Part shown: piece after piece, positions 1-64,000 of the stretch | How positions within the stretch are numbered: the stretch's first letter is position 1 | How the letters are laid out: every line of letters begins with the position of its first letter | Source of the DNA: a virus | Strand: one strand, 5' to 3' | Virus record (IMG/VR): IMGVR_UViG_3300021420_000028 | Span: 1 to 64,000 of that record | Length of the DNA stretch: 64,000 bases | Made by a program: the position numbers and the translations under genes | Notes under the pieces: generated by a model | The model's database searches: none | What the model saw: the letters and a program-made list of their open reading frames with translations, nothing else | What the model was told of the DNA's origin: nothing

Positions 1-116
1 GCAAAGGGTTGAAGCCTGGCCAGGGTAAAGTGGTATCGGGGAGGAACGTGAATCCAGCGACCGAAGCCGCCGACTCTTGTTTTATGCCGGGCGGCGGCAA
101 AATGCAAGGGGTTAAA

Positions 117-2321
117 ATGAGCGCGATGCTAGAAGCCGCGTTAAGATACGCCGCCCTCGGCTGGTTTATTTTTCCCATCCATTCGATACGGTTCGACGGC
201 AAGTGCGGTTGCGGCAAGCCCGAATGCTGGGCGCAGCCAAAGCAGGCAGGGAAGCACCCGAGGATAAAATGGAAGGCCGGCGCGACGTGCGACGTCGAGA
301 CGGTGCGCACGTATTGGACGAAATGGCCCAATGCGGGGATCGGCTGCGCGACGGGCCCGTCCGGCCTGCTGGTCGCGGATGGCGACGCGGCGGAAGGCAT
401 TCTGGCGCTGCGCGCGGTGGCCGGGCCCCTGCCTCCCACCGCGCGCAGCCGGACGGCGCGAGGCGTGCACGTCTTCTTTCGGGGGCAGGGAGGCACGCGG
501 TCGGATCCCGATCGGAAGCTCGATACCAGAGGCGCCGGCGGGTTTGTAGTGCTGCCACCCAGCCCGCACGTCTCGGGTCACATTTACCGGTGGGAGGTCG
601 AGCCGGAAGCCAGGATCGCGGAGGCGCCCGAAGCGCTCGTGGCTTGGTCACTAGAAAAGAAGCGCCGCTTCGCCACCGTGCCGGGTACCCAGTTCGGCGA
701 AGCGGCGCCCGCGCCCAGGATAGGCGACGATGACTTTACCACTAAACTTTCAGGCGCGCTAGTCGACTGGCACGAGATCGATCAAGCGCTGCGCGCGATC
801 CCGGCCGACTGCAAGATGGACACGTGGATCCGCGTCGGCATGGCGCTGCACGCCACAGGAGACAGTGGCGCGCTAGCGCGGTGGGACCAATGGAGCTCCA
901 AGGGGGGCGACAAGTACCGCGGCCAGACCGAGACGGCGTACAAATGGACGACGTTCAAAGCGGGGGGAGGCGTAGGGCTCGGGACGCTGTTTGCGATCGC
1001 AAGGGAGCATGGTTTTAGAAGGGAGGTGATGCAATTTGACGCCGGTGCCACACACCCCGATGAGACGAGGCCCCCGCTCTTGAACGGAGCGGGGGCCGAA
1101 ACGCCTCACGGGATGAACGGGCACGCATCCGCACTGCCCGCCAGTTTCCGGGAGACGGCTATTCACTTCCCGGACGTGACGGAGGGGGGGAAGGTCAAGG
1201 CGACCTGCGCCAATGCGGTCGAAGCGATACGCGCGCTGGGCGTTACGTGCGAATTCGACCAATTCCACGAGAGATTCCGCGTGGCCGGCTACGTCATGGA
1301 CTCCTGGGCCGGCGAGCTTTCCGACGCGATGGCGCAACGCATGCGCGTACTGATCCGCGGACAATTCGGCTTCGATCCGGGCAAGCTCCACATGCGAGAT
1401 GCTCTGGAGCAGGAATGTCTGTGCAATTCGTATCATCCGATCATAAATTATTTCGAATCATTAAAATGGGACGGCGCACCAAGGGTAGACACATGGATGA
1501 TTCGCTATTTAGGCGCGCAAGACGATCCATTCAATCGGGAAGTAAGCCGGCTAAGCCTCATTGCGGCCGTGCGGCGAATTATCCAACCAGGGTGCAAATT
1601 CGACCAGATCATCACGTTTGACGCGCCAGAAGGAAAAGGGAAAAGCACGGCGATCGAGATTTTGGCTGGCCGCGAGAACTTTTCGGACCAATCCATACTG
1701 GATTCGAGCGAGGCGCGCCAACAGGAACTTTTGCAAGGGGTCTGGCTGTACGAGATAGCCGACCTGCAAGGCCATTCGAGAGCGGAGGTAGAGAAGGTGA
1801 AGGCTTTCGCAAGCCGCACCACGGACCGCGCCAGGCCCGCCTACGGCCATTTCAGGGTCGACAAGCCGCGGACATGCGTGCTGTTCGCCACCACCAACCC
1901 CAACCTGTACCTGACTTCACCAACCGGAAATAGAAGGTTCTGGCCTGTCGCAACTGGAGATATAGATTTGGAAGGGTTGCGTCGGGATCGGGACCAACTG
2001 TGGGCGGAAGCGCTCGTCAAGGAACGGGGAGCGTCACTTGTTCTGCATCCGAAATTCTGGGGGGAAGCCGCGGTCAGGCAAGAAAGCCGGCGGGAGACCG
2101 ACCCATGGGAGGACGCTTTGACAGATATCAAGGGCAAAATCATTTCGTCGCGGGACGTGCTCGAAATGATTTTGCAAATTCCGAGCGCGCAGCAAAGCCA
2201 TTGGATGACAAAAAGAGTGGCGCACGCCATGCGAAAAAATGGCTGGGAAGGCCCAAAGCTGGTTCGGGATGGCAAATTTGTATTCAGAGGCTACACGCGA
2301 GAAAAGGAACCGGATAAATGA
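117..2321 (+). CDS. Prim-Pol primase fused to VapE-type SF3 helicase
   Basis: Bifunctional replication protein: primase-polymerase plus ATP-driven helicase. In the 734-aa protein the Prim-Pol domain shows a DxD pair (D88, D90 in VADGD), a conserved His (H118) and a later LDTRG acid (D136). A PriCT-2-like segment follows at about 215-280 (EIDQALRAIP…TWIRVGMALH). The C-terminal helicase has Walker A APEGKGKST (about 503-511), Walker B WLYEIADL and the sensor-like ATTNPNLYL…TGNRRFWPV typical of VapE/DUF5906 proteins. The frame is open from position 9, but the ATG at 117 is preferred: it has AAGGGG six bases upstream and leaves the usual short lead-in to the AALGWFIFP strand. Its stop overlaps the next gene (ATGA). 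Confidence 0.9.
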   Translation: MSAMLEAALRYAALGWFIFPIHSIRFDGKCGCGKPECWAQPKQAGKHPRIKWKAGATCDVETVRTYWTKWPNAGIGCATGPSGLLVADGDAAEGILALRAVAGPLPPTARSRTARGVHVFFRGQGGTRSDPDRKLDTRGAGGFVVLPPSPHVSGHIYRWEVEPEARIAEAPEALVAWSLEKKRRFATVPGTQFGEAAPAPRIGDDDFTTKLSGALVDWHEIDQALRAIPADCKMDTWIRVGMALHATGDSGALARWDQWSSKGGDKYRGQTETAYKWTTFKAGGGVGLGTLFAIAREHGFRREVMQFDAGATHPDETRPPLLNGAGAETPHGMNGHASALPASFRETAIHFPDVTEGGKVKATCANAVEAIRALGVTCEFDQFHERFRVAGYVMDSWAGELSDAMAQRMRVLIRGQFGFDPGKLHMRDALEQECLCNSYHPIINYFESLKWDGAPRVDTWMIRYLGAQDDPFNREVSRLSLIAAVRRIIQPGCKFDQIITFDAPEGKGKSTAIEILAGRENFSDQSILDSSEARQQELLQGVWLYEIADLQGHSRAEVEKVKAFASRTTDRARPAYGHFRVDKPRTCVLFATTNPNLYLTSPTGNRRFWPVATGDIDLEGLRRDRDQLWAEALVKERGASLVLHPKFWGEAAVRQESRRETDPWEDALTDIKGKIISSRDVLEMILQIPSAQQSHWMTKRVAHAMRKNGWEGPKLVRDGKFVFRGYTREKEPDK

Positions 2322-2653
2322 AAAAGGTAGAAAGTTACCTGCTGACAATGGAACTGACAGTCGGATTGACGCTGCACAGCTTCGTAATGACCAGCGATAT
2401 CAAAGACTTGGAAGAGATCATAACCGCCATGCGCGTCAAATCCGAGGAGTTGGCGGCAAAGTTGGGAGGCGTAACGGTGCCGATCACCCTCCAAACGACG
2501 CTCGGAGACGCCGCGAGCGAGGTCGTGGGCTACTTGTTCGAGCATGCTCCAGAGACGAGAGAAGTCATTAAAAACGCTAAGGAATTTCACTTCACCATGT
2601 GGGCCATGATGACCGCCGATCCGGCGAACGAAAGGCTCATGGCACTACACTGA
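2318..2653 (+). CDS. Unknown small protein coupled to primase-helicase
   Basis: 111 aa, starting in an ATGA overlap with the primase-helicase stop, so translation is probably coupled. I do not recognise a family. The protein looks mostly alpha-helical and mildly acidic, with no cysteine cluster and no membrane segment. The position suggests a replication accessory role, which is inference only. It is the last rightward gene before the repeat-rich intergenic block. Confidence 0.7.
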   Translation: MKKVESYLLTMELTVGLTLHSFVMTSDIKDLEEIITAMRVKSEELAAKLGGVTVPITLQTTLGDAASEVVGYLFEHAPETREVIKNAKEFHFTMWAMMTADPANERLMALH

Positions 2654-2660
2654 AAACGCT

Positions 2661-2868
2661 GTAACGGGTAACGGTGTAACCGCTGATTCCCATAGAGCTG
2701 TAGGAATCGGGAGCGTATTATTAAAGGCGTATATATGGGTGGTGGGAGTGGTGGTTGGTTATTACTACTCTACTCCAATATAAGTTACACCAGTTACACC
2801 AGTTACCACATTGGAATTGAAAGCGAATTTTTGTAACGGTGGCGTTACAAAAAATCCTTATCCGTTAC
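2661..2868. repeat. GTAAC/GTTAC iteron-like cluster; replication origin candidate
   Basis: Nine GTAAC or GTTAC pentamers lie in about 210 bases: GTAAC at 2661, 2668, 2676 and 2833, and GTTAC at 2784, 2793, 2802, 2844 and 2864. The three at 2784-2806 are spaced exactly 9 bp apart (AGTTACACC units), while the first three run in the opposite orientation (GGTGTAAC). Between them is an AT-rich, poly-purine/T stretch (about 2720-2780) with no convincing ORF. The block directly follows the primase-helicase operon. Iteron-like repeats plus AT-rich DNA beside a replication initiator suggest an origin or a regulator-binding array; this is inferred. Confidence 0.5.
2828..2853. other. Perfect 11-bp hairpin containing two GTTAC motifs
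   Basis: TTTTTGTAACG (2828-2838), a 4-nt loop, then CGTTACAAAAA (2843-2853). The arms are perfect. A run of T lies on the left and of A on the right, so on neither strand does a U-tract follow the stem. A protein-binding or origin palindrome therefore fits better than an intrinsic terminator. Confidence 0.5.
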
Positions 2869-2884
2869 GCCAGTGACCAGTCGA

Positions 2885-3079
2885 TCAAAAAATAATTTCT
2901 CTGTCGTCCTCTTGTTGTGTAATCAGGATGCGTGGCTTGTGGTCGGGATTGTCATCTTTTTTCTCTGGTTTTCCAAAGTCGCGCTCGTACTTCATTTCAC
3001 ACACCGCGTCCTTGACGCGCTGCGAGTGCATCAAGCAGTCCGCCATGGCCAGAAGCAATTCCAGTTGAGCCTTGGTCAT
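2885..3079 (-). CDS. Small leftward protein of unknown function
   Basis: 64 aa on the minus strand. AGGGAGG (3085-3091 on the plus strand, read in reverse) lies about 5 nt before the ATG, a near-perfect Shine-Dalgarno site, which is why this frame is preferred over the overlapping rightward frame. The N-terminal half is helical (TKAQLELLLAMADCLMHS); the C-terminal half is charged (Glu/Lys/Asp). Family not recognised. It is divergent from the DUF932 gene and the region between carries a palindrome and a promoter-like sequence, so it could be an early or regulatory protein. Confidence 0.55.
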   Translation of the reverse strand: MTKAQLELLLAMADCLMHSQRVKDAVCEMKYERDFGKPEKKDDNPDHKPRILITQQEDDREIIF

Positions 3080-3146
3080 GCAAGCCTCCCTTCATTTGCT
3101 GCGTCAAAAGATAGCAAAATCCGAAAGCGTTTAATAATCACGAAAT

Positions 3147-3161
3147 ATTTCAGCCTGAAAT
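3147..3161. promoter_or_regulatory. 15-bp palindrome, operator candidate
   Basis: ATTTCAG-C-CTGAAAT, perfect 7-bp arms around one base, between the divergent genes at 3079 (leftward) and 3266 (rightward). Placement in a divergent intergenic region suggests a repressor or activator site; the binding protein is not known. Confidence 0.4.
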
Positions 3162-3194
3162 AATCGATCAAAACGGTAACATGGCAAAATCCGT

Positions 3195-3222
3195 TTGACT
3201 CCCGTTTTAAATCGTGTTTAAT
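3195..3222 (+). promoter_or_regulatory. Sigma70-type promoter for the DUF932 gene
   Basis: TTGACT (3195-3200) and TTTAAT (3217-3222) are separated by 16 bp, each matching five of six consensus bases. The site lies about 45 bases upstream of the DUF932 start, in an AT-rich stretch. A GTTTAATAAT element occurs here and again near 3129. Confidence 0.55.
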
Positions 3223-3265
3223 AATTGTTGCGCCGATCAAGGCGCTTTCGGAAGGATTAAATCAG

Positions 3266-4321
3266 ATGGCACACGAAATCGACATGACCAACGGCCGCGC
3301 GAATATCGCCTTCATGGGGAATCGCAATGACGTGTGGCACCGCTTGGGGCAAGAGATGAAAGAGGGGATGACGATTGAGCAATGGGCCAAGGCCGCAGGC
3401 CTCGATTGGACTGCGGTCAAGGTTCCTGCGCTCCTGGACCTTTCCGGCGCGTCCTGGGACCATCTCAGGCCTGCCGCGGGCACTTACAACAGCACACCGC
3501 TGGCACGCGACCGCGCTTTCATGGTGCGGTCGGACACGGGGAGCATGCTGGGCGACAATTGCGTGACTGACGTGTACCAAGCGGTGCAGCCTGCCGAGCT
3601 CCTCGCATGGTTCGATCAGTACATTGCGGTTGACGATCGTTTCGCGCTGGACGTGGCCGGCTCGCTGAAAGGCGGTTCGGTCATCTGGGCAACGGCGACC
3701 TGGAAAGAGCCGCTCGTGGTGGCCGGTGATGCGCACACCGCTCGTGTGCTCATGTCGACCACGTTTGATGGTTCTGGCGCGACGATCAACCAAATGACCA
3801 CGACGCGAGTCGTGTGCAACAATACGCTGCGGTGTGCGCACAGCGACAAGCATAACGCGGTGGTGCGGACTCGGCACAATACGAAATTCGACGCCAAGGC
3901 CGTCGGCGCCGAGCTCGCTGGTCTTGCGCAGTCGATCGCTCAGTTCAAGAAGGTTGGCGACGCCATGGCACAGGTGACCATGACGGCCGGGGATGTTTCC
4001 GCTTTCTTCAAGGCTTGTTTGGATATCAAGCCTGAAGAAAAGCAGGAAGATATCAGCACGCGGAAAATGAATCAGTTCCGCGCCATTTCGCAAGCGTTCA
4101 ACACGACGCGGCGCGAACGTGACGCCAGGCAGGGCGACGTAATCGACGTGTGGACGGCTTTGCAGGCCGTGACCAGGTACGTCGATCACGAGCGCGTTTC
4201 GATCAATGGCGACCACGGCGAGAAGCAATTCACGTCTGCCAATTTTGGGTCGGGCGACGCGTTGAAGGGCAAGGCAATGAATCTGCTGATGCCGCGTGTT
4301 GCGGAGCTGGTTGCAGCCTAG
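3266..4321 (+). CDS. DUF932 family phage/plasmid-like protein
   Basis: 351 aa. The start region (MAHEIDM…GRANIAFMGNRNDVWHRLGQEM) and internal VDDRFALDVAGSLKGGSVIW and TRVVCNNTLRCAH segments fit the DUF932/TIGR03299 'phage/plasmid-like' family, which is widespread on phages and plasmids with no settled biochemical role. GGAAGGA about 9 nt upstream supports this ATG. Monocistronic behind its own promoter-like sequence. The length is normal for the family and no truncation is seen. Confidence 0.85.
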   Translation: MAHEIDMTNGRANIAFMGNRNDVWHRLGQEMKEGMTIEQWAKAAGLDWTAVKVPALLDLSGASWDHLRPAAGTYNSTPLARDRAFMVRSDTGSMLGDNCVTDVYQAVQPAELLAWFDQYIAVDDRFALDVAGSLKGGSVIWATATWKEPLVVAGDAHTARVLMSTTFDGSGATINQMTTTRVVCNNTLRCAHSDKHNAVVRTRHNTKFDAKAVGAELAGLAQSIAQFKKVGDAMAQVTMTAGDVSAFFKACLDIKPEEKQEDISTRKMNQFRAISQAFNTTRRERDARQGDVIDVWTALQAVTRYVDHERVSINGDHGEKQFTSANFGSGDALKGKAMNLLMPRVAELVAA

Positions 4322-4393
4322 TCCGTTGCGGTCAGCGCCCGTGTGCGACGGGCGCACTCCGCAGCGATCTTGCTGCATGCACGGGGATTAATC

Positions 4394-4696
4394 ATGAATT
4401 GGGGAAATCTGACTCGCGTATTGCTCGATTCGCCTTGGCTGGAGCAATCGGACGATTTGTCGACTCCCGAGGGGATGATTGCAACGGCCGTTGCAATCCT
4501 GGATCGGATGAAAAACGGGGAGGTGCTGCGCACCGTATCGTGGCGCCCGATGCGCTTGATCGATGCGCCGGTTTATGTGCCGCCGCCTGTTGCCGCGAAG
4601 CATGAGGGGCCGATCGGCGGGGCGACTGTGACGCGGCCTAGCGCACCCCCTCGGTCACCAAGCCCTGCGCCGGCCTATGCCGAGATTGAGTTTTAA
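4394..4696 (+). CDS. Small Pro-rich C-terminal protein, unknown
   Basis: 100 aa from the ATG at 4394, preceded by GGGG about 7 nt away; an in-frame ATG at 4343 has no good ribosome site. The N-terminal part looks helical (WGNLTRVLLDSPWLEQ…IATAVAILDRMKNG). The last 40 residues are Pro/Ala-rich and probably unstructured. Family not recognised. It follows DUF932 by about 70 bases and is followed by a clear intrinsic terminator, so it probably ends that operon. Confidence 0.65.
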   Translation: MNWGNLTRVLLDSPWLEQSDDLSTPEGMIATAVAILDRMKNGEVLRTVSWRPMRLIDAPVYVPPPVAAKHEGPIGGATVTRPSAPPRSPSPAPAYAEIEF

Positions 4697-4702
4697 TCGT
4701 TC

Positions 4703-4731
4703 AAGAGCGGCCAATGCAGCCGCTCTTTTTT
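4703..4731 (+). terminator. Intrinsic terminator after the DUF932 operon
   Basis: AAGAGCGGC (4703-4711), a 7-nt loop, GCCGCTCTT (4719-4727) running into a T-tract to 4731. A perfect 9-bp GC-rich stem followed by Ts is a textbook rightward terminator, just 7 bases after the stop of the preceding gene. Confidence 0.8.
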
Positions 4732-4804
4732 CTTGACGAACGCGCCGAAGTCGCAAGCGCACCGTGCGGCTCTTGCAGCGGGACGACGGTTTTGTTTGCG
4801 AGTG

Positions 4805-4906
4805 CTAAGCGCTTTTCTCGGGGTCGCGTTCAAGGGCCAGCAATTCGCCGGCCCTTTTCTTTTCGCGTTCCTCCGCTTGACGGGCGTTCCAGCGGCTGAG
4901 CGGCAC
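4805..4906 (-). pseudogene. Possible remnant related to the 5540-5947 gene
   Basis: A 33-codon minus-strand frame from a GTG contains WNARQAEEREKKRAG, closely resembling WRAKQAEEREAKKKA at the C-terminus of the leftward gene at 5540-5947. The DNA shares the 16-mer CGCGTTCCTCCGCTTG (plus strand) at both places. No ribosome site is obvious. It is read as a truncated duplicate of that gene's 3' end; it could also be chance. Confidence 0.25.
4832..4860 (+). terminator. Second terminator-like hairpin
   Basis: AAGGGCC (4832-4838) pairs with GGCCCTT (4850-4856), followed by a TTTTCT tract. It is weaker than the one at 4703 because of the 11-nt loop. The same DNA also encodes, on the minus strand, the remnant-like frame at 4805-4906, so the hairpin may be coincidental. 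Confidence 0.4.
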
Positions 4907-4956
4907 CCCGCTCGCCTGGTCCGGGACGAGACGGTCGATCCTTGCAGGGGCGCATA

Positions 4957-5103
4957 ATGAGCGAAGAAGACAAGCGAATTTTACTAGGATTGGGTAAAAA
5001 GCGCTCTTTCACGTCAATATGGGATATTCGCAGAAGCAAAAGACGACGTTTGGTTAAACGTGTTACCAAGAAACGCAAAAGAAAAAAATGGTCACTGTTT
5101 TAA
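4957..5103 (+). CDS. 48-aa Arg/Lys-rich mini-protein
   Basis: A short ORF with AGGGG six nt upstream of the ATG. The sequence starts acidic (MSEEDKRILLGLGKKRS) and becomes extremely basic in the last 25 residues (RRSKRRRLVKRV and KKRKRKK), suggesting nucleic-acid binding. The three bases 5101-5103 are the stop, and it overlaps the 3' end of the leftward gene ending at 5092. No family recognised. Similar tiny basic proteins occur at 12760 and 50494. Confidence 0.5.
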   Translation: MSEEDKRILLGLGKKRSFTSIWDIRRSKRRRLVKRVTKKRKRKKWSLF

Positions 5104-5301
5104 TATGAATTTTAGATTTATATCATCGTGTCGTGTCGGCAAATTAGCATGGTGGCGTTTTGTTATTGTTATTTCTGTTATACTTCTCTCTCGCATCAAA
5201 ATATATGCCGCTTGTTCGATACTTTCTGCAAAGACTACGCTGTTGCCAGTGCTGATATGTTTCGGTCCTTTATAAACAAAGGATAAATGAAAGCGTTGCA
5301 T
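5092..5301 (-). CDS. Small leftward protein, unknown
   Basis: 69 aa. The pattern suggests a small alpha/beta fold: FHLSFVYKG strand, SIEQAAYILMRE helix, ITEITITK strand. The ribosome site is weak (GGAAAA about 7 nt before the ATG). It lies last in the apparent leftward trio 5947>5540, 5465>5367, 5301>5092. No family recognised. The opposite strand has a comparably long frame with more rare-looking composition, so strand choice is moderately certain. Confidence 0.45.
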   Translation of the reverse strand: MQRFHLSFVYKGPKHISTGNSVVFAESIEQAAYILMRERSITEITITKRHHANLPTRHDDINLKFILKQ

Positions 5302-5366
5302 TTGATGTTTTCCAATCTTAAAGGCGTTGGCTGTATTTTGGATTGTGTCGCCTTAGTAACGTCTTT

Positions 5367-5465
5367 TCATACTGCCCAAAACCACAGCCCGCGGTGATCA
5401 AGCCAATAACTGTATTCAGGGTAATATAGCGCGTGCATAACCCAGTCAATTGGGGGATATGGCAT
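5367..5465 (-). CDS. 32-aa aromatic-rich peptide
   Basis: A tiny ORF on the minus strand with GGAGAG six nt before the ATG. The peptide is unusually rich in Trp, Tyr and Pro (starts MPYPPIDWVMHALYYPEY, ends LWFWAV) and has almost no charged residues. It sits between the regulator-like gene (5540-5947) and the 5092-5301 gene. Function unknown. The good ribosome site and non-random composition argue for a real product. Confidence 0.45.
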   Translation of the reverse strand: MPYPPIDWVMHALYYPEYSYWLDHRGLWFWAV

Positions 5466-5539
5466 TTTAGCTCTCCAAGGTTATGCCCGTTTCAAGGGCG
5501 ATGCTGGGATGATTTCGCCTGTAAGGTTTTGCGCCTGTC

Positions 5540-5947
5540 CTAGGGAATAGGGGCCTTTTTCTTTGCCTCGCGTTCCTCCGCTTGCTTGGCGCGCCACGCG
5601 TGCAGCTGAGCTGTGCCGCGGATCGCTGGCCCCGGTCCGCGTTTAGCGAGCGAGCGCGCCACGCTTTTGAACGTCGTAGCGCGCCGCTCTAATTCATGCC
5701 GAATCATTTCCGACGCCCAATCGGGCGGGATGCGATGACCGTAGCGCCAATTGCGAATTGCCGCGTATTGCGCGCGATGTTCGAAGAAATTAACGAGTTT
5801 GTCGCGGGTGTAGGGCGGCTCGATTAGGAGCACCATTGCGCGCCAGAAAGGCGATGCTTCCGTCTTGCCCGGGAGCGAATCGCGGTGCTCTAGAGGCCTG
5901 CTATCGCGCGCGGCAAGGGCAAATTCCGATTGTCGGTCAAGCGTCAT
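5540..5947 (-). CDS. Regulator-like leftward protein (HTH-like segment)
   Basis: 135 aa; AGGA seven nt before the ATG. The middle segment FFEHRAQYAAIRNWRYGHRIP resembles the recognition part of small phage Cro/YdaS-like helix-turn-helix proteins, followed by a second helical stretch and a basic, Ala/Lys-rich tail (WRAKQAEEREAKKKAP). It is the first gene of a leftward set and is transcribed away from a perfect palindrome at 6064-6089, the arrangement expected for an autoregulated repressor. The HTH assignment is by resemblance only. Confidence 0.55.
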   Translation of the reverse strand: MTLDRQSEFALAARDSRPLEHRDSLPGKTEASPFWRAMVLLIEPPYTRDKLVNFFEHRAQYAAIRNWRYGHRIPPDWASEMIRHELERRATTFKSVARSLAKRGPGPAIRGTAQLHAWRAKQAEEREAKKKAPIP

Positions 5948-6063
5948 TTTCGCATCCTACTGCGAGCCGTCTCCCAGCGCACCTCCCCTCTCGACCAAGC
6001 GCCGCTCGACCGGCGAATCGCTTCTCAAACCTCAGATCGGTTGCACCGCGCGCACTACAACCG

Positions 6064-6089
6064 CATTTCTCAGTTACAATTGAGAAATG
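6064..6089. promoter_or_regulatory. Palindromic operator candidate (9-bp arms, 8-bp spacer)
   Basis: CATTTCTCA (6064-6072), GTTACAAT, TGAGAAATG (6081-6089): perfect arms. It is located about 120 bases upstream of the leftward regulator-like gene and about 150 bases upstream of the first rightward frame of the accessory region. It is a good candidate operator for the 5540-5947 product. The 5948-6235 stretch otherwise holds no convincing gene; a 24-codon frame beginning at 6087 has no ribosome site. Confidence 0.5.
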
Positions 6090-6235
6090 AAGCGGGCAAA
6101 TTCCCCAATCATTACAACGAAACGCCTCGCGAGCGACGCGCGATGCGGGGCGCGGAGGTAATAAGGTGTGCTTGCCGACCATGCACTACTGACCGTTCGG
6201 TAACTTAGGTCAGCGGTAATAGGGTAAGTGCGACA

Positions 6236-6496
6236 ATGCGACAAAATGTAGCTGCACAACCGTCACTACTTCAACCATTGCGCGAGTGGATGGACCAATG
6301 CAAGAGGAGTTTCGAGGCACCTCACCCTCCCGGCGGGGCCAAATTTTTCCAAAAATTTGCGTCCCCTCTCATTTCGTGCTTATCATTCCTCACCATGCCC
6401 GCCCTCTGGAACCTCTACGCACATCTCATCGCCGACGCCCAGATCGCGGTAATTCTCGGCGTCACCGCTCACGCCTTGTGCGAGGCATGGGGGTGA
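6236..6496 (+). CDS. Short hydrophobic-ended protein, uncertain
   Basis: 86 codons ending one base before the GcrA-like gene. AGGGTAAG precedes the ATG by about 8 nt. The C-terminal 40 residues are hydrophobic (LISCLSFLTMPALWNLYAHLIADAQIAVILGVTAHALCEAW) in part, so a membrane segment is possible. An internal ATG at 6395 would leave a 33-aa hydrophobic peptide. Composition of the first half is unconvincing; no family recognised. Confidence 0.35.
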   Translation: MRQNVAAQPSLLQPLREWMDQCKRSFEAPHPPGGAKFFQKFASPLISCLSFLTMPALWNLYAHLIADAQIAVILGVTAHALCEAWG

Positions 6497-6497
6497 A

Positions 6498-6977
6498 ATG
6501 CCAACCGTAAATTACGACTGGACCCCCGACCGCGTCGAGAAACTCAAGTCGCTCTTCGCCGACGGCCTGTCTTTCTCCCAGATAGCCTCCGAGCTCGCGC
6601 TGACCCGCTCCGCGATCATGGGCAAGGCGCAGCGTCTTGGTTTGCAGCGCGCGGTCCACCCGCGCCTCGGCGGGCGCTTCCCTCGCAAGGATCCTCGCAT
6701 CAAGAACCCCGGCGCCCAGAACCGCTCGCGCATCTCCAGGATTGTCGACGGACCTGTTGTCAACCCGCAAGGCAATCCGCCCGACGATCCCGCCGACCAG
6801 GACATCCCCAAGCGGCAGCGCAAGACGATCTTCACGGTTGGTCGCGAGCACTGTAAATTCGGAATTGGCGATCCGCGCGAGAAAGGCTTTTTCTTTTGCG
6901 GCGCCATCAGGCAATTCCCGCTTCCCTACTGCGCGGCGCACGCGCGGGTATGCTTCCGCCCCGCCAGGGGCACTTGA
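6498..6977 (+). CDS. gcrA: GcrA-like cell-cycle regulator
   Basis: 159 aa. The N-terminus YDWTPDRVEKLKSLFADGLS… SQIASELALTRSAIMGKAQRLGL is the GcrA DNA-binding helix-turn-helix. The C-terminus EHCKFGIGDPREKGFFFCG… YCAAHARVCF matches the conserved GcrA C-terminal Cys/His region that binds sigma70. In alphaproteobacteria GcrA, with CcrM methylation of GAnTC sites, activates S-phase genes, so a phage copy could redirect host transcription. GGGGGTGA overlaps the start region and gives the ribosome site. Normal length for the family (about 170 aa). The stop TGA lies inside a TTGACA promoter-like hexamer. Confidence 0.85.
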   Translation: MPTVNYDWTPDRVEKLKSLFADGLSFSQIASELALTRSAIMGKAQRLGLQRAVHPRLGGRFPRKDPRIKNPGAQNRSRISRIVDGPVVNPQGNPPDDPADQDIPKRQRKTIFTVGREHCKFGIGDPREKGFFFCGAIRQFPLPYCAAHARVCFRPARGT

Positions 6978-7001
6978 CACGATGTAGTGAACTGCACTAC
7001 G
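6974..7001 (+). promoter_or_regulatory. TTGACA plus TGTAGTG-N5-CACTACG palindrome (site 1)
   Basis: TTGACA at 6974-6979 overlaps the GcrA stop. TGTAGTG (6983-6989), AACTG, CACTACG (6995-7001) follows, one base short of perfect. A -10 is not clear: CACTAC lies at 15-bp spacing and CTACGT at 17. It lies upstream of the HiPIP-like gene at 7094. Same palindrome as at 12730, 18138 and 32840. Confidence 0.6.
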
Positions 7002-7093
7002 TTCCTTCTCGGCGACCTCCAAGGCGCCAGGAGGCGGACGCTTCACACCCCGGTGCCTCCCGCGGCGTCCGCCTCTTTTATCCGGGAGTCCTG

Positions 7094-7285
7094 ATGCCCA
7101 AGCAAGCCAAGGTCGACGTCAGCTACACGCCGAAGGCAAAGAATACGTCGGAGCAGTGCCAGTGGTGCGCGCACTTTTTCTCGTTGCCGTCGGCCTCTAC
7201 CGGAACCGGGCATCGCTGTACGAAAGTTGAAGGTTCGATCGAGCCGCAAGGCTGGTGCAAATTGTTCAGGGCTGATTCTCAATGA
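7094..7285 (+). CDS. HiPIP-like four-cysteine protein
   Basis: 63 aa, start ATG at 7094 after GGGAG. The cysteines are C22-x2-C25-x16-C42-x12-C55, ending in GWCKLF. High-potential iron-sulfur proteins use C-x2-C-x(14-16)-C-x(about 13)-C with a GWC…-type ending, so this is a good candidate for a small [4Fe-4S] protein. A structural zinc site is the alternative. No signal peptide is seen, unlike typical periplasmic HiPIPs. It is the first gene behind palindrome site 1. Confidence 0.6.
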   Translation: MPKQAKVDVSYTPKAKNTSEQCQWCAHFFSLPSASTGTGHRCTKVEGSIEPQGWCKLFRADSQ

Positions 7286-7298
7286 GAGGAACACGGTC

Positions 7299-7502
7299 AT
7301 GAGTTTTTTGTTCGGTCTTCTTTTTGGCGTTATTATTGCTGCTCATCACGTGCCGTATGAATATGCGCCGTATACTTTTACCGACTATGTGGTAGCAGCG
7401 GTTTTTATTATCTTCATAGCGGGATTTGTTGCGCTGATAATTTTTGTTAATTTGATAGACAAATTTCCGTCGTTGAGACCTCGCTGGTGGAGATGGTCGT
7501 GA
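7299..7502 (+). CDS. Two-TM membrane protein
   Basis: 67 aa. The ATG at 7299 follows GAGAGGA by 7-8 nt. Two membrane segments: residues about 2-15 (SFLFGLLFGVIIAAH) and about 28-52 (YVVAAVFIIFIAGFVALIIFVNLI), with a basic, Trp-rich C-terminus (RPRWWRW). Unknown function. Its stop overlaps the start of the next frame. Confidence 0.6.
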   Translation: MSFLFGLLFGVIIAAHHVPYEYAPYTFTDYVVAAVFIIFIAGFVALIIFVNLIDKFPSLRPRWWRWS

Positions 7503-7729
7503 GGCATCCCGAATATCCGACCAGCATCCGGTTGTCGGTCCCTGACAAGAAGCGCCTGCGCAAGCTGGCGTCCAAGTGGCAGCTCTCGCTTGCCGGTCTG
7601 ATCCAAATGATCATCAAGCAGTGGTTGGAGTCGCAGGATAAGCCAGCATCAACTCGACAGGAAGCTCACACGTCTTCCGAGCCTGCCCGGTCTGAAGAAG
7701 GCAAACCTTTTATTGGGGCGATGGAATGA
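7487..7729 (+). CDS. Ribbon-helix-helix-like small protein
   Basis: 80 aa from GTG 7487 (ATG at 7493 is equally possible, with GGTGG upstream). The segment TSIRLSVPDKKRLRKLASKW…LAGLIQMIIKQWLES has the strand-helix-helix pattern of Arc/MetJ-type DNA-binding proteins. The C-terminal 25 residues are polar and probably disordered. It may be a local transcription regulator and is a conceivable binder of one of the palindromes, but that is speculation. Confidence 0.6.
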   Translation: MEMVVRHPEYPTSIRLSVPDKKRLRKLASKWQLSLAGLIQMIIKQWLESQDKPASTRQEAHTSSEPARSEEGKPFIGAME

Positions 7730-7989
7730 CTGACTTCAGCGACCATCCGGTTTCTCTCGCCGAGACCAAGGCCGAGCGTGATCTTGACGGCAAGGCTTGG
7801 ACGCCTCGCGATGTCTTGCTGAAGCTGCTGCGGGATATTGACAGTGGCAAATGCAATCCTGATCTCCTCGTAGTTGCGTACAGCGAGGTCGTGGACGGCA
7901 AGCGCATGGGTAACTTCTGGCAAGCCACCCCGTGCGGTCTGCTGTCTCTTGGATTGATGCAGTCGACGATCTTCAAGATGCAGGATTAA
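7726..7989 (+). CDS. Small protein of unknown function
   Basis: 87 aa, beginning in an ATGA overlap with the RHH-like gene. Two helices (LAETKAERDL, WTPRDVLLKLLRDIDSG), then a strand-rich part (LLVVAYSEVVDGKR). It resembles short phage proteins of unknown role seen in many siphovirus and podovirus genomes. No motif suggests an enzyme. Coupled to neighbours, so probably co-expressed. Confidence 0.65.
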   Translation: MTDFSDHPVSLAETKAERDLDGKAWTPRDVLLKLLRDIDSGKCNPDLLVVAYSEVVDGKRMGNFWQATPCGLLSLGLMQSTIFKMQD

Positions 7990-7991
7990 CC

Positions 7992-8216
7992 ATGTCCGTG
8001 ACAGTTTGCTGGCGCCCGATCAAAGGGACGCAGTATTTCGAGGGCGGTCGCCCGGATTCTCTAGCCGCCGTTTTGGAGGCGTGCGGTCGCGCGCTTACCG
8101 CGAATCACATTCCAATTCTCCGCGCGATGACCGTCGCGGCGCGCGATCCGTTCTTTGCACAAGTGGCGGATAAGATCGAGCAGGTTGGTGCGATCGAAGT
8201 GTGGGGAGAATATTGA
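7992..8216 (+). CDS. Small protein of unknown function
   Basis: 74 aa; ATG two bases after the preceding stop. Strand at the start (SVTVCWRPI), then helices (SLAAVLEACG, IPILRAMTVAA, FFAQVADKIEQ) and a closing strand (AIEVWGEY), i.e. a compact alpha/beta domain. No family recognised. Its stop overlaps the ATG of the glycosyltransferase-like gene. Confidence 0.6.
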   Translation: MSVTVCWRPIKGTQYFEGGRPDSLAAVLEACGRALTANHIPILRAMTVAARDPFFAQVADKIEQVGAIEVWGEY

Positions 8217-9238
8217 TGCGCGTCGCGCTGATTCTCACAACGATCAATATCCCTACGGTCCTCTCCCTCTATCGGGTGCACGATCCGGACGTCCGCTTCT
8301 TTGTCGCCGGGGATTACAAGACCCCGGTGGGGATTGAAGGGTTCTGGCACGATTTAGACAACTGCGAGTATTATTCTCCTGAGCGGCAGAAAAATTATTT
8401 GAGTTATAAGTGTTCCGAGTTGATCGGCTGGAACACGATCGCCCGCCGCAACATCGCCCTCCTCGAAGCTCTCAAATGGGGTGCGGAATTGATCGTCAGT
8501 ATCGATGACGACAATATTCCTTTGGGCGCGGCGTACTTCGACTGTTACAGATTCTCCTTTTTAGGAAATTATGCAGGACTCAAGGCGCAACCGTTTGGTA
8601 ATTGGTTCGATCCTGGACGTTTATCTTTTCCCAGGGACAGGAGCGGTGTCAGCCAGCGCGGTTTTCCAAGCCAGTGTTGGACTGGTTCGCCGCGAATCAC
8701 TTCAGTGGTCGGCGCTAAGATCGGCGTCGCTCAAGGCACGATTCTATTTGATCCAGATACTTCTGCGGTTGATCGGATTTCACAACATCCTGAAGTGCAT
8801 CAGGTCAGCGAACTCCTGCGCGCCGGCATTGTTACTGATCCTTGTGAGTGCTACGCGCCAATAAACACGCAAAATTTAGCGTTTGTGCGCGAATTGGCAC
8901 CGTGTTTCTTGATGGTCCCGTTTTACAAGAGGTTTGATGATATCTTTGGCGGATTTGTCGCACAGCGAATTATGCGCGAGCATGGTTACCACGTTCATTT
9001 CGGGCAACCGTTCGCGGCACAAGAAAGAAATGCGCACGATCTGTTGAAAGACTTGGAAGCAGAACTGTGGGGCATGCAGCACACACTGGAATTCGCGGCG
9101 TGGTTGGATGGGTTCTTAGGACAGACGAGCGTAATTGGAATGCTACGGGTCATGGCGACTAATTTGCCAAAGTTTATCCCAACTAGTGTTCAGGAATTGT
9201 GGCTCGCTTGGTTGCAGGATTGTGAGCAGGTGTTGTAA
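8216..9238 (+). CDS. RGP/STELLO-like glycosyltransferase
   Basis: 340 aa. The segment YKCSELIGWNTIARRNIALLEALKWGAELIVSIDDDN is characteristic of the reversibly glycosylated polypeptide/STELLO-type group of GT-A proteins, with the DDD-type metal-binding motif around residues 97-100. In plants relatives act on UDP-arabinose; the phage substrate is unknown. GGGGAGA provides the ribosome site, and the ATG overlaps the preceding TGA, so the in-frame start 15 nt earlier is less likely. It opens a run of sugar-related genes (9750, 11740, 14224) and may glycosylate virion or host surface. Confidence 0.65.
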   Translation: MRVALILTTINIPTVLSLYRVHDPDVRFFVAGDYKTPVGIEGFWHDLDNCEYYSPERQKNYLSYKCSELIGWNTIARRNIALLEALKWGAELIVSIDDDNIPLGAAYFDCYRFSFLGNYAGLKAQPFGNWFDPGRLSFPRDRSGVSQRGFPSQCWTGSPRITSVVGAKIGVAQGTILFDPDTSAVDRISQHPEVHQVSELLRAGIVTDPCECYAPINTQNLAFVRELAPCFLMVPFYKRFDDIFGGFVAQRIMREHGYHVHFGQPFAAQERNAHDLLKDLEAELWGMQHTLEFAAWLDGFLGQTSVIGMLRVMATNLPKFIPTSVQELWLAWLQDCEQVL

Positions 9239-9753
9239 TGCGTAAGATTTTGCCTCCTGTTGAATACTTGCTGGCGTGTTTTTCATACAACCCGTCGACG
9301 GGGGATATGGTTTGGCGGCATCGACCGCGAGAACATTTCGTGAGTAAGCGAAGTCACACTCTTTGGAACGCTAGGTACTCTGGTACTAAGGTAGGATATT
9401 TGGTAGCTTCTGGGCATCTGAACACGTCCATTAACGATTCGCATTTTTTGCTGCATCGTATTATTTGGAAAATGATGCGTGCAGAGGAGCCGCCCGAGAT
9501 CGTAGATCATAAAGACCGTGACCCGCTGAATAATAAATGGCATAACTTGCGAGAGGCAACAAAGGCGCAAAATAACGTAAACGCCCTTAAAAAAGACCGC
9601 GGGGTATATTTTGACCCGACGCGCGGTAAATGGGAAGCGGCTGTAAAGGTCAATCAGCAAAAGATTCATCTTGGGCGGCACGATACGAAGGCGCGAGCAT
9701 TGGCAGCGAGAGCGGCGGGTGTTCGCAAGTATTTCGGAGAATTTGCTCCATGA
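9238..9753 (+). CDS. HNH endonuclease with AP2-like domain
   Basis: 171 aa. The HNH part reads H…IIWKMM…PEIVDHKDRDPLNNKWHNLREAT. The C-terminal GVYFDPTRGKWEAAVKVNQ…HLGRHDTKARALAARAA is an AP2-type DNA-binding domain. This is a standard free-standing homing endonuclease architecture. It starts in a TAATG overlap with the glycosyltransferase stop and looks more AT-rich than its neighbours, as expected for a recent insertion. It sits between two intact glycosyltransferase-like genes. Confidence 0.85.
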   Translation: MRKILPPVEYLLACFSYNPSTGDMVWRHRPREHFVSKRSHTLWNARYSGTKVGYLVASGHLNTSINDSHFLLHRIIWKMMRAEEPPEIVDHKDRDPLNNKWHNLREATKAQNNVNALKKDRGVYFDPTRGKWEAAVKVNQQKIHLGRHDTKARALAARAAGVRKYFGEFAP

Positions 9754-11021
9754 ACAAAATCGCAATTGCCTTCCTCACTCGTGACCGCGTCGACCTGTCC
9801 AAGCGCACGATCGTCCCGTTGCTGCAGCCCGACAAGTTCACGACGTTCATAATCGATGGCAGCGACACGCCGGCCGGCGTGCGATTCGCGGGTGACTATG
9901 TGGAAGAAGGGAACGTTCATATTAACGTCAAAGGCGGCGCCGATACCGCCGTCGTCTACGCGCTGACCGAAATGCTCAGGGGAGACTACACGCATGTCGG
10001 ACTTGTCGAAAATGACGTCTTGCTCCACGCAGACTGGTTTGGGCCGACTTTCGCGTTGTTTGACCGAGGGGCAGCGGAGGGTCTTGCTGTTGGCGCTGTG
10101 TCTGCCCGAGCCTATTGCGACCGAATTCTTTCGCAGCGCGATGGCTACGCACTATGCCATAACCTCGGTTGGGGCATGCAAATCCTGACGCGCCAGGCCG
10201 CCGAGCTGACGCTCAGGCATTTCCGCACGCACTGGACGACCGAGAACCGCCGCACGTTCGCCCGGCTTTCCGGCATCGACATCGGCTCTTACTGGGCTTT
10301 CAGGACAAATGATCACTGGACGACCCCGGATTGGGGCAATGATGCGGTTCTGGCTTCGCACGGTCTTGCGTCGCTTGCGTTGGTACCGTCGCCCGTCGAG
10401 ATGATCGGCCAGAAGCCTTCTCTCGCCGACCAGGGCCTCAAGCTCGCGGATGCCCCCGTCGAGGACAGGAGGAACGACGACGCTTTCGACCGTTTTGCAA
10501 CGATGACTTCGCTTATTCGGGGGAATCACTTGGATATCGGCATTCCGCCCGTCCGCTTCCGGGGCGATGATGGAACGGAAATTATTTTCGCACATCAATT
10601 GGATTCCTTGCGAGGCGCCTTCTGGAGCGGCGACTGGCGCCTCAAATGGTCCCCCGGCCTCGGAGGCTTCGCGGCGCGCGGTTTCAGTCCGGCGCTTGTT
10701 AACGCCAAGCAGCCGGAACCTGGCGCTTCCTTCGAATGCTACGCCTCCGGCACCGCCCGCTTCATGGTGATGGGCGGCGAGAAGGGGGGCCAGATTCAGA
10801 TTGAGGATACGAAGTCGGGCTATGTGGTGAGGCCTACGCTTCTCCCCGAGGCATCCAACCAAGTCACACAGGTGGTCGCCCCGACAGGCGTGTCCTGGCG
10901 CCTGTTGCGGTTGACCGTCCTCTCGAGTTCCGCGCTCCTGTACGGGATGCAGTTCCAAGAGCCGCAGCCGACCGTTGGCGGGCGGAAGTTCGATTATTCG
11001 AAACTGTGGAAGGTCGCATGA
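9750..11021 (+). CDS. GT2-like glycosyltransferase with C-terminal beta domain
   Basis: 423 aa; ATG 9750 with GGAGA 9 nt upstream. The N-terminal half is GT-A-like: KIAIAFLTRDRVDLSKRTI…, then GDYTHVGLVENDVLLHADW with an ExD-type metal site near residue 85, and GNDAVLASHGLASLAL later. From about residue 280 a separate beta-rich region follows (GAFWSGDWRLKWSP…VSWRLLRLTVLSS), possibly carbohydrate-binding. Donor and acceptor are unknown. ATGA-type overlap with thyX at the end. Confidence 0.6.
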   Translation: MNKIAIAFLTRDRVDLSKRTIVPLLQPDKFTTFIIDGSDTPAGVRFAGDYVEEGNVHINVKGGADTAVVYALTEMLRGDYTHVGLVENDVLLHADWFGPTFALFDRGAAEGLAVGAVSARAYCDRILSQRDGYALCHNLGWGMQILTRQAAELTLRHFRTHWTTENRRTFARLSGIDIGSYWAFRTNDHWTTPDWGNDAVLASHGLASLALVPSPVEMIGQKPSLADQGLKLADAPVEDRRNDDAFDRFATMTSLIRGNHLDIGIPPVRFRGDDGTEIIFAHQLDSLRGAFWSGDWRLKWSPGLGGFAARGFSPALVNAKQPEPGASFECYASGTARFMVMGGEKGGQIQIEDTKSGYVVRPTLLPEASNQVTQVVAPTGVSWRLLRLTVLSSSALLYGMQFQEPQPTVGGRKFDYSKLWKVA

Positions 11022-11743
11022 TGCCGGAAACAGTTAATCATCCTGATCATTATGGCGGCGCTGATAATCCATACGAAGCGATCAAGGTTCTTGATCACGG
11101 TTTCGTGCGGTTGATCGATCACATGGGGGGTGATCTATCAGTGGTGCGGGCCGCGCGCAACAGCTATGACGCGGCATGGCGGGCTGGCGTCGATGAAAAG
11201 TCTGACGCCAAGCTGATCAACTACCTGTGGTCACACTATCATACGACCCCATTTGAGGCGGTCACATTCACTTTTGAGGTCAAGGCACCGATTTTCGTAT
11301 TTCGGCAATGGCATCGACATCGCACGTGGTCATACAACGAAGTGTCTGCCCGCTATACTGAGTTGCCGGAAGAATTCTATGTGCCTAAGCTAGAACATAT
11401 TGGGTATCAATCGACCACCAACAAGCAGGCACGTGATGTGGGTTCAATTAACGCATATGCTGCATTGATTGCAACCATGATCAAGGAAAGTTGTGCCGCT
11501 TCCTTCAGGGAGTATCATAAGCTATTGGCTCTAGGAACTCCGCGAGAATTGGCGAGATTGGTGTTGCCGATGGGCACGTACAGTAAGATGTTCGGCACTG
11601 TTAATTTGCTGAATCTGTTTCGGTTCATGACGCTTCGCAGCGATGCTCATGCACAGTATGAAATTCGTGTCTATTCGGACGCGATGATCGAGTTGATCAA
11701 GCCGATCGTTCCCGTCTGCGTGGCAGCTTGGGAGGGAAAATGA
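11018..11743 (+). CDS. thyX: Flavin-dependent thymidylate synthase with DUF3310-like start
   Basis: 241 aa. It carries the ThyX signature RHRTWSYNEVSARY (about residues 105-120), plus AARNSYDA and LRSDAHAQYEIR…, so it should convert dUMP to dTMP using methylene-tetrahydrofolate, NAD(P)H and FAD. Oddly, the first ~22 residues (VNHPDHYGGADNPYEAIKV) look like the N-terminus of DUF3310 proteins, joined directly to the ThyX start (LDHGFVRLIDHMG). GGAAGG upstream; the ATG at 11018 overlaps the preceding TGA, and ATG 11021 is an alternative. Visibly more AT-rich than its neighbours. Confidence 0.9.
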   Translation: MMPETVNHPDHYGGADNPYEAIKVLDHGFVRLIDHMGGDLSVVRAARNSYDAAWRAGVDEKSDAKLINYLWSHYHTTPFEAVTFTFEVKAPIFVFRQWHRHRTWSYNEVSARYTELPEEFYVPKLEHIGYQSTTNKQARDVGSINAYAALIATMIKESCAASFREYHKLLALGTPRELARLVLPMGTYSKMFGTVNLLNLFRFMTLRSDAHAQYEIRVYSDAMIELIKPIVPVCVAAWEGK

Positions 11744-12741
11744 AACGCGTTCTCATCACTGGCGCTGCCGGCTTTGTCGGGCGCGCCTTCACCCGTCGCT
11801 TCGTTCGCGATGGCTGGGAAGTCGTCGCGCTCGACAACATGAGTGCCGGAGAACGCCTGCATAAATGGCACGACCCAGTATTGCCCTATTTGGCGCGTTT
11901 TGCCCCGCCATGGGATGTTCGTCGCGGGACGCATTCCATGGACATTCCAGATATGTACGATCTTGTCATTCATTGTGCCGCTGTTGTTGGCGGCCGACTC
12001 AAACTGGATGGTGATCCGCTCGCGGTCGCGACAGACCTTGCGATCGACAGTGATTTTTTTAATTGGGTCATCAAGGCGAAGAACAAACCGAAGGTGATCT
12101 ACTTCTCGTCCTCTGCCGTCTATCCCGTCGAGTTGCAGCAGCGCCTGCAGTACATCAAGCTCGCCGAGTCGCTTGTGACCCAAGGCGCCACCAAGTTCGG
12201 CCGCCCGGATGTCACGTATGGATGGGCCAAGCTGACGGGCGAGTATCTAGCGCATCTCGCAGTCAAGCAGTACGGCGCCGACGTCCTGATCTATCGACCG
12301 TTTTCCGGCTACGGCGAGGATCAGTCCTTCGACTATCCCTTCCCGTCGATCATCCGCCGCGTCGTCAATCGGGAGAACCCGATCGCGATCTGGGGTTCCG
12401 GGGAACAATGTCGCGACTTCATTCACATCGATGATATCGTCGAAGCGGTCATGCAGAGCAAGGACGTTTTGAAGCCTAGCGATACGCTCAATCTTGGTAC
12501 GGGCGTGCCGACGTCGTTTACTCATTTGTCGTGTGCGGCATGGAATCTTATTTTCGATCCCGAGATAAAATACTACCCGCCTACTATAGAGTGCGACACT
12601 ACCAAACCCGAAGGCGTCTTCTACCGTGTCGCTGACACCTATAAGCTGCGGCAGTTCTACAAGCCCAGGATCACCTTGGAAGAAGGGATCAGGCGGGTGG
12701 CGAAACACTTGACGGAGGCAAAAAAGAAGTGTAGTGAATAA
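11740..12741 (+). CDS. NAD-dependent sugar epimerase/dehydratase
   Basis: 333 aa, start ATG 11740 after GAGGGA. Extended SDR: Rossmann GAAGFVGRAF at the N-terminus, VIHCAAVVGG, SSSAVYP and catalytic Y-x3-K (TYGWAKLTGEY, about residues 164-175), then YRPFSGYGE. It resembles UDP-glucose 4-epimerase/GDP-fucose synthase-like enzymes, converting a nucleotide-sugar for the adjacent glycosyltransferases. Substrate cannot be told from sequence. Its 3' end contains palindrome site 2, overlapping the stop codon. Confidence 0.85.
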   Translation: MKRVLITGAAGFVGRAFTRRFVRDGWEVVALDNMSAGERLHKWHDPVLPYLARFAPPWDVRRGTHSMDIPDMYDLVIHCAAVVGGRLKLDGDPLAVATDLAIDSDFFNWVIKAKNKPKVIYFSSSAVYPVELQQRLQYIKLAESLVTQGATKFGRPDVTYGWAKLTGEYLAHLAVKQYGADVLIYRPFSGYGEDQSFDYPFPSIIRRVVNRENPIAIWGSGEQCRDFIHIDDIVEAVMQSKDVLKPSDTLNLGTGVPTSFTHLSCAAWNLIFDPEIKYYPPTIECDTTKPEGVFYRVADTYKLRQFYKPRITLEEGIRRVAKHLTEAKKKCSE

Positions 12742-12748
12742 CACTACA
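12730..12748. promoter_or_regulatory. Perfect TGTAGTG-N5-CACTACA palindrome (site 2)
   Basis: TGTAGTG (12730-12736), AATAA, CACTACA (12742-12748). It overlaps the epimerase stop and ends 11 bases before the 50-aa basic ORF at 12760, which leads the serine recombinase. A TTGACG lies at 12709-12714, but the -10 at 17-bp spacing is poor. Confidence 0.65.
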
Positions 12749-12759
12749 TGGAGGGAGTC

Positions 12760-12912
12760 ATGCGGCGGCACCAGCATAAACGTCCAGCTAAAACGGCAGA
12801 GTGGAAAGTGCGTCGAGGCTCTCGTATTGTAGCTACGACTCAAGATTCCAAACGAGAGTATTGGATTCACGCGACTAAAGGTTATCGATCTTACCGAAAG
12901 GTATCGCCGTGA
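12760..12912 (+). CDS. 50-aa basic protein ahead of the recombinase
   Basis: Short ORF with a very good ribosome site (GGAGGGAG, about 4 nt before ATG). Strongly basic N-terminus (MRRHQHKRPAKTAEWKVRRG) followed by a strand-like, aromatic part (YWIHATKGYRSYRK). The stop overlaps the GTG of the serine recombinase, so the two are likely translated together. It could be a DNA-binding accessory or regulator; no family recognised. It lies immediately downstream of palindrome site 2. Confidence 0.6.
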   Translation: MRRHQHKRPAKTAEWKVRRGSRIVATTQDSKREYWIHATKGYRSYRKVSP

Positions 12913-13619
12913 TTTGCGCCTACGCCCGCACCTCGACGCTCAAGCAGGCTGGTCCCGACAAGACCACGATCGCGGAGCAATTGGCGAAATGCAAGGCGAT
13001 TGCCGGACTGCGCGGCTCGGCCGGCAAGTACGATTTTCAAACTTACACCGATGCCGGCGTCTCCGGGTCTACCCCCCTGAGCGAGCGCCCCGGAGGCAAG
13101 GATCTCCTTGCCGCGGTCAAGCCGGGCGACATCGTGATCGCCGCCAAGATGGATCGCCTTTTTCGTTCCGCATCCGACGCGCTCGCGACGATCGAGCGGT
13201 TCAAGAAGCAGAAGATCGGCTTGATCCTATGCGACATGAGCGTGGAGCCTGTGGCCGACAGCCCTGCGGCGACGATGTTTTTCAACATGCTGGCTGCTTT
13301 TGCCCAGTTCGAGCGCGAACGTATCCGCGAGCGCATCGCCGACGGCAAGCGCGCCAAGCGCGAGCGTGGCGGGCACACGGGCGGCCCGGTCCCGTACGGC
13401 TGGCGCAAGGTTGGAGAGGGCACCAGGGCCGTCCTCGTGCGGAACGAAGCCGAGGAGGAGCATGCGCGTGCGGCCCGCTGGTTCCGGGACCAGGCGCGTG
13501 CTAGAGGTCCGACGCGCATCGCCGAGCTGATGTCGCATGAGGGTATGCTGGGGCGAGACGGCAAGCCGTACACGGCCTTGGCGGTGTGGCGGATGCTCAA
13601 GAGGAAGGAAGCTGCGTGA
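12909..13619 (+). CDS. Small serine recombinase (resolvase/invertase)
   Basis: 236 aa, GTG start in a GTGA overlap. N-terminal catalytic domain: AYARTSTLKQ with the nucleophile Ser at about residue 9, AGVSGSTPLSERPG, GDIVIAAKMDRLFRSASDA, then FERERIRERI…GK. The C-terminal part is a recombinase-type DNA-binding region (ARGPTRIAELMSHEGM…TALAVWRMLK). The size fits resolvases/invertases, not large serine integrases. It could invert or resolve phage DNA, or serve integration; target sites were not identified. Confidence 0.85.
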   Translation: MICAYARTSTLKQAGPDKTTIAEQLAKCKAIAGLRGSAGKYDFQTYTDAGVSGSTPLSERPGGKDLLAAVKPGDIVIAAKMDRLFRSASDALATIERFKKQKIGLILCDMSVEPVADSPAATMFFNMLAAFAQFERERIRERIADGKRAKRERGGHTGGPVPYGWRKVGEGTRAVLVRNEAEEEHARAARWFRDQARARGPTRIAELMSHEGMLGRDGKPYTALAVWRMLKRKEAA

Positions 13620-14224
13620 TGGGTAAACCTATTTTATGTTTGGATTTTGACGGTGTGATTCACAGCTATTCGAGCGGTTGGAAGGGCGCGGACACGATCC
13701 CCGATCTTCCGGTCGCGGGCGCGATGCAATTCATCTGGGATGCGACCGAGCACTTTCGTGTTGCCGTCTTCTCGTCGCGCTCCAATCAGCCAGGCGGATT
13801 AAGCGCAATGAAGGCGTGGCTCTATCACCACTTCAAAGACTACTGGGGAACACACGCGACGCAGGCCGATGACAAGCTGTCTGACATAGAGTGGCCGCTG
13901 GAAAAACCGGCGGCGATGGTTACCATCGACGACCGCGCGCTGACCTTTGACGGCACGTGGCCGCGGATCGAAGACCTCAAAGCCTTCCAACCTTGGAATA
14001 AGCGTCCGATCGGCGCCACGGGCGACTTCCCGCAAGGACAACTCAACGATGATGACCAGGGTGAGCTTCGAATGGCGGTCGCCTACGACAAGCTAGACGG
14101 CATCGTGCGCATCGAGTTTGGTAAGCCGGTAGCGTGGCTTGGGCTGCCGCCGCCGCAAGCGATCGAATTAGCCAAGCTTCTTTTGAGGCACGCTGGCGCC
14201 AAAAAGATCGAGGTTGAATTGTAA
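13619..14224 (+). CDS. HAD-like phosphatase domain protein
   Basis: 201 aa. Motif I ILCLDFDGVIHSY (nucleophile and acid Asp near residues 8-10), a Ser in VAVFSSRSNQPGG as motif II, a Lys-rich middle, and TIDDRALTFDGTW as motif IV: a HAD phosphatase-like core common in phages. The last about 55 residues form a separate strand-helix unit (GIVRIEFGKPVAWLG…AIELAKLLLRHAG). The ATG at 13619 overlaps the recombinase TGA; GAAGGAAG upstream. Might dephosphorylate sugars or nucleotides; substrate unknown. Confidence 0.7.
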   Translation: MGKPILCLDFDGVIHSYSSGWKGADTIPDLPVAGAMQFIWDATEHFRVAVFSSRSNQPGGLSAMKAWLYHHFKDYWGTHATQADDKLSDIEWPLEKPAAMVTIDDRALTFDGTWPRIEDLKAFQPWNKRPIGATGDFPQGQLNDDDQGELRMAVAYDKLDGIVRIEFGKPVAWLGLPPPQAIELAKLLLRHAGAKKIEVEL

Positions 14225-15633
14225 TGGGTGACCGTCAGCAAGCGACGCTTTTTTACAACCAGGCGGTTGCGTCCAGCAACAACAAGGATGATCCCAAGCA
14301 TCTGGAGCACGCGCTCCATTTGTTCTCGTCCGCCTGCAATGCGGATCCGACCTGGGGGCAGGCGTTTTACCAGGCTGGCTGCAACCATTCCGATCTCAAC
14401 GCGATCCCGTCCGCGATCGCCTGCTGGCGCCGCGCCTTGGAGTGCGGCCTGGATGATGGCACCAAGGCCAAGGCGCTGGTCAACATAGGTTATCGGCTTC
14501 ACGGTCTTGGGCAGTCGCGAGAGGCTCTCTGCGTGACCGAGGAGGGTTTGAAGGTCGATCCCAACCTCCAGTATGGCTGGGTTCACATTTCCCAAATTAA
14601 GACGATCCAGAACAGGGTTGGCGAAGCGCTGGAGGCGGCGCAGCGCGCGTGGGACTTGATGCCGTCCGATCCGATCGTCGAACTCGCTTATGCGTTCGCG
14701 TTGCTTCAAGCTCGGAAGCTGGATGAAGGCTTCAAACGGTTCGAGGTACGTTTCAGGTACAAACTGAAGTCGTATCTGAATCTGCCTTATGCACAATGGG
14801 AGGGTGAAAGTGAAAAAACGGTCTACGTCGATGCAGATCAAGGTCTCGGGGACACCATCAGCTTTGCAAGATTTATCTCGCTTGCTGCGAAACGTGCGCG
14901 TTACCTCCACCTTATGGTGCAGCCCGAGCTCGTGCGGCTTTTTATGAACGCCTTCGTCGGGATTCCAAATGTTAATATCGTCCCCAAGCCCGCTCCCCTC
15001 CCCGAAGCGGATTGCTGGACGACCTTCGTCAGCCTCCCGACCGCGCTCGGGCTCTCGACCGAAGAAATCCGACAAGCACCGCATATCTCGTACCCGGTCG
15101 TCCAGCTCCCGCTGAATTGGAAGGTTACGGATCGCAAGCTGCATATCGGCATCGCCTGGGCAGGGAGCCCGTTCAATGACATCAACTCGCATCGGTCAAT
15201 CCCCGTCGAGCAATTCTTTGACTTATACCGAATCCCAAGTATTCAGCTATATGCTCTCCAAATTGGGCCTGAATCCCAGCGCTTGTATGACAATCACGGT
15301 CTTCCCCTCGTGCGAGACCTTTCTCCTTACATCCGAGACGTCGTCGATACCATCTCCGTCCTCAAGCAACTCGACCTAGTGATCTGCTGCGAATCGGCCC
15401 TCGCCCACATCTGCGCTTTGACGGGGACCGAGTGCTGGGTGCCCTACAGCCGACTGGGCAAGGACTATCGTCTGGGCACGAATGGCCGGGATCAGGTATG
15501 GTCGAATCACCGCGTGTTCAATCAGGGCGAAGACTTGCGCTGGGCGCCCGTTTTTAACGACATCTCACTGGCGCTGGAGGCTCGTATTCATGCACTTGAT
15601 CGACAGGTTGGAAAAAAGAGCGCGAGAGCTTGA
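14224..15633 (+). CDS. TPR protein with GT9/OGT-like glycosyltransferase domain
   Basis: 469 aa. Residues about 1-190 are TPR-like helical repeats (HALHLFSSACNADPTWGQAFYQAG…, ALVNIGYRLHGLGQSREALCVTEEGLKVDPN). The rest is GT-B-like: YVDADQGLGDTISFARFI, IGIAWAGSPFNDINSHRSIP, LDLVICCESALAHICALTG, and WVPYSRLGKDYRLG. This architecture resembles bacterial TPR proteins with heptosyltransferase-like domains. Likely a glycosyltransferase of the 8-17 kb module. The ATG follows the HAD stop (TAATG). Confidence 0.7.
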   Translation: MGDRQQATLFYNQAVASSNNKDDPKHLEHALHLFSSACNADPTWGQAFYQAGCNHSDLNAIPSAIACWRRALECGLDDGTKAKALVNIGYRLHGLGQSREALCVTEEGLKVDPNLQYGWVHISQIKTIQNRVGEALEAAQRAWDLMPSDPIVELAYAFALLQARKLDEGFKRFEVRFRYKLKSYLNLPYAQWEGESEKTVYVDADQGLGDTISFARFISLAAKRARYLHLMVQPELVRLFMNAFVGIPNVNIVPKPAPLPEADCWTTFVSLPTALGLSTEEIRQAPHISYPVVQLPLNWKVTDRKLHIGIAWAGSPFNDINSHRSIPVEQFFDLYRIPSIQLYALQIGPESQRLYDNHGLPLVRDLSPYIRDVVDTISVLKQLDLVICCESALAHICALTGTECWVPYSRLGKDYRLGTNGRDQVWSNHRVFNQGEDLRWAPVFNDISLALEARIHALDRQVGKKSARA

Positions 15634-15880
15634 TCAGCGGGTTCGCCAGAATTATTACAACCAGCAGGCGGCTGATGATCGGGAACTCATGTTTCTGGCC
15701 GCCAAAAAACTATCGTTATATGAAGCGTTATCTACGTCGAACATAGAAAACGGTATTCGCTTGATGGAAGAGGTTCTTGCCAATGACCGACGACGAGATG
15801 ACCGTGCTGATGATCGCGGCGGAAGGCGAGTCGATGGCCCCGATTGGCCGGTGGAAGGAACCGTTACTGGCGCTGACTGA
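15590..15880 (+). CDS. Small helical protein overlapping two neighbours
   Basis: 96 codons. The ATG at 15590 has GGAGG 9 nt upstream and lies inside the end of the TPR-GT gene; the 3' end overlaps the FkbM gene by 98 nt in another frame. The first 65 residues are convincingly helical (HLIDRLEKRARELDQRV…MFLAAKKLSLYEAL). The tail, beyond the FkbM start, is Arg/Asp repeats typical of out-of-frame reading. It resembles short phage proteins that pair with FkbM genes only by position; unknown function. Confidence 0.5.
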   Translation: MHLIDRLEKRARELDQRVRQNYYNQQAADDRELMFLAAKKLSLYEALSTSNIENGIRLMEEVLANDRRRDDRADDRGGRRVDGPDWPVEGTVTGAD

Positions 15881-16826
15881 ACGCGGGCTGATGAGCGCCA
15901 ACGACCCCGTTAATTACGTCATTACTGGCAAGGGACGGGCCGAATTGGCGCGGGAAGAGAAGCTGCGTGACGGCGCTTTCGCCAAGGCGTTGTCCGCGCA
16001 GCGGTGCGAGAGCAGCGACCTGCACGTACACATGACCGTACTCGGTCGCGAGATCGTGTTCGACTTGGTGTATGATCCCGGTTTCATTGCTGACGTCATG
16101 ACGAAGCGCTTTCTTGAACATAACGGTGCCTGCGAGCCGGAGACCGTTCATCTCATGCGGCGTGTTCTGCGTCCGGGCGATTTTGCCATCGATGGAGGCG
16201 CCAACATTGGTTTTTTCACGATGGTGATGTCTTGCCTGGTCGGCGATTCTTCGATAGGCTCAGAAGGTCATGTCGAGGCGTTCGAGCCGTCCACGGTTAA
16301 TTTCAAGAAGCTGCGCATCAACGTGGAGCGCAGCCACGCCGAGAACGTCACGGTCATCAATCGCGCCTTGTGGAGCGAGGATACCCAGGTTACGCTTCAT
16401 CAGCCGGCGGATACCGGCATGAGCAGCCTGGCCCCGTTGCAGGGAACCTTGAACCGGACGCCGGTTGGCGGGCTCACTCTTGACAAGTGGTGTCTAGCTT
16501 ACGACCAGAAGCCGCGGTTGTTGAAGCTGGACATTGAGGGTGCCGAGTTGCATGCATTGATTGGCGCGGGGCAGTTGCTGACGCGAGGAATCGATTTCGT
16601 TTGCTGCGAGATGAACCTGCCCGCGCTCAACCGGTTTGGAGCGTCTCAGATGGACCTGCGCGATTACATGGCGGGTAAAGGCTACACGACGTTCGAGCTA
16701 AGGCAGGACGGAGGACGACCGGTTCCTGTCGATCGGGAGCGCTTGTTGGTGCCGGAAGTTGCTAACTTTAATGTGCTGTTCTCGACAGTCGAGAGGGTAC
16801 ATGAGGCTTGGGAGCAACCGTTGTGA
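15783..16826 (+). CDS. FkbM-family methyltransferase
   Basis: 347 aa; ATG 15783 with GAGG about 11 nt upstream (TTG 15777 possible). The N-terminal 85 residues form a winged-helix-like lead (DEMTVLMIAAEGESMAPIGRW…GRAELA). The SAM-binding FkbM core follows: GDFAIDGGANIGFFTMVMS, VEAFEPSTVNFKKLRINV, LLKLDIEGAELHALIG, CCEMNL. FkbM enzymes O-methylate sugars or related hydroxyls. Together with the glycosyltransferases it suggests a modified glycan. A second FkbM-like gene is at 35148. Confidence 0.8.
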   Translation: MTDDEMTVLMIAAEGESMAPIGRWKEPLLALTERGLMSANDPVNYVITGKGRAELAREEKLRDGAFAKALSAQRCESSDLHVHMTVLGREIVFDLVYDPGFIADVMTKRFLEHNGACEPETVHLMRRVLRPGDFAIDGGANIGFFTMVMSCLVGDSSIGSEGHVEAFEPSTVNFKKLRINVERSHAENVTVINRALWSEDTQVTLHQPADTGMSSLAPLQGTLNRTPVGGLTLDKWCLAYDQKPRLLKLDIEGAELHALIGAGQLLTRGIDFVCCEMNLPALNRFGASQMDLRDYMAGKGYTTFELRQDGGRPVPVDRERLLVPEVANFNVLFSTVERVHEAWEQPL

Positions 16827-17035
16827 CGAGTGTCGGTTTTTCTAATGCCGTTGAGATCGATTACACGAATTATCGCGGTGAACGCGCTAAGCGGCTTATC
16901 CGTCCGATGTCGATCTGCTTTGCGGCGAACGAGTATCATCCCGCCGTGCAGTGGCTTATAAAAGCTGTGGATTTGGAAAAGGATGCAATTCGCACGTTTG
17001 CTATGACTCAAATTCATTCTTGGGTTCCAAAATGA
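16823..17035 (+). CDS. WYL-like short phage protein
   Basis: 70 aa from GTG 16823 (GTGA overlap). VEIDYTNYRGERAKRLIRPMSICFAANEYHPAVQWLIKAVDLEK matches a common short phage/prophage protein type related to WYL-type ligand-sensing domains (R-x-I-R-P, W-x-L, DLEK). Often sits in gene-dense accessory strings like this one. Role unknown, possibly a regulatory modulator. Confidence 0.65.
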   Translation: MTSVGFSNAVEIDYTNYRGERAKRLIRPMSICFAANEYHPAVQWLIKAVDLEKDAIRTFAMTQIHSWVPK

Positions 17036-17361
17036 CCGATCGCAAAGCCCTTGAGAAGCTGTGGGAGCGCGCCGATGGCACTTATTTCCGGCGCTATCCT
17101 GATCGCTTTTATCACATCCGTAACGCCTACGAGCACGAATGCAGCGGAGAATTCTGGACTCTCGGAGCGCACGAGACTAACCGCCGCCGGATCATCCTGT
17201 GCCGGGCCGATGCCGAGCAGAAGCCGCTGCCGGACAACAAGGTCATGAAGATCCCGTTCTTGGCGTTTGCGGATGAAAGTATTGAGGATGACGACGATAC
17301 GCTTTATCCGATCGTCAGGGACATTATGCTCGACGCTTTGAAGAGGGAGAAGTTGAAATGA
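17032..17361 (+). CDS. Unknown 109-aa protein
   Basis: ATG 17032 in an overlap with the previous TGA. Basic, aromatic N-terminal half (ALEKLWERADGTYFRRYPDRFYHIR) and acidic C-terminal half (FADESIEDDDDTLYPIVRDIML). No recognised family. Tightly packed, overlapping neighbours suggest an early accessory operon. Confidence 0.6.
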   Translation: MTDRKALEKLWERADGTYFRRYPDRFYHIRNAYEHECSGEFWTLGAHETNRRRIILCRADAEQKPLPDNKVMKIPFLAFADESIEDDDDTLYPIVRDIMLDALKREKLK

Positions 17362-17549
17362 GTGGAGTCGAGACGAGCAAGTCGTTCGGGGAAGAAACGT
17401 ATCTAGGCGACGCGGTCTATGCATGGTTCGACGGGTATCAAATATGGTTGCGGACTGGTGATGGAAACGATAACCGGATCGCACTTGAACCTGGAGTATA
17501 CGCCGCACTTCGGAAGTACGGTGACGATATATGGGGGTTGGCGCCATGA
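17358..17549 (+). CDS. Unknown 63-aa phage protein
   Basis: ATGA overlap with the previous gene. The pattern ETYLGDAVYAWFDGYQIWLRTGDGNDNRIALEP recurs in short phage proteins of unknown function that are predicted beta-rich. No catalytic motif. Confidence 0.65.
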   Translation: MSGVETSKSFGEETYLGDAVYAWFDGYQIWLRTGDGNDNRIALEPGVYAALRKYGDDIWGLAP

Positions 17550-17761
17550 GTTGGTCCCAATCCGTTTTCTCTTCCGTCGTCTCCGAAGTCGGCTACGATT
17601 CGGACAGCGGCGAGCTTCTCGTGACGTGGTCGAAATCAGGTAAGGTCTCCGCTTACCAGGGCGTCCCCGAGGATGTCGCCCAGAGGCTTGCCAACGCGCC
17701 GTCAGTCGGGCAGATGATCAATGACGAGATCAAACCGTACTTTTCCCACAGCTATAGATGA
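17546..17761 (+). CDS. KTSC-domain protein
   Basis: 71 aa, ATGA overlap. Pattern SSVVSEVGYDSDSGELLVTWSKSGKVSAYQGVPEDVAQRLANAPSVGQM…IKPYFSHSYR agrees with the KTSC domain (small domain found fused to or beside RNA-binding and nuclease proteins; here the K/T residues are partly replaced). Function not established for stand-alone phage copies. Confidence 0.75.
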   Translation: MSWSQSVFSSVVSEVGYDSDSGELLVTWSKSGKVSAYQGVPEDVAQRLANAPSVGQMINDEIKPYFSHSYR

Positions 17762-18128
17762 TTACGACTGGACTGACGACCACCGAAAGAATATCGAATT
17801 CGCCTATGCGTTCATCCGCGAGCGTGTCGCCGATGGCGGGAAGGGATGGAGAGGATATCCGATGGATGGTCAATCGCTAGTCGAGCGCTCCGAACAAAAG
17901 ATCGCGGAGCGTTTCCGCGTCATGGCGGAACGAATCGAACGTAATCCTCAAGAGTTTGGCGGCGCCTGCGTGATCGTCCCGCCCGGCGGTACTGAGCCGA
18001 TCGAGTTCCTGCTGATCGATGCGAAGGGGGACGTAGCCCAATTTTATGGGACCATAAAAAGCAAGCTGGAGATACAGTTGGAGGAGTTGCGGGCGGCGCA
18101 GCAGAAGCAACAGCATTGGGGGCGTTGA
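17721..18128 (+). CDS. Unknown 135-aa protein
   Basis: Starts at ATG 17721, overlapping the KTSC gene by 41 nt; no other start exists until residue 48, and the ribosome site is weak. Helical N-terminus (HRKNIEFAYAFIRERVADGG, VERSEQKIAERFRVMAERIERNP), a strand pair (ACVIVPPGG…EFLLIDAKGDVAQFYGTI), and a final Gln-rich helix. The stop TGA lies within the TTGACA of palindrome site 3. Function unknown. Confidence 0.55.
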   Translation: MTRSNRTFPTAIDDYDWTDDHRKNIEFAYAFIRERVADGGKGWRGYPMDGQSLVERSEQKIAERFRVMAERIERNPQEFGGACVIVPPGGTEPIEFLLIDAKGDVAQFYGTIKSKLEIQLEELRAAQQKQQHWGR

Positions 18129-18156
18129 CAAAGCAGATGTAGTGCTATACACTACA
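18125..18156 (+). promoter_or_regulatory. Promoter with perfect TGTAGTG-N5-CACTACA operator (site 3)
   Basis: TTGACA (18125-18130), 17-bp spacer, TACACT (18148-18153). The palindrome TGTAGTG (18138-18144), CTATA, CACTACA (18150-18156) covers the spacer and -10, so a bound protein would block the promoter. Directed at the 18187 gene and perhaps the whole terminase/structural run. Confidence 0.7.
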
Positions 18157-18186
18157 TGATGTTAACAACCCATTGGAGACGATAAA

Positions 18187-18450
18187 ATGGCCGCCAGAGT
18201 TCAGAAATCCGAAAACATCGTTACGAAATTGGAGACTGTTCCGATGCCGCGCGTGCAGCGTTCGTTCGATGGCATCCGTTCGGCATTGTTCGACGAGTGG
18301 GACAGTTTGCGGTCTGGCAACACTACCGCGGATAACGCCAAAGCCGCGTCCCGCATGGCGGACGTCATTCTCAAGAGCGTAGAGACGCAGCTGGAAACCT
18401 TGAAATTTTCCAGCACCCATTCTCAGCAGGCCGGCTTGCTGTTGAAATGA
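18187..18450 (+). CDS. Small helical protein ahead of terminase
   Basis: 87 aa; GGAG 8 nt before ATG. Helical throughout (RSFDGIRSALFDEWDSLRSG…NAKAASRMADVILKSVETQLETLKF). Such short proteins just before terminase genes in phages are sometimes linked to DNA packaging, so a small-terminase-like or regulatory role is conceivable, but no HTH is obvious. First gene behind operator site 3. Overlaps the next gene by ATGA. Confidence 0.6.
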   Translation: MAARVQKSENIVTKLETVPMPRVQRSFDGIRSALFDEWDSLRSGNTTADNAKAASRMADVILKSVETQLETLKFSSTHSQQAGLLLK

Positions 18451-19034
18451 GGACGCATTGTCCTGTTTGCGGTCGGGGGTTGTGCCCCGACTTGCAACCT
18501 GTTCTCGAGTGGTGGTCGCCACAGGTTAGTGGCCGTATGAGACCGCCGTGGATTTCGTCGGATTGGATAAAAAGCATATGCGGCGGTTGTCAAGAGCGTT
18601 TTGCGCTGTGGTTGCGTCGACGAGATGAGCGCCTCTATTGGGTTGAGGATAACCAGTTTAATTTTAATGTTTGGTTGGCTGTTCAGCTAAATAAAGATTT
18701 GAAACGTATTCGCACTAAGAATTCTTTGCGTGTTTGGTGCCGAGAAGTCACGGCATACGGACCTTGTTCGCGCGAAGCCAAGTACGAAAATGGCTTTTGC
18801 ACTCGTCACGAGCCGGGAGTTTATACCGTAGCGAGTCGCACCGGTCGTATGGATCGAGTAGCGGCTGGACAGCGCGAGCAGGAAAATGTTAAGCGTCGCC
18901 GCCGCATAGCGGAACGGGCATACTTGCGTAAGCAGCTTTTTAGCGCTAGCTTGTCGCCATGGCAGGCTGGAGCGAAGCGAAAAGGGATCGTGTCGAGGCG
19001 GCGTTTTATGCCTTCCTGGCCCGTTGCTATATAA
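18447..19034 (+). CDS. Cys-rich, Zn-binding-like protein before terminase
   Basis: 195 aa, ATGA overlap. Cysteine pairs suggest two metal sites: HCPVCGRGLCP with ICGGCQERF, then VWCREV…GPCSREAKYENGFCTRHE. The C-terminal 50 residues are strongly basic (VKRRRRIAERAYLRKQL). The 3' end overlaps terL by 76 nt. Could be a recombination or DNA-binding protein inserted in front of the terminase; family not recognised. AT-richer than terL. Confidence 0.55.
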   Translation: MRTHCPVCGRGLCPDLQPVLEWWSPQVSGRMRPPWISSDWIKSICGGCQERFALWLRRRDERLYWVEDNQFNFNVWLAVQLNKDLKRIRTKNSLRVWCREVTAYGPCSREAKYENGFCTRHEPGVYTVASRTGRMDRVAAGQREQENVKRRRRIAERAYLRKQLFSASLSPWQAGAKRKGIVSRRRFMPSWPVAI

Positions 19035-20890
19035 ATTCAAAAGACAAGGGGCGAATCTGCCTCGGCGAGCATCTCTACGACGGGCAGATGCAGTTCATAA
19101 CAGCCGTCTTTGACGCGCTGGAAGCGGACATCCATCACATTTATTGCCTCAAGAGCCGGCAGCTTGGCATTTCTACGATCGTTCGCGCCTTGATCGCGTT
19201 CTACGTCGGCATCCACGACGGTCTCAAAGGCGCTTTGATCTTCGACACAAGTCCCCACAAGGAGAGCGCGCGCAAGGAGCTCGTCACGCTCATAAAGAAC
19301 TTGCCGCGCAGCCTGCGCTTTCCGGAAGTTCAGGGGACCGGGTCGGGCAATCGCGAGAGCCTGACCCTGATGAACGAGTCGGTGATCCTCTTCATGTCGG
19401 CCGGCGTCAAGGAGAGCAAGTCCAGCGGTACGCTGGGCCGCTCCGAGGGTTTGACCGTCGCGCATCTCAGCGAGCTTTGCTCGTACGAAAATCCTACTGG
19501 CATAAAAGCTCTGGAACAGTCGTTTTCTGACGAGCATCCAGATCGGCTTTACATTTATGAGTCGACCGCCCGCGGTTACAATATGTGGAAAACGATGTGG
19601 GATAAAGCGAAGGCCGACCCCCATCATTGCAAGTGTCTATTTCTCGGCTGGTTTTCGAAGCCTAGCCAGAGCATCCCACAAGAGCATGCTGATTTTCAAT
19701 TGTATGGACTCGCCCCACCGACGACGGAAGAGGCGGTTCGGATCAAGGCAGTGAGGGACCAGTACGGCCACGTCATAACGCCCGAGCAGCTGGCTTGGAT
19801 TCGCAAGAAGGTGAATCCCGAGGTGAACGCCGAGAACGACTCGGCTGTTGAGGAAGACGACACGATCATGCTTGCCGAGCAGGCCTGGACGGAAGAGGAG
19901 GCTTGGCAGCAGACGGGATCGGTATTTTTTGCCGGTGCCGACTTGACCGACATGACGAACAAGCATGTCAGTCGCAAGTTCAAGTCTTTTATGTTCCTGG
20001 CTGGCGAAGAGTTCGCCGACATGAAAATTTACCGGTCGGAGAATCCCCGGTCGACCGAGTTGAAGGTGTGGGAAGAACCAGCCCCGGAGGGTGTCTATGT
20101 CGCAGGAGTCGATCCCGCCTATGGAGAAAACGAGAACAACTGCAATTCTGCAATTCAAATCCTTCGATGCTATGCGGACGGGGTCGACCAAGTTGCTGAG
20201 TACGCTTGGCCTCTCCAAACAACACGTCATCTTGCATGGACCTTGGCGGCTATCTTGGGATGGTACGGCGCTAGTCCTAGAGCCGTTATCCGATACATCC
20301 TCGAACTCAACGGTCCCGGCACCGCCGTCTACAACGAAATAAAGGCGTTGAAGTTCTACATTGAGAACGCGACTTATGTTCAGAAGCCGCTGGAAGAACG
20401 CGGGCTCATGAATCTGTTTCAGAACGTCAAGACTTATATTTATACCCGTCCGGATTCGATGGGGCCGGGGTATAATTATCACTGGCTTACGAATACCCGT
20501 TTGAAGATCACGATCATGGAGCAGCTGCGCGACATCGCGTCTAACGGCAAGTTGCGCATCCGGTCCATGGATCTGATCGAGGAGATGCGGTCGATCTCGC
20601 GGGAAGGCGATTCGATCGGGGCGCCGTCGTCTATGCGCGACGACCGGGCGGTTGCAATGGCGCTCGCCAATTATTATTGGATGACCAAGATTCGCCAGGG
20701 GCTGATCGGCGAGCGGCGCACCCGTGCTGCGGAGGAATCCCGGCAGCGGCTGTCGATAGTTGACCAGGTGACGCTTTTCAACCAGAATAGCTTGGAGACG
20801 TTTTTTGCGGCCAAGCAGGCGGGGCGGCGCCGAGATGCAGTTGCCGCCACTCGCAATGCCTGGCGCTACGGAACGGGTCGGAGGTATTGA
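18959..20890 (+). CDS. terL: Terminase large subunit
   Basis: 643 aa. Translocase domain: adenine-binding DGQMQF near 43, Walker A KSRQLGIST (65-73) and Walker B LTVAHLSEL (Ser171-Glu172). Nuclease domain acids: VAGVDPAYGE (Asp385), ILELNG (Glu449), MRDDRAVAMA (Asp561/562). Drives DNA packaging into proheads with the portal. Length is at the upper end of the family. No small-subunit gene was recognised. Ribosome site is weak; the chosen ATG gives a normal lead-in. Confidence 0.9.
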   Translation: MAGWSEAKRDRVEAAFYAFLARCYINSKDKGRICLGEHLYDGQMQFITAVFDALEADIHHIYCLKSRQLGISTIVRALIAFYVGIHDGLKGALIFDTSPHKESARKELVTLIKNLPRSLRFPEVQGTGSGNRESLTLMNESVILFMSAGVKESKSSGTLGRSEGLTVAHLSELCSYENPTGIKALEQSFSDEHPDRLYIYESTARGYNMWKTMWDKAKADPHHCKCLFLGWFSKPSQSIPQEHADFQLYGLAPPTTEEAVRIKAVRDQYGHVITPEQLAWIRKKVNPEVNAENDSAVEEDDTIMLAEQAWTEEEAWQQTGSVFFAGADLTDMTNKHVSRKFKSFMFLAGEEFADMKIYRSENPRSTELKVWEEPAPEGVYVAGVDPAYGENENNCNSAIQILRCYADGVDQVAEYAWPLQTTRHLAWTLAAILGWYGASPRAVIRYILELNGPGTAVYNEIKALKFYIENATYVQKPLEERGLMNLFQNVKTYIYTRPDSMGPGYNYHWLTNTRLKITIMEQLRDIASNGKLRIRSMDLIEEMRSISREGDSIGAPSSMRDDRAVAMALANYYWMTKIRQGLIGERRTRAAEESRQRLSIVDQVTLFNQNSLETFFAAKQAGRRRDAVAATRNAWRYGTGRRY

Positions 20891-20891
20891 G

Positions 20892-21125
20892 GTGCTGAAT
20901 CGTAGAACGTTGTTCGGTTTGCTTGCTGCGGTGCCGGTAGCGGTGCAAGAGGTTGTTAAGAATCCGCCATGGGTGTTGCAAGAAATTGGCGGTGTTAAAG
21001 TCAGCACTTTGGTGCAAAATCGGGAAGAACTGTGGAACGGGTCTCCACGCCAGACTCATATGGATAAAGTTGTGGTTAACTCACTGATGGTGCAAGGTCA
21101 ATTTACTGGCTTCGGCGGCCTGTAA
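20892..21125 (+). CDS. Small protein with Tat-like N-terminus
   Basis: 77 aa from GTG 20892, with GGAGG about 7 nt upstream; this excludes the earlier in-frame ATG inside terL. The N-terminus (V)LNRRTLFGLLAAVPVA resembles a twin-arginine signal (RR-x-L-F plus hydrophobic run). The C-terminus ends MVQGQFTGFGGL, which also occurs almost identically inside the major capsid protein (MVQGQFTGYGG) in different codons. Function unknown. Confidence 0.5.
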   Translation: MLNRRTLFGLLAAVPVAVQEVVKNPPWVLQEIGGVKVSTLVQNREELWNGSPRQTHMDKVVVNSLMVQGQFTGFGGL

Positions 21126-21141
21126 CAGGTCGGAGGCGTCG

Positions 21142-21354
21142 ATGGTGTCGAATCGCCTGCGCAAATTCGGAGAGTTGCTGTTTGGGGTTCGTTGGCAGAC
21201 TGAGTTGGCGAAGGCGCTATCGGTCAGCGATCGTACGGTGCGACGTTGGCTTTCGGGGGATACGAAGGTGCCGCCAAGTGTAGATGAGGAGCTGAAAATC
21301 ATGCTTGTGAAGCGTCGGGCAGCAATCGAGGAAGTGTTGATTCGGAGGTATTAG
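21142..21354 (+). CDS. HTH DNA-binding protein
   Basis: 70 aa; GGAGG precedes the ATG. QTELAKALSVSDRTVRRWLSGDTKVP is a clean XRE/Cro-type helix-turn-helix, with a helical tail (SVDEELKIMLVKRRAAIEEVL). A transcription regulator of the phage, in the middle of head genes. It could bind one of the palindromes described here; untested. Confidence 0.75.
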   Translation: MVSNRLRKFGELLFGVRWQTELAKALSVSDRTVRRWLSGDTKVPPSVDEELKIMLVKRRAAIEEVLIRRY

Positions 21355-21476
21355 TCGGCCGGATAATGAGGGCCGGAGCGGAGGTCCGACAACGGAAGGC
21401 GGGATGCGGGGCCTTCATACGTGGGGTTCTTTACCGTCACAATGCCGCTGATCCGCTCAACCATTATGGAGTCTTG

Positions 21477-22055
21477 ATGGCCGTCGTCATCCGTTGCCCT
21501 GCTTGCCGGACCAAGTTCCGGTGGCTCGCCGAGACTGAGGCGTATCCGTCCGATTGCCCGCAATGCGGGGCCTATGTAGGGCACGATCGCGCTGACGATG
21601 ACGTCGTCATGCCAAATATCCTGAGTTTCTCGACGCGTTGCTCGGACGGCGTCTACAAGGCGATGGAGAAGGCGTCCCAGGAGCGGGTTTATCAGGCCGC
21701 CGAGATGGCGGGTTGCGACGCTTCCGACATGGCCGACCTCAAGATCACCAATCTCCGCGACAATATGAAGCAGGGCGAGATCGCTGCCATGCCGGTGGTT
21801 AACGACCTGACCAGGCACATGGATGCCATGCGGGCGAGAAATCCCAATGCGCATGTCGGCTTTGGTTCGGATCATAATTCGATCGCAATGGAGTATGCGG
21901 CTGGTGCCGCTACTGGACACATCGCTCAAGGCGTTCCCGGGTCGATTTTGCCGCGCCGGGGCGCACAGGTGGGAACGGCTTTGACATCTGCGCATGCGGA
22001 AAAGGCGGACGCCGTGTTGCAGGCATCGTACATGAGCAAGGGTTACCTTCGGTGA
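21477..22055 (+). CDS. Zn-ribbon protein upstream of portal
   Basis: 192 aa from ATG 21477 (GGAGT upstream). The N-terminal zinc ribbon is CPACRTKF…CPQCGAY (residues about 7-35). The rest is helical and Gly/Ala-rich, ending in many Met/His residues. Resembles zinc-ribbon proteins often found next to phage portal genes; possibly structural or an assembly factor. Stop overlaps the portal GTG. Confidence 0.7.
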   Translation: MAVVIRCPACRTKFRWLAETEAYPSDCPQCGAYVGHDRADDDVVMPNILSFSTRCSDGVYKAMEKASQERVYQAAEMAGCDASDMADLKITNLRDNMKQGEIAAMPVVNDLTRHMDAMRARNPNAHVGFGSDHNSIAMEYAAGAATGHIAQGVPGSILPRRGAQVGTALTSAHAEKADAVLQASYMSKGYLR

Positions 22056-23797
22056 TAACGGTCCCCACCGACTACAACAAGCTTCTCCAATTCTCCCGCG
22101 ACATGGTCGAGCAGTGCCGGGTCTCGTCGGCTTCACGGTCCGCTTATTACATGAGCCTCAATCAGATCGCCGAGACCGGCCGCTATGACGGCAACAAGGC
22201 GCTGATCAACAAGATCGACCCCCATCTTTCCCGAATCGCCGCTCACATTTTTTCCCCCGTCGAGTTGAAATTCACGATCGATTACGACCGCATGCACCCG
22301 AGGCAGGATTTGGATCGGGCGCGCGTCGCGGCAATGCAGCTCACACGTCAATGGGATCGGACATCGACCGATATTTTGTATGGACGGGGCGTATTCGAGA
22401 GTCTCAAGTACGGGTGGTGCGGCGTCAAGCAGTGGCCGCAGTCCGAGGGGTCGGATGAAACTTATCGGCAGTACGCGCGCCTAGTCATGCCTTGGAATTT
22501 CGGCGTCTACAATGAGGCTGAGACTGACATTTCGCGGCAGATTGCTACTTGCGAAACGGTTGCATTGACGCTTCCAGAGGTGTGGCGGCGCATCTGGCAC
22601 CTTCCGAAAGCTGAGAAGCTGTTTGAGCGTATTCGAGCGCACGCGGCGCCGGGGCAGAGTCACGATGCCAACCAGTCGTTCTTCCATCAGGTGCTGTCGA
22701 CCAACCAGATTCAGACGCAAAATCCCAACGGTTTCTCGGGGACTCTGCCCGGCGGCATGGTGAACGTATCGAGCGGCGGCAGCTTCCAGATCATGGGGCC
22801 GCAGGTCGCCGCCGAGACGTGCACGATGCACGAGCTTTGGATTCAGGGACACGACGACTACGTCACGTTGCAGCTGATCGAGCCCGATATTCTGGTTTCG
22901 CCGCCCGTGATGGATGGCAAGGTGCTGAAGCACTCGAATTTGCTCGGGCTTCTCTCTCATCAGCAGCCGATTCGGTCAATCCAAGTCAACGAGACCAGCG
23001 GCTGGTTCTGGGGCAAGAGCGAGTTGGTCAATCTGGCCGAACCGCAGTCGTTTCTTGCTGGCCTTCTGGACGACATGCGGCGGCTGATCGGTCTGCAGGT
23101 CGACCGGATTCTGTTCTTCACCGGTGAGAACCGGATTACCGACGAGCTTTATGGGCAGATGCGGATGGCCGGTTTCGGCAGCAGCGACCCCAACATGAAG
23201 GTTGAGGATCTGACTCCACCGTTCTCGTCCGACCTGCTTCCCGTGATCAAGTTCGTAATCGAGCAGATGGATATTAACTCGGGTTTTCCGCCGATCATGC
23301 AGGGACAGGGTGAGCAGGGGGTCCGAGCGGGCTCGCATGCGGGCACGCTGATGAAGACGGCTTCGCCCACGTTGCGTGATCGCGCCCTGATCGCCGAGCG
23401 CAACTGCGCGGTTGCCGCCGATCTCACGATGGAGATCAAGGAGGCCAAGGACGATTCGACCTATTGGACGAAGGCCGACACCATTCAAGATGTGCGGCAG
23501 ACCGAGTTCAAGCTCATGGACTTGCCCGACGATTGGCGCGTCACCGTGGACTCGCATTCGTCCAGCCCGATCTTCAGCGACGAGAATGCGCAGCTGATCT
23601 TGGCCGCTCATGCAAAAGGACTGGTTCAGACCGAGTACGTGCTCAACAACATGCCGTTCCCTAATCGGGAGGACGCCCTGGCTCAGAACCGCGAGGCGGA
23701 TAAGAACAAGCAGGCGATGATCCGGCAGTTGATGCAGGATAATCCGGAGGCGGCCGAGAAGGTGCTGGCGAAGACGCTGGGAGGGGGAAGAAGGTAA
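22052..23797 (+). CDS. Portal protein
   Basis: 581 aa, GTG start in a GTGA overlap with the preceding gene. Position directly after terL, length, and segments such as DPHLSRIAAHIFSPVELKF, YGRGVFESLKYGWCGVKQWP, ALLDDMRRLIGLQVDRILFFTG-like LDDMRRLIGLQVDRI and FPPIMQGQGEQGVRAGSHAGTL fit large podovirus-type portal proteins. It should form the dodecameric DNA entry ring. The C-terminal region is helical with Gln/Asn-rich ending. Confidence 0.8.
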   Translation: MITVPTDYNKLLQFSRDMVEQCRVSSASRSAYYMSLNQIAETGRYDGNKALINKIDPHLSRIAAHIFSPVELKFTIDYDRMHPRQDLDRARVAAMQLTRQWDRTSTDILYGRGVFESLKYGWCGVKQWPQSEGSDETYRQYARLVMPWNFGVYNEAETDISRQIATCETVALTLPEVWRRIWHLPKAEKLFERIRAHAAPGQSHDANQSFFHQVLSTNQIQTQNPNGFSGTLPGGMVNVSSGGSFQIMGPQVAAETCTMHELWIQGHDDYVTLQLIEPDILVSPPVMDGKVLKHSNLLGLLSHQQPIRSIQVNETSGWFWGKSELVNLAEPQSFLAGLLDDMRRLIGLQVDRILFFTGENRITDELYGQMRMAGFGSSDPNMKVEDLTPPFSSDLLPVIKFVIEQMDINSGFPPIMQGQGEQGVRAGSHAGTLMKTASPTLRDRALIAERNCAVAADLTMEIKEAKDDSTYWTKADTIQDVRQTEFKLMDLPDDWRVTVDSHSSSPIFSDENAQLILAAHAKGLVQTEYVLNNMPFPNREDALAQNREADKNKQAMIRQLMQDNPEAAEKVLAKTLGGGRR

Positions 23798-23798
23798 G

Positions 23799-23903
23799 CG
23801 GCGACACCCTCTCTCGGGTCCGGACCTTCGACCGAAGTCGCACCGGTATTTAGCGCGTCACACCACTCGGGTACACTAGTATCGCCCTCGGCAGGTGTCG
23901 CCG
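23799..23903. other. 10-bp inverted repeat spanning convergent gene ends
   Basis: CGGCGACACC (23799-23808) and GGTGTCGCCG (23894-23903) are perfect complements enclosing 85 nt, with a small internal CTTCG-ACC-GAAG-type hairpin. The block separates the rightward portal stop from the leftward gene ending at 23909. It may be a bidirectional terminator or a structured RNA; no ORF inside. Confidence 0.4.
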
Positions 23904-23908
23904 GTTCG

Positions 23909-24319
23909 TTAAGCTGGAAACCTCCCGTTAGGCGAAAATCCCGTCGGCATAGGCTGCATGATCGGCATCCCGCCTTGCGCGCGGCGGCGCGCTTGCGCCA
24001 GTACCGGATCGCTGTCGGCGATCTCCGCGCCTTTTGCTTGCGTGCGCGCTTGATGCAGGGCGCGTTCGATGTGGGCGAGCTTGGATTGCTCCATGTTTTC
24101 GAGCATAAAACCATGAAGACTTTCCGTTGTTACCTCGGCGATCTGGCCGAAATCGTCTTTAAGTGAAACGGCGCTGATCGGCGAAAAATTGGTATCTTTG
24201 CCGCGCGCTTGCAATATGGAGCGAACGGCTAAAGCTGCGTCTTCTGCTGCTTCCTCCGTCTTGAACATCAACGTCCACACCATCGGACCGGGTCCGAAAA
24301 CGATCGTCAGGCTGAACAT
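23909..24319 (-). CDS. Unknown leftward protein inside structural module
   Basis: 136 aa; GAGGATAAAAA before ATG. N-terminal strands (FSLTIVFGPGPMVWTLMFK) and helix (AAEDAALAVRSIL), then DNFSPISAVSLKDDFGQIAEVTTESLHGFML strands and helices. Opposite orientation to all surrounding head genes. Its start overlaps the excisionase-like gene by 13 nt, so the two form a cassette. No family recognised; a C-terminal Pro/Met-rich tail. Confidence 0.65.
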   Translation of the reverse strand: MFSLTIVFGPGPMVWTLMFKTEEAAEDAALAVRSILQARGKDTNFSPISAVSLKDDFGQIAEVTTESLHGFMLENMEQSKLAHIERALHQARTQAKGAEIADSDPVLAQARRRAQGGMPIMQPMPTGFSPNGRFPA

Positions 24320-24507
24320 TTTTTATCCTCGTTTGTTTCGATCCACTTCTCGTACCAGTCCTTCCGGATCAGGTAGCGCGCTCCGTAGCGTTTGAATTGA
24401 GGCCCGTCGCCGCGGCGCAGGATGCGCCTGAAGGCGTCGTAATGCACGCCCATGTCGGCGCAGATTTGTTTGGGTGTAAGCCACCGTTTCGACAGGACAT
24501 CGACCAT
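24307..24507 (-). CDS. Excisionase/AlpA-like HTH protein
   Basis: 66 aa. RWLTPKQICADMGVHYDAFRRILRRGDGPQF…ARYLIRKDWYEKWIE has the winged-helix layout of excisionase/AlpA/MerR-type DNA-binding proteins. Leftward, first gene of the two-gene cassette. Upstream on the minus strand TTGCAA and TAGGTT lie 17 bp apart as a weak promoter candidate. It could regulate excision or local transcription. Confidence 0.65.
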   Translation of the reverse strand: MVDVLSKRWLTPKQICADMGVHYDAFRRILRRGDGPQFKRYGARYLIRKDWYEKWIETNEDKKCSA

Positions 24508-24639
24508 GTTGGCTGAACCTACCCGCTTTTACGACCTGTTGCAACCCTCTGCGGTCTTATCAAACCACGTAGGTCGATCTCGCCAAGCGTCGGATACTCC
24601 ATCTGTTTTGGACCAACCCCTCACACTAGGAGATCTTCA

Positions 24640-24681
24640 ATGATCCGTAATCGTCGGCGAGGGCGCAAGGGCCGCCACTAA
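24640..24681 (+). CDS. 13-aa Arg-rich leader peptide candidate
   Basis: Tiny ORF with AGGAG seven nt before the ATG, encoding MIRNRRRGRKGRH. Its TAA overlaps the ATG of the next gene (TAATG). The ribosome site belongs to this ORF, so the downstream start may depend on translation of it, or the ORF may be incidental. Confidence is low. Confidence 0.3.
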   Translation: MIRNRRRGRKGRH

Positions 24682-25091
24682 TGCCCGAGCCCGTTCCTGC
24701 AGGGTCGGGGCTTCCCCGGCCACAACAGACGCAATCGCCCCCGATGGGTGTCAGCCCGGCAACGGGTCCGACTCCCAACAAGGGGTACGAGGCGGCTGCC
24801 ATGCAGCGGCTGGGCTTAGTGATCAAGCAACTTACTGACATCTTGCCGCTGGCGGGCGCGACGTCCGACATCGGCAAGACCGTTCTTGATGTTCTCGGCA
24901 AGCTCGCCAAGCACGTTCCGGCGGGGTCGAACACGCAGGCGTCCGAGCGCAATGCGATCGATCAGATGGCCATGAAGAACGCGCAGGCTGCGCAGACCAA
25001 TAAGACGCTGCAGCAGCCGCAAGGCCAACAGGGCGGGCAGCCGCCTGGTGGCGGCCAAGGCATGCCGCTCGGCATGGGGATGGCCGCATGA
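24681..25091 (+). CDS. Pro/Gln-rich structural-module protein
   Basis: 136 aa. Pro-rich first 40 residues, a central helical block (AAMQRLGLVIKQLTDILPLAGATSDIGKTVLDVLGKLAKHVP), and a Gln/Gly-rich tail. It occupies the place after the portal, where podoviruses and relatives often carry small assembly proteins. Function unknown. The ATG is in a TAATG overlap with the tiny Arg-rich ORF. Confidence 0.6.
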   Translation: MPEPVPAGSGLPRPQQTQSPPMGVSPATGPTPNKGYEAAAMQRLGLVIKQLTDILPLAGATSDIGKTVLDVLGKLAKHVPAGSNTQASERNAIDQMAMKNAQAAQTNKTLQQPQGQQGGQPPGGGQGMPLGMGMAA

Positions 25092-25297
25092 ACCTTTTTG
25101 AAGACAAGACGCCGATGCCGGACAACGCGCATGTCAAGCGCGCGGGTGGCGATACGGTGTTTCTTGGACCGGCGCCGCCGCGCAGCGATGCGCCCGTGCG
25201 CGTCTCGCAGACGCTGCAGGAGCGCTACGCTGATCGAGCCGATGATGCTCAGAGCGTCGTCAACGTCATTCGCCCGCGTCGCGGGCACGGTTATTGA
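25088..25297 (+). CDS. Small unknown protein
   Basis: 69 aa, ATGA overlap. Mostly polar, probably disordered at the start, helical in the middle (VSQTLQERYADRADDAQSVVNVI). No family recognised; part of the assembly-gene string before the capsid gene. Confidence 0.6.
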   Translation: MNLFEDKTPMPDNAHVKRAGGDTVFLGPAPPRSDAPVRVSQTLQERYADRADDAQSVVNVIRPRRGHGY

Positions 25298-25309
25298 GGA
25301 GCCTGGCTC

Positions 25310-25819
25310 ATGCCCGTCACCGATCTCGACACCTTGATTGCGAAATTGAAAGATCCTGGCGTCGATGCGCACGATCTGGATTCGCGCGTCCTGGCCGCCG
25401 GTCTTGAAGATCTTCGCAATCGTGTGAGTCATGCGGAGTATTCGCAGCTCAAGGCGCTCTCGCAGGCGCGAATTAATGCCGACCGGCTCACGGCTGTCGA
25501 GGCAGGCACTGCTGCTTTGACGAACGATAACGTCGAGTTCCGACGGTCGGTCAACGATGCGACCAAGCTGCCGCACGAGCATGCCGAGAAGCTGACGGAG
25601 CTGGAAGGGCGAGTCCGCGCTTGCGAGGGCGCGGTTGGAGCGGCTCCTTACAAGGTTCCGAAGCCGATCGAGCCGGTTTCGGTTGAGCCGGCCAAGGTAG
25701 AGGCGCCGAAAGCGCCGTTTTACCCAAAGACTGAAACGACGTCTGCACCGCCCGCGCCGAAACCGTCCGTTCCGCCTCCCGTCAGTCCCGCGGCGCAAAA
25801 GCCGCCGACCCCGATGTAA
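25310..25819 (+). CDS. Coiled-coil, Pro-rich-tailed protein
   Basis: 169 aa; GAGGAG upstream. About 115 residues of helical/coiled-coil-like sequence (DLDTLIAKLKDPGVDAHDLDSRVLAAGLEDL, ARINADRLTAVEAGTAAL, HEHAEKLTELEGRV), then a Pro/Ala/Lys-rich disordered tail. Assembly or scaffold-related role is plausible given the position; not recognised. Confidence 0.6.
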   Translation: MPVTDLDTLIAKLKDPGVDAHDLDSRVLAAGLEDLRNRVSHAEYSQLKALSQARINADRLTAVEAGTAALTNDNVEFRRSVNDATKLPHEHAEKLTELEGRVRACEGAVGAAPYKVPKPIEPVSVEPAKVEAPKAPFYPKTETTSAPPAPKPSVPPPVSPAAQKPPTPM

Positions 25820-25831
25820 AGGATTCAGCCG

Positions 25832-26011
25832 ATGGACCTCTTCCACAACCCCGCCAAATCGATCCCGACTTCGGACGAGCAGATCGTGCGCGTCGGGATG
25901 GAGCAGGACGACATCCAGGGTCGCAAGTCGCACTTGCCGGCGCAGATGAAGTCGGGCGCGCTCACCATCAGCCACGTGCCGAATGCCGGCACCAGCATCG
26001 GGACCAAGTAA
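25832..26011 (+). CDS. 59-aa protein before scaffold-like gene
   Basis: Short ORF with AAGGA about 8 nt before ATG, ending immediately before the GTG of the scaffold-like gene. Sequence starts MDLFHNPAKSIPTSDEQIV and contains DDIQGRKSHLPAQMKSG. No family recognised. Its tight spacing with both neighbours supports it. Confidence 0.6.
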   Translation: MDLFHNPAKSIPTSDEQIVRVGMEQDDIQGRKSHLPAQMKSGALTISHVPNAGTSIGTK

Positions 26012-26614
26012 GTGCCACAAGTCGAGATCGACGAAACCGAGTTGCTGCGGCTGCGCCGGACGGGCGAGACCGTTGGCGCCATGCTCAAGTCGCCGAGCGC
26101 CAAGCGCAAGCTGCTTGAGGCGCTCAAGGACGTCCATCCGGAAGATCCCGCGGTCAAGGAGCTTGAACGTCCCGATCCGACCGAGGATCGGTTTTCCAAG
26201 CTGGAGCGCGAACTCGCCGAGGAGCGCAAGGCGCGCGCGGATGCCGAAGCCGAGCGCGAGAAGAATTCCAAGCTGGACGATATCCGGCGCGAGCAGGCGG
26301 AAGGCTTCGACAAGCTGAAGCGTGCCAGGTGGACGGATGACGGGATCGCCAAGGTCAAGGCGGTCATGGAGGAAAAGGGGATTCTCGACGTCGCCATCGC
26401 GGCGACGTGGATCGAGAGCCAGATGCCCCCGGTCGCGGAGCCGGTCATGCCTGGTGGGCACGGCGCATGGAATTTCCAGGATTCGCTCACTGACGGCGAT
26501 GTCGATCTCAAGAAGCTGATCGAGGCGAAGGGCGAGAATGAGGGCCTTTTGCGCAAGATGGCCGGCGAGGCGATTGCGGAAGTCAGGGGTTCGGTGCTGG
26601 GGGCGAGGCGGTAA
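26012..26614 (+). CDS. Putative scaffolding protein
   Basis: 200 aa, GTG start directly after the previous stop. Long charged helix/coiled-coil region (residues about 50-115: [26 protein letters not shown]) with a helical C-terminus rich in Lys/Glu. Location just before the major capsid gene (apart from an inserted HNH gene) is the usual place for scaffolding proteins. Assignment rests on position and coiled coil. Confidence 0.5.
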
Positions 26615-26688
26615 CAATGTGCTTGCGTTCGACATATGAGCAGCCTAGTGTGGGGACGGTTAAACCCGTTTTCCATAGGAGTCTTCTC

Positions 26689-27384
26689 ATGACGCGGATG
26701 ACGCTCGAACGAGTTACGCTGACCTGTATGAATTGCCAGCAAGAATTCTCAGTTAACGGCGCGCAGGCGAAAGCTTATGAAGCGCGTCAAGGCAAGGTCC
26801 GAAAGTATTGTTCTTCCGAGTGTTTTAACGTGCACAGGAAGATTCCGATTCCGACTTTTAACTGTGCTCATTGCGGTAAGCTGACTGAACGAAAAGGTTA
26901 TAAGAACGCAAAGGGTTCGTTTGGCATTTTCAACTATAAAACTAAGTTCTGTTCGATTAGCTGTTCGGCCAAGGCGCAGTTTCGAAGAAAAGATTTCGGT
27001 GTCGGACGAATTGATAAGTGCGGTTATCGCTTGTTGAAGCGCGGCGGGCGCTACGTTCCTGAGCATCGGCTCGTGATGGAAGCGCATATTGGGCGCTTGC
27101 TGCGTTCCGAAGAAACCGTTCACCATATTAACGGCCTGAAGTTGGATAACAGGCTAGAAAATTTGGAACTTTGGGCCGCGAATCACGGCAAAGGGCAGCG
27201 AGTTTCCGATCAAGTGGCGTGGGCGATCGAGGTACTTAAGAATTATCCCGAATACGCTCGCGAGCGAGGGTTCGAGATTCAGCCTGTGAAATCAGAGGGT
27301 TCGACATCCGCTGTCCCTCCGGCAATCTTGCACATTTCAGAAACGGAATCTGCGTACGTTTCTGGTTGTGCCGGAATAACTTAA
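26689..27384 (+). CDS. HNH homing endonuclease between scaffold and capsid genes
   Basis: 231 aa from ATG 26689, AGGAG upstream. Two N-terminal Zn-ribbon segments ([10 protein letters not shown]…CSSEC and CAHCGKLT…CSISC), then HNH motif [43 protein letters not shown]-richer than flanking genes. A free-standing homing endonuclease that interrupts the scaffold/capsid pair without breaking either. The in-frame upstream region (26617-26688) is less likely translated. Confidence 0.8.
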
Positions 27385-27397
27385 ATAGGAGGCTAGA

Positions 27398-28441
27398 TTG
27401 CCACTTCCGGGCATCGGTGTCGCGCCCCCAGCCGGGTCATTATACACCGAACTAACAGCCGCGACACGTCGTGCTTATGTGCCAAGGCTCTTTGTACAGA
27501 TATATTTCGCAAGTCCTTCGTTATTTTACCTGACCGGCAATGCGCAGCGCGCTGCGGGTGGACTGAATCAGATCACAGTACCCATGCAAGGCCAAAGCAT
27601 GGTCCAAGGCCAGTTCACCGGCTACGGCGGCGGCTTCAATTCTCCCAACGTCACTCCCGGCGTGCAAAACGGGCAGTGGAACTTGGCTTACTGGGTCGTT
27701 CCCGTTCCGCTCCCCTTCGGCGAATCCGTGCTTCAAGCGACCGATCGCGAGATCAGCCTGCTCAAGGCGCGCATGAATGACGTTTACGCGGTGACGCGCC
27801 AGAATATGGCGCGTTTGCTTTACACCAATAACTCGTCCAATTCCCTCTTCCCGAACAGCTTCCTCGATGCCTTTGACAATGGGACCAATTTCCCGAATTA
27901 CGGCGGTATCAGCCGCAACGCTGCTGGCAACTCGGCCTTCAAGGGCCAGTACATCAACATGGGCGCGAATACCTACACGACGGTGTCGACGTCCGGCTTT
28001 ACCCGCGCGACGATGGCTACGCTGCTGGCAAACATTACCGACAGCGCTGGCGGCGAGGCGCCGACTTACGGGGTCATGAATCCCGGCGACTTCGCGACTC
28101 TGAACAAGGACTTCGTCTCGAACGAAACCGCGTTCGTGGATCCGGGCGGCAACTATTCGATGGACACCAGCCGCCGGACCAGCTTCCCGAACCTGAATGT
28201 CAGCGGCATCCCGATCTTCGCCGACCATTTCGTGCCGCAGGGACAGGCGTTCTTTCCCAATGTCAAGTACACGGCGATGTACCTGTCCGAGGACGCCGCG
28301 TTCGACTTCAGCGGGTTCTACTCGCTGGTCCCCTTGGGGCAGATCGGCCAGCAAGGCGTCGTCGTGGTCGGCTACAACCTCGTCTCAGCGAAGTCGAGTT
28401 CGGGCGCAATAGCCTACAATATTGGCGCGAATTCGTTTTAA
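27398..28441 (+). CDS. Major capsid protein (TTG start)
   Basis: 347 aa. Starts at TTG 27398, with AGGAGG five nt upstream; there is no nearby ATG. Position after the scaffold and before decoration/adaptor genes, along with length, marks it as the capsid shell protein, likely HK97-type fold. Segments GGLNQITVPMQGQSMVQGQFTGYGGG and DREISLLKARMNDVYAVTRQNMARLLYTNN are typical of this class. Ends GAIAYNIGANSF. Confidence 0.75.
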   Translation: MPLPGIGVAPPAGSLYTELTAATRRAYVPRLFVQIYFASPSLFYLTGNAQRAAGGLNQITVPMQGQSMVQGQFTGYGGGFNSPNVTPGVQNGQWNLAYWVVPVPLPFGESVLQATDREISLLKARMNDVYAVTRQNMARLLYTNNSSNSLFPNSFLDAFDNGTNFPNYGGISRNAAGNSAFKGQYINMGANTYTTVSTSGFTRATMATLLANITDSAGGEAPTYGVMNPGDFATLNKDFVSNETAFVDPGGNYSMDTSRRTSFPNLNVSGIPIFADHFVPQGQAFFPNVKYTAMYLSEDAAFDFSGFYSLVPLGQIGQQGVVVVGYNLVSAKSSSGAIAYNIGANSF

Positions 28442-28455
28442 AAAGGAGCGCCCTG

Positions 28456-29787
28456 ATGGCGAAGTTCAAGATGACCCGCGTCACGGACTCCGGCGACCTC
28501 TCTTGGGGGATGGTCCAGTCTGGGCCGATGTCCGGGCCTGGTGTCGGCCTGCAGCTACCTCAAAATTTGTATCCTTCAGAATTGAACGCGAGTCCCTACG
28601 ACGCGAACAACAACTATGTTGGTCTCGCGGCTGGGGATCAGATCACGATTCCCCGCGGCGATTGGCTGATCTCGCTCGGCTCCTATTGCGTGCTTCAGTT
28701 CGATGATCCGGTCAATGCCTCCGGCGTTTGGTCAATCATCGCCTCCGCGGCGTGGGACAGCGGCCTTTTGTACGTTCAGAGCGACGGCTTCTCGTATCGC
28801 ATCGCCAACATGACCGGTTGCCCGGTTGGCGGCATCGTGAACGCCTACGGCTCGGGATATGTCCAGGCGACGACTTCGATCGCGGTGACCGGCGGTGGCG
28901 GCTCGACCTGGGCGCCGATCGTCGGCGGCCAGCTCGTCATGACGACTGCGACCATCGTGACGGCGAATGCCGGCGCGGGGTATGGCGTCGCGCCGATTGC
29001 CATCCTGCCGGCGCCTCCCGGTCCGAACAACAACGCGAACGGCATCGGAGGCGTCCAGGCGACCGGTTTCTGCACGATTGCTTCGGGGACGGTGTCGGGC
29101 TTCACCTTCACCAATCCGGGGGCCGGCTATCCGTCGGGCACGACGTACTCGGTTGCGCTGCTGCCGAACCCGACCGACCCGAACATCCCGACGGGCATCA
29201 CGCTCGCGACTGCCGTGTTCAGCATCACGGGCTCGGGGTCGATTTGCGGCGTGCTCTGCACCAATCCTGGTGCCCCGCTCGCGACGCCGAACAACATCAC
29301 GCTGACTCTCTCGGGCGCCGGCACCAACGGCACTGTTTCGGCGATCATGTGCCAGACGGTCGTTTCGACCAGCGTGATCGGCGGCTCTACGATCGTCGGC
29401 GCGGGCTCGGTGGCTGCGCTGCTCACGAGCGTCGGCGGCTATCCGCAGTCGGCAGGTCCGGCGACGCCGATTACCGGCACCATCACCAACGCCCCGGTGT
29501 ACTTGATCGCGGGCGCCGTTTCCATCGGCGGGGCAGGCGTGTACGGCCTCTGGGCGCGGCCTCGTCCGCTGCAGGCGCAGTTGGCGGTGGGCGGTACGGG
29601 CACGATCGCTGCGCAGGTGGGCATCATCTACGACGGCGGCCTGTTCTTCGGCGTTCCGACTCCGATCGTGTCGCCGTACGGCGGCCTGTTGACCGGCGCC
29701 GCGTCGACGATCACCGGGACCAGCACGATCACCTTCAGCATGGGTCCGCGGCCCGACTTCGTGCTGTTGCAACCGCTCAAGGTGTGA
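28456..29787 (+). CDS. GSGY-repeat virion protein (decoration/fibre-like)
   Basis: 443 aa; AAAGGAG upstream. Beta-rich, Gly/Thr/Ala-rich, with a repeat of the type GSGY…ATTSIAVTGGGGS and NPGAGYPSGTTYSV. The N-terminal 100 residues (WGMVQSGPMSGPG…LISLGSYCVLQFDDP) look different and could be the capsid-attached part. Probably a decoration or fibre protein, by its place just behind the capsid gene. The same repeat kind appears in the proteins at 31155 and 32879. Confidence 0.6.
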   Translation: MAKFKMTRVTDSGDLSWGMVQSGPMSGPGVGLQLPQNLYPSELNASPYDANNNYVGLAAGDQITIPRGDWLISLGSYCVLQFDDPVNASGVWSIIASAAWDSGLLYVQSDGFSYRIANMTGCPVGGIVNAYGSGYVQATTSIAVTGGGGSTWAPIVGGQLVMTTATIVTANAGAGYGVAPIAILPAPPGPNNNANGIGGVQATGFCTIASGTVSGFTFTNPGAGYPSGTTYSVALLPNPTDPNIPTGITLATAVFSITGSGSICGVLCTNPGAPLATPNNITLTLSGAGTNGTVSAIMCQTVVSTSVIGGSTIVGAGSVAALLTSVGGYPQSAGPATPITGTITNAPVYLIAGAVSIGGAGVYGLWARPRPLQAQLAVGGTGTIAAQVGIIYDGGLFFGVPTPIVSPYGGLLTGAASTITGTSTITFSMGPRPDFVLLQPLKV

Positions 29788-29790
29788 TCG

Positions 29791-30039
29791 GTGGCGACCT
29801 TCAGCATCACGTTTGTCGCCGGGTTGGGGAGCAGCAATTCCGCCTACCCGTCGATGAATCTGCAGCAGCCGGCCGTTCAGATCGATGATACCAATGCGAC
29901 TGACGGCGCGCAGCAAAAAGACATGGCGCTAAATAGGCAGATCAACATCCTAGGGTCGGATGGTGTTATTCGGAAATGTACGATCGATGCATCCCGTAGT
30001 GATCCGTCCCGCAACCTGATATATTACAATCTCATCTGA
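29791..30039 (+). CDS. Small structural-module protein
   Basis: 82 aa, GTG start. Beta-rich (ATFSITFVAGLGS), then helical (QKDMALNRQINILGSDGVIRKCTIDAS). No family recognised; its spot between decoration and adaptor genes suggests a virion or assembly role. Ribosome site mediocre. Confidence 0.55.
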   Translation: MATFSITFVAGLGSSNSAYPSMNLQQPAVQIDDTNATDGAQQKDMALNRQINILGSDGVIRKCTIDASRSDPSRNLIYYNLI

Positions 30040-30063
30040 TGCGTGCCAGCAAGGAGGTGCGCC

Positions 30064-30828
30064 TTGCTGCAAACGTACCTGACTCGCACACAGCAGCTCC
30101 TGCAGAACCCCGCGGCGCCGACCTCGCTTTATGCGACGGCCGATTTGACGTCCTACATCAACGTCGCGAGAGGGCAACTCGCTGGCGAAACCGAGTCCTG
30201 CAGAGCGCTTGGGACGCTTTCAACGGTCATCGGGACGCGCAACTATAACTTCTCCTCGATCAGCTTGGGCGCGGGCACCGGTTTGGCCGGCGTCATCAAC
30301 ACGCGCGGGATGTTGTACGCGGTGGCGTCGGGCTATCAGTGGATTCGCCCGCGGCCGTGGCCGTGGTACTGGCTGTTCAAGTTCAACAATCCGGTTCCGC
30401 AGGGCGGTGCACCGCAGGTCTTCAGCCAATTCTCGCAGGGCTCGTCGGGCCAGGGCTCGATTACCGGTATCGGGACCGGTACGATGTCGTCGGGAAGCTT
30501 CTATCTCGACCCGCCGCCCGATCTCGTTTACTCGCTCCTGATCGACTGTTCGTGCTACCCGATCGCGCTGGTGGCGGATACGGACGTGGAGGCACTGCCG
30601 TATTTGTTCACGGATGCGGTCCCATACTTTGCGGCCTATCTCGCGTTGTTGTCGTCGCAGACCTCGGCGCGGGTGGAGGATGCGCAGAAAATGTTCGATC
30701 TCTACAAGATGTTCGTCGATCGCGCCAGCCAGGCGTCGGCACCGAACGTCAACCGGTACTTGTATGAGAGGCAGGCTGATCCGACTTCAATCAACAAGTT
30801 GGGCATCACGACTAAGGCGGGGCAGTGA
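30064..30828 (+). CDS. Head-tail adaptor-like protein 1 (TTG start)
   Basis: 255 aa from TTG 30064, which has AAGGAGG six nt upstream; the in-frame GTG at 30043 would lie before that site. LYATADLTSYINVARGQLAGETESCRAL and EALPYLFTDAVPYFAAYLALLSSQ…AQKMFDLYKMFV recur, with changes, in the 31155 protein, so the two look paralogous. Fits podoviral head-tail connector/adaptor proteins by position. Confidence 0.6.
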   Translation: MLQTYLTRTQQLLQNPAAPTSLYATADLTSYINVARGQLAGETESCRALGTLSTVIGTRNYNFSSISLGAGTGLAGVINTRGMLYAVASGYQWIRPRPWPWYWLFKFNNPVPQGGAPQVFSQFSQGSSGQGSITGIGTGTMSSGSFYLDPPPDLVYSLLIDCSCYPIALVADTDVEALPYLFTDAVPYFAAYLALLSSQTSARVEDAQKMFDLYKMFVDRASQASAPNVNRYLYERQADPTSINKLGITTKAGQ

Positions 30829-30829
30829 C

Positions 30830-31171
30830 ATGGGACCGTTGAGTGCAAAGTTGCGCAGCGTCGAGGGTGGTGTCGCCCATTGGTGTCCTGCGTGTGATGA
30901 GTCGCATGTTTATCGCGTGCCGCGATGGATGTTTGATGGAAATGTTGATTCGCCGACGTTTTCGCCCAGCATGCTAATTAGTTGGGGAACTTGGGGCGAT
31001 GACGATCCGGAGGACAAGGAAAAGTATGACGGGCGAATTTGTCACTATTTTTTGACGGCTGGAAAGTTGGCGTATTGTGGCGATAGCACGCATGCGTTAG
31101 CTGGGCAGACTGTCGATTTACCAGATTGGCCTAAAGCGTACGAGGAGCGTCCCGGTGCCGATGACGCTTAA
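30830..31171 (+). CDS. DUF6527-like Cys protein
   Basis: 113 aa; ATG one base after the preceding stop, AAGGCGGGG upstream. HWCPACDESHVYRVPRWMFDGNVDSPTFSPSMLISWG… RICHYFLTAGKLAYCGDSTHALAGQTVDLPDW matches DUF6527-type phage proteins; the C-x2-C and HYF…YC cysteines suggest a zinc site. Role unknown. It sits between the two adaptor paralogues and overlaps the next GTG. Confidence 0.75.
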   Translation: MGPLSAKLRSVEGGVAHWCPACDESHVYRVPRWMFDGNVDSPTFSPSMLISWGTWGDDDPEDKEKYDGRICHYFLTAGKLAYCGDSTHALAGQTVDLPDWPKAYEERPGADDA

Positions 31172-32099
31172 CCAATACGTCGAGGACGTTCAAACCTTCT
31201 TGCGTGACAGCAAGCAGGATTTGCTCGATCCGCAGGACATCATCAAGTACATCAACCGCGCTCGCCGGGAGATCGCGATCCGGACGCAGTGCGTGCGCGT
31301 TCTCACGCCGATCACGGGAGCGGTTATTGGAGCATCGGTTGTTTCCGGAGGTTCAGGGTATGGTAGCGGGACCACGACGATAACGCTTACGCCGCCTGAT
31401 TTTCCTTCTGGCGCTGGACCTTTTCCGAACGGGAGTCAGGGCTCCGTTACGCCGATCGTCAGTGGCGGTTCGATCACGGGCGTGAATGTCGTTTATGGCG
31501 GTGCTGGCTACTGGCAGCCATCGTTCTCGATCACTGGGGCGGGGAGCGGGGCGACGGTGACGCCGGTTTTGTCCAAGATCGAGCAACTAAGTCAAGGCCA
31601 GGAAGTATTGAATTTTTCAGACGTAGACTTGACTCCGTTTCCAGGAGTACAGTCCGTGTACGCCGTACAATCGGTAAGTGTTCTTTATAGCGGGTTTAGG
31701 TATTCGTTGATTTGTTACTCATTTTCTACTTACCAAAGCTTAATCCGCATCTGGGCTCAACAATGGCAATACGTGCCGGCGGTATTTGCCCAGTACGGAC
31801 AAGGTACAAACGGCACGCTATACTGCTATCCGATCGCTTCGCAGAATTGGCAGGTTGAGCTAGACTGTTATTGTCTGCCTCAAGACTTGCTGACGGATTT
31901 AAGTGTTGAAGTTATACCGGACCCGTGGACCGATGCGGTGGCTTATTTCGCTGCTCACCTGTGCTACTTGAGTATTCAGAATTTTAATGCTGCAAAATAC
32001 TATGAGGACATGTTCAATAGGCGATGTTTGGGGTACAGCAACGCCGCGCGGGTTAGTCGCGCGACTTCGCCATATGGCAGGTACGCGGGAGGGGCGTGA
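31155..32099 (+). CDS. Head-tail adaptor-like protein 2 with GSGY insert
   Basis: 314 aa, GTG 31155 with GAGGAG seven nt upstream (ATG at 31161 is the alternative). N- and C-terminal parts (LDPQDIIKYINRARREIAIRTQCVRV, DPWTDAVAYFAAHLCYLSIQNF) match the previous adaptor-like protein. Between them, residues about 55-145, is a GGSGY-type beta repeat (VSGGSGYGSGTTTI, VVYGGAGYWQPSFSI). The insert and later part are AT-richer. Its 3' end overlaps the convergent HNH gene by 47 nt. Confidence 0.6.
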   Translation: MPMTLNQYVEDVQTFLRDSKQDLLDPQDIIKYINRARREIAIRTQCVRVLTPITGAVIGASVVSGGSGYGSGTTTITLTPPDFPSGAGPFPNGSQGSVTPIVSGGSITGVNVVYGGAGYWQPSFSITGAGSGATVTPVLSKIEQLSQGQEVLNFSDVDLTPFPGVQSVYAVQSVSVLYSGFRYSLICYSFSTYQSLIRIWAQQWQYVPAVFAQYGQGTNGTLYCYPIASQNWQVELDCYCLPQDLLTDLSVEVIPDPWTDAVAYFAAHLCYLSIQNFNAAKYYEDMFNRRCLGYSNAARVSRATSPYGRYAGGA

Positions 32100-32829
32100 T
32101 GGAATTATTTACCAATGCTCGCGCTATACGAATCATGTCTTCGTCCGTGCCCGTGAACTTGAGTAAGTTCACCCCGAAAAGGATAAATCGACAATTGTCA
32201 GTAACGTACCCCTTTGCGGGTTCTATGCGGTCTATACTGGGAGAAAAAATAGATCGTCCAGGGGAGACAAGATCAAAGTCGATTCCCGTTAGTTTGCACT
32301 TGCCGTTCCAGTTATCTTCACACCAAGCTTCAGTGAGGTTGAACGGAAGCTGTTTCTTGATGCAGCGATGCCTAGCGCCCGTGAGCAGAGGTAGCCATGG
32401 ATGCTTTGCCTTTTCGTAAATCGCTTTTTCTGATCCTCGTGTTTCGCGCATTGCGGCCCATGTCGCTCTGTCGCGCGCTCGGTACTCAGCTAGATGCTGT
32501 TGCCGCAGCGCGATGGATTTGGCTTTTAGTTTTTCGGTGTTTTCGGCATACAGCAGTTTTTCCATGCATGTATCAGAGCATGTTCGTTGCCTCGAATAGC
32601 GTGTTTCAAACGCATTTCCGCACGTGGCACAAATTATTCGTGTTGAAGGCGATCTTCTTGATAAAAAAGCCCGATAGCTTCGTTCGCGTGCCGCTTCCTT
32701 GTTCCCAGCGTACCAATTATCATAACTGCACTGTTTGGAACAACACGTATTGCCTTTTCGGGAAGGTTGAAAAAGCCGCTCGCAAGCAGCACAAGTGGTT
32801 GGTGCGGGTTTCGGTTTTGCTTTTGTCAC
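32053..32829 (-). CDS. Leftward HNH endonuclease with Zn ribbons
   Basis: 258 aa, GTG start. Zn-ribbon-like CAACERLF…CCSKQC and CATCGNAFE…CSDTC, then GKCKLTGIDFDL…FSPSIDRIEPAKGYVTDNCRFILFGVNLLKF, an HNH-type core. Only gene opposing its neighbours here. On the minus strand TTGACA-17-TACAAA stands 8 nt before the GTG, so the message would be leaderless or nearly so. AT-rich; likely a mobile endonuclease insertion. Confidence 0.75.
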   Translation of the reverse strand: MTKAKPKPAPTTCAACERLFQPSRKGNTCCSKQCSYDNWYAGNKEAARERSYRAFLSRRSPSTRIICATCGNAFETRYSRQRTCSDTCMEKLLYAENTEKLKAKSIALRQQHLAEYRARDRATWAAMRETRGSEKAIYEKAKHPWLPLLTGARHRCIKKQLPFNLTEAWCEDNWNGKCKLTGIDFDLVSPGRSIFSPSIDRIEPAKGYVTDNCRFILFGVNLLKFTGTDEDMIRIARALVNNSITPLPRTCHMAKSRD

Positions 32830-32837
32830 GGTTAATT

Positions 32838-32866
32838 TTTGTAGTGCGACGCACTACATTTGTCAA
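32838..32866 (-). promoter_or_regulatory. Leftward promoter with perfect palindrome (site 4)
   Basis: Minus strand: -35 TTGACA at 32866-32861, 17-bp spacer, -10 TACAAA at 32843-32838. The palindrome TGTAGTG (32840-32846), CGACG, CACTACA (32852-32858) fills the spacer and overlaps the -10. It lies between the leftward HNH gene and the rightward 32879 tail gene. Confidence 0.7.
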
Positions 32867-32878
32867 GGGCTTCCTCTG

Positions 32879-35143
32879 ATGCCCGTCCAAGGCAACCCCT
32901 ACGTTCCTCCCGCTCCCGGCCCCCTCGTCATGGAAATGTTCGAGGGGATGAACACGAGCACGTCTCGCGTCGGCATTCCTGATGAACAAGTCAAATGGCT
33001 GGACGGGTTCTTCCCTTTAGATCACCACAACCTCCGCACTCTCTACGACGTCGGCGCCACGCTCTACACCGCGGTCGGCACGACGATCGTTTTCTTCGGC
33101 TTCGTCAACATCTCCTCGACGCCCTACGCGATTATTTTCCAGGCCGACGGCTCGGTTGTCGCGGTCAACGTAAACACGGCGGTGGTCACGACTATTTTAG
33201 CGGCAGGCACGATCGTGGTGCCATCTCAGCTCACGATTGGGCTCTCTCAATGGGGGCAGCAATACGCCATTATCGTCGCTAATCAGGCGAACGGCTACTG
33301 GTTGTGGGATGGCTTGATTACCTATAGCACGGGGACGATCGCGCCAAACGTAGTGTTGAGCAACAATGGTTCCGGATATGTGTCTCAGCCGGCCATAGGA
33401 CTGATCGGCGGTAGTGGTTCCGGCGCCGTATTTACCTCTTCTATAAACAACGGATCGGTAGTATCCGTTCAGATCGTCAATCCCGGTACCGGGTATTTGG
33501 CCTCCGATACTCCTACTCTGACGTTCGTAGGCGGCAATCAGGCGGGCACCGGCGCCAGCATATACGCCAATTTGGGACATCATGCGGGTGGTTCCGGCGC
33601 GGTTATTGTCGTGACCATGGTTTACGAACCCAATGTGCCGGCGTATAATGCTTATCCTACCTTGACCGTGCCCGGTTCAGGATACGGGCCTAATACTAAA
33701 GTAAATGTTTATAATAATGGAAACGTGGTTGTTGGTACTGCACTCAAAATAACGTGCTCAGTTGTTGGCGGTTCTATTGCCAGCATAAAATCAACTTTTC
33801 CATCGTTGTATAATACCGCAACCCCTGTAGTCACTGCGACCGTGGTGGATACCGGGTATTACGCAATAACTTCGGCAACGGTAGATCCGTCGCACGAAGG
33901 TTCTGGATACAGCAACTACCCGGTTCTCACTGTTGTCGACGTAAACGGAAGCATTCAATCCTCCCCCGTCTTGACAGCCAATGTGACGGGTGCTGGAGCC
34001 TCTGTTACTTCTGTAAACATAATATCGGGCGGCATATTTGCAGCCAACGTGGCTCCGACAGTGGTAATTACCGACGTCGCGACCAATGCTGCCGGCTCTA
34101 TCACTATCATGCCCTATGGCGTCAGCGGCAACGCGGTCGAAACCTATTCCGGCCACGTGTGGGTTGCCAACCAGAACAATTACAGCTGGTCCGCGCCCGG
34201 CTCGGCGTCCAACTTCGCCACCAGCGCGGGCGGCGGCTCGGCACAGTCCGCGGACTCCTACCTCAAGATCGGCTACACGCGCCTGATCCAGTCGAATGGG
34301 TTTCTCTATCTGATCGCCGATTCCTCGATCGACTACATCTCGGGTGTCCAGACGGCGGGCACGCCGCCCACGACGACCTTCACCAAGCAGAATGCCGACC
34401 CGACGATCGGCACGCCCTACCCGTGGTCGGTCATCCTGCATGGGCAGGATCTGCTGTTTTCCAATTCTGTCGGCATTTATGGTGTTGCCGGAGCTCGCCC
34501 GACCAAGATCAGCGCCATGCTGGATGGTATCTGGGGCACCGGCAACCTTAACCTGTCCGCAGCGCATGCGACGATCTTCAAACGTGAAGTGTGGATGACG
34601 CTGACGACTTTCGTCAATCCGCTCACAGGCGCGACGGTGACGGAGCCGCTGATGTGGGATGGCAAGCGCTGGTTTGCTTCGCCGCAGAACATGAACATGA
34701 TTTTCATCGGCAGCCAGGAGCTCAATTCCGTCTTCACGGCCTACGGCACTGACGGCACGATCGTAGCGCCGCTGTTCACGACCCCGTCCACCAACTTCAC
34801 CAAAGTCGTGGAGTCGAAGCTATGGGCTGAACCGGGCGGTTACCTGCTCAACAAGGCGACGGACCGCTTTTGGGCAATTGCCAATTACGCCTCGATCGCG
34901 TCGCCGTCGATCGTCCTGTCGATCGACGCCGTGTCGGCCGATCCGAACGTGGCGGGCAGCATTGTCTCGACGTCGGCCGGCTACACGATCCCCGGTCCAT
35001 CGATTACCGGGCACTGGGTCACGCCCCCGCAGGCCGTAGGCCAGCAAGGCATCCTGACGGGGATGACGATCAAGACGAATTGCGCCGACATGACGCTGAT
35101 TTCTGCTATGATCGACAACAAAATCGTCAGATACAGAGGTTAG
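32879..35143 (+). CDS. Large tail (nozzle/DNA-stabilisation) protein with GSGY insert
   Basis: 754 aa from ATG 32879, AAGGG upstream. First 150 residues and last 330 (VETYSGHVWVANQNNYSWSAPGSASNF…, YPWSVILHGQDLLFSNSVGIYGVAG…) resemble P22 gp10/podoviral nozzle-type beta-propeller proteins. Residues about 150-420 are GSGY repeats (NNGSGYVSQPAIGL, NPGTGYLASDTPTL, VPGSGYGPNTKVNV, EGSGYSNYPVLTV) coded by visibly AT-richer DNA, so this block looks inserted. Confidence 0.65.
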   Translation: MPVQGNPYVPPAPGPLVMEMFEGMNTSTSRVGIPDEQVKWLDGFFPLDHHNLRTLYDVGATLYTAVGTTIVFFGFVNISSTPYAIIFQADGSVVAVNVNTAVVTTILAAGTIVVPSQLTIGLSQWGQQYAIIVANQANGYWLWDGLITYSTGTIAPNVVLSNNGSGYVSQPAIGLIGGSGSGAVFTSSINNGSVVSVQIVNPGTGYLASDTPTLTFVGGNQAGTGASIYANLGHHAGGSGAVIVVTMVYEPNVPAYNAYPTLTVPGSGYGPNTKVNVYNNGNVVVGTALKITCSVVGGSIASIKSTFPSLYNTATPVVTATVVDTGYYAITSATVDPSHEGSGYSNYPVLTVVDVNGSIQSSPVLTANVTGAGASVTSVNIISGGIFAANVAPTVVITDVATNAAGSITIMPYGVSGNAVETYSGHVWVANQNNYSWSAPGSASNFATSAGGGSAQSADSYLKIGYTRLIQSNGFLYLIADSSIDYISGVQTAGTPPTTTFTKQNADPTIGTPYPWSVILHGQDLLFSNSVGIYGVAGARPTKISAMLDGIWGTGNLNLSAAHATIFKREVWMTLTTFVNPLTGATVTEPLMWDGKRWFASPQNMNMIFIGSQELNSVFTAYGTDGTIVAPLFTTPSTNFTKVVESKLWAEPGGYLLNKATDRFWAIANYASIASPSIVLSIDAVSADPNVAGSIVSTSAGYTIPGPSITGHWVTPPQAVGQQGILTGMTIKTNCADMTLISAMIDNKIVRYRG

Positions 35144-35147
35144 AGCA

Positions 35148-36026
35148 ATGATTTACGATATGTCCGTTCCGTGTCCGCTGGACGACCATCCCGTTACGTT
35201 TAAATTTGAACTGGATAAGCGTAATAAAAACAAAGCTTTCATCATGGATTTTTTCCAGAAGGGGCTTCTTTATGAGCCCGAGATTTCATGGTTCATGCTC
35301 CGGGCGATAAAACCAGGCGATTTCGTCGTGGACGTCGGCGCCAATATTGGTGTTTTCACGGTTCTCATGTCCAAGATGGCAGGGCCTGATGGACTCGTAC
35401 TGGCGTTTGAGCCTGATGCAGATAATCTTTCGTGTTTAAAGAACAATTTGCGTATAAACAATATCAGCAACGTCGAGATTGTCGAGCGCCCCCTGTGGAT
35501 TCGAGAGGAAGAGGTTAGATTGTACGAATGTAAGGATACGACTGGTAGTCACGCACTTTGGGATGTGTCGCTGTGGCCTGGCAATGAGCTGACCCGGCAC
35601 GATGGCGTCAAGTCTAAAGCTTTCATGGCGTGCACGTTGGAAAAAGAACTGGCCCGAACAGGGCGGAGGTGCGCTTTCATCAAGTTGGATACCGAGGGGG
35701 TCGACGAACCCATCTTGAAGTCTCTCGGATCGCAGCGTCCTGATTACATAGTATCAGAGTTGAACCCGTTCGGCATGCTTCAGGTTGGTTCTGATAACGA
35801 CGCGATGCGGACGCTCATGTCGAGTTATGGATATGAGTGTTTTTTCATTCACAGGGATGACCGACTGCCTTCGCTGATTCCGGCCAGTTCCAAGCTGATG
35901 AACGGTCCTAACGGCTGTATCGTGATGAACGTGCTGTTCTCGACGTTGGAGAAGGTTGGCGAGGTCTATCCGTATGTATCAAGCATAAACAAGTGGGACT
36001 TCTTGAAAAAAGACGTAGTCAAATGA
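35148..36026 (+). CDS. FkbM-family methyltransferase in tail module
   Basis: 292 aa; AGAGGTTAGAG upstream. SAM-binding GDFVVDVGANIGVFTVLMSKMAGPDG, LAFEPDADNLSCLKNNLRINN, AFIKLDTEGVDEPILKS, and SELNPFGM: FkbM core. Its late part (VMNVLFSTLEKVGEVYPY) resembles the end of the 15783 enzyme (FNVLFSTVERVHEAWEQ), indicating the two are related. AT-rich relative to tail genes. Its substrate might be a virion-associated glycan or a host polysaccharide. Confidence 0.8.
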   Translation: MIYDMSVPCPLDDHPVTFKFELDKRNKNKAFIMDFFQKGLLYEPEISWFMLRAIKPGDFVVDVGANIGVFTVLMSKMAGPDGLVLAFEPDADNLSCLKNNLRINNISNVEIVERPLWIREEEVRLYECKDTTGSHALWDVSLWPGNELTRHDGVKSKAFMACTLEKELARTGRRCAFIKLDTEGVDEPILKSLGSQRPDYIVSELNPFGMLQVGSDNDAMRTLMSSYGYECFFIHRDDRLPSLIPASSKLMNGPNGCIVMNVLFSTLEKVGEVYPYVSSINKWDFLKKDVVK

Positions 36027-36388
36027 GTCTTGCAACCCTCGCCTTCGTCCCCGACACGCCCGCCGATTTCCAGCGGTGGAGCTTCTCGAACCAGGCGTCG
36101 CATCGCGACATCATCCGCGTGATCGAGCAAAATCAAGTCGCGATGACGCTGGGGTTCACGCTGACGCCGGTAGACGAATACCTGATCGACCCCTTCGACC
36201 CCGATAACCTGGGCAACTGGCCGTACTTGCATCAGGTCATGCACAACCAGATGTTTCAAGCCGCCGGTCTGCCCGCCAGCTACGACCTGACCGGGATCGA
36301 TTGGCAAGACCCCCAGGTTGTGCAAAACTGGATCTCGGCTCACGCCGACGATCATAACCGAATCTCAGCCTTTTTAGGATTGTCCTGA
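36023..36388 (+). CDS. Unknown 121-aa protein
   Basis: ATG 36023 in an ATGA overlap. FQRWSFSNQASHRDIIRVIEQ, then PVDEYLIDPFDPDNLGNWPYLHQVMHNQMFQAAGLPASYDLTGIDWQDPQVVQNWISAHADDHN is typical of a protein found with podoviral internal virion proteins; His/Asn-rich helix at the end. No enzymatic motif recognised. Confidence 0.65.
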   Translation: MSLATLAFVPDTPADFQRWSFSNQASHRDIIRVIEQNQVAMTLGFTLTPVDEYLIDPFDPDNLGNWPYLHQVMHNQMFQAAGLPASYDLTGIDWQDPQVVQNWISAHADDHNRISAFLGLS

Positions 36389-36861
36389 TGCCCGCAGAAG
36401 CCCTGAAGCCCGTCGCCCCGCCTCCCGTCGTCTACGCCGAGGTGCGCCGGTTCGAGCTGCCCGATCTCGACACGCATGCGCGGTGGTTCATGCCGCGCTT
36501 TCTGAAGGAGTACCCGCACCTCAACGAGCGCTCGGCGATCGGCTTCTTGCGCGGGATCGTCTACTCCAACGAGTTTCTGTTTCTCTTCCAGGAGAAGGGC
36601 GTCGCCTTGGCGCAGGCGATGGGGTCCGGCGGCCTGGAAGCCGAACCGATCGTCTGGGAACGGTTCGTCTGGGTCGAGAATCCAGCCGATGCCGGCCAGC
36701 AGCAGGCGGCCTCGTTTTTCTACGATCGGATCGTCAAGTGGGCGAAGACGATGGGCGTGTCGAAGGTGCACGTCGAGGAGCATAGCGACTGCACTCACGA
36801 CCAGATCAAGGCGCGCGTGGGGCGGGTGTTCGAGACGCAGCAGCGCTATGTGAGGCCGTAA
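36388..36861 (+). CDS. Possible GNAT-like / gp13-like internal protein
   Basis: 157 aa, start adjacent to previous stop. A strand-helix arrangement (RGIVYSNEFLFLFQEKGVALAQAM…WERFVWVENPADAGQQQAASFFYDRIVKWAKTMGVSKVHVEEHSDC) is consistent with an acetyltransferase-like fold; T7 gp13 has such a fold and lies at an equivalent place. Catalytic function not evident. Weak assignment. Confidence 0.55.
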   Translation: MPAEALKPVAPPPVVYAEVRRFELPDLDTHARWFMPRFLKEYPHLNERSAIGFLRGIVYSNEFLFLFQEKGVALAQAMGSGGLEAEPIVWERFVWVENPADAGQQQAASFFYDRIVKWAKTMGVSKVHVEEHSDCTHDQIKARVGRVFETQQRYVRP

Positions 36862-37988
36862 TGAGTTTCCTAACGGATCTTGTCGAGGGGCACGATAGTA
36901 ATCTCGGCAATGACATCACCGGTATGTTCCGGCCCAACGAGATTGGCCAAACGCTGGAGGGCGCAGGTTTGCTCGCGGGCGGCCTGTTGACGGGTGGCGC
37001 GTTGCTGGGCGGTGCGGGGGGGCTGTTTGGCGCGGGCGCAGGGGCGGGCGCAGCGGCTGATGCGGGCGCAGGAGTGGATGTTGGCGGGATGTTCAGCAGC
37101 ATCTTTGGTAATACTGCCGGAGCAAGCACCGATGCGGCAGTAACGGCTGCCGATCCGCTTTCTCTTGTTGCGCCGACCGATGCAACTTCAACTTTTGGCA
37201 GCACGCCTGCCGGTGGAGCAATCCAAAGTGCGCTCGGTTATGGTGGAGGAGCGGGAGATGTGACGCTGCCGCCTTCGCCTCCGACAGGCATTCCCGGCGA
37301 TCCTGGTTTGGGTGGCGGGCCAATAGGGCCGCAATTGCCCACTGATCCCTACGCGGGAGGCGATCCTACGCTTGGTGCCAATCCAAGCCAGGGCGGCGGG
37401 ATGATTGGCCCTCCAGCGCCTGCTGGCAGCACCGGCTTCTTGTCCAGCCTGAATCCTTCCAACTGGACCCTCGGCGGCGTCGGCAAGGTAGCGGGCGTGG
37501 CAGCGGCTGGCGCTGGTCTCGGCATGGACCTTCTAAATCGGGGTCAAACAGACCCCAATCAGGCGATGCTGGCGCAGCAGGCCGCCCAACTCGGGCAGTC
37601 CGGACAGGTGCTGGAGTCCTACCTCAAGACCGGCAAGTTGCCCCCCGCTCTCCAGGCGCAGCTCGACCAGGCGGTCGCCGCCGAGAAGGCGCGTATCGTT
37701 TCGGGCTACGCAGCCAAGGGCATGCCGACCGATCCCAACCAGAATTCCGCGCTCGCACAAGATCTGAACAACGTGCAGACTAATGCGATCGCGGCGATGG
37801 CGAATGTCCAGGTCGAGATGATGAATACCGGCTTGAAAGAAACCGGTTTGTCGTCGCAGCTCTATCAGATGCTGACCCAGCTCGACCTCCAGCAGAACAA
37901 GGACTTGATGTCGGCGATCTCGTCGTTCGCCGCGGCGCTCGGGGGCGGGATGGGTGGCGGGCAGAATGTTAAGTTGAGCCTGGCATGA
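36861..37988 (+). CDS. Gly/Ala-rich internal virion protein candidate
   Basis: 375 aa. Residues 30-80 are extremely Gly/Ala-rich (GLLTGGALLGGAGGLFGAG), possibly a membrane-active segment; then Pro/Gly linkers; then a helical half (QAMLAQQAAQLGQSGQVLESYLKTGKLPPALQAQLDQ…). This combination is common in podoviral ejection (internal core) proteins. Followed by two very large proteins of similar style. Confidence 0.6.
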   Translation: MSFLTDLVEGHDSNLGNDITGMFRPNEIGQTLEGAGLLAGGLLTGGALLGGAGGLFGAGAGAGAAADAGAGVDVGGMFSSIFGNTAGASTDAAVTAADPLSLVAPTDATSTFGSTPAGGAIQSALGYGGGAGDVTLPPSPPTGIPGDPGLGGGPIGPQLPTDPYAGGDPTLGANPSQGGGMIGPPAPAGSTGFLSSLNPSNWTLGGVGKVAGVAAAGAGLGMDLLNRGQTDPNQAMLAQQAAQLGQSGQVLESYLKTGKLPPALQAQLDQAVAAEKARIVSGYAAKGMPTDPNQNSALAQDLNNVQTNAIAAMANVQVEMMNTGLKETGLSSQLYQMLTQLDLQQNKDLMSAISSFAAALGGGMGGGQNVKLSLA

Positions 37989-38341
37989 CCCCTCGCGATT
38001 TCAATCGGGGAACGTTGAAGCGCTTTTTCGAAAGAAAAATGGTGGTAGAGCGGCAGTGTGCCGTTGCCGCCGACATGAGTCTTAAAATAAAGACTCCCGT
38101 AGGGACATCCAATTCGGAGTGCAGCATGCGAGATATTGGCACGCCAGTCGAAAGTTTGACGTATAATTTTGTGCGCCATATAGGACAATTGTACCTGCCG
38201 GAAGGCTGTTGTTGCGATATGTACGGGTGCATAGAACTGTTTCAAAAAATTGATAAAAACGTGAGACGCATTGATACTTTTTCCGGCATGGAGTCTGATA
38301 CTATTTATATACGTAATGGAACTAATTGGTTTGCCACCTAG
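37985..38341 (+). CDS. Unknown 118-aa protein
   Basis: ATGA overlap with the preceding gene. Cys/Met-rich middle (LPEGCCCDMYGCIELF) is odd for a virion protein. No family recognised. A leftward frame of 87 codons also exists here (38232>37969), but the coupled start favours this one. AT-richer than neighbours; it may be a small insertion into the ejection-protein run. Confidence 0.5.
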   Translation: MTPRDFNRGTLKRFFERKMVVERQCAVAADMSLKIKTPVGTSNSECSMRDIGTPVESLTYNFVRHIGQLYLPEGCCCDMYGCIELFQKIDKNVRRIDTFSGMESDTIYIRNGTNWFAT

Positions 38342-38360
38342 TTGAATGGAATAAGCTATT

Positions 38361-38927
38361 ATGATTAACTCACTGGAAAAGAACATTGCCATGGTCCGTT
38401 GGCGAACCATATTCGTGCCGTTGCTCATCGGGGCTGCTTGCTCCGGGTGGGTGAGCGTCGATTTTTGGGACGCAAGCAGACAAGCGTTGCTGGTGTGTCT
38501 TTCGGTCATAGCCGCAGGGGTGTTAGTCCGTCTCGCGCGTGCGCTTCCGTTCACCGTCGCTGACCAATACGAGCTCGATGAAATCCGGAGCCTTACGAGC
38601 GCTGTCTCGCAAATAGCTCGATCGTTGCGGGCTCTGCTGATCGCGGTGCTTGTGGGGATGATTGGTCTAGTCGTCGCTAAACCGCTGCTTGATTTTGCAG
38701 CAGCCACTCCTGTTCTTGCCGAACATCTTGCGCTGGCCGGTTCGTCAATCTCAGGCCTACTTGGAGTCGTCATCGGATATGTGTTCTTTCGGATGCTGCA
38801 AGTGGTGAGCAGCGATCAAAGTCTGACGGAACTGCAATCAAAATTCATTGTACGCGCCGTCGAGCGCAAGCAGGCCGAACGATTTGAAAAGCAGCAGGCA
38901 AAGTTTTTCAAAGGAACGAACGAGTGA
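38361..38927 (+). CDS. Four-TM membrane protein
   Basis: 188 aa; GGAAT upstream. Hydrophobic segments at about 16-35 (TIFVPLLIGAACSGWVSV), 42-62 (ALLVCLSVIAAGVLVRLARAL), 90-110 (ALLIAVLVGMIGLVVAKPLL) and 126-146 (ISGLLGVVIGYVFFRMLQV), then a charged helical C-terminus. A membrane protein among ejection genes may serve superinfection exclusion or entry; unknown. Confidence 0.6.
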   Translation: MINSLEKNIAMVRWRTIFVPLLIGAACSGWVSVDFWDASRQALLVCLSVIAAGVLVRLARALPFTVADQYELDEIRSLTSAVSQIARSLRALLIAVLVGMIGLVVAKPLLDFAAATPVLAEHLALAGSSISGLLGVVIGYVFFRMLQVVSSDQSLTELQSKFIVRAVERKQAERFEKQQAKFFKGTNE

Positions 38928-40813
38928 CTGACGTTTTTGTAAACGATCCTCCGGCGCTTCCTGGTCCAGCCCTGTCCTGGAAACCGGGCGAGCCGCCTGT
39001 CGGACAGTCGGCCCTGCCGCAAGCCGCCCCTCCGCCCGGTCCCGCCCTTCCCGACTACGCGCCCTACGGCGGCGCCAACATGACCGGCCTGGCGCCGGGT
39101 TCCCCCGGCTATGTGTCGAGCCGCCTTGCCGGCGAAGCCGCGGCAAAGGGCGAGGCGCAAACTGACTTCGATCGGCGGGCGGAAGACCAGATGAGACAGG
39201 ATCGCCAGAAGATGGCGCAATCCTACGACCTGGAGGCGGCCGATGCGCGCGATCCTGCCCTCCGGCCGTGGAACGCCGAGCAGGAGAAAGCCAAATACAT
39301 CCGCGGCCCCATGGAGAACTTCGGCTCGGTCGGCATGATCTTCGCCATGGCTGCCTCCGCGTTCACCCGCACGCCCATGATCAGCGCCTTGAATGCGGGT
39401 GCCGCCGCCATGCAGGCAACTGCGCAGTCCGACGAGAAAGCGTACAAGCAGGCTTTCGACGCTTGGAAAAGCAATTCCGACCTGGCACTCAAGCGCTTCG
39501 ACATGGAGCGCAACCTCTATGAGGACGCCAACAAGCTGCTGACGACCGACATGGGTCTCTGGAAGCAGAAAAGCTTGATGCTCGCGGCGCAGTTCGACAA
39601 CCAGAAAATGCGAATCATGCTGGAAAACGGCATGGACAAGGAGGTGCTGGACGCGCAGGCCGCGCAGTTCAAGGCGGCGGAGGAGATGCGCAAGTCGAAG
39701 TTCGAGTTCGAGAAGCAGGATTTCTTCCGGCAGCAGTACGCGGATTCGATCAAAGAGTATCAAGACGCCCATCCGGGGGTGAACGATAAGAACAAGACGC
39801 CGGAATACGTGGCGTTTAAGGCCAAGGCGTGGAGTGATGCCCTGCGCGCTTCGCAAGGCGAGATGACCCCGGAGCAGCTCGCGCAGCTTCGCGCGACGGC
39901 GACAGGCTCGGCAGCAACGAAACCCGGCACTCCGTCGTCCGATAATGCCAAAAGAGACGCCGATATACGGGCGGCGAATCCCGGAATTAGCGATACCGAC
40001 GTCATAAAAGAACGCAACCGGCAGATCAAGGAAGAAAAAGAAACCAAGCCGACCATGAATGCTGCTGGTATTGATCTCGCTGCCAATATGTTCATCAAAG
40101 GTAATCCGGCCGCCATGACCAACGTCGGACGCGGAGTGCAAGGCGCGGCTAACCTCAACGCCATAAGGAATCGGGCCGCCGAGCTTCTCCAAGAACGCGG
40201 TTTGAATCCTGAAGAATCGGCCACATTGATCAACGAGAATACCGCGGCGTTCCAAGGCGACAAGCGCGGTGCGGCCAATTTGGCGTTGCGTTCTTCCCAG
40301 ATCATCGGGGCATCGACGGTCGCGCTGAACACCATGGATCGCGTGCTTGAAACGTCCAGGAAGGTGTCTCGCACCGAATTTTCGGACATCAACAAGATAT
40401 TGTTAGCCGGTGAACAGCGCACCGGAGATACGAACGTCATCAATTACGGTATCGCGTTGAATACGCTTATTAACAACTATGCTCGGGCAATTGGTGCCGG
40501 GAGCAACGCGCTGACCGACACGGCCCGCAGGGAAGCGCACGAATTGCTCGAAAAATCGTGGAGTCAAGGTCAGATCGAGTCCGCGATCGGGCAGTTGAAG
40601 AAAGAACTTCATGACGAATTGAGAGGCGCGCAGGAAGCGCGCAAGATTTGGGCGGAAGGCGGTTCGGCAGTGCCTGAATTGGGCAGCGGAGCCGTTACAG
40701 GAACTCCGAAAGTGCCGCCTGTGAATCTTCTCAAGGAAGGCACGATTACCCCCTTCGGCGATAAGGGTGATTGGACTTTGCGGAACGGTAAGCCTGTTCG
40801 GGTTGATCAATAA
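38924..40813 (+). CDS. Internal virion (ejection) protein candidate
   Basis: 629 aa, GTG in a GTGA overlap. N-terminal 100 residues Pro/Gly-rich; then a long helical, Ala/Gln/Met-rich region (MISALNAGAAAMQATAQSDEKAYKQAFDAWKSN…) that continues to the end. Size, composition and location before the 1,225-aa gene match podoviral internal core proteins released into the cell at infection. No lytic transglycosylase motif was seen. Confidence 0.6.
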   Translation: MTDVFVNDPPALPGPALSWKPGEPPVGQSALPQAAPPPGPALPDYAPYGGANMTGLAPGSPGYVSSRLAGEAAAKGEAQTDFDRRAEDQMRQDRQKMAQSYDLEAADARDPALRPWNAEQEKAKYIRGPMENFGSVGMIFAMAASAFTRTPMISALNAGAAAMQATAQSDEKAYKQAFDAWKSNSDLALKRFDMERNLYEDANKLLTTDMGLWKQKSLMLAAQFDNQKMRIMLENGMDKEVLDAQAAQFKAAEEMRKSKFEFEKQDFFRQQYADSIKEYQDAHPGVNDKNKTPEYVAFKAKAWSDALRASQGEMTPEQLAQLRATATGSAATKPGTPSSDNAKRDADIRAANPGISDTDVIKERNRQIKEEKETKPTMNAAGIDLAANMFIKGNPAAMTNVGRGVQGAANLNAIRNRAAELLQERGLNPEESATLINENTAAFQGDKRGAANLALRSSQIIGASTVALNTMDRVLETSRKVSRTEFSDINKILLAGEQRTGDTNVINYGIALNTLINNYARAIGAGSNALTDTARREAHELLEKSWSQGQIESAIGQLKKELHDELRGAQEARKIWAEGGSAVPELGSGAVTGTPKVPPVNLLKEGTITPFGDKGDWTLRNGKPVRVDQ

Positions 40814-43800
40814 TGGCGACCGAACTCCCAGAAATCATCGTCACGGCGGACGAAACGCCGAAAAAGCCGCCTGTTGATACGGGACCTGCCGCAGTTGTCG
40901 CTCAAGAAGGGCCTGCAACCGCCGTCGAGGACGGCGAGTGGAAGGTCAGCGGCCCTGAGCGCCCCGATACTGATGAGTGGAAGGTCAGCGGCCCTGAGCG
41001 CCCCGACAAGTCGACCGTGCTCGGTCAGATGGGGACCGGGTTCATGGACCCGGTCGAGGGCGGCGGGCAGTTGATCTCTAACATACTCCCCAAACCAGTG
41101 CGCGAGACGCTCGATACGTTCAATAACTGGGCGGCCAAGCACTCGGGCGGATTGATTCGCGAACTGCCCCCCGGTGGCAAAAACCAGCAAATGCAGGAGC
41201 GCGAGGCCGCAATCCAGGAACAGCGTGGCGCCAACAAGGATAACATCGATTGGTCGCGCATGGGCGGCGACCTGCTTAACCCGATCAACTATGTTGGTGG
41301 AGGTGGGATCGGCGGCGCAAGCAAACTGGTCAATGCCGGCCGCGCATTCTTAGGCGGTGCGAGTTCCGGCGCGATCCAACCTGCTTCCGATCCCGACTAC
41401 TGGCGCGAGAAGCAGAAGCAAGTTGGACTGGGAGCAGCATTCGGTCTGGTAGCAGGCGCGGCAGCTTCCGCGGTTGGAAAGGGCTTGGATGCTGTCGGCG
41501 CTGTTTTAGCGCGCAAGAATCCCGAATTCTTGGAAAACAACTACATTAAGGAAATAATAAAGCGTATCGGTCAGGACGAGAAAGTTGGCGGGCCTTCGGC
41601 GCAGGATATGATTGATATTGTCAACGCTGGCAAGAAACCGTTGACCTTGGCCGATGCAGCTTTACCAAAAGGGAACGTGCGAGGACTCGCAGGCAGCGTT
41701 GCTCGACAACCCGGCGAATCGAAAGCGATTGCAGCCCAATTGATAGGTAAGCGTGACGAGGCGGCAGCGCAGCGTATTCGTCAGGACATCGAAACCTACA
41801 TGCACGGCGGCGATTCCGCTTACCAAACCAACGAGATGTTGCTTGCCGCGCGCAGCTCGGCATCGACTCCTGCTTATAACGCTGCTTACAAATTAAAAAA
41901 CATATGGAGTCCTCGTCTTCAGCAGTTTATCGACGATCCAGATTTCAAAAAGGGACTGAATCGCGGTTGGCATCTCGAACGCCTGCGCGCCCTTGCAGAA
42001 GGGCGCAAGATCACGGCGACCGAACTCGGGGTCGATATCGACATGGAGGGTAATGTCAATCTGATAGAAGTGCCGAACATGCGCTTGCTCGACATGGCGA
42101 AGCGCGGTTTGGACGCCATGATAGCTGATACGCGCGATCCGATTACCGGACGATTGTCGGCGCACGGAGTAGCTTTGAATCAGGCGCGGCACGCCTACGT
42201 CAAGGAATTGGAGGCGCTCGACACCAGCGGTGCTTACAAGCGTGCCAGGCAGGCATGGGAAGGCCCGTCGGCTAGCCGCGACGCTGTCCAACTCGGCCGT
42301 GCCGTGTTCCAGTATTCCCCGGAAGAAATGGCGGCTGAGGTAGCGAAGCTATCGCCTGCCAACCGGGAATTTGGTCGCATCGGCGTTGCTGACGTTTTGC
42401 AGGAAAGGCTTGCCAAGACCGGCTTGCATGGAGACGAGGCCAAGGCGATCCTTAAGAATTCGTGGACGCGAGAACAACTGCGACCGTGGTTCCGGTCGCC
42501 GGCTGATTTTGACAAGTTCGTTGATTCCATCACGACTGAAACTAAGATGTTTGAGGCTGGTTCCGAGTGGGTGGGAGGTTCGGCGACGGCCGGGCGGGTA
42601 GCTGAAGACACAGGCGGTAATGGACTGAAGGTGGCGTTTGATGCCGCCCGGATAGCGCGCGATCTGGCTAGTGGCGCGTGGGGACCTGTACGTGCGGCGG
42701 TTAATTCGTGGCGCCTTTATCGCGATCTGACGACGAAGAACGACCCCGCTTTCAATGAAAAAATCGCCCAAATCCTGTTCGCAACCCGCATCTCGCCCGA
42801 GACCGCGGCCAAATTGACCGGCAAAACCCCCCTCAATACCGTTAACCCACTGGAGAAGACCGGCGCGGCCGTGTCGGCAGGCGGCGTACCTGCCGCTGCT
42901 GCAGTGGGAGTGCCGCAGGCGCAGGATCGAGGCGGTTCTAGCGCCCCCCAACAAAATCCATCAAGTGGTAACCAGCTACCTCAAGGCAAACCAGCACCGC
43001 ACGCCCAGTTGCAAAGGCCGCCCGGCGCGGTGCTGTCGGATGAGAGTCCTGATCCCGTTCGTCCCGGCGCGCAGTACGCCTCAAATGAACCGGCGAAACC
43101 CGAGAGCGCTCTGCCGCAAGAACCCTCTAATTTCCTGGCTGACGCCGATCCGGCTCAGCAGGCGCAACAAGCCCGCGAGGTCGCGGCACAGCGGCAGCGC
43201 CAGGCCGTCCAGCCCGCCGAGGGACGCCAGGAAGGCGCGTTCACCGACGCGCTGTTCGATGCGCTCATTCCCGGCCGCGCCGCTGTCCGGTCGCTGACGC
43301 AGGGCGAGTACGGGCAAGCCGCCGTGGAGGCCGGCATGTCCGCGGTGCCTTATGGCGGCAAAGCACTTGGAGCGGCGTTGCAGGCCGCGCCGATGCTGAC
43401 AAAAGCCGTTGCCGCTTCTACCGCCGCCCTGACATCGTTGTTCATGGATACGTCGGAAGGCGCTTCCAAGCTCTCGCCCGAAGACCAGTCACGAATCCGG
43501 ATGATGCAAGAAAAGTCCAAGCAGGAACAGCAGAACCGGGCCAAGGATGCTGAGCTGCGGAAGAAGGAAGCCGACGAAAAGGCGGATCGCGACGCCAAAG
43601 CCGCTCAAGCTGCGGCGCAGACTCAGGCTGATTTGCAGGCAAAACTTGCCCGGATCGAGGCAGACAAGCAGCGCGAGCAAGCCAAGATCGAGGACGAAAG
43701 ACGCCGAGCCGAGCAAAAGGCAGCCGAAGATGCTATTATAGCTAACGCTAATGAGAACAAGCGCTTGGCTGAGCGGCCTTTCCGGGAGAAGCACCCGGAG

Positions 43801-44490
43801 GCGGCATTGGCCATGTTCATGGGCGGCATCGCCGCGGCATCAATTCTCCCCGGCGCCACTCAGGCTTACAAACAGTGGGCGTTCAACTCGTACCTGAAGG
43901 ATTGGGAAAAGCTGGACGCGGCTGCCGCGCAGGCTCTTAAAACCGGTACCCGCGAAGAGCAGCAACTCGCGGTCAACCGCTTGTCCGCCGCGGCGGCGGA
44001 ATTGGCAAAGCGCGAAGGCAAGCTGGAAAAATATCCGTGGCTAACTCAGCTGGCCGCACCTACTGTAGCGATGGAGATGAGCGCGCTGCCGGCAGAAATA
44101 GACATCGCTCAACCGGTCGGCACGAAGGCACACGAGTCAGCCGTGGAGTATTATACCGACCCCGCCACGCTCGGAAGCTTGGCAGCTGTCGGCGCTGGCG
44201 GCTTTGGAGTTGGGCATTTCTCTCGCGAAGCGGCCGAGGGGTTGCTGCCTAAAGGCAAAATTCCCGCCGGCACGTCGGGCACTATCAAGACGTTCGAGGA
44301 GCGTAACACGGCTGAAGCAATCGCAGCAGAAGCTGCGGCCAAGAAGAAGGCTGAATCTGTCGCGAAGCGCAAAGCAACGCTTGAAGCGAAAAAGAAGGCC
44401 GAAGCCAAAGCGGAAAAGAAGGAAGAGGAGCCGCGCAAGGCCAAGGTACCGCGCGGCGGCTCTAAGATTTACGGACTGAGGGACGAATGA
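40813..44490 (+). CDS. Very large internal virion protein candidate
   Basis: 1,225 aa. A short tandem repeat (EWKVSGPERPD, period 13 residues) near the start; long helical body; a hydrophobic stretch (AALAMFMGGIAAASILPG, about 1,010-1,030) that may cross membranes; Lys/Glu/Ala coiled coil (QQNRAKDAELRKKEADEKADRD…), and a Lys-rich end. Corresponds by position and size to the largest podoviral ejection proteins. No N-terminal catalytic motif recognised. Confidence 0.65.
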   Translation: MATELPEIIVTADETPKKPPVDTGPAAVVAQEGPATAVEDGEWKVSGPERPDTDEWKVSGPERPDKSTVLGQMGTGFMDPVEGGGQLISNILPKPVRETLDTFNNWAAKHSGGLIRELPPGGKNQQMQEREAAIQEQRGANKDNIDWSRMGGDLLNPINYVGGGGIGGASKLVNAGRAFLGGASSGAIQPASDPDYWREKQKQVGLGAAFGLVAGAAASAVGKGLDAVGAVLARKNPEFLENNYIKEIIKRIGQDEKVGGPSAQDMIDIVNAGKKPLTLADAALPKGNVRGLAGSVARQPGESKAIAAQLIGKRDEAAAQRIRQDIETYMHGGDSAYQTNEMLLAARSSASTPAYNAAYKLKNIWSPRLQQFIDDPDFKKGLNRGWHLERLRALAEGRKITATELGVDIDMEGNVNLIEVPNMRLLDMAKRGLDAMIADTRDPITGRLSAHGVALNQARHAYVKELEALDTSGAYKRARQAWEGPSASRDAVQLGRAVFQYSPEEMAAEVAKLSPANREFGRIGVADVLQERLAKTGLHGDEAKAILKNSWTREQLRPWFRSPADFDKFVDSITTETKMFEAGSEWVGGSATAGRVAEDTGGNGLKVAFDAARIARDLASGAWGPVRAAVNSWRLYRDLTTKNDPAFNEKIAQILFATRISPETAAKLTGKTPLNTVNPLEKTGAAVSAGGVPAAAAVGVPQAQDRGGSSAPQQNPSSGNQLPQGKPAPHAQLQRPPGAVLSDESPDPVRPGAQYASNEPAKPESALPQEPSNFLADADPAQQAQQAREVAAQRQRQAVQPAEGRQEGAFTDALFDALIPGRAAVRSLTQGEYGQAAVEAGMSAVPYGGKALGAALQAAPMLTKAVAASTAALTSLFMDTSEGASKLSPEDQSRIRMMQEKSKQEQQNRAKDAELRKKEADEKADRDAKAAQAAAQTQADLQAKLARIEADKQREQAKIEDERRRAEQKAAEDAIIANANENKRLAERPFREKHPEAALAMFMGGIAAASILPGATQAYKQWAFNSYLKDWEKLDAAAAQALKTGTREEQQLAVNRLSAAAAELAKREGKLEKYPWLTQLAAPTVAMEMSALPAEIDIAQPVGTKAHESAVEYYTDPATLGSLAAVGAGGFGVGHFSREAAEGLLPKGKIPAGTSGTIKTFEERNTAEAIAAEAAAKKKAESVAKRKATLEAKKKAEAKAEKKEEEPRKAKVPRGGSKIYGLRDE
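40936..41006 (+). repeat. 32-bp tandem repeat, period 39 bp, inside ejection gene
   Basis: The 32-bp unit beginning GAGTGGAAGGTCAGCGG occurs at 40936-40967 and 40975-41006, identical, encoding EWKVSGPERPD twice. Recent duplication in an acidic/Pro-rich leader region. Confidence 0.85.
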
Positions 44491-44726
44491 GCGCCAAGGA
44501 GAAGATCGAGGAACTCGCGCTGCGCGTCGCCCAAGATGCGCTGGATCCGAGCGCGACCCCCGAAGACCGCCGCGAGGCGTTGAAAATCCTTAATCCGCAC
44601 TATACGATGCTGTTGAAATCTAAAGTAAAGGATGACTTGCCCGCCGAAGGCGGGTTCGACTTTGATCGATTCAACCAGGAGAACCGCGATGGTCGACCCG
44701 GAAATATACGACGAGTTGCGTCCTGA
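44487..44726 (+). CDS. Small unknown protein
   Basis: 79 aa, ATGA overlap with the large ejection gene. KEKIEELALRVAQDALDPSATPEDRREALKILNPHYTMLLKSK is fully helical, with an acidic tail. Possibly a structural accessory. Overlaps the next start. Confidence 0.6.
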   Translation: MSAKEKIEELALRVAQDALDPSATPEDRREALKILNPHYTMLLKSKVKDDLPAEGGFDFDRFNQENRDGRPGNIRRVAS

Positions 44727-44859
44727 TCCGAAGCAGCCTCCTGTCATGCTTGAACCGTGGCAGTGGGAGATTTGGCAACCGCTATTGGACCGCCTGAAGA
44801 AGGAAAAACGCGATGAGCGACCCGGCACGAAAGTGGGAAGTCATTCAGGACGAGCCTGA
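44689..44859 (+). CDS. 56-aa protein between overlapping genes
   Basis: ATG 44689 with AGGAG 7 nt upstream. MVDPEIYDELRPDPKQPPVMLEPWQWEIWQPLLDRLKKEKRDER is coherent, whereas the earlier in-frame lead is not. Both ends overlap neighbours in other frames. Unknown function. Confidence 0.5.
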   Translation: MVDPEIYDELRPDPKQPPVMLEPWQWEIWQPLLDRLKKEKRDERPGTKVGSHSGRA

Positions 44860-45118
44860 AGAGACGGATGCTCCTTTGACAAAGGCTCAGGAGCGACAAG
44901 ACGCCGCACCTCCTGGGCTCGATCTCCTGTTGCTGAGCTTGAAGACGCTGTCTCAGCGCACGCTCTCTGCCATCGCCAATCTCTTCACCCTGGTGACCAT
45001 GACAGGCACGTGGTGGTTGTGGTACAAGACGCCGGATCCTAATCCGACCCAGATCGTGTCTCTATCGATCTTCGCCGCGTTCGTGCTTGCGGCCAATTGG
45101 CTGGTGAGGCGGAAATGA
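44813..45118 (+). CDS. Two-TM protein (holin-like candidate)
   Basis: 101 aa, GAAGGAA upstream. Acidic N-terminus, amphipathic helix (LDLLLLSLKTLSQRTLSAIANL), then two membrane segments (FTLVTMTGTWWLWY and IVSLSIFAAFVLAANWLV) and a short RRK end. Size and topology resemble holins, but other small membrane proteins lie at 50792 and 54860, so the holin cannot be singled out. Confidence 0.55.
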   Translation: MSDPARKWEVIQDEPEETDAPLTKAQERQDAAPPGLDLLLLSLKTLSQRTLSAIANLFTLVTMTGTWWLWYKTPDPNPTQIVSLSIFAAFVLAANWLVRRK

Positions 45119-45567
45119 AGCGAAACGCTCTTGTAGTCGTATTCACTACAATATTATTGCTGGTCGCTGGAGTCAACCCGCTTCGAGCGCAAAGCAATGT
45201 GCGTCTTGCGCCCCCAAACCTTGGGCTCCAGAGCCAAACTTGCGGCTCGGCCGTGTCAAGCTGCGTCTTGAAGGCCAGCAACGGCTTCTTGCTGGGGGTT
45301 TACGCCGAATGCACGGCGGCTTGCTGGATCATGGTGTTCAATACTACAACCGCGCCAAGCAACGGATCTACGACTGCGGGGGACGGAAGCGGGGCGTCCG
45401 GTAACTTGGTCGATTGCGTCGACGTGGCGGCGGGTTCGTCCCGATCCCTCACTTATCCGAATTACCCCGTATGGTATTCGGTCGGAATCACGGTTGCCAT
45501 CAGCTCAACCGCGTGTGCCACGCTGACACTTTCCACGGTTGGTTTTGTGCGAGGAACCTATCAATGA
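45115..45567 (+). CDS. Secreted-type protein at start of tail-fibre cluster
   Basis: 150 aa. ATG 45115 overlaps previous stop. N-terminal Sec signal: MKRNALVVVFTTILLLVAGVNPLRAQS, with Arg/Lys, a long hydrophobic run and an ARAQ-like site near residue 27. The rest is beta-rich with several Cys (TCGSAVSSCVLKA, CTAACWIMVF, VDCVDV, STACATLTL). First of five signal-peptide proteins in 45.1-50.5 kb. Palindrome variant 45131-45151 lies in its signal-peptide codons. Confidence 0.6.
   Translation: MKRNALVVVFTTILLLVAGVNPLRAQSNVRLAPPNLGLQSQTCGSAVSSCVLKASNGFLLGVYAECTAACWIMVFNTTTAPSNGSTTAGDGSGASGNLVDCVDVAAGSSRSLTYPNYPVWYSVGITVAISSTACATLTLSTVGFVRGTYQ
45131..45151. promoter_or_regulatory. Degenerate copy of the 19-bp palindrome (site 5)
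   Basis: TTGTAGT (45131-45137), CGTATTC, ACTACAA (45145-45151). Compared with TGTAGTG-N5-CACTACA it differs at one inner base but keeps the geometry. It is inside codons of the 45115 gene, so function is doubtful. Confidence 0.3.
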
Positions 45568-46541
45568 TCTGGAGAATCCTCGTATTAATGCTGCTTGCCC
45601 ACGCTGCTTGGGCACAGCAGATATCGGGCGGCGCTGGGGGCGGCTCATCTTCTTCCCTCGTCATCGGCACCACGGCGATCACGGGATGCGGCACAAGCGG
45701 GTTTGTGCTGTATAACAACTCCAGCGCCGTAGGCTGTGAAGCGACTATCGTTTCCGGATCCTCGGCGACAAGCGGCTGCGGGTTCAGTTCCACTGGAAAC
45801 TTTGGCGGGGTTTTGTGGAATAACAACGGGGTAGTAAACTGCGCTGTAAATGTGCTCTCGACTGACGGCTTATCCAGCTTTCGGATTAGCAGCGGTAGCG
45901 GCGGAACGTATGGGACCGTTCAGATATGGGATGTTGCGGGGACGGGCAGTAGGGCTGTTTTCATAGGCGGGGCGTCATTCGGAATTGCACAGTATTCGAC
46001 GGCGCGCTATGCCTGGAATTCTTCCGCCTCTGGCGATGTTCTAGGCTCGATCGACACGACACTATGCCGACAAGGTGTCGGTATTGTCGAGATTGGTTCT
46101 GGGACGGGATGTGGAGCCAGCGGCAGTCTACTCACGACGAATATCACAGCCAGCGGCGCAAACGTGCTGTTTAGTGGGATAAACGCCACGACCGAGACGG
46201 ACATGCTTTGCTTCAATACGAGCACGGGCCTCGTTACGCACAGCACCGTCGCTCAGCAATGCACGGTCTCGGATGCAAATCTCAAGCAGGAAATCACTCC
46301 GATTGACCCGCGCCGAGCGCTCGCTGTCGTGACTGGTTTTGATCCGATCGAGTTTCACTATCGTCCCGAAGCCGATATGGGCAGCGATTTGCACATGGGT
46401 TTTACGATGCAGCGGGTGGCATCCATCGAACCGAAACTGGCAACACCTAATGGCATCAAATATGGCGAGTTAAGCCCATGGCTGGTCGCAGCGATTCAGC
46501 AATTGAAAGCCGAGATTGATGCTTTGAAGGCGGCTAAATGA
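45564..46541 (+). CDS. Tail fibre with signal peptide and S74 chaperone domain
   Basis: 325 aa; GAGGAACC upstream. Signal-like start MIWRILVLMLLAHAAWAQ with cleavage after AWA. Beta-rich, Gly/Ser/Thr body. The C-terminal ~90 residues (SDANLKQEITPIDPRRALAVV…FDPIEFHYRP…HMGFTMQRV…YGELSPWLVAAIQQLKAEIDALK) are the intramolecular chaperone/auto-protease of endosialidase-type fibres (Peptidase_S74), which trimerises and self-cleaves. A phage fibre carrying an apparent Sec signal is unusual. Confidence 0.75.
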   Translation: MIWRILVLMLLAHAAWAQQISGGAGGGSSSSLVIGTTAITGCGTSGFVLYNNSSAVGCEATIVSGSSATSGCGFSSTGNFGGVLWNNNGVVNCAVNVLSTDGLSSFRISSGSGGTYGTVQIWDVAGTGSRAVFIGGASFGIAQYSTARYAWNSSASGDVLGSIDTTLCRQGVGIVEIGSGTGCGASGSLLTTNITASGANVLFSGINATTETDMLCFNTSTGLVTHSTVAQQCTVSDANLKQEITPIDPRRALAVVTGFDPIEFHYRPEADMGSDLHMGFTMQRVASIEPKLATPNGIKYGELSPWLVAAIQQLKAEIDALKAAK

Positions 46542-47797
46542 TAAAAGTCATTGCCGCTATTCTTCTGTCGACGCTACCTTGCTGTGCAGTGACGTGTGCA
46601 GATTTCAAATATGATTATTATCCCTGCCAGAGATTAAATGCGGAATCGTTTCAGGGTATCACAATCGGTGACCAGATAGCTGCCTGCGTAGCGGCGCTCC
46701 CGCCCTCTGGCGGCATTTGCAATGCTCGCGATCTTCCTTCCGGCGGGACCGTCCCAGGATTAACTATTACGCAAAGCGGCGTCACAATCGTTGGCCCGTG
46801 TGGGACTTTCAATGTCACGGGTACGATCAACATATATAATCCTGACGGAATTTCGGCCTTCAAGTGGGAGATGTGCGGATCATCTTTCAACGGAAACGGT
46901 ACCACTCTGGTTTGGCAAGGGGATGCAGCAAGTCCGATGTTTCGCCTGCGCGGCGTGCGCGATTCGATTTTAAGCGATTTCAGCATTAATTCGAGTTCAG
47001 CATTCCCCCTCGCAGAAGGTATCAGATTGGAGACTGCAACGGGGACGACCTCTACTCATCGTATCTATCGAAATGTAAAGATGAACGGGACCAATACTGG
47101 CGGCCTGATTAAAGGCATGCGATGGTGCATCGGCGATGACTGCGGTGGGGCCGGGCCGGACGGCAACAATGATGTGGACCTCATCGACGGCGTGCAGGTA
47201 GCGAATTACACCAACTGTGCTTTTTCGATCGAAGGCACCCAATCGAAGGCGCATCAGTTCACGGGGCAGTCATTCTTCGCGGGAAATCAGATCGGCCAGC
47301 GTGGCGTCTGTACCACGCAGGCCGCCAACCCTCTCCGTAACTCGGGAAGTTATCATTGGCAAGGCGGCGCTGGCGGCGGCAATACGGTCGCTGATTTCGA
47401 TCTCGGCAATCCGAACGACACGATCACGATTCGGGATTTCAATCTCGAAAACTCGGCTCGCCTGCTGCAGACCGGACCCGTAAGTTCGAGCACGTTTCCC
47501 CTTACAATCAGCGGCGGGCGCTGGGCGGCAAACAAGCTCGCTCCCGACAACATCGTCGTGCTGTATCAATGGAACGGCCCGTTGTTCGTCGAGGGATCGA
47601 ATATCGAGGGAGCACCACAGAACGCAACCCCATCGATCAGCCTCACATTTCCAGGCGCGACCGGTGTGGCGATCGGCAATTCGATCTCATGGGTGCCGGC
47701 ATCGAGCGGCGGGCAGCCATTCATCGGCAGTGGGACGTGGCAGAAGACGGGTAACCTGCTCACGGACAATGCCGGCAACGTGTTCCCGATTCAATGA
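46538..47797 (+). CDS. Tail-spike-like beta-helix protein with signal peptide
   Basis: 419 aa, ATGA overlap. Starts MIKVIAAILLSTLPCCAVTCA, a short Sec signal or lipoprotein-like. The Cys-rich opening leads to a right-handed beta-helix pattern (LTITQSGVTIVGPCGTFNVTGTINIY…, ILSDFSINSSSAFPL, RNVKMNGTNTGGLIKG), as in pectate-lyase-type spikes. The polysaccharide target is not predictable. Second spike-like gene of the cluster. Confidence 0.65.
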   Translation: MIKVIAAILLSTLPCCAVTCADFKYDYYPCQRLNAESFQGITIGDQIAACVAALPPSGGICNARDLPSGGTVPGLTITQSGVTIVGPCGTFNVTGTINIYNPDGISAFKWEMCGSSFNGNGTTLVWQGDAASPMFRLRGVRDSILSDFSINSSSAFPLAEGIRLETATGTTSTHRIYRNVKMNGTNTGGLIKGMRWCIGDDCGGAGPDGNNDVDLIDGVQVANYTNCAFSIEGTQSKAHQFTGQSFFAGNQIGQRGVCTTQAANPLRNSGSYHWQGGAGGGNTVADFDLGNPNDTITIRDFNLENSARLLQTGPVSSSTFPLTISGGRWAANKLAPDNIVVLYQWNGPLFVEGSNIEGAPQNATPSISLTFPGATGVAIGNSISWVPASSGGQPFIGSGTWQKTGNLLTDNAGNVFPIQ

Positions 47798-47804
47798 GGG
47801 TATG

Positions 47805-48032
47805 ATGGTGCGCGCTATCGCTATTCTGCTTTGCCTCGCCACTCCTGCCCTGGCTCAGCAGCTCCCGCCGCTCGATCCTGCCGTCCAGCTCGGCGTCTGC
47901 CAGCAGCAGCGTGCCCGCTTTCTCGACGACAGCGAGAAGGCGTCGGCCTACGCGAACCAGTTCCTTGCCGAGATCGCCGATCTGAAAAAGAAGCTTGCCG
48001 AAGCAGAGGCGAAGATTCCGAAAGAAAGATAA
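47805..48032 (+). CDS. Small secreted coiled-coil protein
   Basis: 75 aa. ATG 47805, GAGGG upstream (47802 is too close). Signal peptide MVRAIAILLCLATPALA, cut before QQ. The remainder is helical with a coiled-coil end (FLAEIADLKKKLAEAEAKIPK). Could be an o-spanin-like or periplasmic adaptor, although no lipobox is seen after residue 17. Confidence 0.6.
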   Translation: MVRAIAILLCLATPALAQQLPPLDPAVQLGVCQQQRARFLDDSEKASAYANQFLAEIADLKKKLAEAEAKIPKER

Positions 48033-48033
48033 A

Positions 48034-48525
48034 ATGACTACGGTCCAGCAAAGCGGCGCTCCGACTCCCTATCACATCGCCCAATGGCTAGCGAACGGTG
48101 TGATCGGAGATGGTGGGGCAATGCCAACAGGACGACTTATCGTCTCCGGCCGCGGGCTAAATTTCAATACGACTGCCGATCAGCCGATCGCAATCCCGCA
48201 ATACATCACCGCCTTCCGGATCGCCAACATCATCATCACCAATGCTTCGATCAGCCTGACGACGGCGCAAGGCGGGTTCTACCCGGCCGCCTCCAAGGGC
48301 GGCACGCCGATCGTGGCGAACTCGCAGGCGTACTCGGCGCTGACGACGTCGGCCGGGCTGATGACTGCCGCGCTGGCGCCATTTGGATCCGGCACGCGGT
48401 TCTCGGCGGCGAATCTCGGGACGATCGGCGGTCTCCTTGCAATCTGGTTTTCGCTTTCGGTTGCTCAAGGTGCGGCAGCGGCAGCGACTGCGGACATCTA
48501 CTTCGTAATTGATAATTTGAGTTGA
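48034..48525 (+). CDS. Tail protein sharing the NGV-GD module
   Basis: 163 aa. The start (TPYHIAQWLANGVIGDGGA) is nearly the same motif as in the next protein (TPGHGVNWITNGVVGDSGA), but no signal peptide precedes it here. The body is beta-rich and Ala-rich. Probably a fibre or attachment domain component. Confidence 0.65.
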   Translation: MTTVQQSGAPTPYHIAQWLANGVIGDGGAMPTGRLIVSGRGLNFNTTADQPIAIPQYITAFRIANIIITNASISLTTAQGGFYPAASKGGTPIVANSQAYSALTTSAGLMTAALAPFGSGTRFSAANLGTIGGLLAIWFSLSVAQGAAAAATADIYFVIDNLS

Positions 48526-48529
48526 GCGC

Positions 48530-50485
48530 ATGAAAAAAATTCTCGCACTCCTGTTCGCTCTTGGTGCTTCTCCGGCGTCAGCACAACAACCGGTTGTGCA
48601 GTCAGGTTTTGTAACCCCTGGTCACGGCGTTAATTGGATCACCAACGGCGTAGTTGGTGACAGCGGCGCCCCGAGCGGCGGCGTCGGCCTGGTTGGCAGC
48701 TTCGTCATCAACGACATGCTGTGCGCCAGCGCGACCGGCACAAGCATCTCGGTCATCGACTGCGGGTTCTCGGCGACCGGGACCAACAATTGGGTCGGAC
48801 TGCAAAATCTGAACGGAGGCGCAACAGCGCCCACGCGACCAGCGAACGATTCGACGACAAACGTCGCCACCACCGCCTTCGTCCAGAATTTCGGTGCCGC
48901 GCCCGCCAACGTGATGAACTTCGGCGCGAAGTGCGATGGCTCGACCGACGACACGACCGCCATCCAGACCGTCCTGAACACCTACAAGTACGTCCTGATC
49001 CCGGCGAGCGGCTCTGGGTGCAAGGTATCGACCTTGACGGTAGGCGCTGCCTTTCTAGGGCAAACGCTTGTCGGTTCCGGTAGCGGCGTATCTTTTCTAA
49101 CTTCTTCGTCCACCACGGCTGACATTATACAGGTAGTGGCCACAAGCTACGGAGCTATAATCAGGGATTTTGGGATCAAGCGCTCAGTTACGGCTTCGGC
49201 AGGCTGCGGAATCCACTATTTAGGTTATGTGGACGTGCCAGAAATCGTCAACATGGAGATTCAGCAGCAATACGTTGGACTCTGCCTGTCCAGCACTGGT
49301 TACGGAATTCTTAGAAACAGTTTTATTCACAATAATATCAGCGACAACTGGACAATCAGCAATCCGACTATAAACAATCAGTATCAGTGGTATCTCGACA
49401 CGGTTCTCGGCGAGAGCAGCGGGGGCCGGTGTTCTACGGTGACTGCGCCACCGACTGCGGCTTTAGGCGCCACTGTAACCATGGGGACGTGGACTAACGT
49501 CTTCTGTTTTGCAAACATGGGAAAAGGTAATGCCTTCCTAGGTAATTCTTCAGTTGGAATTTACGGAGTTAGAATTATTGGTGGGTTTCACGGGACGGAT
49601 GGAGACGTCGAAGATTATTTCGACACCTATTCCGGGGGAATCCAAATTAATGGCTTGTTTACGGAGCAAACGGCTTCTAATAGTTGCATCCAATTTACTT
49701 CCAATGTGTCCGACGCGACGCTGACTGGTGTAGTCGCCCGTAGTTGTTCAGCGGCTGGGATCGCCAGTGCCGCTACGACAATGTTGAACCTTACTGGCGG
49801 GGCGCTGATCACGAACGGTACCTACGGCTTGGTCAACACGGGCATTGCCAACCTGACAGGCGTCGAGTTCAACGCAAATACGGCGGGAACCGTCAGCAAC
49901 TCCGGCACCTTCACCGGCCGCGGCAATTTTCCGGCAAGCGTCGACACGCTGCTCGGTCTCGCTCAAGGCGGGACGAACGCCAATCTCTCCGCGACCGGCG
50001 GCACATCCCAGGTTCTCAAGCAGGTTTCGACCGGCGGCGCAGTCACAGTCGGCCAGCTTCAGTGTACCGATCTCTCGACCGCTGGTACCGCCTGCACGGC
50101 CAACACGGGGACTTCTGGTGCCACCGTGCCCCTGCTCAACGGCAATAACACGAACAGCGGCCTGAACACGTTTTCCGGACAGATCGTCTCGACTTTCGGT
50201 ACTCCCACGATCGCTTCGGGCGCGTGCGGAACTGGAACGAACGGGAGCATTTCCGGCACCAACCAGTCAGGAAGCATCACAATTGGCGCTTCGGCAACAA
50301 CGACCTGTACTATTTCATTTTCTACGACTATAACAGCTCCAGGGGCGTGCTTGATCTTTCCCGGCAACGCGACTGCTGCCGCGACCGGAACGACGGTGGC
50401 ACGTGTCGGAACGCCCTCGGCAACAGCGTGGGTCGTTACTGGATCCGCACTGGCGAACACCGTATATAGTTACATCTGTCTGTAA
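48530..50485 (+). CDS. Large tail-spike/beta-helix protein with signal peptide
   Basis: 651 aa; starts MKKILALLFALGASPASA, textbook Sec signal with ASA-type cleavage. After the shared PGH…WITNGVVGD module comes NVMNFGAKCDGSTDDTTAIQTVLN, the standard entry to pectate-lyase-like tailspikes (polysaccharide depolymerases). The beta-helix runs to about 460, then a Gly/Thr/Asn-rich C-terminal fold. Likely receptor-binding or glycan-degrading spike. Confidence 0.75.
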   Translation: MKKILALLFALGASPASAQQPVVQSGFVTPGHGVNWITNGVVGDSGAPSGGVGLVGSFVINDMLCASATGTSISVIDCGFSATGTNNWVGLQNLNGGATAPTRPANDSTTNVATTAFVQNFGAAPANVMNFGAKCDGSTDDTTAIQTVLNTYKYVLIPASGSGCKVSTLTVGAAFLGQTLVGSGSGVSFLTSSSTTADIIQVVATSYGAIIRDFGIKRSVTASAGCGIHYLGYVDVPEIVNMEIQQQYVGLCLSSTGYGILRNSFIHNNISDNWTISNPTINNQYQWYLDTVLGESSGGRCSTVTAPPTAALGATVTMGTWTNVFCFANMGKGNAFLGNSSVGIYGVRIIGGFHGTDGDVEDYFDTYSGGIQINGLFTEQTASNSCIQFTSNVSDATLTGVVARSCSAAGIASAATTMLNLTGGALITNGTYGLVNTGIANLTGVEFNANTAGTVSNSGTFTGRGNFPASVDTLLGLAQGGTNANLSATGGTSQVLKQVSTGGAVTVGQLQCTDLSTAGTACTANTGTSGATVPLLNGNNTNSGLNTFSGQIVSTFGTPTIASGACGTGTNGSISGTNQSGSITIGASATTTCTISFSTTITAPGACLIFPGNATAAATGTTVARVGTPSATAWVVTGSALANTVYSYICL

Positions 50486-50493
50486 GGATAGGC

Positions 50494-50757
50494 ATGAGAC
50501 ACAAGCGACGCCTTTTTGTTGGTCCGTACAGCCGTTGGCCGAGAAAACGTGCATATCGCTGGCGCAAAGCAACTTTATGGAATAGTCTCTCGCGGCATCG
50601 TTTTTATGTGGATCATTTGCCTCTCAAGGAGCTGACAAAAAGGACGCTGATGGTGGTGCAAAAGGTGCGCTATCTCACCGCTCAAGAACAACGAATTTTT
50701 AGTTCTGCGCTGCGCCGAAGCGTAAAAGTTGTGCACGTCGGGGCGTTACTTCTGTAA
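50494..50757 (+). CDS. Arg-rich 87-aa protein
   Basis: AGGATAGGC before ATG. MRHKRRLFVGPYSRWPRKRAYRWRK… is strongly basic, aromatic-rich; the C-terminal half is helical/strand (RYLTAQEQRIFSSALRRSVKVVHVGALLL). Resembles the basic mini-proteins at 4957 and 12760 in style. Unknown; possibly DNA-binding. Confidence 0.5.
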   Translation: MRHKRRLFVGPYSRWPRKRAYRWRKATLWNSLSRHRFYVDHLPLKELTKRTLMVVQKVRYLTAQEQRIFSSALRRSVKVVHVGALLL

Positions 50758-50791
50758 ACATAATATGAACTGACAAAAAGGACAAACAGAA

Positions 50792-51121
50792 ATGAACCCG
50801 AATACCTGGATCAGTTTTTTGACTACCACGATCGGCGCTGCTGCCACGGCTTCGGCGACAGATGGATTGATCACTGGAAACGCGGCTCAAACAATCATTA
50901 GCGTGGCGGGCATAGCGGTTCCCTATCTCTGGGGCCTGTTCATCCACCGGGACAGCAAGGTCGTCCAGACGGCGAGCCAAGTGGCGGGCGTCCAACCGAT
51001 CAAGATCACTACCGACGCTTCACCCGCCCTGCAGAGTATGGCCAAGGATGACTCGATCAAGACCGTCATCGAGGCCGCACCGCAGCCCTCCCCCTACGCC
51101 ACCAGCATACAGAGGCAATAA
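50792..51121 (+). CDS. Membrane protein, holin-like candidate
   Basis: 109 aa. WISFLTTTIGAAATASATDG and AAQTIISVAGIAVPYLWGLFIHRDSK give one or two membrane passes, followed by a soluble tail (TASQVAGVQPIKITTDASPALQSMAKDDSIK). It stands two genes before the endolysin, as holin-type proteins often do. Assignment by topology and place. Confidence 0.5.
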   Translation: MNPNTWISFLTTTIGAAATASATDGLITGNAAQTIISVAGIAVPYLWGLFIHRDSKVVQTASQVAGVQPIKITTDASPALQSMAKDDSIKTVIEAAPQPSPYATSIQRQ

Positions 51122-51474
51122 TGGACTGGACATCAATCCTAAACCTGTTCCCCATCGTGGTCCGGCTCGAGCCCGTCATCGCCAAGTACGGACCGGCCGC
51201 GATTGCGCTCTACAAAGCGGACGAGCCGACCGCGCTGCAACTGTTCTCGGATGTGGCGGCTACCGTCGGCGATTCGAATCCCGTCGCGTGGATCAATCTG
51301 GCGATCAAGTGGGGACCGACCTTGGCAACGTTCGTCCAGACCGAGGGTCCAGTAGTGCAGCAGTTCATCGCGGACGTTAAAGCGGCGATCGGCACCATGC
51401 CGGTTCCGTCGATTGCATCGCCCACGGCGCCAGCCCCCGTGTCGTCAGGGTCTATTGTTTTTCCGCCCGCATGA
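51121..51474 (+). CDS. Unknown protein before endolysin
   Basis: 117 aa, abutting stop/start. Helical, mildly hydrophobic (WTSILNLFPIVVRLEPVIAKYGPAAIALYK, WINLAIKWGPTLATFVQTEGPVVQQFIADVKAAIG), with a Pro/Ala tail. Membrane-associated or structural; no family recognised. Confidence 0.55.
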   Translation: MDWTSILNLFPIVVRLEPVIAKYGPAAIALYKADEPTALQLFSDVAATVGDSNPVAWINLAIKWGPTLATFVQTEGPVVQQFIADVKAAIGTMPVPSIASPTAPAPVSSGSIVFPPA

Positions 51475-51483
51475 GGCGTCCAC

Positions 51484-52839
51484 ATGACCGTTGACCCCGT
51501 TCTGGCCCTACTGATCAGCTCCGTTGTCGGCAACGTTGTACTTGGTCTAGTCGCATGGGCCAGCATTAACAAGGCGAGCACTGATCGTGCCCAACCATCC
51601 GCACCGGCCGTCCCTAGTGGGCCTCCTGTTGCTTGGCCCCCTGTCATTGTCGCCCCTCCTGTTACTGAGCCACCCGTCAGTCCCATTCCCCCGGCCCCGC
51701 CCGTCAGTCCTCCAGTTGTTATCGCTCCACTCGCTCCACCAACGCCCCCGGTGGTTGTCCCTCCAGTCGTCCAACCAGCCCCTCCCGCCACCATCCCTGC
51801 CGGAACCGACTTCGACCAGTGCCTCGCCCTCGTTCTCAAGTACGAAGGCGGCAACGACGACGATCCCCGTGACCCTGGCGGCCGGACCTCGCGCGGAATA
51901 CTCCAAACCGAGTGGGATGCGTGGCGGCAAACGCATTCTGGTCTCCCATCGGATGTCTGGCAGGCGCCACAAGACCAGGTAACTGCGATTTATCGGCAGA
52001 ATTACTGGAACGCGCTCTACTGCGACAGCCTGCCTCCGGGCGTGGACCTCGCCGTGTTCGACTACGGCGTCAACTCGGGCATCAGCCGCTCGGCGAAGCT
52101 ATTGCAGACGCTGACCGGTGTGGACGTCGATGGCGAGATCGGCCCCGACACGATTGGCGCAGCAGCAAAGGCCGATCCCGTCAGTCTCGTAGGCCGGTTC
52201 TGTGACGCGCGGCTTGCGTTTCTGCAGGGACTCGGGACGTGGGGAACGTTCGGACGGGGGTGGACGTCGAGGGTGCAGGACGTGCGCACGCATGCACTCG
52301 CGATGGCTTCCGCCGCCCCGCAACCAAAGCTGACGCTCCCCTCCGCGGCGAACATCCCGGCCCCTGCGACCGCCGCACCGTGGCTTACGCTGGCCCGCAG
52401 CCTCGTCGGGACGCACGCGCAGAACGACAATGCCACCATCATTGGCTGGCCCCAGGCCATCGCGGCGAAGTACCCCGACATGGCTTCCTATGCCGCGCGC
52501 TATGTTCACGACTCGACGCCCTGGTGCGGCGTCTTTGCCGCATATTGCCTGGCGATGAACGGCATCCGCCCGATCTTCGGTCCGACCGACACCGACAAGT
52601 GGATGTGGGCGGACGCATGGAAGAATTTTGGAACTGCGGTTGATGTCCCACAGCCCGGCGACGTGCTAGTGTTCAGGTGGGCCGGCGGCGGCGAGCACGT
52701 GACGTTCTACGATCACGAGGACGACACAGACGACAATTACCATTGCACTGGAGGCAATCAGGGCAGCAGCCACGTCGTCTCGACCGAGGCGATGCCGATG
52801 GGGAACTGCATCGCAATCAGACGGCCGCCGGCTTCGTGA
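51484..52839 (+). CDS. Membrane-anchored dual-domain endolysin (GH108 + CHAP/NlpC-like)
   Basis: 451 aa. N-terminal membrane segment (VLALLISSVVGNVVLGLVAW), a Pro/Val linker (40-105), then a glycoside hydrolase 108-like muramidase: CLALVLKYEGGNDDDPRDPGG with catalytic Glu121 and FDYGVNSG…. A second domain from about 300 (LTLARSLVGTHAQNDN…TPWCGVFAAYCL, Cys348; GGGEHVTFYDHE, His405) is a CHAP/NlpC-type amidase-peptidase. Suggests a signal-anchor route to the periplasm. Its stop overlaps the alternative start of the sedolisin. Confidence 0.8.
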   Translation: MTVDPVLALLISSVVGNVVLGLVAWASINKASTDRAQPSAPAVPSGPPVAWPPVIVAPPVTEPPVSPIPPAPPVSPPVVIAPLAPPTPPVVVPPVVQPAPPATIPAGTDFDQCLALVLKYEGGNDDDPRDPGGRTSRGILQTEWDAWRQTHSGLPSDVWQAPQDQVTAIYRQNYWNALYCDSLPPGVDLAVFDYGVNSGISRSAKLLQTLTGVDVDGEIGPDTIGAAAKADPVSLVGRFCDARLAFLQGLGTWGTFGRGWTSRVQDVRTHALAMASAAPQPKLTLPSAANIPAPATAAPWLTLARSLVGTHAQNDNATIIGWPQAIAAKYPDMASYAARYVHDSTPWCGVFAAYCLAMNGIRPIFGPTDTDKWMWADAWKNFGTAVDVPQPGDVLVFRWAGGGEHVTFYDHEDDTDDNYHCTGGNQGSSHVVSTEAMPMGNCIAIRRPPAS

Positions 52840-52859
52840 TGGAAACAGCGAGGAAAACC

Positions 52860-54245
52860 ATGACAGCACCAGCAAGAACAGTTCCAGCCATTCACGCCTA
52901 CATAAAGCACCAGGGCGACGGTGCGCACGCCACGGAGGCGCCGTGGACCATGCCGGCTCTTGCCACGCGGTACAGGTTCCCGACCAATCAAGCAGGCGGG
53001 GGCGTAATTGGCATCCTGGAGATGGGCGGCGGCTGGACGGCGTCGGACATGACGTCGTTCTTCGCCTCGATCGGACAGCCGGTTCCAAGCATCACCGACA
53101 TCTCGGTTGACGGGACGACCAATACGCCCGGCAGCGACGACGATTTCGAAGTCGCCTTGGACATTCAAGTGGCTGCCGCAGCGTATTATGTTGCTACGGG
53201 ACGAGCTGCTGGCATTCGCGTCTACTGGGCGCAGGACATCGCAACTGCATTGCGTGCAGCGACGAAAGATGGCTGCTCTGTGTTTTCAATGTCATGGGGT
53301 GCCAACGAGGCGGACTGGAATTCAGGTTCCGGCGCCGGGTCGTGCCTCGACATGCAGGCGGCTGCGCTCGCGGCGGTGGCGGCTGGGACGGTCCCCTTTG
53401 CAGCATCCGGCGACAACGACAGTGACGACGGTGCGCGCAAGGCGGCCGTGGATTGTCCGGCGAGCTGCCCAAGCGTGGTCGGCTGTGGCGGGACGACACT
53501 GACAGTGGGCAGTGAAATCGTCTGGAACAACAATCCGGGCAACAATGACGGCGAGGGGACCGGAGGCGGATTCAGCAAAATCTTCCCGATCCAATCATGG
53601 CAAAAGGGAGTTCCCGCCGCGCCGTCCGGCCTCGGCCGCATGGTTCCGGATGTCGCGAGCTGCGCCGACCCAAACACTGGTATCGAGATATTCTGCCAGG
53701 GGTCAGCTACGGTTGTCGGCGGCACGAGTGCTGCGGCGCCGCTGTGGGCCGGCCTGGTCGCCGCTTGCGGGGTGAGACTGGGCTCGATCGCGCCCAAGTT
53801 CTACCTCGCGCCGAGCGCTTTCACGGATATCACTTCGGGCGGAAACGGTTCTTACAATGCCGGACCTGGACCGGACCCGTGTACGGGCATGGGCTCCCCG
53901 ATCGGATCGGCCATCGCGACGATGCTGTCCGGAATCGCTACGAATCCGCCGGGGACGACACCGCCGCCGGTAACCACATCGCCTCCTGCTCCAGGCGTAC
54001 CTCCTAGCCATGCCGCTGTCGACGCGGCATATGGAGCGCTCGGCACTGCGCTGGCGGCCTACGAAGCGGCGGTAGCGGCCTGGGTGGCCGGCAGCGCACA
54101 AGCGCGCCCTGTGCCGCCGCGTCCGCCGGAAGCTCCTCCGCAGCGCCCCGAACCGCGTCCAGAGCCGCCACAAGGCGGTCCGCAACCTCGTCCGCAGCCG
54201 GGAAGACCCGGCGGCAACGATCCGCGCGGCGGCGGACGTAGGTAG
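52860..54245 (+). CDS. Sedolisin (S53) serine peptidase
   Basis: 461 aa from ATG 52860 (GAGG about 6 nt upstream); ATG 52839 overlapping the endolysin stop is possible. Catalytic pattern complete: E97-x3-D101 in DFEVALDIQ, D185 in AASGDN, S290 in GGTSAAAP. Ca-binding end FTDITSGGNG…AGPGPDPCTGMGSP. Sedolisins usually carry a ~200-residue propeptide; here the mature domain starts at about residue 20. No signal peptide. A Pro/Arg/Gly-rich tail follows (from 362). Might cleave virion or host envelope proteins. Confidence 0.8.
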   Translation: MTAPARTVPAIHAYIKHQGDGAHATEAPWTMPALATRYRFPTNQAGGGVIGILEMGGGWTASDMTSFFASIGQPVPSITDISVDGTTNTPGSDDDFEVALDIQVAAAAYYVATGRAAGIRVYWAQDIATALRAATKDGCSVFSMSWGANEADWNSGSGAGSCLDMQAAALAAVAAGTVPFAASGDNDSDDGARKAAVDCPASCPSVVGCGGTTLTVGSEIVWNNNPGNNDGEGTGGGFSKIFPIQSWQKGVPAAPSGLGRMVPDVASCADPNTGIEIFCQGSATVVGGTSAAAPLWAGLVAACGVRLGSIAPKFYLAPSAFTDITSGGNGSYNAGPGPDPCTGMGSPIGSAIATMLSGIATNPPGTTPPPVTTSPPAPGVPPSHAAVDAAYGALGTALAAYEAAVAAWVAGSAQARPVPPRPPEAPPQRPEPRPEPPQGGPQPRPQPGRPGGNDPRGGGRR

Positions 54246-54366
54246 GATGACCTTGACCGTCCAAGAACTGATTGAACTGATCGAGGAGCTGATCGCCCTC
54301 CTCCGACGCAGGCACTCTCCAAGTGCTATAAAGAACCTCACGGCGGCCTTCAAAAGGAGCAACACC

Positions 54367-54690
54367 ATGTCAACCGTAACTCTCAATTGGACTCTTCCGA
54401 CGACTCGCGTGGATGGATCGCCGTTGGCCACGACCGACATCGATCACGTCGATATCTTTGACGTCTCGACCGCCGACCCAGCGAGCGAAAAGGTTGCCAC
54501 GATCCCCGGAGCTGCGACCAGCTTCATCCTGAGCGGCACGTTCACCGTCGGATTTCACAACTACACGGCAACCGTGACCGACACTCAGGGAAACGTATCC
54601 GGACCAAGCAATGTCGCCAGCCTCACGGTCGCGTCGACGCTGTCGCCTCCATCACCCATCGCCGACTTGACGGCAGTATTTGCCCAGTAG
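54367..54690 (+). CDS. Fibronectin-III-like domain protein
   Basis: 107 aa from ATG 54367, preceded by AAAAGGAG eight nt upstream. VTLNWTLPTTRVDGSPLATTDIDHVDIFD…FTVGFHNYTATVTDTQGNVSGPSNVASLTV is a FnIII/Ig-like beta sandwich, common in virion surface proteins. The same frame is open from ATG 54247 with 40 helical residues (LTVQELIELIEELIALLRRR) that could be an alternative N-terminus, but its ribosome site is too close to that ATG. Confidence 0.65.
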   Translation: MSTVTLNWTLPTTRVDGSPLATTDIDHVDIFDVSTADPASEKVATIPGAATSFILSGTFTVGFHNYTATVTDTQGNVSGPSNVASLTVASTLSPPSPIADLTAVFAQ

Positions 54691-54696
54691 TCGCCT

Positions 54697-54858
54697 ATGA
54701 AGAAGTGTCCCCGCTGCGGCGCGGAAGTTGTCCGGCGTGTGATGTCGACGGCCAGGTTCTGCAGTGGGACATGCCGGCTCGCGTACAACAATGCGAAGCG
54801 GTCGAAGCGCACACCGGCGCGCAATAAACGCGCGCACCCAACGCCTGAAAGGAGCTAA
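54697..54858 (+). CDS. 53-aa zinc-ribbon protein
   Basis: ATG 54697. MKKCPRCGAEVVRRVMSTARFCSGTCRLAYNNAK shows C-x2-C and C-x3-C zinc-binding pairs, then a basic tail (KRSKRTPARNKR). Resembles the zinc-finger half of HNH proteins and small phage Zn ribbons. Its end contains the AAAGGAG ribosome site of the next gene. Confidence 0.6.
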   Translation: MKKCPRCGAEVVRRVMSTARFCSGTCRLAYNNAKRSKRTPARNKRAHPTPERS

Positions 54859-54859
54859 A

Positions 54860-55024
54860 ATGCCGATCGGAATGGTTTTCTGGATGCTCATGATCCTGTG
54901 GGTTATCTTCTGGGGATGGACGACTTGGGGGCCTGGCGCGACGTACGCCTGGGGCGGGAGTCTGCTGTTATTCGTCCTGCTGTTCCTCCTCGGTTGGCAC
55001 GACTTTGGTTTCGTGGTGCACTGA
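54860..55024 (+). CDS. 54-aa two-TM protein
   Basis: AAAGGAG six nt before the ATG. MPIGMVFWMLMILWVIFWGWTTW and GGSLLLFVLLFLLGWHDFG give two membrane segments, Trp-rich. A common short membrane protein in Rhizobiales-type genomes and phages; function unknown. Possible holin or lysis accessory. Confidence 0.6.
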   Translation: MPIGMVFWMLMILWVIFWGWTTWGPGATYAWGGSLLLFVLLFLLGWHDFGFVVH

Positions 55025-55034
55025 GCGGCGACGG

Positions 55035-55274
55035 ATGACCTTCGCCGATATAGCTAGCCTTATCACCGCTGTCGCTGCCCTCGGCGGCGTATTCATGGGC
55101 TTCCGAAACAGCCGTAAAATTCAGGAAGTTCACCTTTCCATCAACAGCCGAATGGATCAACTTTTATTGGCGACCAAAGAGTCCGCACACGCGGCTGGCG
55201 TGAACGAAGAGAAGGCCAAGAACATTCCCGAGCAAACCATTACGGTGCCGGAGCAGACACTCAAGGTCCAATAG
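55035..55274 (+). CDS. Single-TM protein with soluble tail
   Basis: 79 aa from ATG 55035. DIASLITAVAALGGVFMGFRNSRKIQEVHLSINSRMDQLLLATKES: a membrane segment followed by a helical domain, as in a widespread phage/prophage protein type near lysis genes (spanin-like by position, unproven). Confidence 0.6.
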   Translation: MTFADIASLITAVAALGGVFMGFRNSRKIQEVHLSINSRMDQLLLATKESAHAAGVNEEKAKNIPEQTITVPEQTLKVQ

Positions 55275-55316
55275 TGCCGCAATCCAAACGGCCGGAAATA
55301 AAGCGCGAAATGTGAA

Positions 55317-55628
55317 GTGGCTCACACCAGTGACGATCGGCGCGAGGTAGAAGAACAAGCAAGGCGAGGCGCTTACCTCGTCGCAGGACACACGCCAGAG
55401 ACCCAACTGGCCCTGATCACTCGCGACATGGAGCACCTGATCAAAAAGGTGCACAAAACGGAAGACGAAAATGAAAAGCTCAGGCAGCGCCAGGACGCGC
55501 TGGAGAAGGCGTTCGACAATTTGATCGTCCGCGGGACGACTGCCTTCGCCCTGGTAGTGGCCGCTGGAGTGTTTCTAGGATGGTTGGCATCGTTCATCAA
55601 GGACGCCCGCAACCTTATTGGGCGTTGA
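55317..55628 (+). CDS. Coiled-coil plus TM protein (spanin/holin region)
   Basis: 103 aa from GTG 55317; weak ribosome site. Coiled coil (LITRDMEHLIKKVHKTEDENEKLRQRQDALEKAFDNLI) followed by a membrane segment (TTAFALVVAAGVFLGWLASFI). Unusual C-terminal anchor. It ends the rightward gene run; the next genes are leftward. Confidence 0.55.
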   Translation: MAHTSDDRREVEEQARRGAYLVAGHTPETQLALITRDMEHLIKKVHKTEDENEKLRQRQDALEKAFDNLIVRGTTAFALVVAAGVFLGWLASFIKDARNLIGR

Positions 55629-55691
55629 CATGGCGCCAAAGGATAGCCGTGTTCTCGATGTGCCTCGGGCTTGGCCTCGCAACCGCGTTCC

Positions 55692-56006
55692 TCACTTTTC
55701 AGGTTTTGGCGTGCCGGTAGCGTCCTGGAGGGCGGCGCGGGCTTTCGCGAGGGCCGTGCGGGCGTCATCGAACACGCTCTGCCCGTCACCGTCTGATGCG
55801 TCGGGCACGCACTGGTAATCGGTAATCAGCCGATCCAAGGTCGGGATCATGCTCAAGATTGCCTCCGCCCATGCGGCAAGCTTGATGTCGATCTGCTTTG
55901 CCTTTATTTCCCAATTCTCAGCGATCTCTCGCATGTCGGCGAGTTCGGCGCGGAGACGGGCGATTTCGTCATCCTTATCCGCCTGATCCGTGTGATAGTT
56001 GCCCAT
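55692..56006 (-). CDS. Leftward coiled-coil protein
   Basis: 104 aa; start ATG 56006 with AAGGAGAG seven nt before it (56009 is the alternative). DKDDEIARLRAELADMREIAENWEIKAKQIDIKLAAW is coiled coil; then helices ending DARTALAKARAALQD. No family. Last gene of the leftward module, after the terminator-like hairpin. Confidence 0.6.
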   Translation of the reverse strand: MGNYHTDQADKDDEIARLRAELADMREIAENWEIKAKQIDIKLAAWAEAILSMIPTLDRLITDYQCVPDASDGDGQSVFDDARTALAKARAALQDATGTPKPEK

Positions 56007-56036
56007 CATCCCTCTCCTTGCGTTCCCTGGCGGCGA

Positions 56037-56065
56037 AAGGCCCACCGGTATCAGCGGTGGGCCTT
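56037..56065 (-). terminator. Strong hairpin between leftward genes
   Basis: AAGGCCCACCG (56037-56047), 7-nt loop, CGGTGGGCCTT (56055-56065): perfect 11-bp stem, read leftward it continues into a short T run (TTTCG). Likely terminates the transcript ending with the 56092 gene. Confidence 0.7.
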
Positions 56066-56091
56066 GCTTCCGCAGCCCGCTATCTGCGAGC

Positions 56092-57198
56092 TCAACCAAA
56101 TACCGATTTGATTGCGGCCTCCAGCTGCGAATTTGGAGCAACCGCGGGCGCCATGCCGAACTGGCCATTAGGCGCTTGTCCGCCTTCGGCGGGCTGCCTG
56201 AACGGGGCGACGGGATTACCTGTTACTGCAGCCGGATCAACTTTCGGTGGGCGGCCGCGGCGGCGCGTAGGCGCCCCAGTAGATGCCGGCACCTCTGCAT
56301 TTGCCGCAGACGGTGCCGACGGCGGGATTACTGTACCCGCAGCCGCAACATTGGTCGCAGATAAAGGGCTAGTTGTCTCCACAGGTACAGACGCGGGTGA
56401 CGACGCAATATGAGCAGGGGGGGCGCCCAGTGCCAAAGGGGATTGGTCGCCCGTGGACTGCACAGCGACCGCCAAAACGCGCGGCTTGTCGCCCCGGCCG
56501 ACCAGGGCGTCCGTCTTCTTGGCGAGCAGCACCTCGTTGCGCTGCTTGGCGGTCACTTCGTCAATGAAGCCCAGCCCGGAGAACGTAAGCGTGCCGATGC
56601 CGCCCGGTTCGAATGAGATACGCGTGACGACGTCTCGCACCGTGAACGCGTGCCCCTTGAACTTGTTATTGTAAGCCCGCAAATTTTCCAGAGAATTGGG
56701 CGGCACCCGCAGCAGAAATTCGACATCGTCGCCGGGAATCAGGAGCGCCAGCTTCTGGTACTTTCCGCATGCGGGGACGCCTTTCCCGGTGACCTTGGAT
56801 GTCGCCGAGCCCCACACCGCCAGCTTGCAGCCGTTGACGCCGGTAGGATCCGCTGCGCAGGAGACGGCTTGCGGCTCGCTGCAATTGACGCTCGGGGCCA
56901 CACCATTGTCCGACCAGCATTTAGGCGGGCTGTACGACTGCGCGCCGGGATCGAACGCCTGTCCAAAATAAATCTTGGAGGGGTGATCTCCGGCGTCGAT
57001 AATGACGCAGTCGAGATACGGCACCCCCGTCTTCGGGTCGACGGTCACCACGGGTTCGGTGTCGCCGACCGAGTCGATCAAGGTGAAGCGCTGGCCTTGA
57101 ATCGACACGTAGGGAGGCGTCCCGGTGCCGAGATTGGCGCCCAGGCGATCGGTAAAGTCGGGGAGGCCGGTGTTTTTAAGATATTCAGGCAAGTTCAC
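56092..57198 (-). CDS. AT-hook protein (possible ssDNA-binding)
   Basis: 368 aa, GTG start with AGGAG 7 nt upstream. N-terminal ~220 residues contain Cys pairs (CWSDNGVAPSVNCSE…SCAADPTGVNGCKLAVWGS…ACGKYQKLALLI…LRVPPNSLENLR), resembling a phage protein group sometimes assumed to bind DNA. The rest is Pro/Ala/Ser-rich with an AT-hook core PTRRRGRPPKVD near 330. Location at the end of the replication operon supports a DNA-binding role. Confidence 0.6.
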   Translation of the reverse strand: MNLPEYLKNTGLPDFTDRLGANLGTGTPPYVSIQGQRFTLIDSVGDTEPVVTVDPKTGVPYLDCVIIDAGDHPSKIYFGQAFDPGAQSYSPPKCWSDNGVAPSVNCSEPQAVSCAADPTGVNGCKLAVWGSATSKVTGKGVPACGKYQKLALLIPGDDVEFLLRVPPNSLENLRAYNNKFKGHAFTVRDVVTRISFEPGGIGTLTFSGLGFIDEVTAKQRNEVLLAKKTDALVGRGDKPRVLAVAVQSTGDQSPLALGAPPAHIASSPASVPVETTSPLSATNVAAAGTVIPPSAPSAANAEVPASTGAPTRRRGRPPKVDPAAVTGNPVAPFRQPAEGGQAPNGQFGMAPAVAPNSQLEAAIKSVFG

Positions 57199-57257
57199 GA
57201 TATGACTCCTTTTTTAGGTTTCGTTTTCGGATAAAACGCATTCGATCTCTAGCACGT

Positions 57258-57479
57258 TCACAGATTGCGATCCCCCGACTTGCGCAGCTCTTCCGCAGCG
57301 CGCCGCCTAGGCTTAACTCTGACCTGTCTGCTGCCCTCCGGCACCAAACGACACCCCGGTCTCAGAGCCCGGAGCACCAGCTCCTGGTACCTCTGGAGTT
57401 TCGGGCTCCGGCAGTTCATCGTCGGCCGCTTCGACTCGTCGCATTCGAAGACGAGGTCGCCATTTTGACGGTCGATCAT
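57258..57479 (-). CDS. Chimeric remnant of the Zn-ribbon gene start
   Basis: 73 codons beginning MIDRQNGDLVFECDE, identical to the first 15 residues of the 57641-57826 protein, then changing to an unrelated Arg/Pro-rich reading (SKRPTMNCRS…). In another frame the same 3' DNA reads EAADDELPEPETPEVPGAG, more protein-like. Reads as a recombined duplicate, perhaps not functional. ATG overlaps the stop of the 57476-57628 gene. Confidence 0.4.
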   Translation of the reverse strand: MIDRQNGDLVFECDESKRPTMNCRSPKLQRYQELVLRALRPGCRLVPEGSRQVRVKPRRRAAEELRKSGDRNL

Positions 57480-57628
57480 TTGCGGCGATCCGAGTCTGTT
57501 TTTCCGTAACGCCCGTATTCATGTTTTCGTTCGTCAAATTCGCTGCGCTCCTCAACCGAGACCCACTCTCCGTCGACGAACTCTTCGAGCACTCGCTCTC
57601 CATCAAGCTTTACATACCACCGCATCAT
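57476..57628 (-). CDS. 50-aa acidic protein
   Basis: Start ATG 57628 or 57625, GAGG upstream. MMRWYVKLDGERVLEEFVDGEWVSVEERSEFD…GRYGKTDSDRRK is coherent: paired strands then a charged tail. Stop TGA overlaps the next ATG (AAATGA). Unknown; resembles small phage beta-hairpin proteins. Confidence 0.6.
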   Translation of the reverse strand: MMRWYVKLDGERVLEEFVDGEWVSVEERSEFDERKHEYGRYGKTDSDRRK

Positions 57629-57640
57629 GAGCGCCTCACG

Positions 57641-57826
57641 TTAACCCGAGTTTTTGCGGCTACACCCGCTACAAGTATGCACCCATTCGGTGCCGATCTT
57701 TTTTACGCGCCATCCGTCGCGCTTGGCCTGGTTCCAAGCCGAATTGAAGTCCGAGGTGGCGGACTCAAAGGTCTCGCCGCACTCATCGCATTCGAAGACG
57801 AGGTCGCCATTTTGACGGTCGATCAT
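57641..57826 (-). CDS. 61-aa Zn-ribbon protein
   Basis: MIDRQNGDLVFECDECGETFESATSDFNSAWNQAKRDGWRVKKIGTEWVHTCSGCSRK has C-x2-C … C-x2-C, a zinc ribbon frequently seen in phage replication modules. Start overlaps the HNH stop (ATGA). Confidence 0.75.
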   Translation of the reverse strand: MIDRQNGDLVFECDECGETFESATSDFNSAWNQAKRDGWRVKKIGTEWVHTCSGCSRKNSG

Positions 57827-58263
57827 CGTGGATTCCTACTACGATCATATTTATGGTTTACTTTTCTCTGGTAGGCGTTCTCGCAAACGCGACATCGCCG
57901 ATGACCGGTCTTTTTTGCCACAATCAAATTATCGCCGTCAAGGGGGTGTCCGTTTTTGCAATGCGTTTGCCGCATTTTTGGTCCAGAAAATCCTTCTCCC
58001 CGACGCATGTTCTCGCGGTGCGTTACCGGTTCCAAATGATCTGGATTCACGCAACACGGAAGCCGACAGCGATGATCCAACTCAAGCCCGGCCGGTACAG
58101 GGCCTTTTAGTAATTCGTAAATAACGCGATGCGCTCCCCTTATTTTGCCACCTATGTTAACCCGTCCATACCCCAATTTATGACAATACCCAACCCATAT
58201 CCAACAACCTGAATTAGGTTCTGGAATAATATTTCGTTGCATGCGTTCGGGCAAGCTTAACAT
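57823..58263 (-). CDS. HNH endonuclease
   Basis: 146 aa. PNSGCWIWVGYCHKLGYGRVNIGGKIRGAHRVIYELLKGPVPAGLELDHRCRLPCCVNPDHLEPVTHRENMRRG is the HNH_3 type; C-terminal Cys pair (CKNGHPLDGDN…CRVCE) also typical. Homing endonuclease in the replication operon. Its ATG lies two bases from the preceding stop, with no strong ribosome site noted. Confidence 0.85.
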   Translation of the reverse strand: MLSLPERMQRNIIPEPNSGCWIWVGYCHKLGYGRVNIGGKIRGAHRVIYELLKGPVPAGLELDHRCRLPCCVNPDHLEPVTHRENMRRGEGFSGPKMRQTHCKNGHPLDGDNLIVAKKTGHRRCRVCENAYQRKVNHKYDRSRNPR

Positions 58264-58264
58264 C

Positions 58265-58978
58265 TTAGGAACGCCTTATATTAACTTTACGGAACCAACT
58301 TATTTTTAAACCCGGCGGCGGGCGTCCTTCGTGATCTTCCATGTACCGTCTTACAGTATCCTTTTGAGCCTGAACCATTAATATATCTGCGCCGTAAGTC
58401 GCCCAATTTTCTAAAGCCCAATCAAGCAAAGCCATTCTACCAATTTGTTTTTCGCCTTCTGAATTTACATAGGATTCAGAATCGGGGTCAATACCCACGT
58501 TAAGCAAATTTGAAATATAAGCCGTTCCTGCATCGGTCGACAAATTTGCCTTGTCGCCGGTTCCGAGCGCATTGAGCATAGCGTGCAGCTCGGCGTCGAT
58601 CGCCTCCAGGCGCGCCTTGTGAGGCGCGAGCAATTCAGCGACACGCTTGTTCGCCTCCTTGATCTTGTCCTGGAGATCGAAGTGCTCGGTGATCAGTTCT
58701 TCGGCGGTAGCCTTAATGGGAATCGGGCGCTCGGTGATCAGTTCTTCGGCGGTAGCCTTAATGGGAATCGGGCGCCCAACAGGCCCATCGTACTTCCTGC
58801 GCAACACGGCTCCACGATTTTTTACATTGTGGTGCATGCAAGCTTCGCACATTCGGTATTCGCGATTGTGATGAAAAACAATATGAGTCGCCACTGCATT
58901 GCACGGAATATAGAATCTACTCGATTGGGGCGACGCTTCTTCGCATCGCCCTTCTCCGGCTTCTAGATTTAGGCTCAT
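58265..58978 (-). CDS. Phage helical protein with 15-aa tandem repeat
   Basis: 237 aa; GGGGAGAG before ATG. The C-terminal 140 residues (HFDLQDKIKEANKRVAELLAPHK…GTGDKANLSTDAGTAYIS…VRRYMEDHEGRPPPGLKISWFRKVNIRRS) belong to a common phage protein type of unknown role. Before it stand two exact copies of RPIPIKATAEELITE. The N-terminal ~65 residues (CEEASPQSSRFYIPCNAVATHIVFHHNREYRMCEACMHH) form a separate Zn-binding-like domain. Confidence 0.7.
   Translation of the reverse strand: MSLNLEAGEGRCEEASPQSSRFYIPCNAVATHIVFHHNREYRMCEACMHHNVKNRGAVLRRKYDGPVGRPIPIKATAEELITERPIPIKATAEELITEHFDLQDKIKEANKRVAELLAPHKARLEAIDAELHAMLNALGTGDKANLSTDAGTAYISNLLNVGIDPDSESYVNSEGEKQIGRMALLDWALENWATYGADILMVQAQKDTVRRYMEDHEGRPPPGLKISWFRKVNIRRS
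58684..58773 (-). repeat. Exact 45-bp tandem repeat
   Basis: Units 58684-58728 and 58729-58773 are identical and in frame, doubling a 15-residue segment in the 58265-58978 product. Exactness suggests a very recent duplication or slippage. Confidence 0.9.
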
Positions 58979-59015
58979 AACTCTCCCCTCTACTCTTCGG
59001 CGGTCGGTTTGCCGG

Positions 59016-59216
59016 TCACGACATCCGCCTGCACGTTACGCGATGAAACGATTTGACGGCAAGTTTATTTATATGAGGTGAATTATCGGGCGCCCATATA
59101 GAATCCAACCGCGTGTCAAGAACCAAACGCAATGCTTTTACCGCGTCTCTTTCCGTCATGGCCGCAGATGTTGTGATCTCAACCACAACCTTATTTTTCT
59201 TTCTGAGATAATTCAT
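59016..59216 (-). CDS. 66-aa protein behind a VRRGEL gene end
   Basis: GGGGAGAGTT-ATG start shared with neighbours. VVVEITTSAAMTERDAVKALRLVLDTRLDSIW is a strand-helix-like unit. Unknown. Its start overlaps the stop of the truncated duplicate at 59213-59269. Confidence 0.55.
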   Translation of the reverse strand: MNYLRKKNKVVVEITTSAAMTERDAVKALRLVLDTRLDSIWAPDNSPHINKLAVKSFHRVTCRRMS

Positions 59217-59269
59217 AACTCTCCCCTTCTCACCATGTCGAGCATCAGCCCTTGAAGCGATGTCTGGGT
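59213..59269 (-). pseudogene. Truncated duplicate of the SNF2-gene 3' end
   Basis: Reads T-Q-T-S-L-Q-G-L-M-L-D-M-V-R-R-G-E-L-stop, matching the helicase C-terminus N-T-S-M-Q-G-V-L-L-D-A-V-R-R-G-E-L-stop (59882). It retains the ribosome site and ATGA overlap for the next gene, but has no start of its own beyond the neighbour. Confidence 0.6.
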
Positions 59270-59288
59270 CCCCTCTACTCTTCGGCGG

Positions 59289-59570
59289 TCATGGCTTATG
59301 CAACTTATTTCTATAATACTCGTACATTTTCTCGTCTTGCTGCCGCGAGCGTATTGCTGTTTGGCGCGCTTCCTCCACGCGTTCCAGGCGCTCGGTTGCT
59401 GTCTCCGGTCTACAAAAAGATACCGTGAGGTGCTCCCCATCGCTATCCACGGTTACTGATGCGGAATCACGATAATTTTCCGGTACGGTTTGCAATAAAA
59501 CTAAGAATTCGGCAACGCTCCACTTCGCATACCCATAGTTGTCTAGAACTTTTATTTTGATTTCTTTCAT
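59289..59570 (-). CDS. 93-aa protein
   Basis: GGGGAGAGTT-ATG start. KEIKIKVLDNYGYAKWSVAEFLVLLQTVPENYRDSASVTVDSDGEHLTVSFCRPETATERLERVEEARQTAIRSRQQDEKMYEYYRNKL: strands, then a long helix. Unknown; possibly early small protein of the replication region. Confidence 0.65.
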   Translation of the reverse strand: MKEIKIKVLDNYGYAKWSVAEFLVLLQTVPENYRDSASVTVDSDGEHLTVSFCRPETATERLERVEEARQTAIRSRQQDEKMYEYYRNKLHKP

Positions 59571-59583
59571 AACTCTCCCCTTC

Positions 59584-59823
59584 TCACCCCGCGTTAAAAC
59601 TGGTAATCACGACACCTTCGCCAATTCCTTTTGCCGCCTCGCCTATGTATTTTACGGTCACCTGATCAGGGCTTTTTGCCCAGCAATCGTATTCGGATCC
59701 CCAATCGGGGTATTTGGACGGATGAATTTGTTGCGCGGCTTCAGCAGTTGGCGCAGCAACCACCGCGCTGTCGTAGGTATCGTAACCATTGTTTACGTCC
59801 TGTTTTATAAGCCAAAGTTTCAT
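59584..59823 (-). CDS. 79-aa protein
   Basis: GGGGAGAGTT-ATG start. MKLWLIKQDVNNGYDTYDSAVVAAPTAEAAQQIHPSKYPDWGSEYDCWAKSPDQVTVKYIGEAAKGIGEGVVITSFNAG resembles a widespread short phage protein of mixed alpha/beta type, role unknown. Confidence 0.75.
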   Translation of the reverse strand: MKLWLIKQDVNNGYDTYDSAVVAAPTAEAAQQIHPSKYPDWGSEYDCWAKSPDQVTVKYIGEAAKGIGEGVVITSFNAG

Positions 59824-59885
59824 AACTCTCCCCTCCTCACCATGTCGAGCATCATTTCCGCGCGTAGCTCTTCAACAGTAATCAT
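59820..59885 (-). CDS. 21-aa mini-ORF ending VRRGEL
   Basis: ATG 59885 overlaps the helicase stop; its own stop overlaps the ATG of the 59823 gene. Sequence begins MITVEELRAEM and ends MLDMVRRGEL, copying the helicase C-terminus. It may only pass ribosomes to the next gene. Confidence 0.4.
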   Translation of the reverse strand: MITVEELRAEMMLDMVRRGEL

Positions 59886-61489
59886 AACTCGCCCCTGCGC
59901 ACCGCATCAAGCAGAACGCCCTGCATCGAAGTGTTGGTTTCCAACCGGCGGAACATCTCGATCTCGGCTTTGGTAGCAACCAACTGGTAAGCCGTGACCG
60001 GCCAAGACTGTCCAGGTCTATGCGCGCGACGGTTCCCTTGGATGTAGAAGCGCGTTTTATCCACGGCAGTTATCCATATTACCGTATCCGCGACAACGAA
60101 GTCATTAATCCCATGGCTGACAGACTGCGCATCGACAATCATTATCTTGAACTCCGGATCGTCGACGAAAGCCTGAATGATTGCCGGACGGTCGCTGACA
60201 TTGACCGCGCCGTTAATGACGCCGCATTTCCACTTCTTCCCCAAGGTCGTTTTTAGAAAATCTATAATACTCGTCAGCGGCGAAAAGATCAATACCTTTC
60301 TTGAGGTCGAGTTGATAATTCTTTCGACTTCCTCGTAACGAGGCGCTGCATCAACTTTATGAGCGTGATGTCCATCGTCGTAAACCATGCCAAGACAAAT
60401 TTGTAGGAATTTTTGCCGTGCTGCCGCCTCATTTATGCTGTCAATGACTTTACCACTCTGCATGGTAACCTGCATATCGCGCTTCAACTCTGCCAGTTTT
60501 TTCTTTTGCTCCTCAGTGAGAGATACTGTGCGTTGCTGCACGGTAAATTCAGGTGCATCTTTCCAGACATCTCTAATATCGTATCGGATAGCTGGCGCAA
60601 GAAGTCTGAAGGCTGTGTCGTAACCATCTTTGCGCGGGATCCATTTGAAATTGGAAACCTGAATCATAGTCTCTTCGCGGAACTGCCTGAAACTCTTTCC
60701 TTGGGCGTTGTTGAGGAACTTAGCAAGTCCGTAGGCATCCGTCGGTTTTTGGGCAGTTGGCGTGCCGGTAAGCATCCACGTGTACGGTCGCCTTCCGATG
60801 GCCAGTCGCGCGACCCGATGTCGCTTGGTTTGCGCATCGCAGTAGGCATCGGCTTCGTCCATGACGACGATCTTGATTGCCTCGTCCTCGGCCAAATCTT
60901 TCGAAAGCCCGTCTAGCTCGAACTTCTTTCGCGTGTGTGCCCCGATCCCAACGCCATCCACGTTAATCAAAGCAAAATCCGGCTTCTTAGCGAGCAAAGC
61001 ACGTCGCTTCTCAGCAGTCCCGTGGAGCAGCTCAAAAGAGCGTCGCCCCAGAAAAATGGCAAAGATGGCCTTTGCCCATACGCTTTCTATCACGTTCAAC
61101 GGCGCCACAATAAGCGTACGCCAGCCGGGATTCTGCAACATCAAATGATCGGCAGCCCACAGCGCGGGTAGTGTTTTCATGGTTCCGGGATCGCTTAGAT
61201 TGAAACAGCGCGGGTGCAATAGCTGGAAATTGCACATCACAATCTGATGTTCTAGTGGTTTGCGGCCAGGTTCAATCGGAAAATCGTAATTATGCGTCCC
61301 TATAACAGGAACTACCGGATATTGCATCCAACGCAACACTTGGCTGTTTTTCAACGTCGCCGGCACGGCAACGTAAGACCCGTTTATCTGCTTGGCCTCG
61401 GGCAAACTCTGCAACAGCTGCGCGACGTGCAAAGGAGATGGCGTCTCGTAGACGAGCAAGTTGCGCGGCTGGTCGAAGAAAAAGTTCAT
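59882..61489 (-). CDS. SNF2-type DNA helicase
   Basis: 535 aa; AGGATTT before ATG. Motif I SDPGTMKT (G102-T106), motif II VVMDEADAY (D211-D214), motif III MLTGTP, motif V DAQSVSHGIN, motif VI QGNRRAHRPGQ. Typical phage SNF2-like ATPase acting on replication forks or recombination. Last residues VRRGEL are the source of a repeated gene-end unit downstream. Confidence 0.9.
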   Translation of the reverse strand: MNFFFDQPRNLLVYETPSPLHVAQLLQSLPEAKQINGSYVAVPATLKNSQVLRWMQYPVVPVIGTHNYDFPIEPGRKPLEHQIVMCNFQLLHPRCFNLSDPGTMKTLPALWAADHLMLQNPGWRTLIVAPLNVIESVWAKAIFAIFLGRRSFELLHGTAEKRRALLAKKPDFALINVDGVGIGAHTRKKFELDGLSKDLAEDEAIKIVVMDEADAYCDAQTKRHRVARLAIGRRPYTWMLTGTPTAQKPTDAYGLAKFLNNAQGKSFRQFREETMIQVSNFKWIPRKDGYDTAFRLLAPAIRYDIRDVWKDAPEFTVQQRTVSLTEEQKKKLAELKRDMQVTMQSGKVIDSINEAAARQKFLQICLGMVYDDGHHAHKVDAAPRYEEVERIINSTSRKVLIFSPLTSIIDFLKTTLGKKWKCGVINGAVNVSDRPAIIQAFVDDPEFKIMIVDAQSVSHGINDFVVADTVIWITAVDKTRFYIQGNRRAHRPGQSWPVTAYQLVATKAEIEMFRRLETNTSMQGVLLDAVRRGEL

Positions 61490-61830
61490 AAATCCTGCAA
61501 CATTTGCTCTCGCGTTTGCAAATCGGTTTTGGTTTCGGCCTGTTGTTTTATGTAACTACACAACTCTGTAATCACCTTGTCTGCCGTCCCCCACAACGCC
61601 ATTCCGCCCGCCGCCGAGATCGCTTTCATCCGCCGCATTTGCGTTGCGGTCGCGCCTTTCCCATGGCGCTTGACCTCGATCGAGACGAACTTGCCATCCA
61701 AGCAGGCAAGGATATCCGGGACGCCCGACTTGCCGTAGCCGAACGTCATTGGTTTGACGTACCAGCAATTGGGCAGCGAATCTAGGTAGCGGCAGATGTC
61801 CTGTTTTTCCCACGCTTCAGGGGTTCGCAT
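61486..61830 (-). CDS. VRR-NUC nuclease
   Basis: 114 aa from ATG 61830 (GGAAGC before it); an upstream start would extend to 61872. MTFGYGKSGVPDILACLDGKFVSIEVKRHGKGATATQMRRMKAI shows the PD-(D/E)xK active site (PD…EVK). VRR-NUC domains commonly pair with SNF2 helicases, as here; coupled by ATGA. Confidence 0.85.
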   Translation of the reverse strand: MRTPEAWEKQDICRYLDSLPNCWYVKPMTFGYGKSGVPDILACLDGKFVSIEVKRHGKGATATQMRRMKAISAAGGMALWGTADKVITELCSYIKQQAETKTDLQTREQMLQDL

Positions 61831-61999
61831 CGTCGGGCTTCCTTTCAAAATCCTGACAACGAAACCGCGCATCGGTCCGATCGCCGTAATTTACCGACGA
61901 TGACTTGCCGCACGTGCCTTCCCAATCGTTGGCTCTGTGCCAAGGGCCGGTGCAGGTCTCGCAGCAATTAGGGGGCCATTTAAGCCATGAAGGAACCAT
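61817..61999 (-). CDS. 60-aa Cys-rich protein
   Basis: MVPSWLKWPPNCCETCTGPWHRANDWEGTCGKSSSVNYGDRTDARFRCQDFERK: Cys at about 12, 13, 16, 30 and 48 hint at a metal site. Starts at 61999 (62068 GTG also possible). Overlaps the nuclease start. Found in similar place in phage replication operons only by inference. Confidence 0.5.
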   Translation of the reverse strand: MVPSWLKWPPNCCETCTGPWHRANDWEGTCGKSSSVNYGDRTDARFRCQDFERKPDDANP

Positions 62000-62007
62000 C
62001 ACTTTTT

Positions 62008-62184
62008 CTATCGAGAAAGCTGCTGAGATGCTGTGGCAAAATCTGTAGGGCGTGCAACACTCCGCCACGCATTACGCTCTCGCGTCGATTTGCCGTAGCA
62101 CTCTTCCAACTGCCATTGACCGTTAGGGCAAGACACGATTCGAATTGAATTTTTCTCAGCGTGATAAACTGGCTTCCTGCTCAT
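62008..62184 (-). CDS. 58-aa protein
   Basis: AGGAG seven nt before ATG. SRKPVYHAEKNSIRIVSCPNGQWQLEECYGKSTRERNAWRSVARPTDFATASQQL is a typical small phage beta/alpha protein that sits beside nucleases; function unknown. Start overlaps the Cas4-like stop. Confidence 0.65.
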   Translation of the reverse strand: MSRKPVYHAEKNSIRIVSCPNGQWQLEECYGKSTRERNAWRSVARPTDFATASQQLSR

Positions 62185-62900
62185 GTTTTTCTCCTATTGT
62201 GTTCACAGTGTTTGACGTCGCAAAATCCGCAAAGAGGACCGGGTCGTTTCTCAAACTGCCCTGTTTGCCGATCGCGCTCGATCCGCTTGACGATTCCCGT
62301 GATCTTGGTCCATGCGTGGCGCGTGTCGGAAAGGTCGTACATCTCTCCGAGGCGGTTTTCTTTCAGCCAAGTGTAAGTACCCTTGATCTTCGTTAGATGC
62401 AGGTTGGCGGCGTGTAGCATGAGGGCGCCAACATCCAATTCGAAACGATCCTCGTATTTACTGGATCCGGACTTCCAATCATTCATATAAGCGCGATCGC
62501 CGTTGATCATGACTGCGTCCAGCTTGCCGCGCAACCACACTTTAGTATTGTCGAAGAAGTCGCAAGGCTTTCCTTCAACTGTAATCCCTAACTTCAACTC
62601 GCACGACAAACTTTTACCTGTAGCTGGCGATTCGCGAATCTTATCAAACGGCTCAGCAAACGGCTCCCACTGTGCGAAGTCGGGATGCAGCGGCTTATTG
62701 TGCGCGATCCGGTGCTCCATTGCTTCGTGCACCTTGGTACCGTAACGCATTGCCTCGGTCTCAATAAACGGAAGGTCTTTCTTTATATATCTGTGAAAAA
62801 ATTGATAAGGACAGACATTTTCATAACAATTCAAATTCGTGTACGAATACACGAGCCGCGTGCGATCGAGGAAGGCGGGGAGGGGGCCGGGGTCGTGCAT
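62181..62900 (-). CDS. Cas4/RecB-like PD-(D/E)xK nuclease
   Basis: 239 aa; GGAGAGG before ATG. RecB-family signs: YSYTNLNCYENVCPYQFFHRY, AMRYGTKVHEAMEHRI, RGKLDAVMINGDRAYMNDWKSGS, and a C-terminal PLCGFCDVKHCEH. Together with the N-terminal Cys these could bind an Fe-S cluster as in Cas4/AddB. Resection nuclease for recombination-dependent replication. No CRISPR genes nearby. Confidence 0.85.
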   Translation of the reverse strand: MHDPGPLPAFLDRTRLVYSYTNLNCYENVCPYQFFHRYIKKDLPFIETEAMRYGTKVHEAMEHRIAHNKPLHPDFAQWEPFAEPFDKIRESPATGKSLSCELKLGITVEGKPCDFFDNTKVWLRGKLDAVMINGDRAYMNDWKSGSSKYEDRFELDVGALMLHAANLHLTKIKGTYTWLKENRLGEMYDLSDTRHAWTKITGIVKRIERDRQTGQFEKRPGPLCGFCDVKHCEHNRRKT

Positions 62901-62901
62901 T

Positions 62902-63087
62902 TCAACCTCTCCAACCGTAATACTTGCAGGATAAAAATTTCTGCCAAGTTTTGTATGCCTTTACGGCGGCATCGTACTCTGCTTTCCGCGCATCCGTCAG
63001 CAATACGCCGCGATTGTGTACGGATTCAACATCCAGATAGTATTCTTGATCGCCTTCATCGAAATAGATACCATAACGCGTTTTCAT
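62902..63087 (-). CDS. 61-aa protein after PolA
   Basis: ATGA overlap with the polymerase stop. KTRYGIYFDEGDQEYYLDVESVHNRGVLLTDARKAEYDAAVKAYKTWQKFL: strand-rich then a helix; small phage protein, unknown role. Coupled to polymerase translation. Confidence 0.65.
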   Translation of the reverse strand: MKTRYGIYFDEGDQEYYLDVESVHNRGVLLTDARKAEYDAAVKAYKTWQKFLSCKYYGWRG

Positions 63088-64000
63088 TTCGAATACCTCG
63101 ATCCCAACGATGCCTCGGCGTCAAGGGGCAAACCGGGAAGCCACGAAGGCGTCCGGCACATTTCCAGCCGGCACAGTTCCAATGTCTCTTCCGCCTTCGA
63201 GTTGTCAGGAATCAACAGCAGGAGTTCGTCGTAGGGCCAGTTCAAGCTCCTGATCCCATACTGGCGCTTGATCCGGATCATGGCCTGGCTGACGTGCACG
63301 CGCGACACAAATTCCATGATGTTCTGGCACAACTTAGAGGGCCACATCTTTTTCCAGCCGCGCTTGACCTTCATCCGCCAGTAGCCGTTGCGCTCGAAGT
63401 CGCGACAGTCCTCGCCGACATCCGGCCGGTGGAATTCGAGAGTATCGTACAGCATGGCTTGCCCTGACGGAAGAATTAACTTGTGATCTTTCACTAAGAA
63501 TGGCCCCCAGTCCATCGGCGGGCCGCCCGCGAGGCGCGAAATGATCCTTCCGCACTGCGCCCAGTACCCCGTGTTAGGAGCGCAAACAGCCGGATGACTG
63601 TCACGGAAAATTGTCACGAAGCGGTCGGCTTCTTCCAGGCTCATGTCGACCGGAGGACCGTACAAGCCGGCCTTAGCCGTCTTCTGGAACTGTTTGGCGG
63701 CCGCCCCATAAATACACATGAGATTCGCTTGTTTCGAGCAACCTCTTTTTTGTTCCATTTCCAGTTTGCGAGGGTCGTCCTTGCCGGGCTTGTAAATTTC
63801 TTCGCCGTAAAACTCGCAGGCCAATGGTATATAGGGATCCTCGCCGCGACGAAGCCGCTCTACCACGTCGTCTTGCCCCGCCAGCTTCATCGCGAACCTG
63901 AATTCAACCTGCGAAGCATCAACCGGCCCTAGCAGATATCCTTTCGGCGCCAAAATCGAACGTCGGATAGCGGAACCACGCTTGAAGTTGAGCCAGTTCG
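63084..64000 (-). CDS. Family A DNA polymerase (C-terminal part, runs off window)
   Basis: Open to the right edge with no stop; 305 codons visible. Motif A GPVDASQVEFRFAMKLAG, motif B KRGCSKQANLMCIYGAAAKQF, motif C as NWPYDELLLLIPDN (YDE where E. coli Pol I has HDE). Replicative polymerase of the phage. The N-terminal exonuclease domain, if any, lies outside. The start codon is outside the window. Confidence 0.9.
   Translation of the reverse strand, partial: NWLNFKRGSAIRRSILAPKGYLLGPVDASQVEFRFAMKLAGQDDVVERLRRGEDPYIPLACEFYGEEIYKPGKDDPRKLEMEQKRGCSKQANLMCIYGAAAKQFQKTAKAGLYGPPVDMSLEEADRFVTIFRDSHPAVCAPNTGYWAQCGRIISRLAGGPPMDWGPFLVKDHKLILPSGQAMLYDTLEFHRPDVGEDCRDFERNGYWRMKVKRGWKKMWPSKLCQNIMEFVSRVHVSQAMIRIKRQYGIRSLNWPYDELLLLIPDNSKAEETLELCRLEMCRTPSWLPGLPLDAEASLGSRYSK

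Follow-up and report, generated by a model that had tools for sequence, protein, structure and literature searches.

Tail fibres and spikes are taught to be cytoplasmic proteins that lack disulfides and are assembled ahead of lysis. Why, then, should a tailed phage place export signals on a run of fibre and spike proteins, and what could be gained from sending such proteins out of the compartment in which virions form? The window that raises this question is a stretch of 64,000 nucleotides from an IMG/VR source record of 66,569 bases (IMGVR_UViG_3300021420_000028). Its six-gene run at 45115-50485, here called genes A to F, has the virion module on one side and the lysis genes on the other. The features on which the argument depends are the following, with predicted signal peptidase cuts marked by a slash.

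18959-20890, terminase
31161-32099, SU10-type adaptor
45115..45567, + strand, gene A: 150 aa; a 25-aa Sec signal peptide followed by a 125-aa mature part with 6 Cys
45564..46541, + strand, gene B: 325 aa; a fibre with a 17-aa signal peptide and a C-terminal Peptidase_S74 chaperone
46538..47797, + strand, gene C: 419 aa; a weaker signal peptide, cut CCA/VTC or TCA/DF, and 9-10 mature Cys
47802..48032, + strand, gene D: 75-76 aa; a signal peptide, then a short charged mature part with one Cys
48034..48525, + strand, gene E: 163 aa; no signal peptide and no Cys; a QSG..TP.H...W motif and a predicted jelly-roll-like beta domain
48049..48117, + strand, the motif in gene E, 5 residues past the protein start
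48530..50485, + strand, gene F: 651 aa; a signal peptide, a QSG.VTPGH...W motif and a beta-helix spike
48530..48583, + strand, signal peptide of gene F: 18 aa, MKKILALLFALGASPASA/QQPVV, kept in two relatives (L058 and L060)
48599..48667, + strand, the motif in gene F, 5 residues past the predicted cut
50792..51121, + strand, putative holin (PF23987 at 3.2e-4, under the cut-off), the first of the lysis genes, adjoining the spike cassette
51484..52839, + strand, endolysin with GH108, PG_binding_3 and CHAP domains and a hydrophobic N-terminus

The lysis module may include a SAR-like endolysin.

Signal peptides were called with a crude, home-made rule that looks for an n-, h- and c-region plus AxA, and that gave no false positives at internal Met positions (0/2238). 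A basic n-region, a hydrophobic h-region and an AxA cut are present in A, B, D and F, and weakly in C. Specifically, the starts at 45115, 45564, 47805 and 48530 score highly as textbook Sec/SPI signal peptides, with predicted cuts at MKRNALVVVFTTILLLVAGVNPLRA/QSN, MIWRILVLMLLAHAAWA/QQI, MVRAIAILLCLATPALA/QQL and MKKILALLFALGASPASA/QQP. All five of the starts to which the first-pass annotation assigned signal peptides exist, and four carry textbook examples; the fifth, 46538, has the weaker N-terminus MIKVIAAILLSTLPCCAVTCAD, which does not pass the rule. Among the 68 genes called in the window, the sole further one to be flagged is an alternative upstream start near 38625. Because the rule also misses likely signals in motif proteins of two relatives (L065 and L080), our counts of proteins with signal peptides are conservative. 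Lipoprotein signals (SPII) were considered and rejected, given that no lipobox with its Cys at +1 is present: the cut reads AxA/Q in A, B, D and F, and on inspection C shows no canonical lipobox either.

A second line of evidence comes from the cysteines of the mature chains. This test is not circular, because signal-peptide status was set from the N-terminus alone. We assembled 53 non-redundant (40% identity) proteins with signal peptides from the window and 30 relatives, each 100 aa or longer in its mature form. The number of Cys is even in 47 of the 50 that have any (p=1.9e-11, although proteins below 40% identity are still partly related and thus not fully independent), compared with 79 of 160 signal-less proteins from the same loci. 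Cys density is likewise 1.64 per 100 aa in the former and 0.72 in the latter. When consecutive Cys are taken as pairs (1-2, 3-4 and so on), the gap within pairs is smaller than the gap between pairs in 46 of 46 proteins with signal peptides versus 21 of 43 without. An earlier run of this pairing test gave 40/40, whereas random placement reached at most 29/40, and chance was rejected as the source of the pattern.

The same arrangement is evident in individual proteins of the window. The mature chain of gene B has 8 Cys in four close pairs (25-41, 55-76, 151-166 and 199-216), and that of gene F has 16 in eight close pairs (47-60, 117-146, 208-234, 283-308, 368-388, 494-504, 548-575 and 589-632, mature numbering). 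The large proteins of the virion module have no Cys in 1225, 629 and 375 aa, and two in 754 aa. Even, paired Cys point to folding with local disulfides and thus to real export, and this signature in Cys number and pairing is why export of the proteins with signal peptides is probably real. Export is well supported, and we regard it as very probable that these proteins both leave the cytoplasm and fold with local disulfides in an oxidising compartment. No phage-encoded DsbA was found, and oxidation must therefore rely on the host. Oxidative periplasmic folding, which the Cys statistics indicate, was not among the readings offered by the first-pass annotation.

What kinds of proteins carry these signals? 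Two members of the run have a recognisable fibre or spike domain. The S74 chaperone proposed earlier for the protein at 45564 is confirmed in gene B (Pfam S74, 2.8e-8), whose PHROG match is a tail fibre; a PDB sequence search with B returned a single kinase match at chance level. The gene caller favoured an internal ATG at 45588 for this gene, and the ATG at 45564 and the stop of gene A overlap in the usual coupled arrangement. Gene F matches PF12708, a pectate-lyase beta-helix family, with 27.5 bits over its frame. Of the two beta-helix spikes named previously, the one at 48530 thus stands, and the one at 46538 has no profile support.

No fibre or spike domain was matched in A, C or D. Gene A is 98% identical to its counterpart in one relative (G001) in the mature part and 44% identical in the signal peptide, a contrast expected of an export signal that is functional but degenerate. 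Gene C has no family or profile match in Pfam, PHROG or PDB sequence searches, and its slot holds MKSLVALLLSTVCGYA/LTCQ in L060 and an RR-type signal in L058 and L059. Gene D, whose mature part is probably a coiled coil, has counterparts in L058, L059 and other relatives.

Across the 30 related genomes, all eight S74 proteins have signal peptides. A scan of 69 proteins, nearly all with signal peptides, found S74 in seven, together with beta-helix, endosialidase and GDSL domains and many tail fibre or spike PHROGs. One domain of a spike with a signal peptide, that of L068, is also found in cultured phages, in the tail fibres of cyanophages, pelagiphages and Methylophilales phages; of these homologues, the four examined at full length lack a signal peptide and contain 0-3 Cys. 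These families, combined with the signal peptides, uphold the earlier claim that proteins of the fibre and spike class carry export signals, an abnormal feature in tail proteins. With moderate confidence, and jointly with the export and docking model set out below, we read 45115-50485 as a candidate receptor-binding-protein cassette.

Gene E, overlooked in the first-pass annotation, may offer a clue to how such proteins would join the virion. It sits without a signal peptide among genes that have them, and yet the pattern QSG..TP.H...W...G...D is common to its N-terminus and to that of mature F. An AF2 model of gene E built with 15 relatives has an all-beta fold (pLDDT 88); the model of gene F (pLDDT 33) was not used. 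In Foldseek searches, a Bdellovibrio fibre tip and cement proteins of podophages are among the solved folds nearest to gene E, each at E >0.02. The likeness to the capsid cement proteins of podophages KHP40, Pam1 and GP4 is a weak match of jelly-roll type (Foldseek probability 0.87-0.99) that is not significant at about 10% identity, E >0.02 and TM of about 0.4-0.5, and gene E, unlike these proteins, has the extra N-terminal motif. Matches to the gene E model in BFVD are unnamed phage proteins. Searches by tblastn with E and with the 30-residue motif gave no match, and with F a single weak one, to a Nostoc phage; PDB sequence searches with E and F gave nothing useful, and an NCBIfam search found nothing.

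A nucleotide search of INPHARED with region 45115-50485 had no match, and searches for relatives with gene C and with the 1225-aa protein found none and one, respectively. The DNA pattern of the motif retrieved 50 stretches from IMG/VR, mostly contigs of 62-67 kb, and some 30 related genomes of about this size, from soil phages, show the same signal-peptide pattern. In relatives found through B and F, the same slots keep signal peptides and the bodies are exchanged. In five near-complete relatives with 67-79 genes, 4-6 genes carry signal peptides, and a single one of these lies outside the fibre and lysis segment.

Proteins with the motif occur in two forms. When a signal peptide is present, the cut usually falls about 2-8 residues ahead of QSG; when it is absent, Met lies 4-8 residues ahead of QSG. 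The signal-less proteins are mostly around 160 aa long and contain 0-2 Cys, and their gene adjoins one with a signal peptide. In an alignment of the motif proteins (A3), N-terminal residues are invariant and the bodies are mostly 19-34% identical. Export is a frequent but not universal trait, because some relatives have spikes without signal peptides: G010, G012 and G021 encode a signal-less 815-aa pectate-lyase spike beside exported ones, and L082 and L055/L083 have long signal-less motif proteins, in which 18 and 8 Cys, respectively, show no pairing pattern.

Among the cultured phages with named hosts that are closest by terminase, although only distantly related, are Tunturi_1 and Tunturi_2, podoviruses (63 kb) of the acidobacterium Tunturiibacter (PMC11924767). 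Their tail genes gp12, gp13, gp14 and gp17, along with gp113 and gp114 of the siphovirus Tunturi_4, begin with signal peptides, which receive no mention in the Tunturi paper (PMC11924767). Predicted mature N-termini include Q20 of gp12 and Q19 of gp17 in Tunturi_1, a phage cultured on Tunturiibacter X5P2. The mature proteins have 8-34 Cys, always even and paired, whereas the QSG motif of the window was not seen in Tunturi. Virion proteins of the Cellulophaga phages phi4:1 and phi14:2 verified by MS/MS, including three pectate-lyase spikes, were considered as a precedent and rejected: they have no cleavable signal peptide, and became a negative control. Indeed, neither these spikes nor the fibre homologues of cyanophages and pelagiphages have signal peptides or paired Cys.

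The cassette resembles known systems in part. Like S74 fibres (PF13884) and beta-helix tailspikes (PF12708), to which B and F correspond by their S74 and PF12708 matches, it combines a constant N-terminal module with a variable body and adjoins lysis genes; it differs from them in its signal peptides and stapled Cys. The known use of Sec by phages is for endolysins that carry a signal peptide or a SAR domain, such as Lys44 of fOg44 (PMC6116005). Endolysins of this type likewise have a late protein placed outside the inner membrane by host Sec before lysis, but they are lysis enzymes, whereas the cassette proteins are spikes and fibres. The target proteins of phage diversity-generating retroelements (DGRs) are stated to lack signal peptides (PMC6199706). 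Searches of an open-access library turned up no account of tail spikes with Sec signals.

We propose the following model. The spikes and fibres of the cassette would be made as Sec pre-proteins that, late in infection, pass through the inner membrane and are cleaved at AxA/Q. In the periplasm, the spikes would fold with many local disulfides by means of the host oxidising machinery, and then wait. Virions would be assembled in the cytoplasm, and thus would lack the exported spikes. When the adjoining lysis genes open the cell, spikes would meet virions, and the QSG..TP.H...W module at the mature N-terminus would dock each spike on its particle. Gene E, which has the same module but no signal, would be made in the cytoplasm alongside the virion. 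The signal peptides, matching mature N-termini, disulfide signature and spike and fibre families can be read directly from the DNA. From them we infer the use of Sec, cleavage, docking at lysis and a docking role for the motif. On balance, we consider it probable that the receptor-binding spikes leave the cytoplasm, undergo oxidation in the periplasm and attach to virions at lysis; for virion docking itself, the common N-terminal module and the protein families argue to a similar degree.

The strongest competing explanation is that the exported proteins are not virion components at all, but rather enzymes, adhesins or decoys, either periplasmic or released, that use spike modules as building blocks. 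They would act on the infected cell's own envelope or, after lysis, on the matrix and neighbouring cells. The large number of such proteins per genome (4-6), the GDSL lipase, pectate-lyase and other enzyme-like domains among them, and the separate signal-less spike that some genomes retain are all in keeping with this possibility. However, the same N-terminal module occupies the same mature position in proteins with and without signal peptides, and S74 and tail-fibre families predominate. Furthermore, lysis would free enzymes anyway, such that a signal peptide adds little unless it serves oxidation. We judge a non-virion role to be possible but clearly the less probable account.

Could the hydrophobic N-termini instead be uncut anchors, with tails finished at the inner membrane or spikes bound to it until lysis? 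A hydrophobic stretch after a basic N-terminus would fit a signal anchor, and the possible SAR-like endolysin of the lysis module points the same way. The first-pass annotation had suggested membrane-anchored tail assembly, which we find improbable because the mature end after AxA/Q matches that of signal-less gene E. The hydrophobic stretch ends in a clean AxA/Q after 17-25 aa, which is conserved even where the signal has diverged (as in gene A), and the cut comes a few residues ahead of the conserved motif.

A start-codon artefact, in which true starts lie downstream and the proteins are cytoplasmic, is very improbable. The gene caller's preference for 45588 in gene B speaks for it, but dozens of divergent genomes have signal peptides in the same place, even and paired Cys would be unexpected in cytoplasmic proteins, and ATG 45564 has the coupling to gene A already described. 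Least probable of all is the proposed display or shielding by lysogenic cells, for which the export signals and nothing else speak, because no integrase was found in the window, one scores over the cut-off in only 2 of 27 relatives, and the motif matches once in about 85,000 bacterial genomes (on a contig binned as Acetobacteraceae); neither for lysogens nor for display by infected cells before lysis, also suggested earlier, is a route across the outer membrane seen.

Returning to export followed by docking, we lean narrowly towards a more general statement: that assembly in these phages is divided between two compartments, with heads and tails made in the cytoplasm and disulfide-stapled spikes in the periplasm, joined only at lysis. 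This would apply to podophages and siphophages of soil bacteria that belong to at least one phylum, Acidobacteriota, and probably to others as well. If true, host SecYEG, signal peptidase and DsbA can be needed to build a virion. The final step of assembly would occur at or after lysis, making the exchange of spikes among virions in mixed lysates possible, and the receptor-binding proteins could be exceptionally stable and thus suited to soil. The combination of a signal peptide with even, paired Cys provides a sequence-only test for further cases, and the Tunturi phages are cultured systems in which spike export can be tested.

For one spike, the protein encoded at the third position of the cassette, two related phage loci point to a different export signal:

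L058, 7403-9184: third-position protein, twin-arginine-like signal MISRRRLLISAAVLTCPFRAAA, then Q after the cut
L059, 11150-12934: third-position protein, same signal and residue

Judged from this signal, the spike may be exported by Tat instead of Sec. Separately, the signal-less spikes of L082 (8251-10143) and L052 that bear the N-terminal motif QSG..TP.H...W...G...D, both from one metagenome, contain 13-18 unpaired cysteines. In the genome collection, this motif is matched solely in L089 (PLFB01000004.1), which also carries a relative of the virion module and was binned as an Acetobacteraceae MAG of bog origin.

Other genes of the window and its relatives encode further proteins, some of them predicted to be exported:

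Window, 47802-48032: short, charged, predicted exported protein, one mature Cys
L072, 16983-17375; L077, 13123-13506; L078, 13856-14206: small signal-peptide proteins downstream of spikes, lipobox-like ends (GGCA/SACA)
L061, 5607-6314; L076, 13674-14444; L079, 3481-4293: signal-peptide proteins starting AADMPVKAP/ADLPPPIL
Window, 51484-52839: endolysin, GH108, PG_binding_3 and CHAP after a hydrophobic N-terminus
Window, 52833-54245: Subtilase-family (S8/S53-like) protease, proline-rich tail, immediately after the endolysin
Window, 8201-16826 and 35148-36026: glycosyltransferase-like, epimerase, TPR and two FkbM methyltransferase genes

The short charged protein, which several relatives also keep next to their spikes, may act as a chaperone in the periplasm or as a spanin-like part, and the lipobox-like proteins are candidate o-spanins or lipoproteins. 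The proteins with AADMPVKAP/ADLPPPIL starts are reminiscent of alphaproteobacterial 31-kDa outer-membrane proteins; those scanned had no match in Pfam or NCBIfam. The N-terminus of the endolysin is possibly a SAR/signal anchor. Finally, the glycosyltransferase-like, epimerase, TPR and FkbM genes, with one FkbM gene sitting within the virion module, possibly serve in glycan modification.
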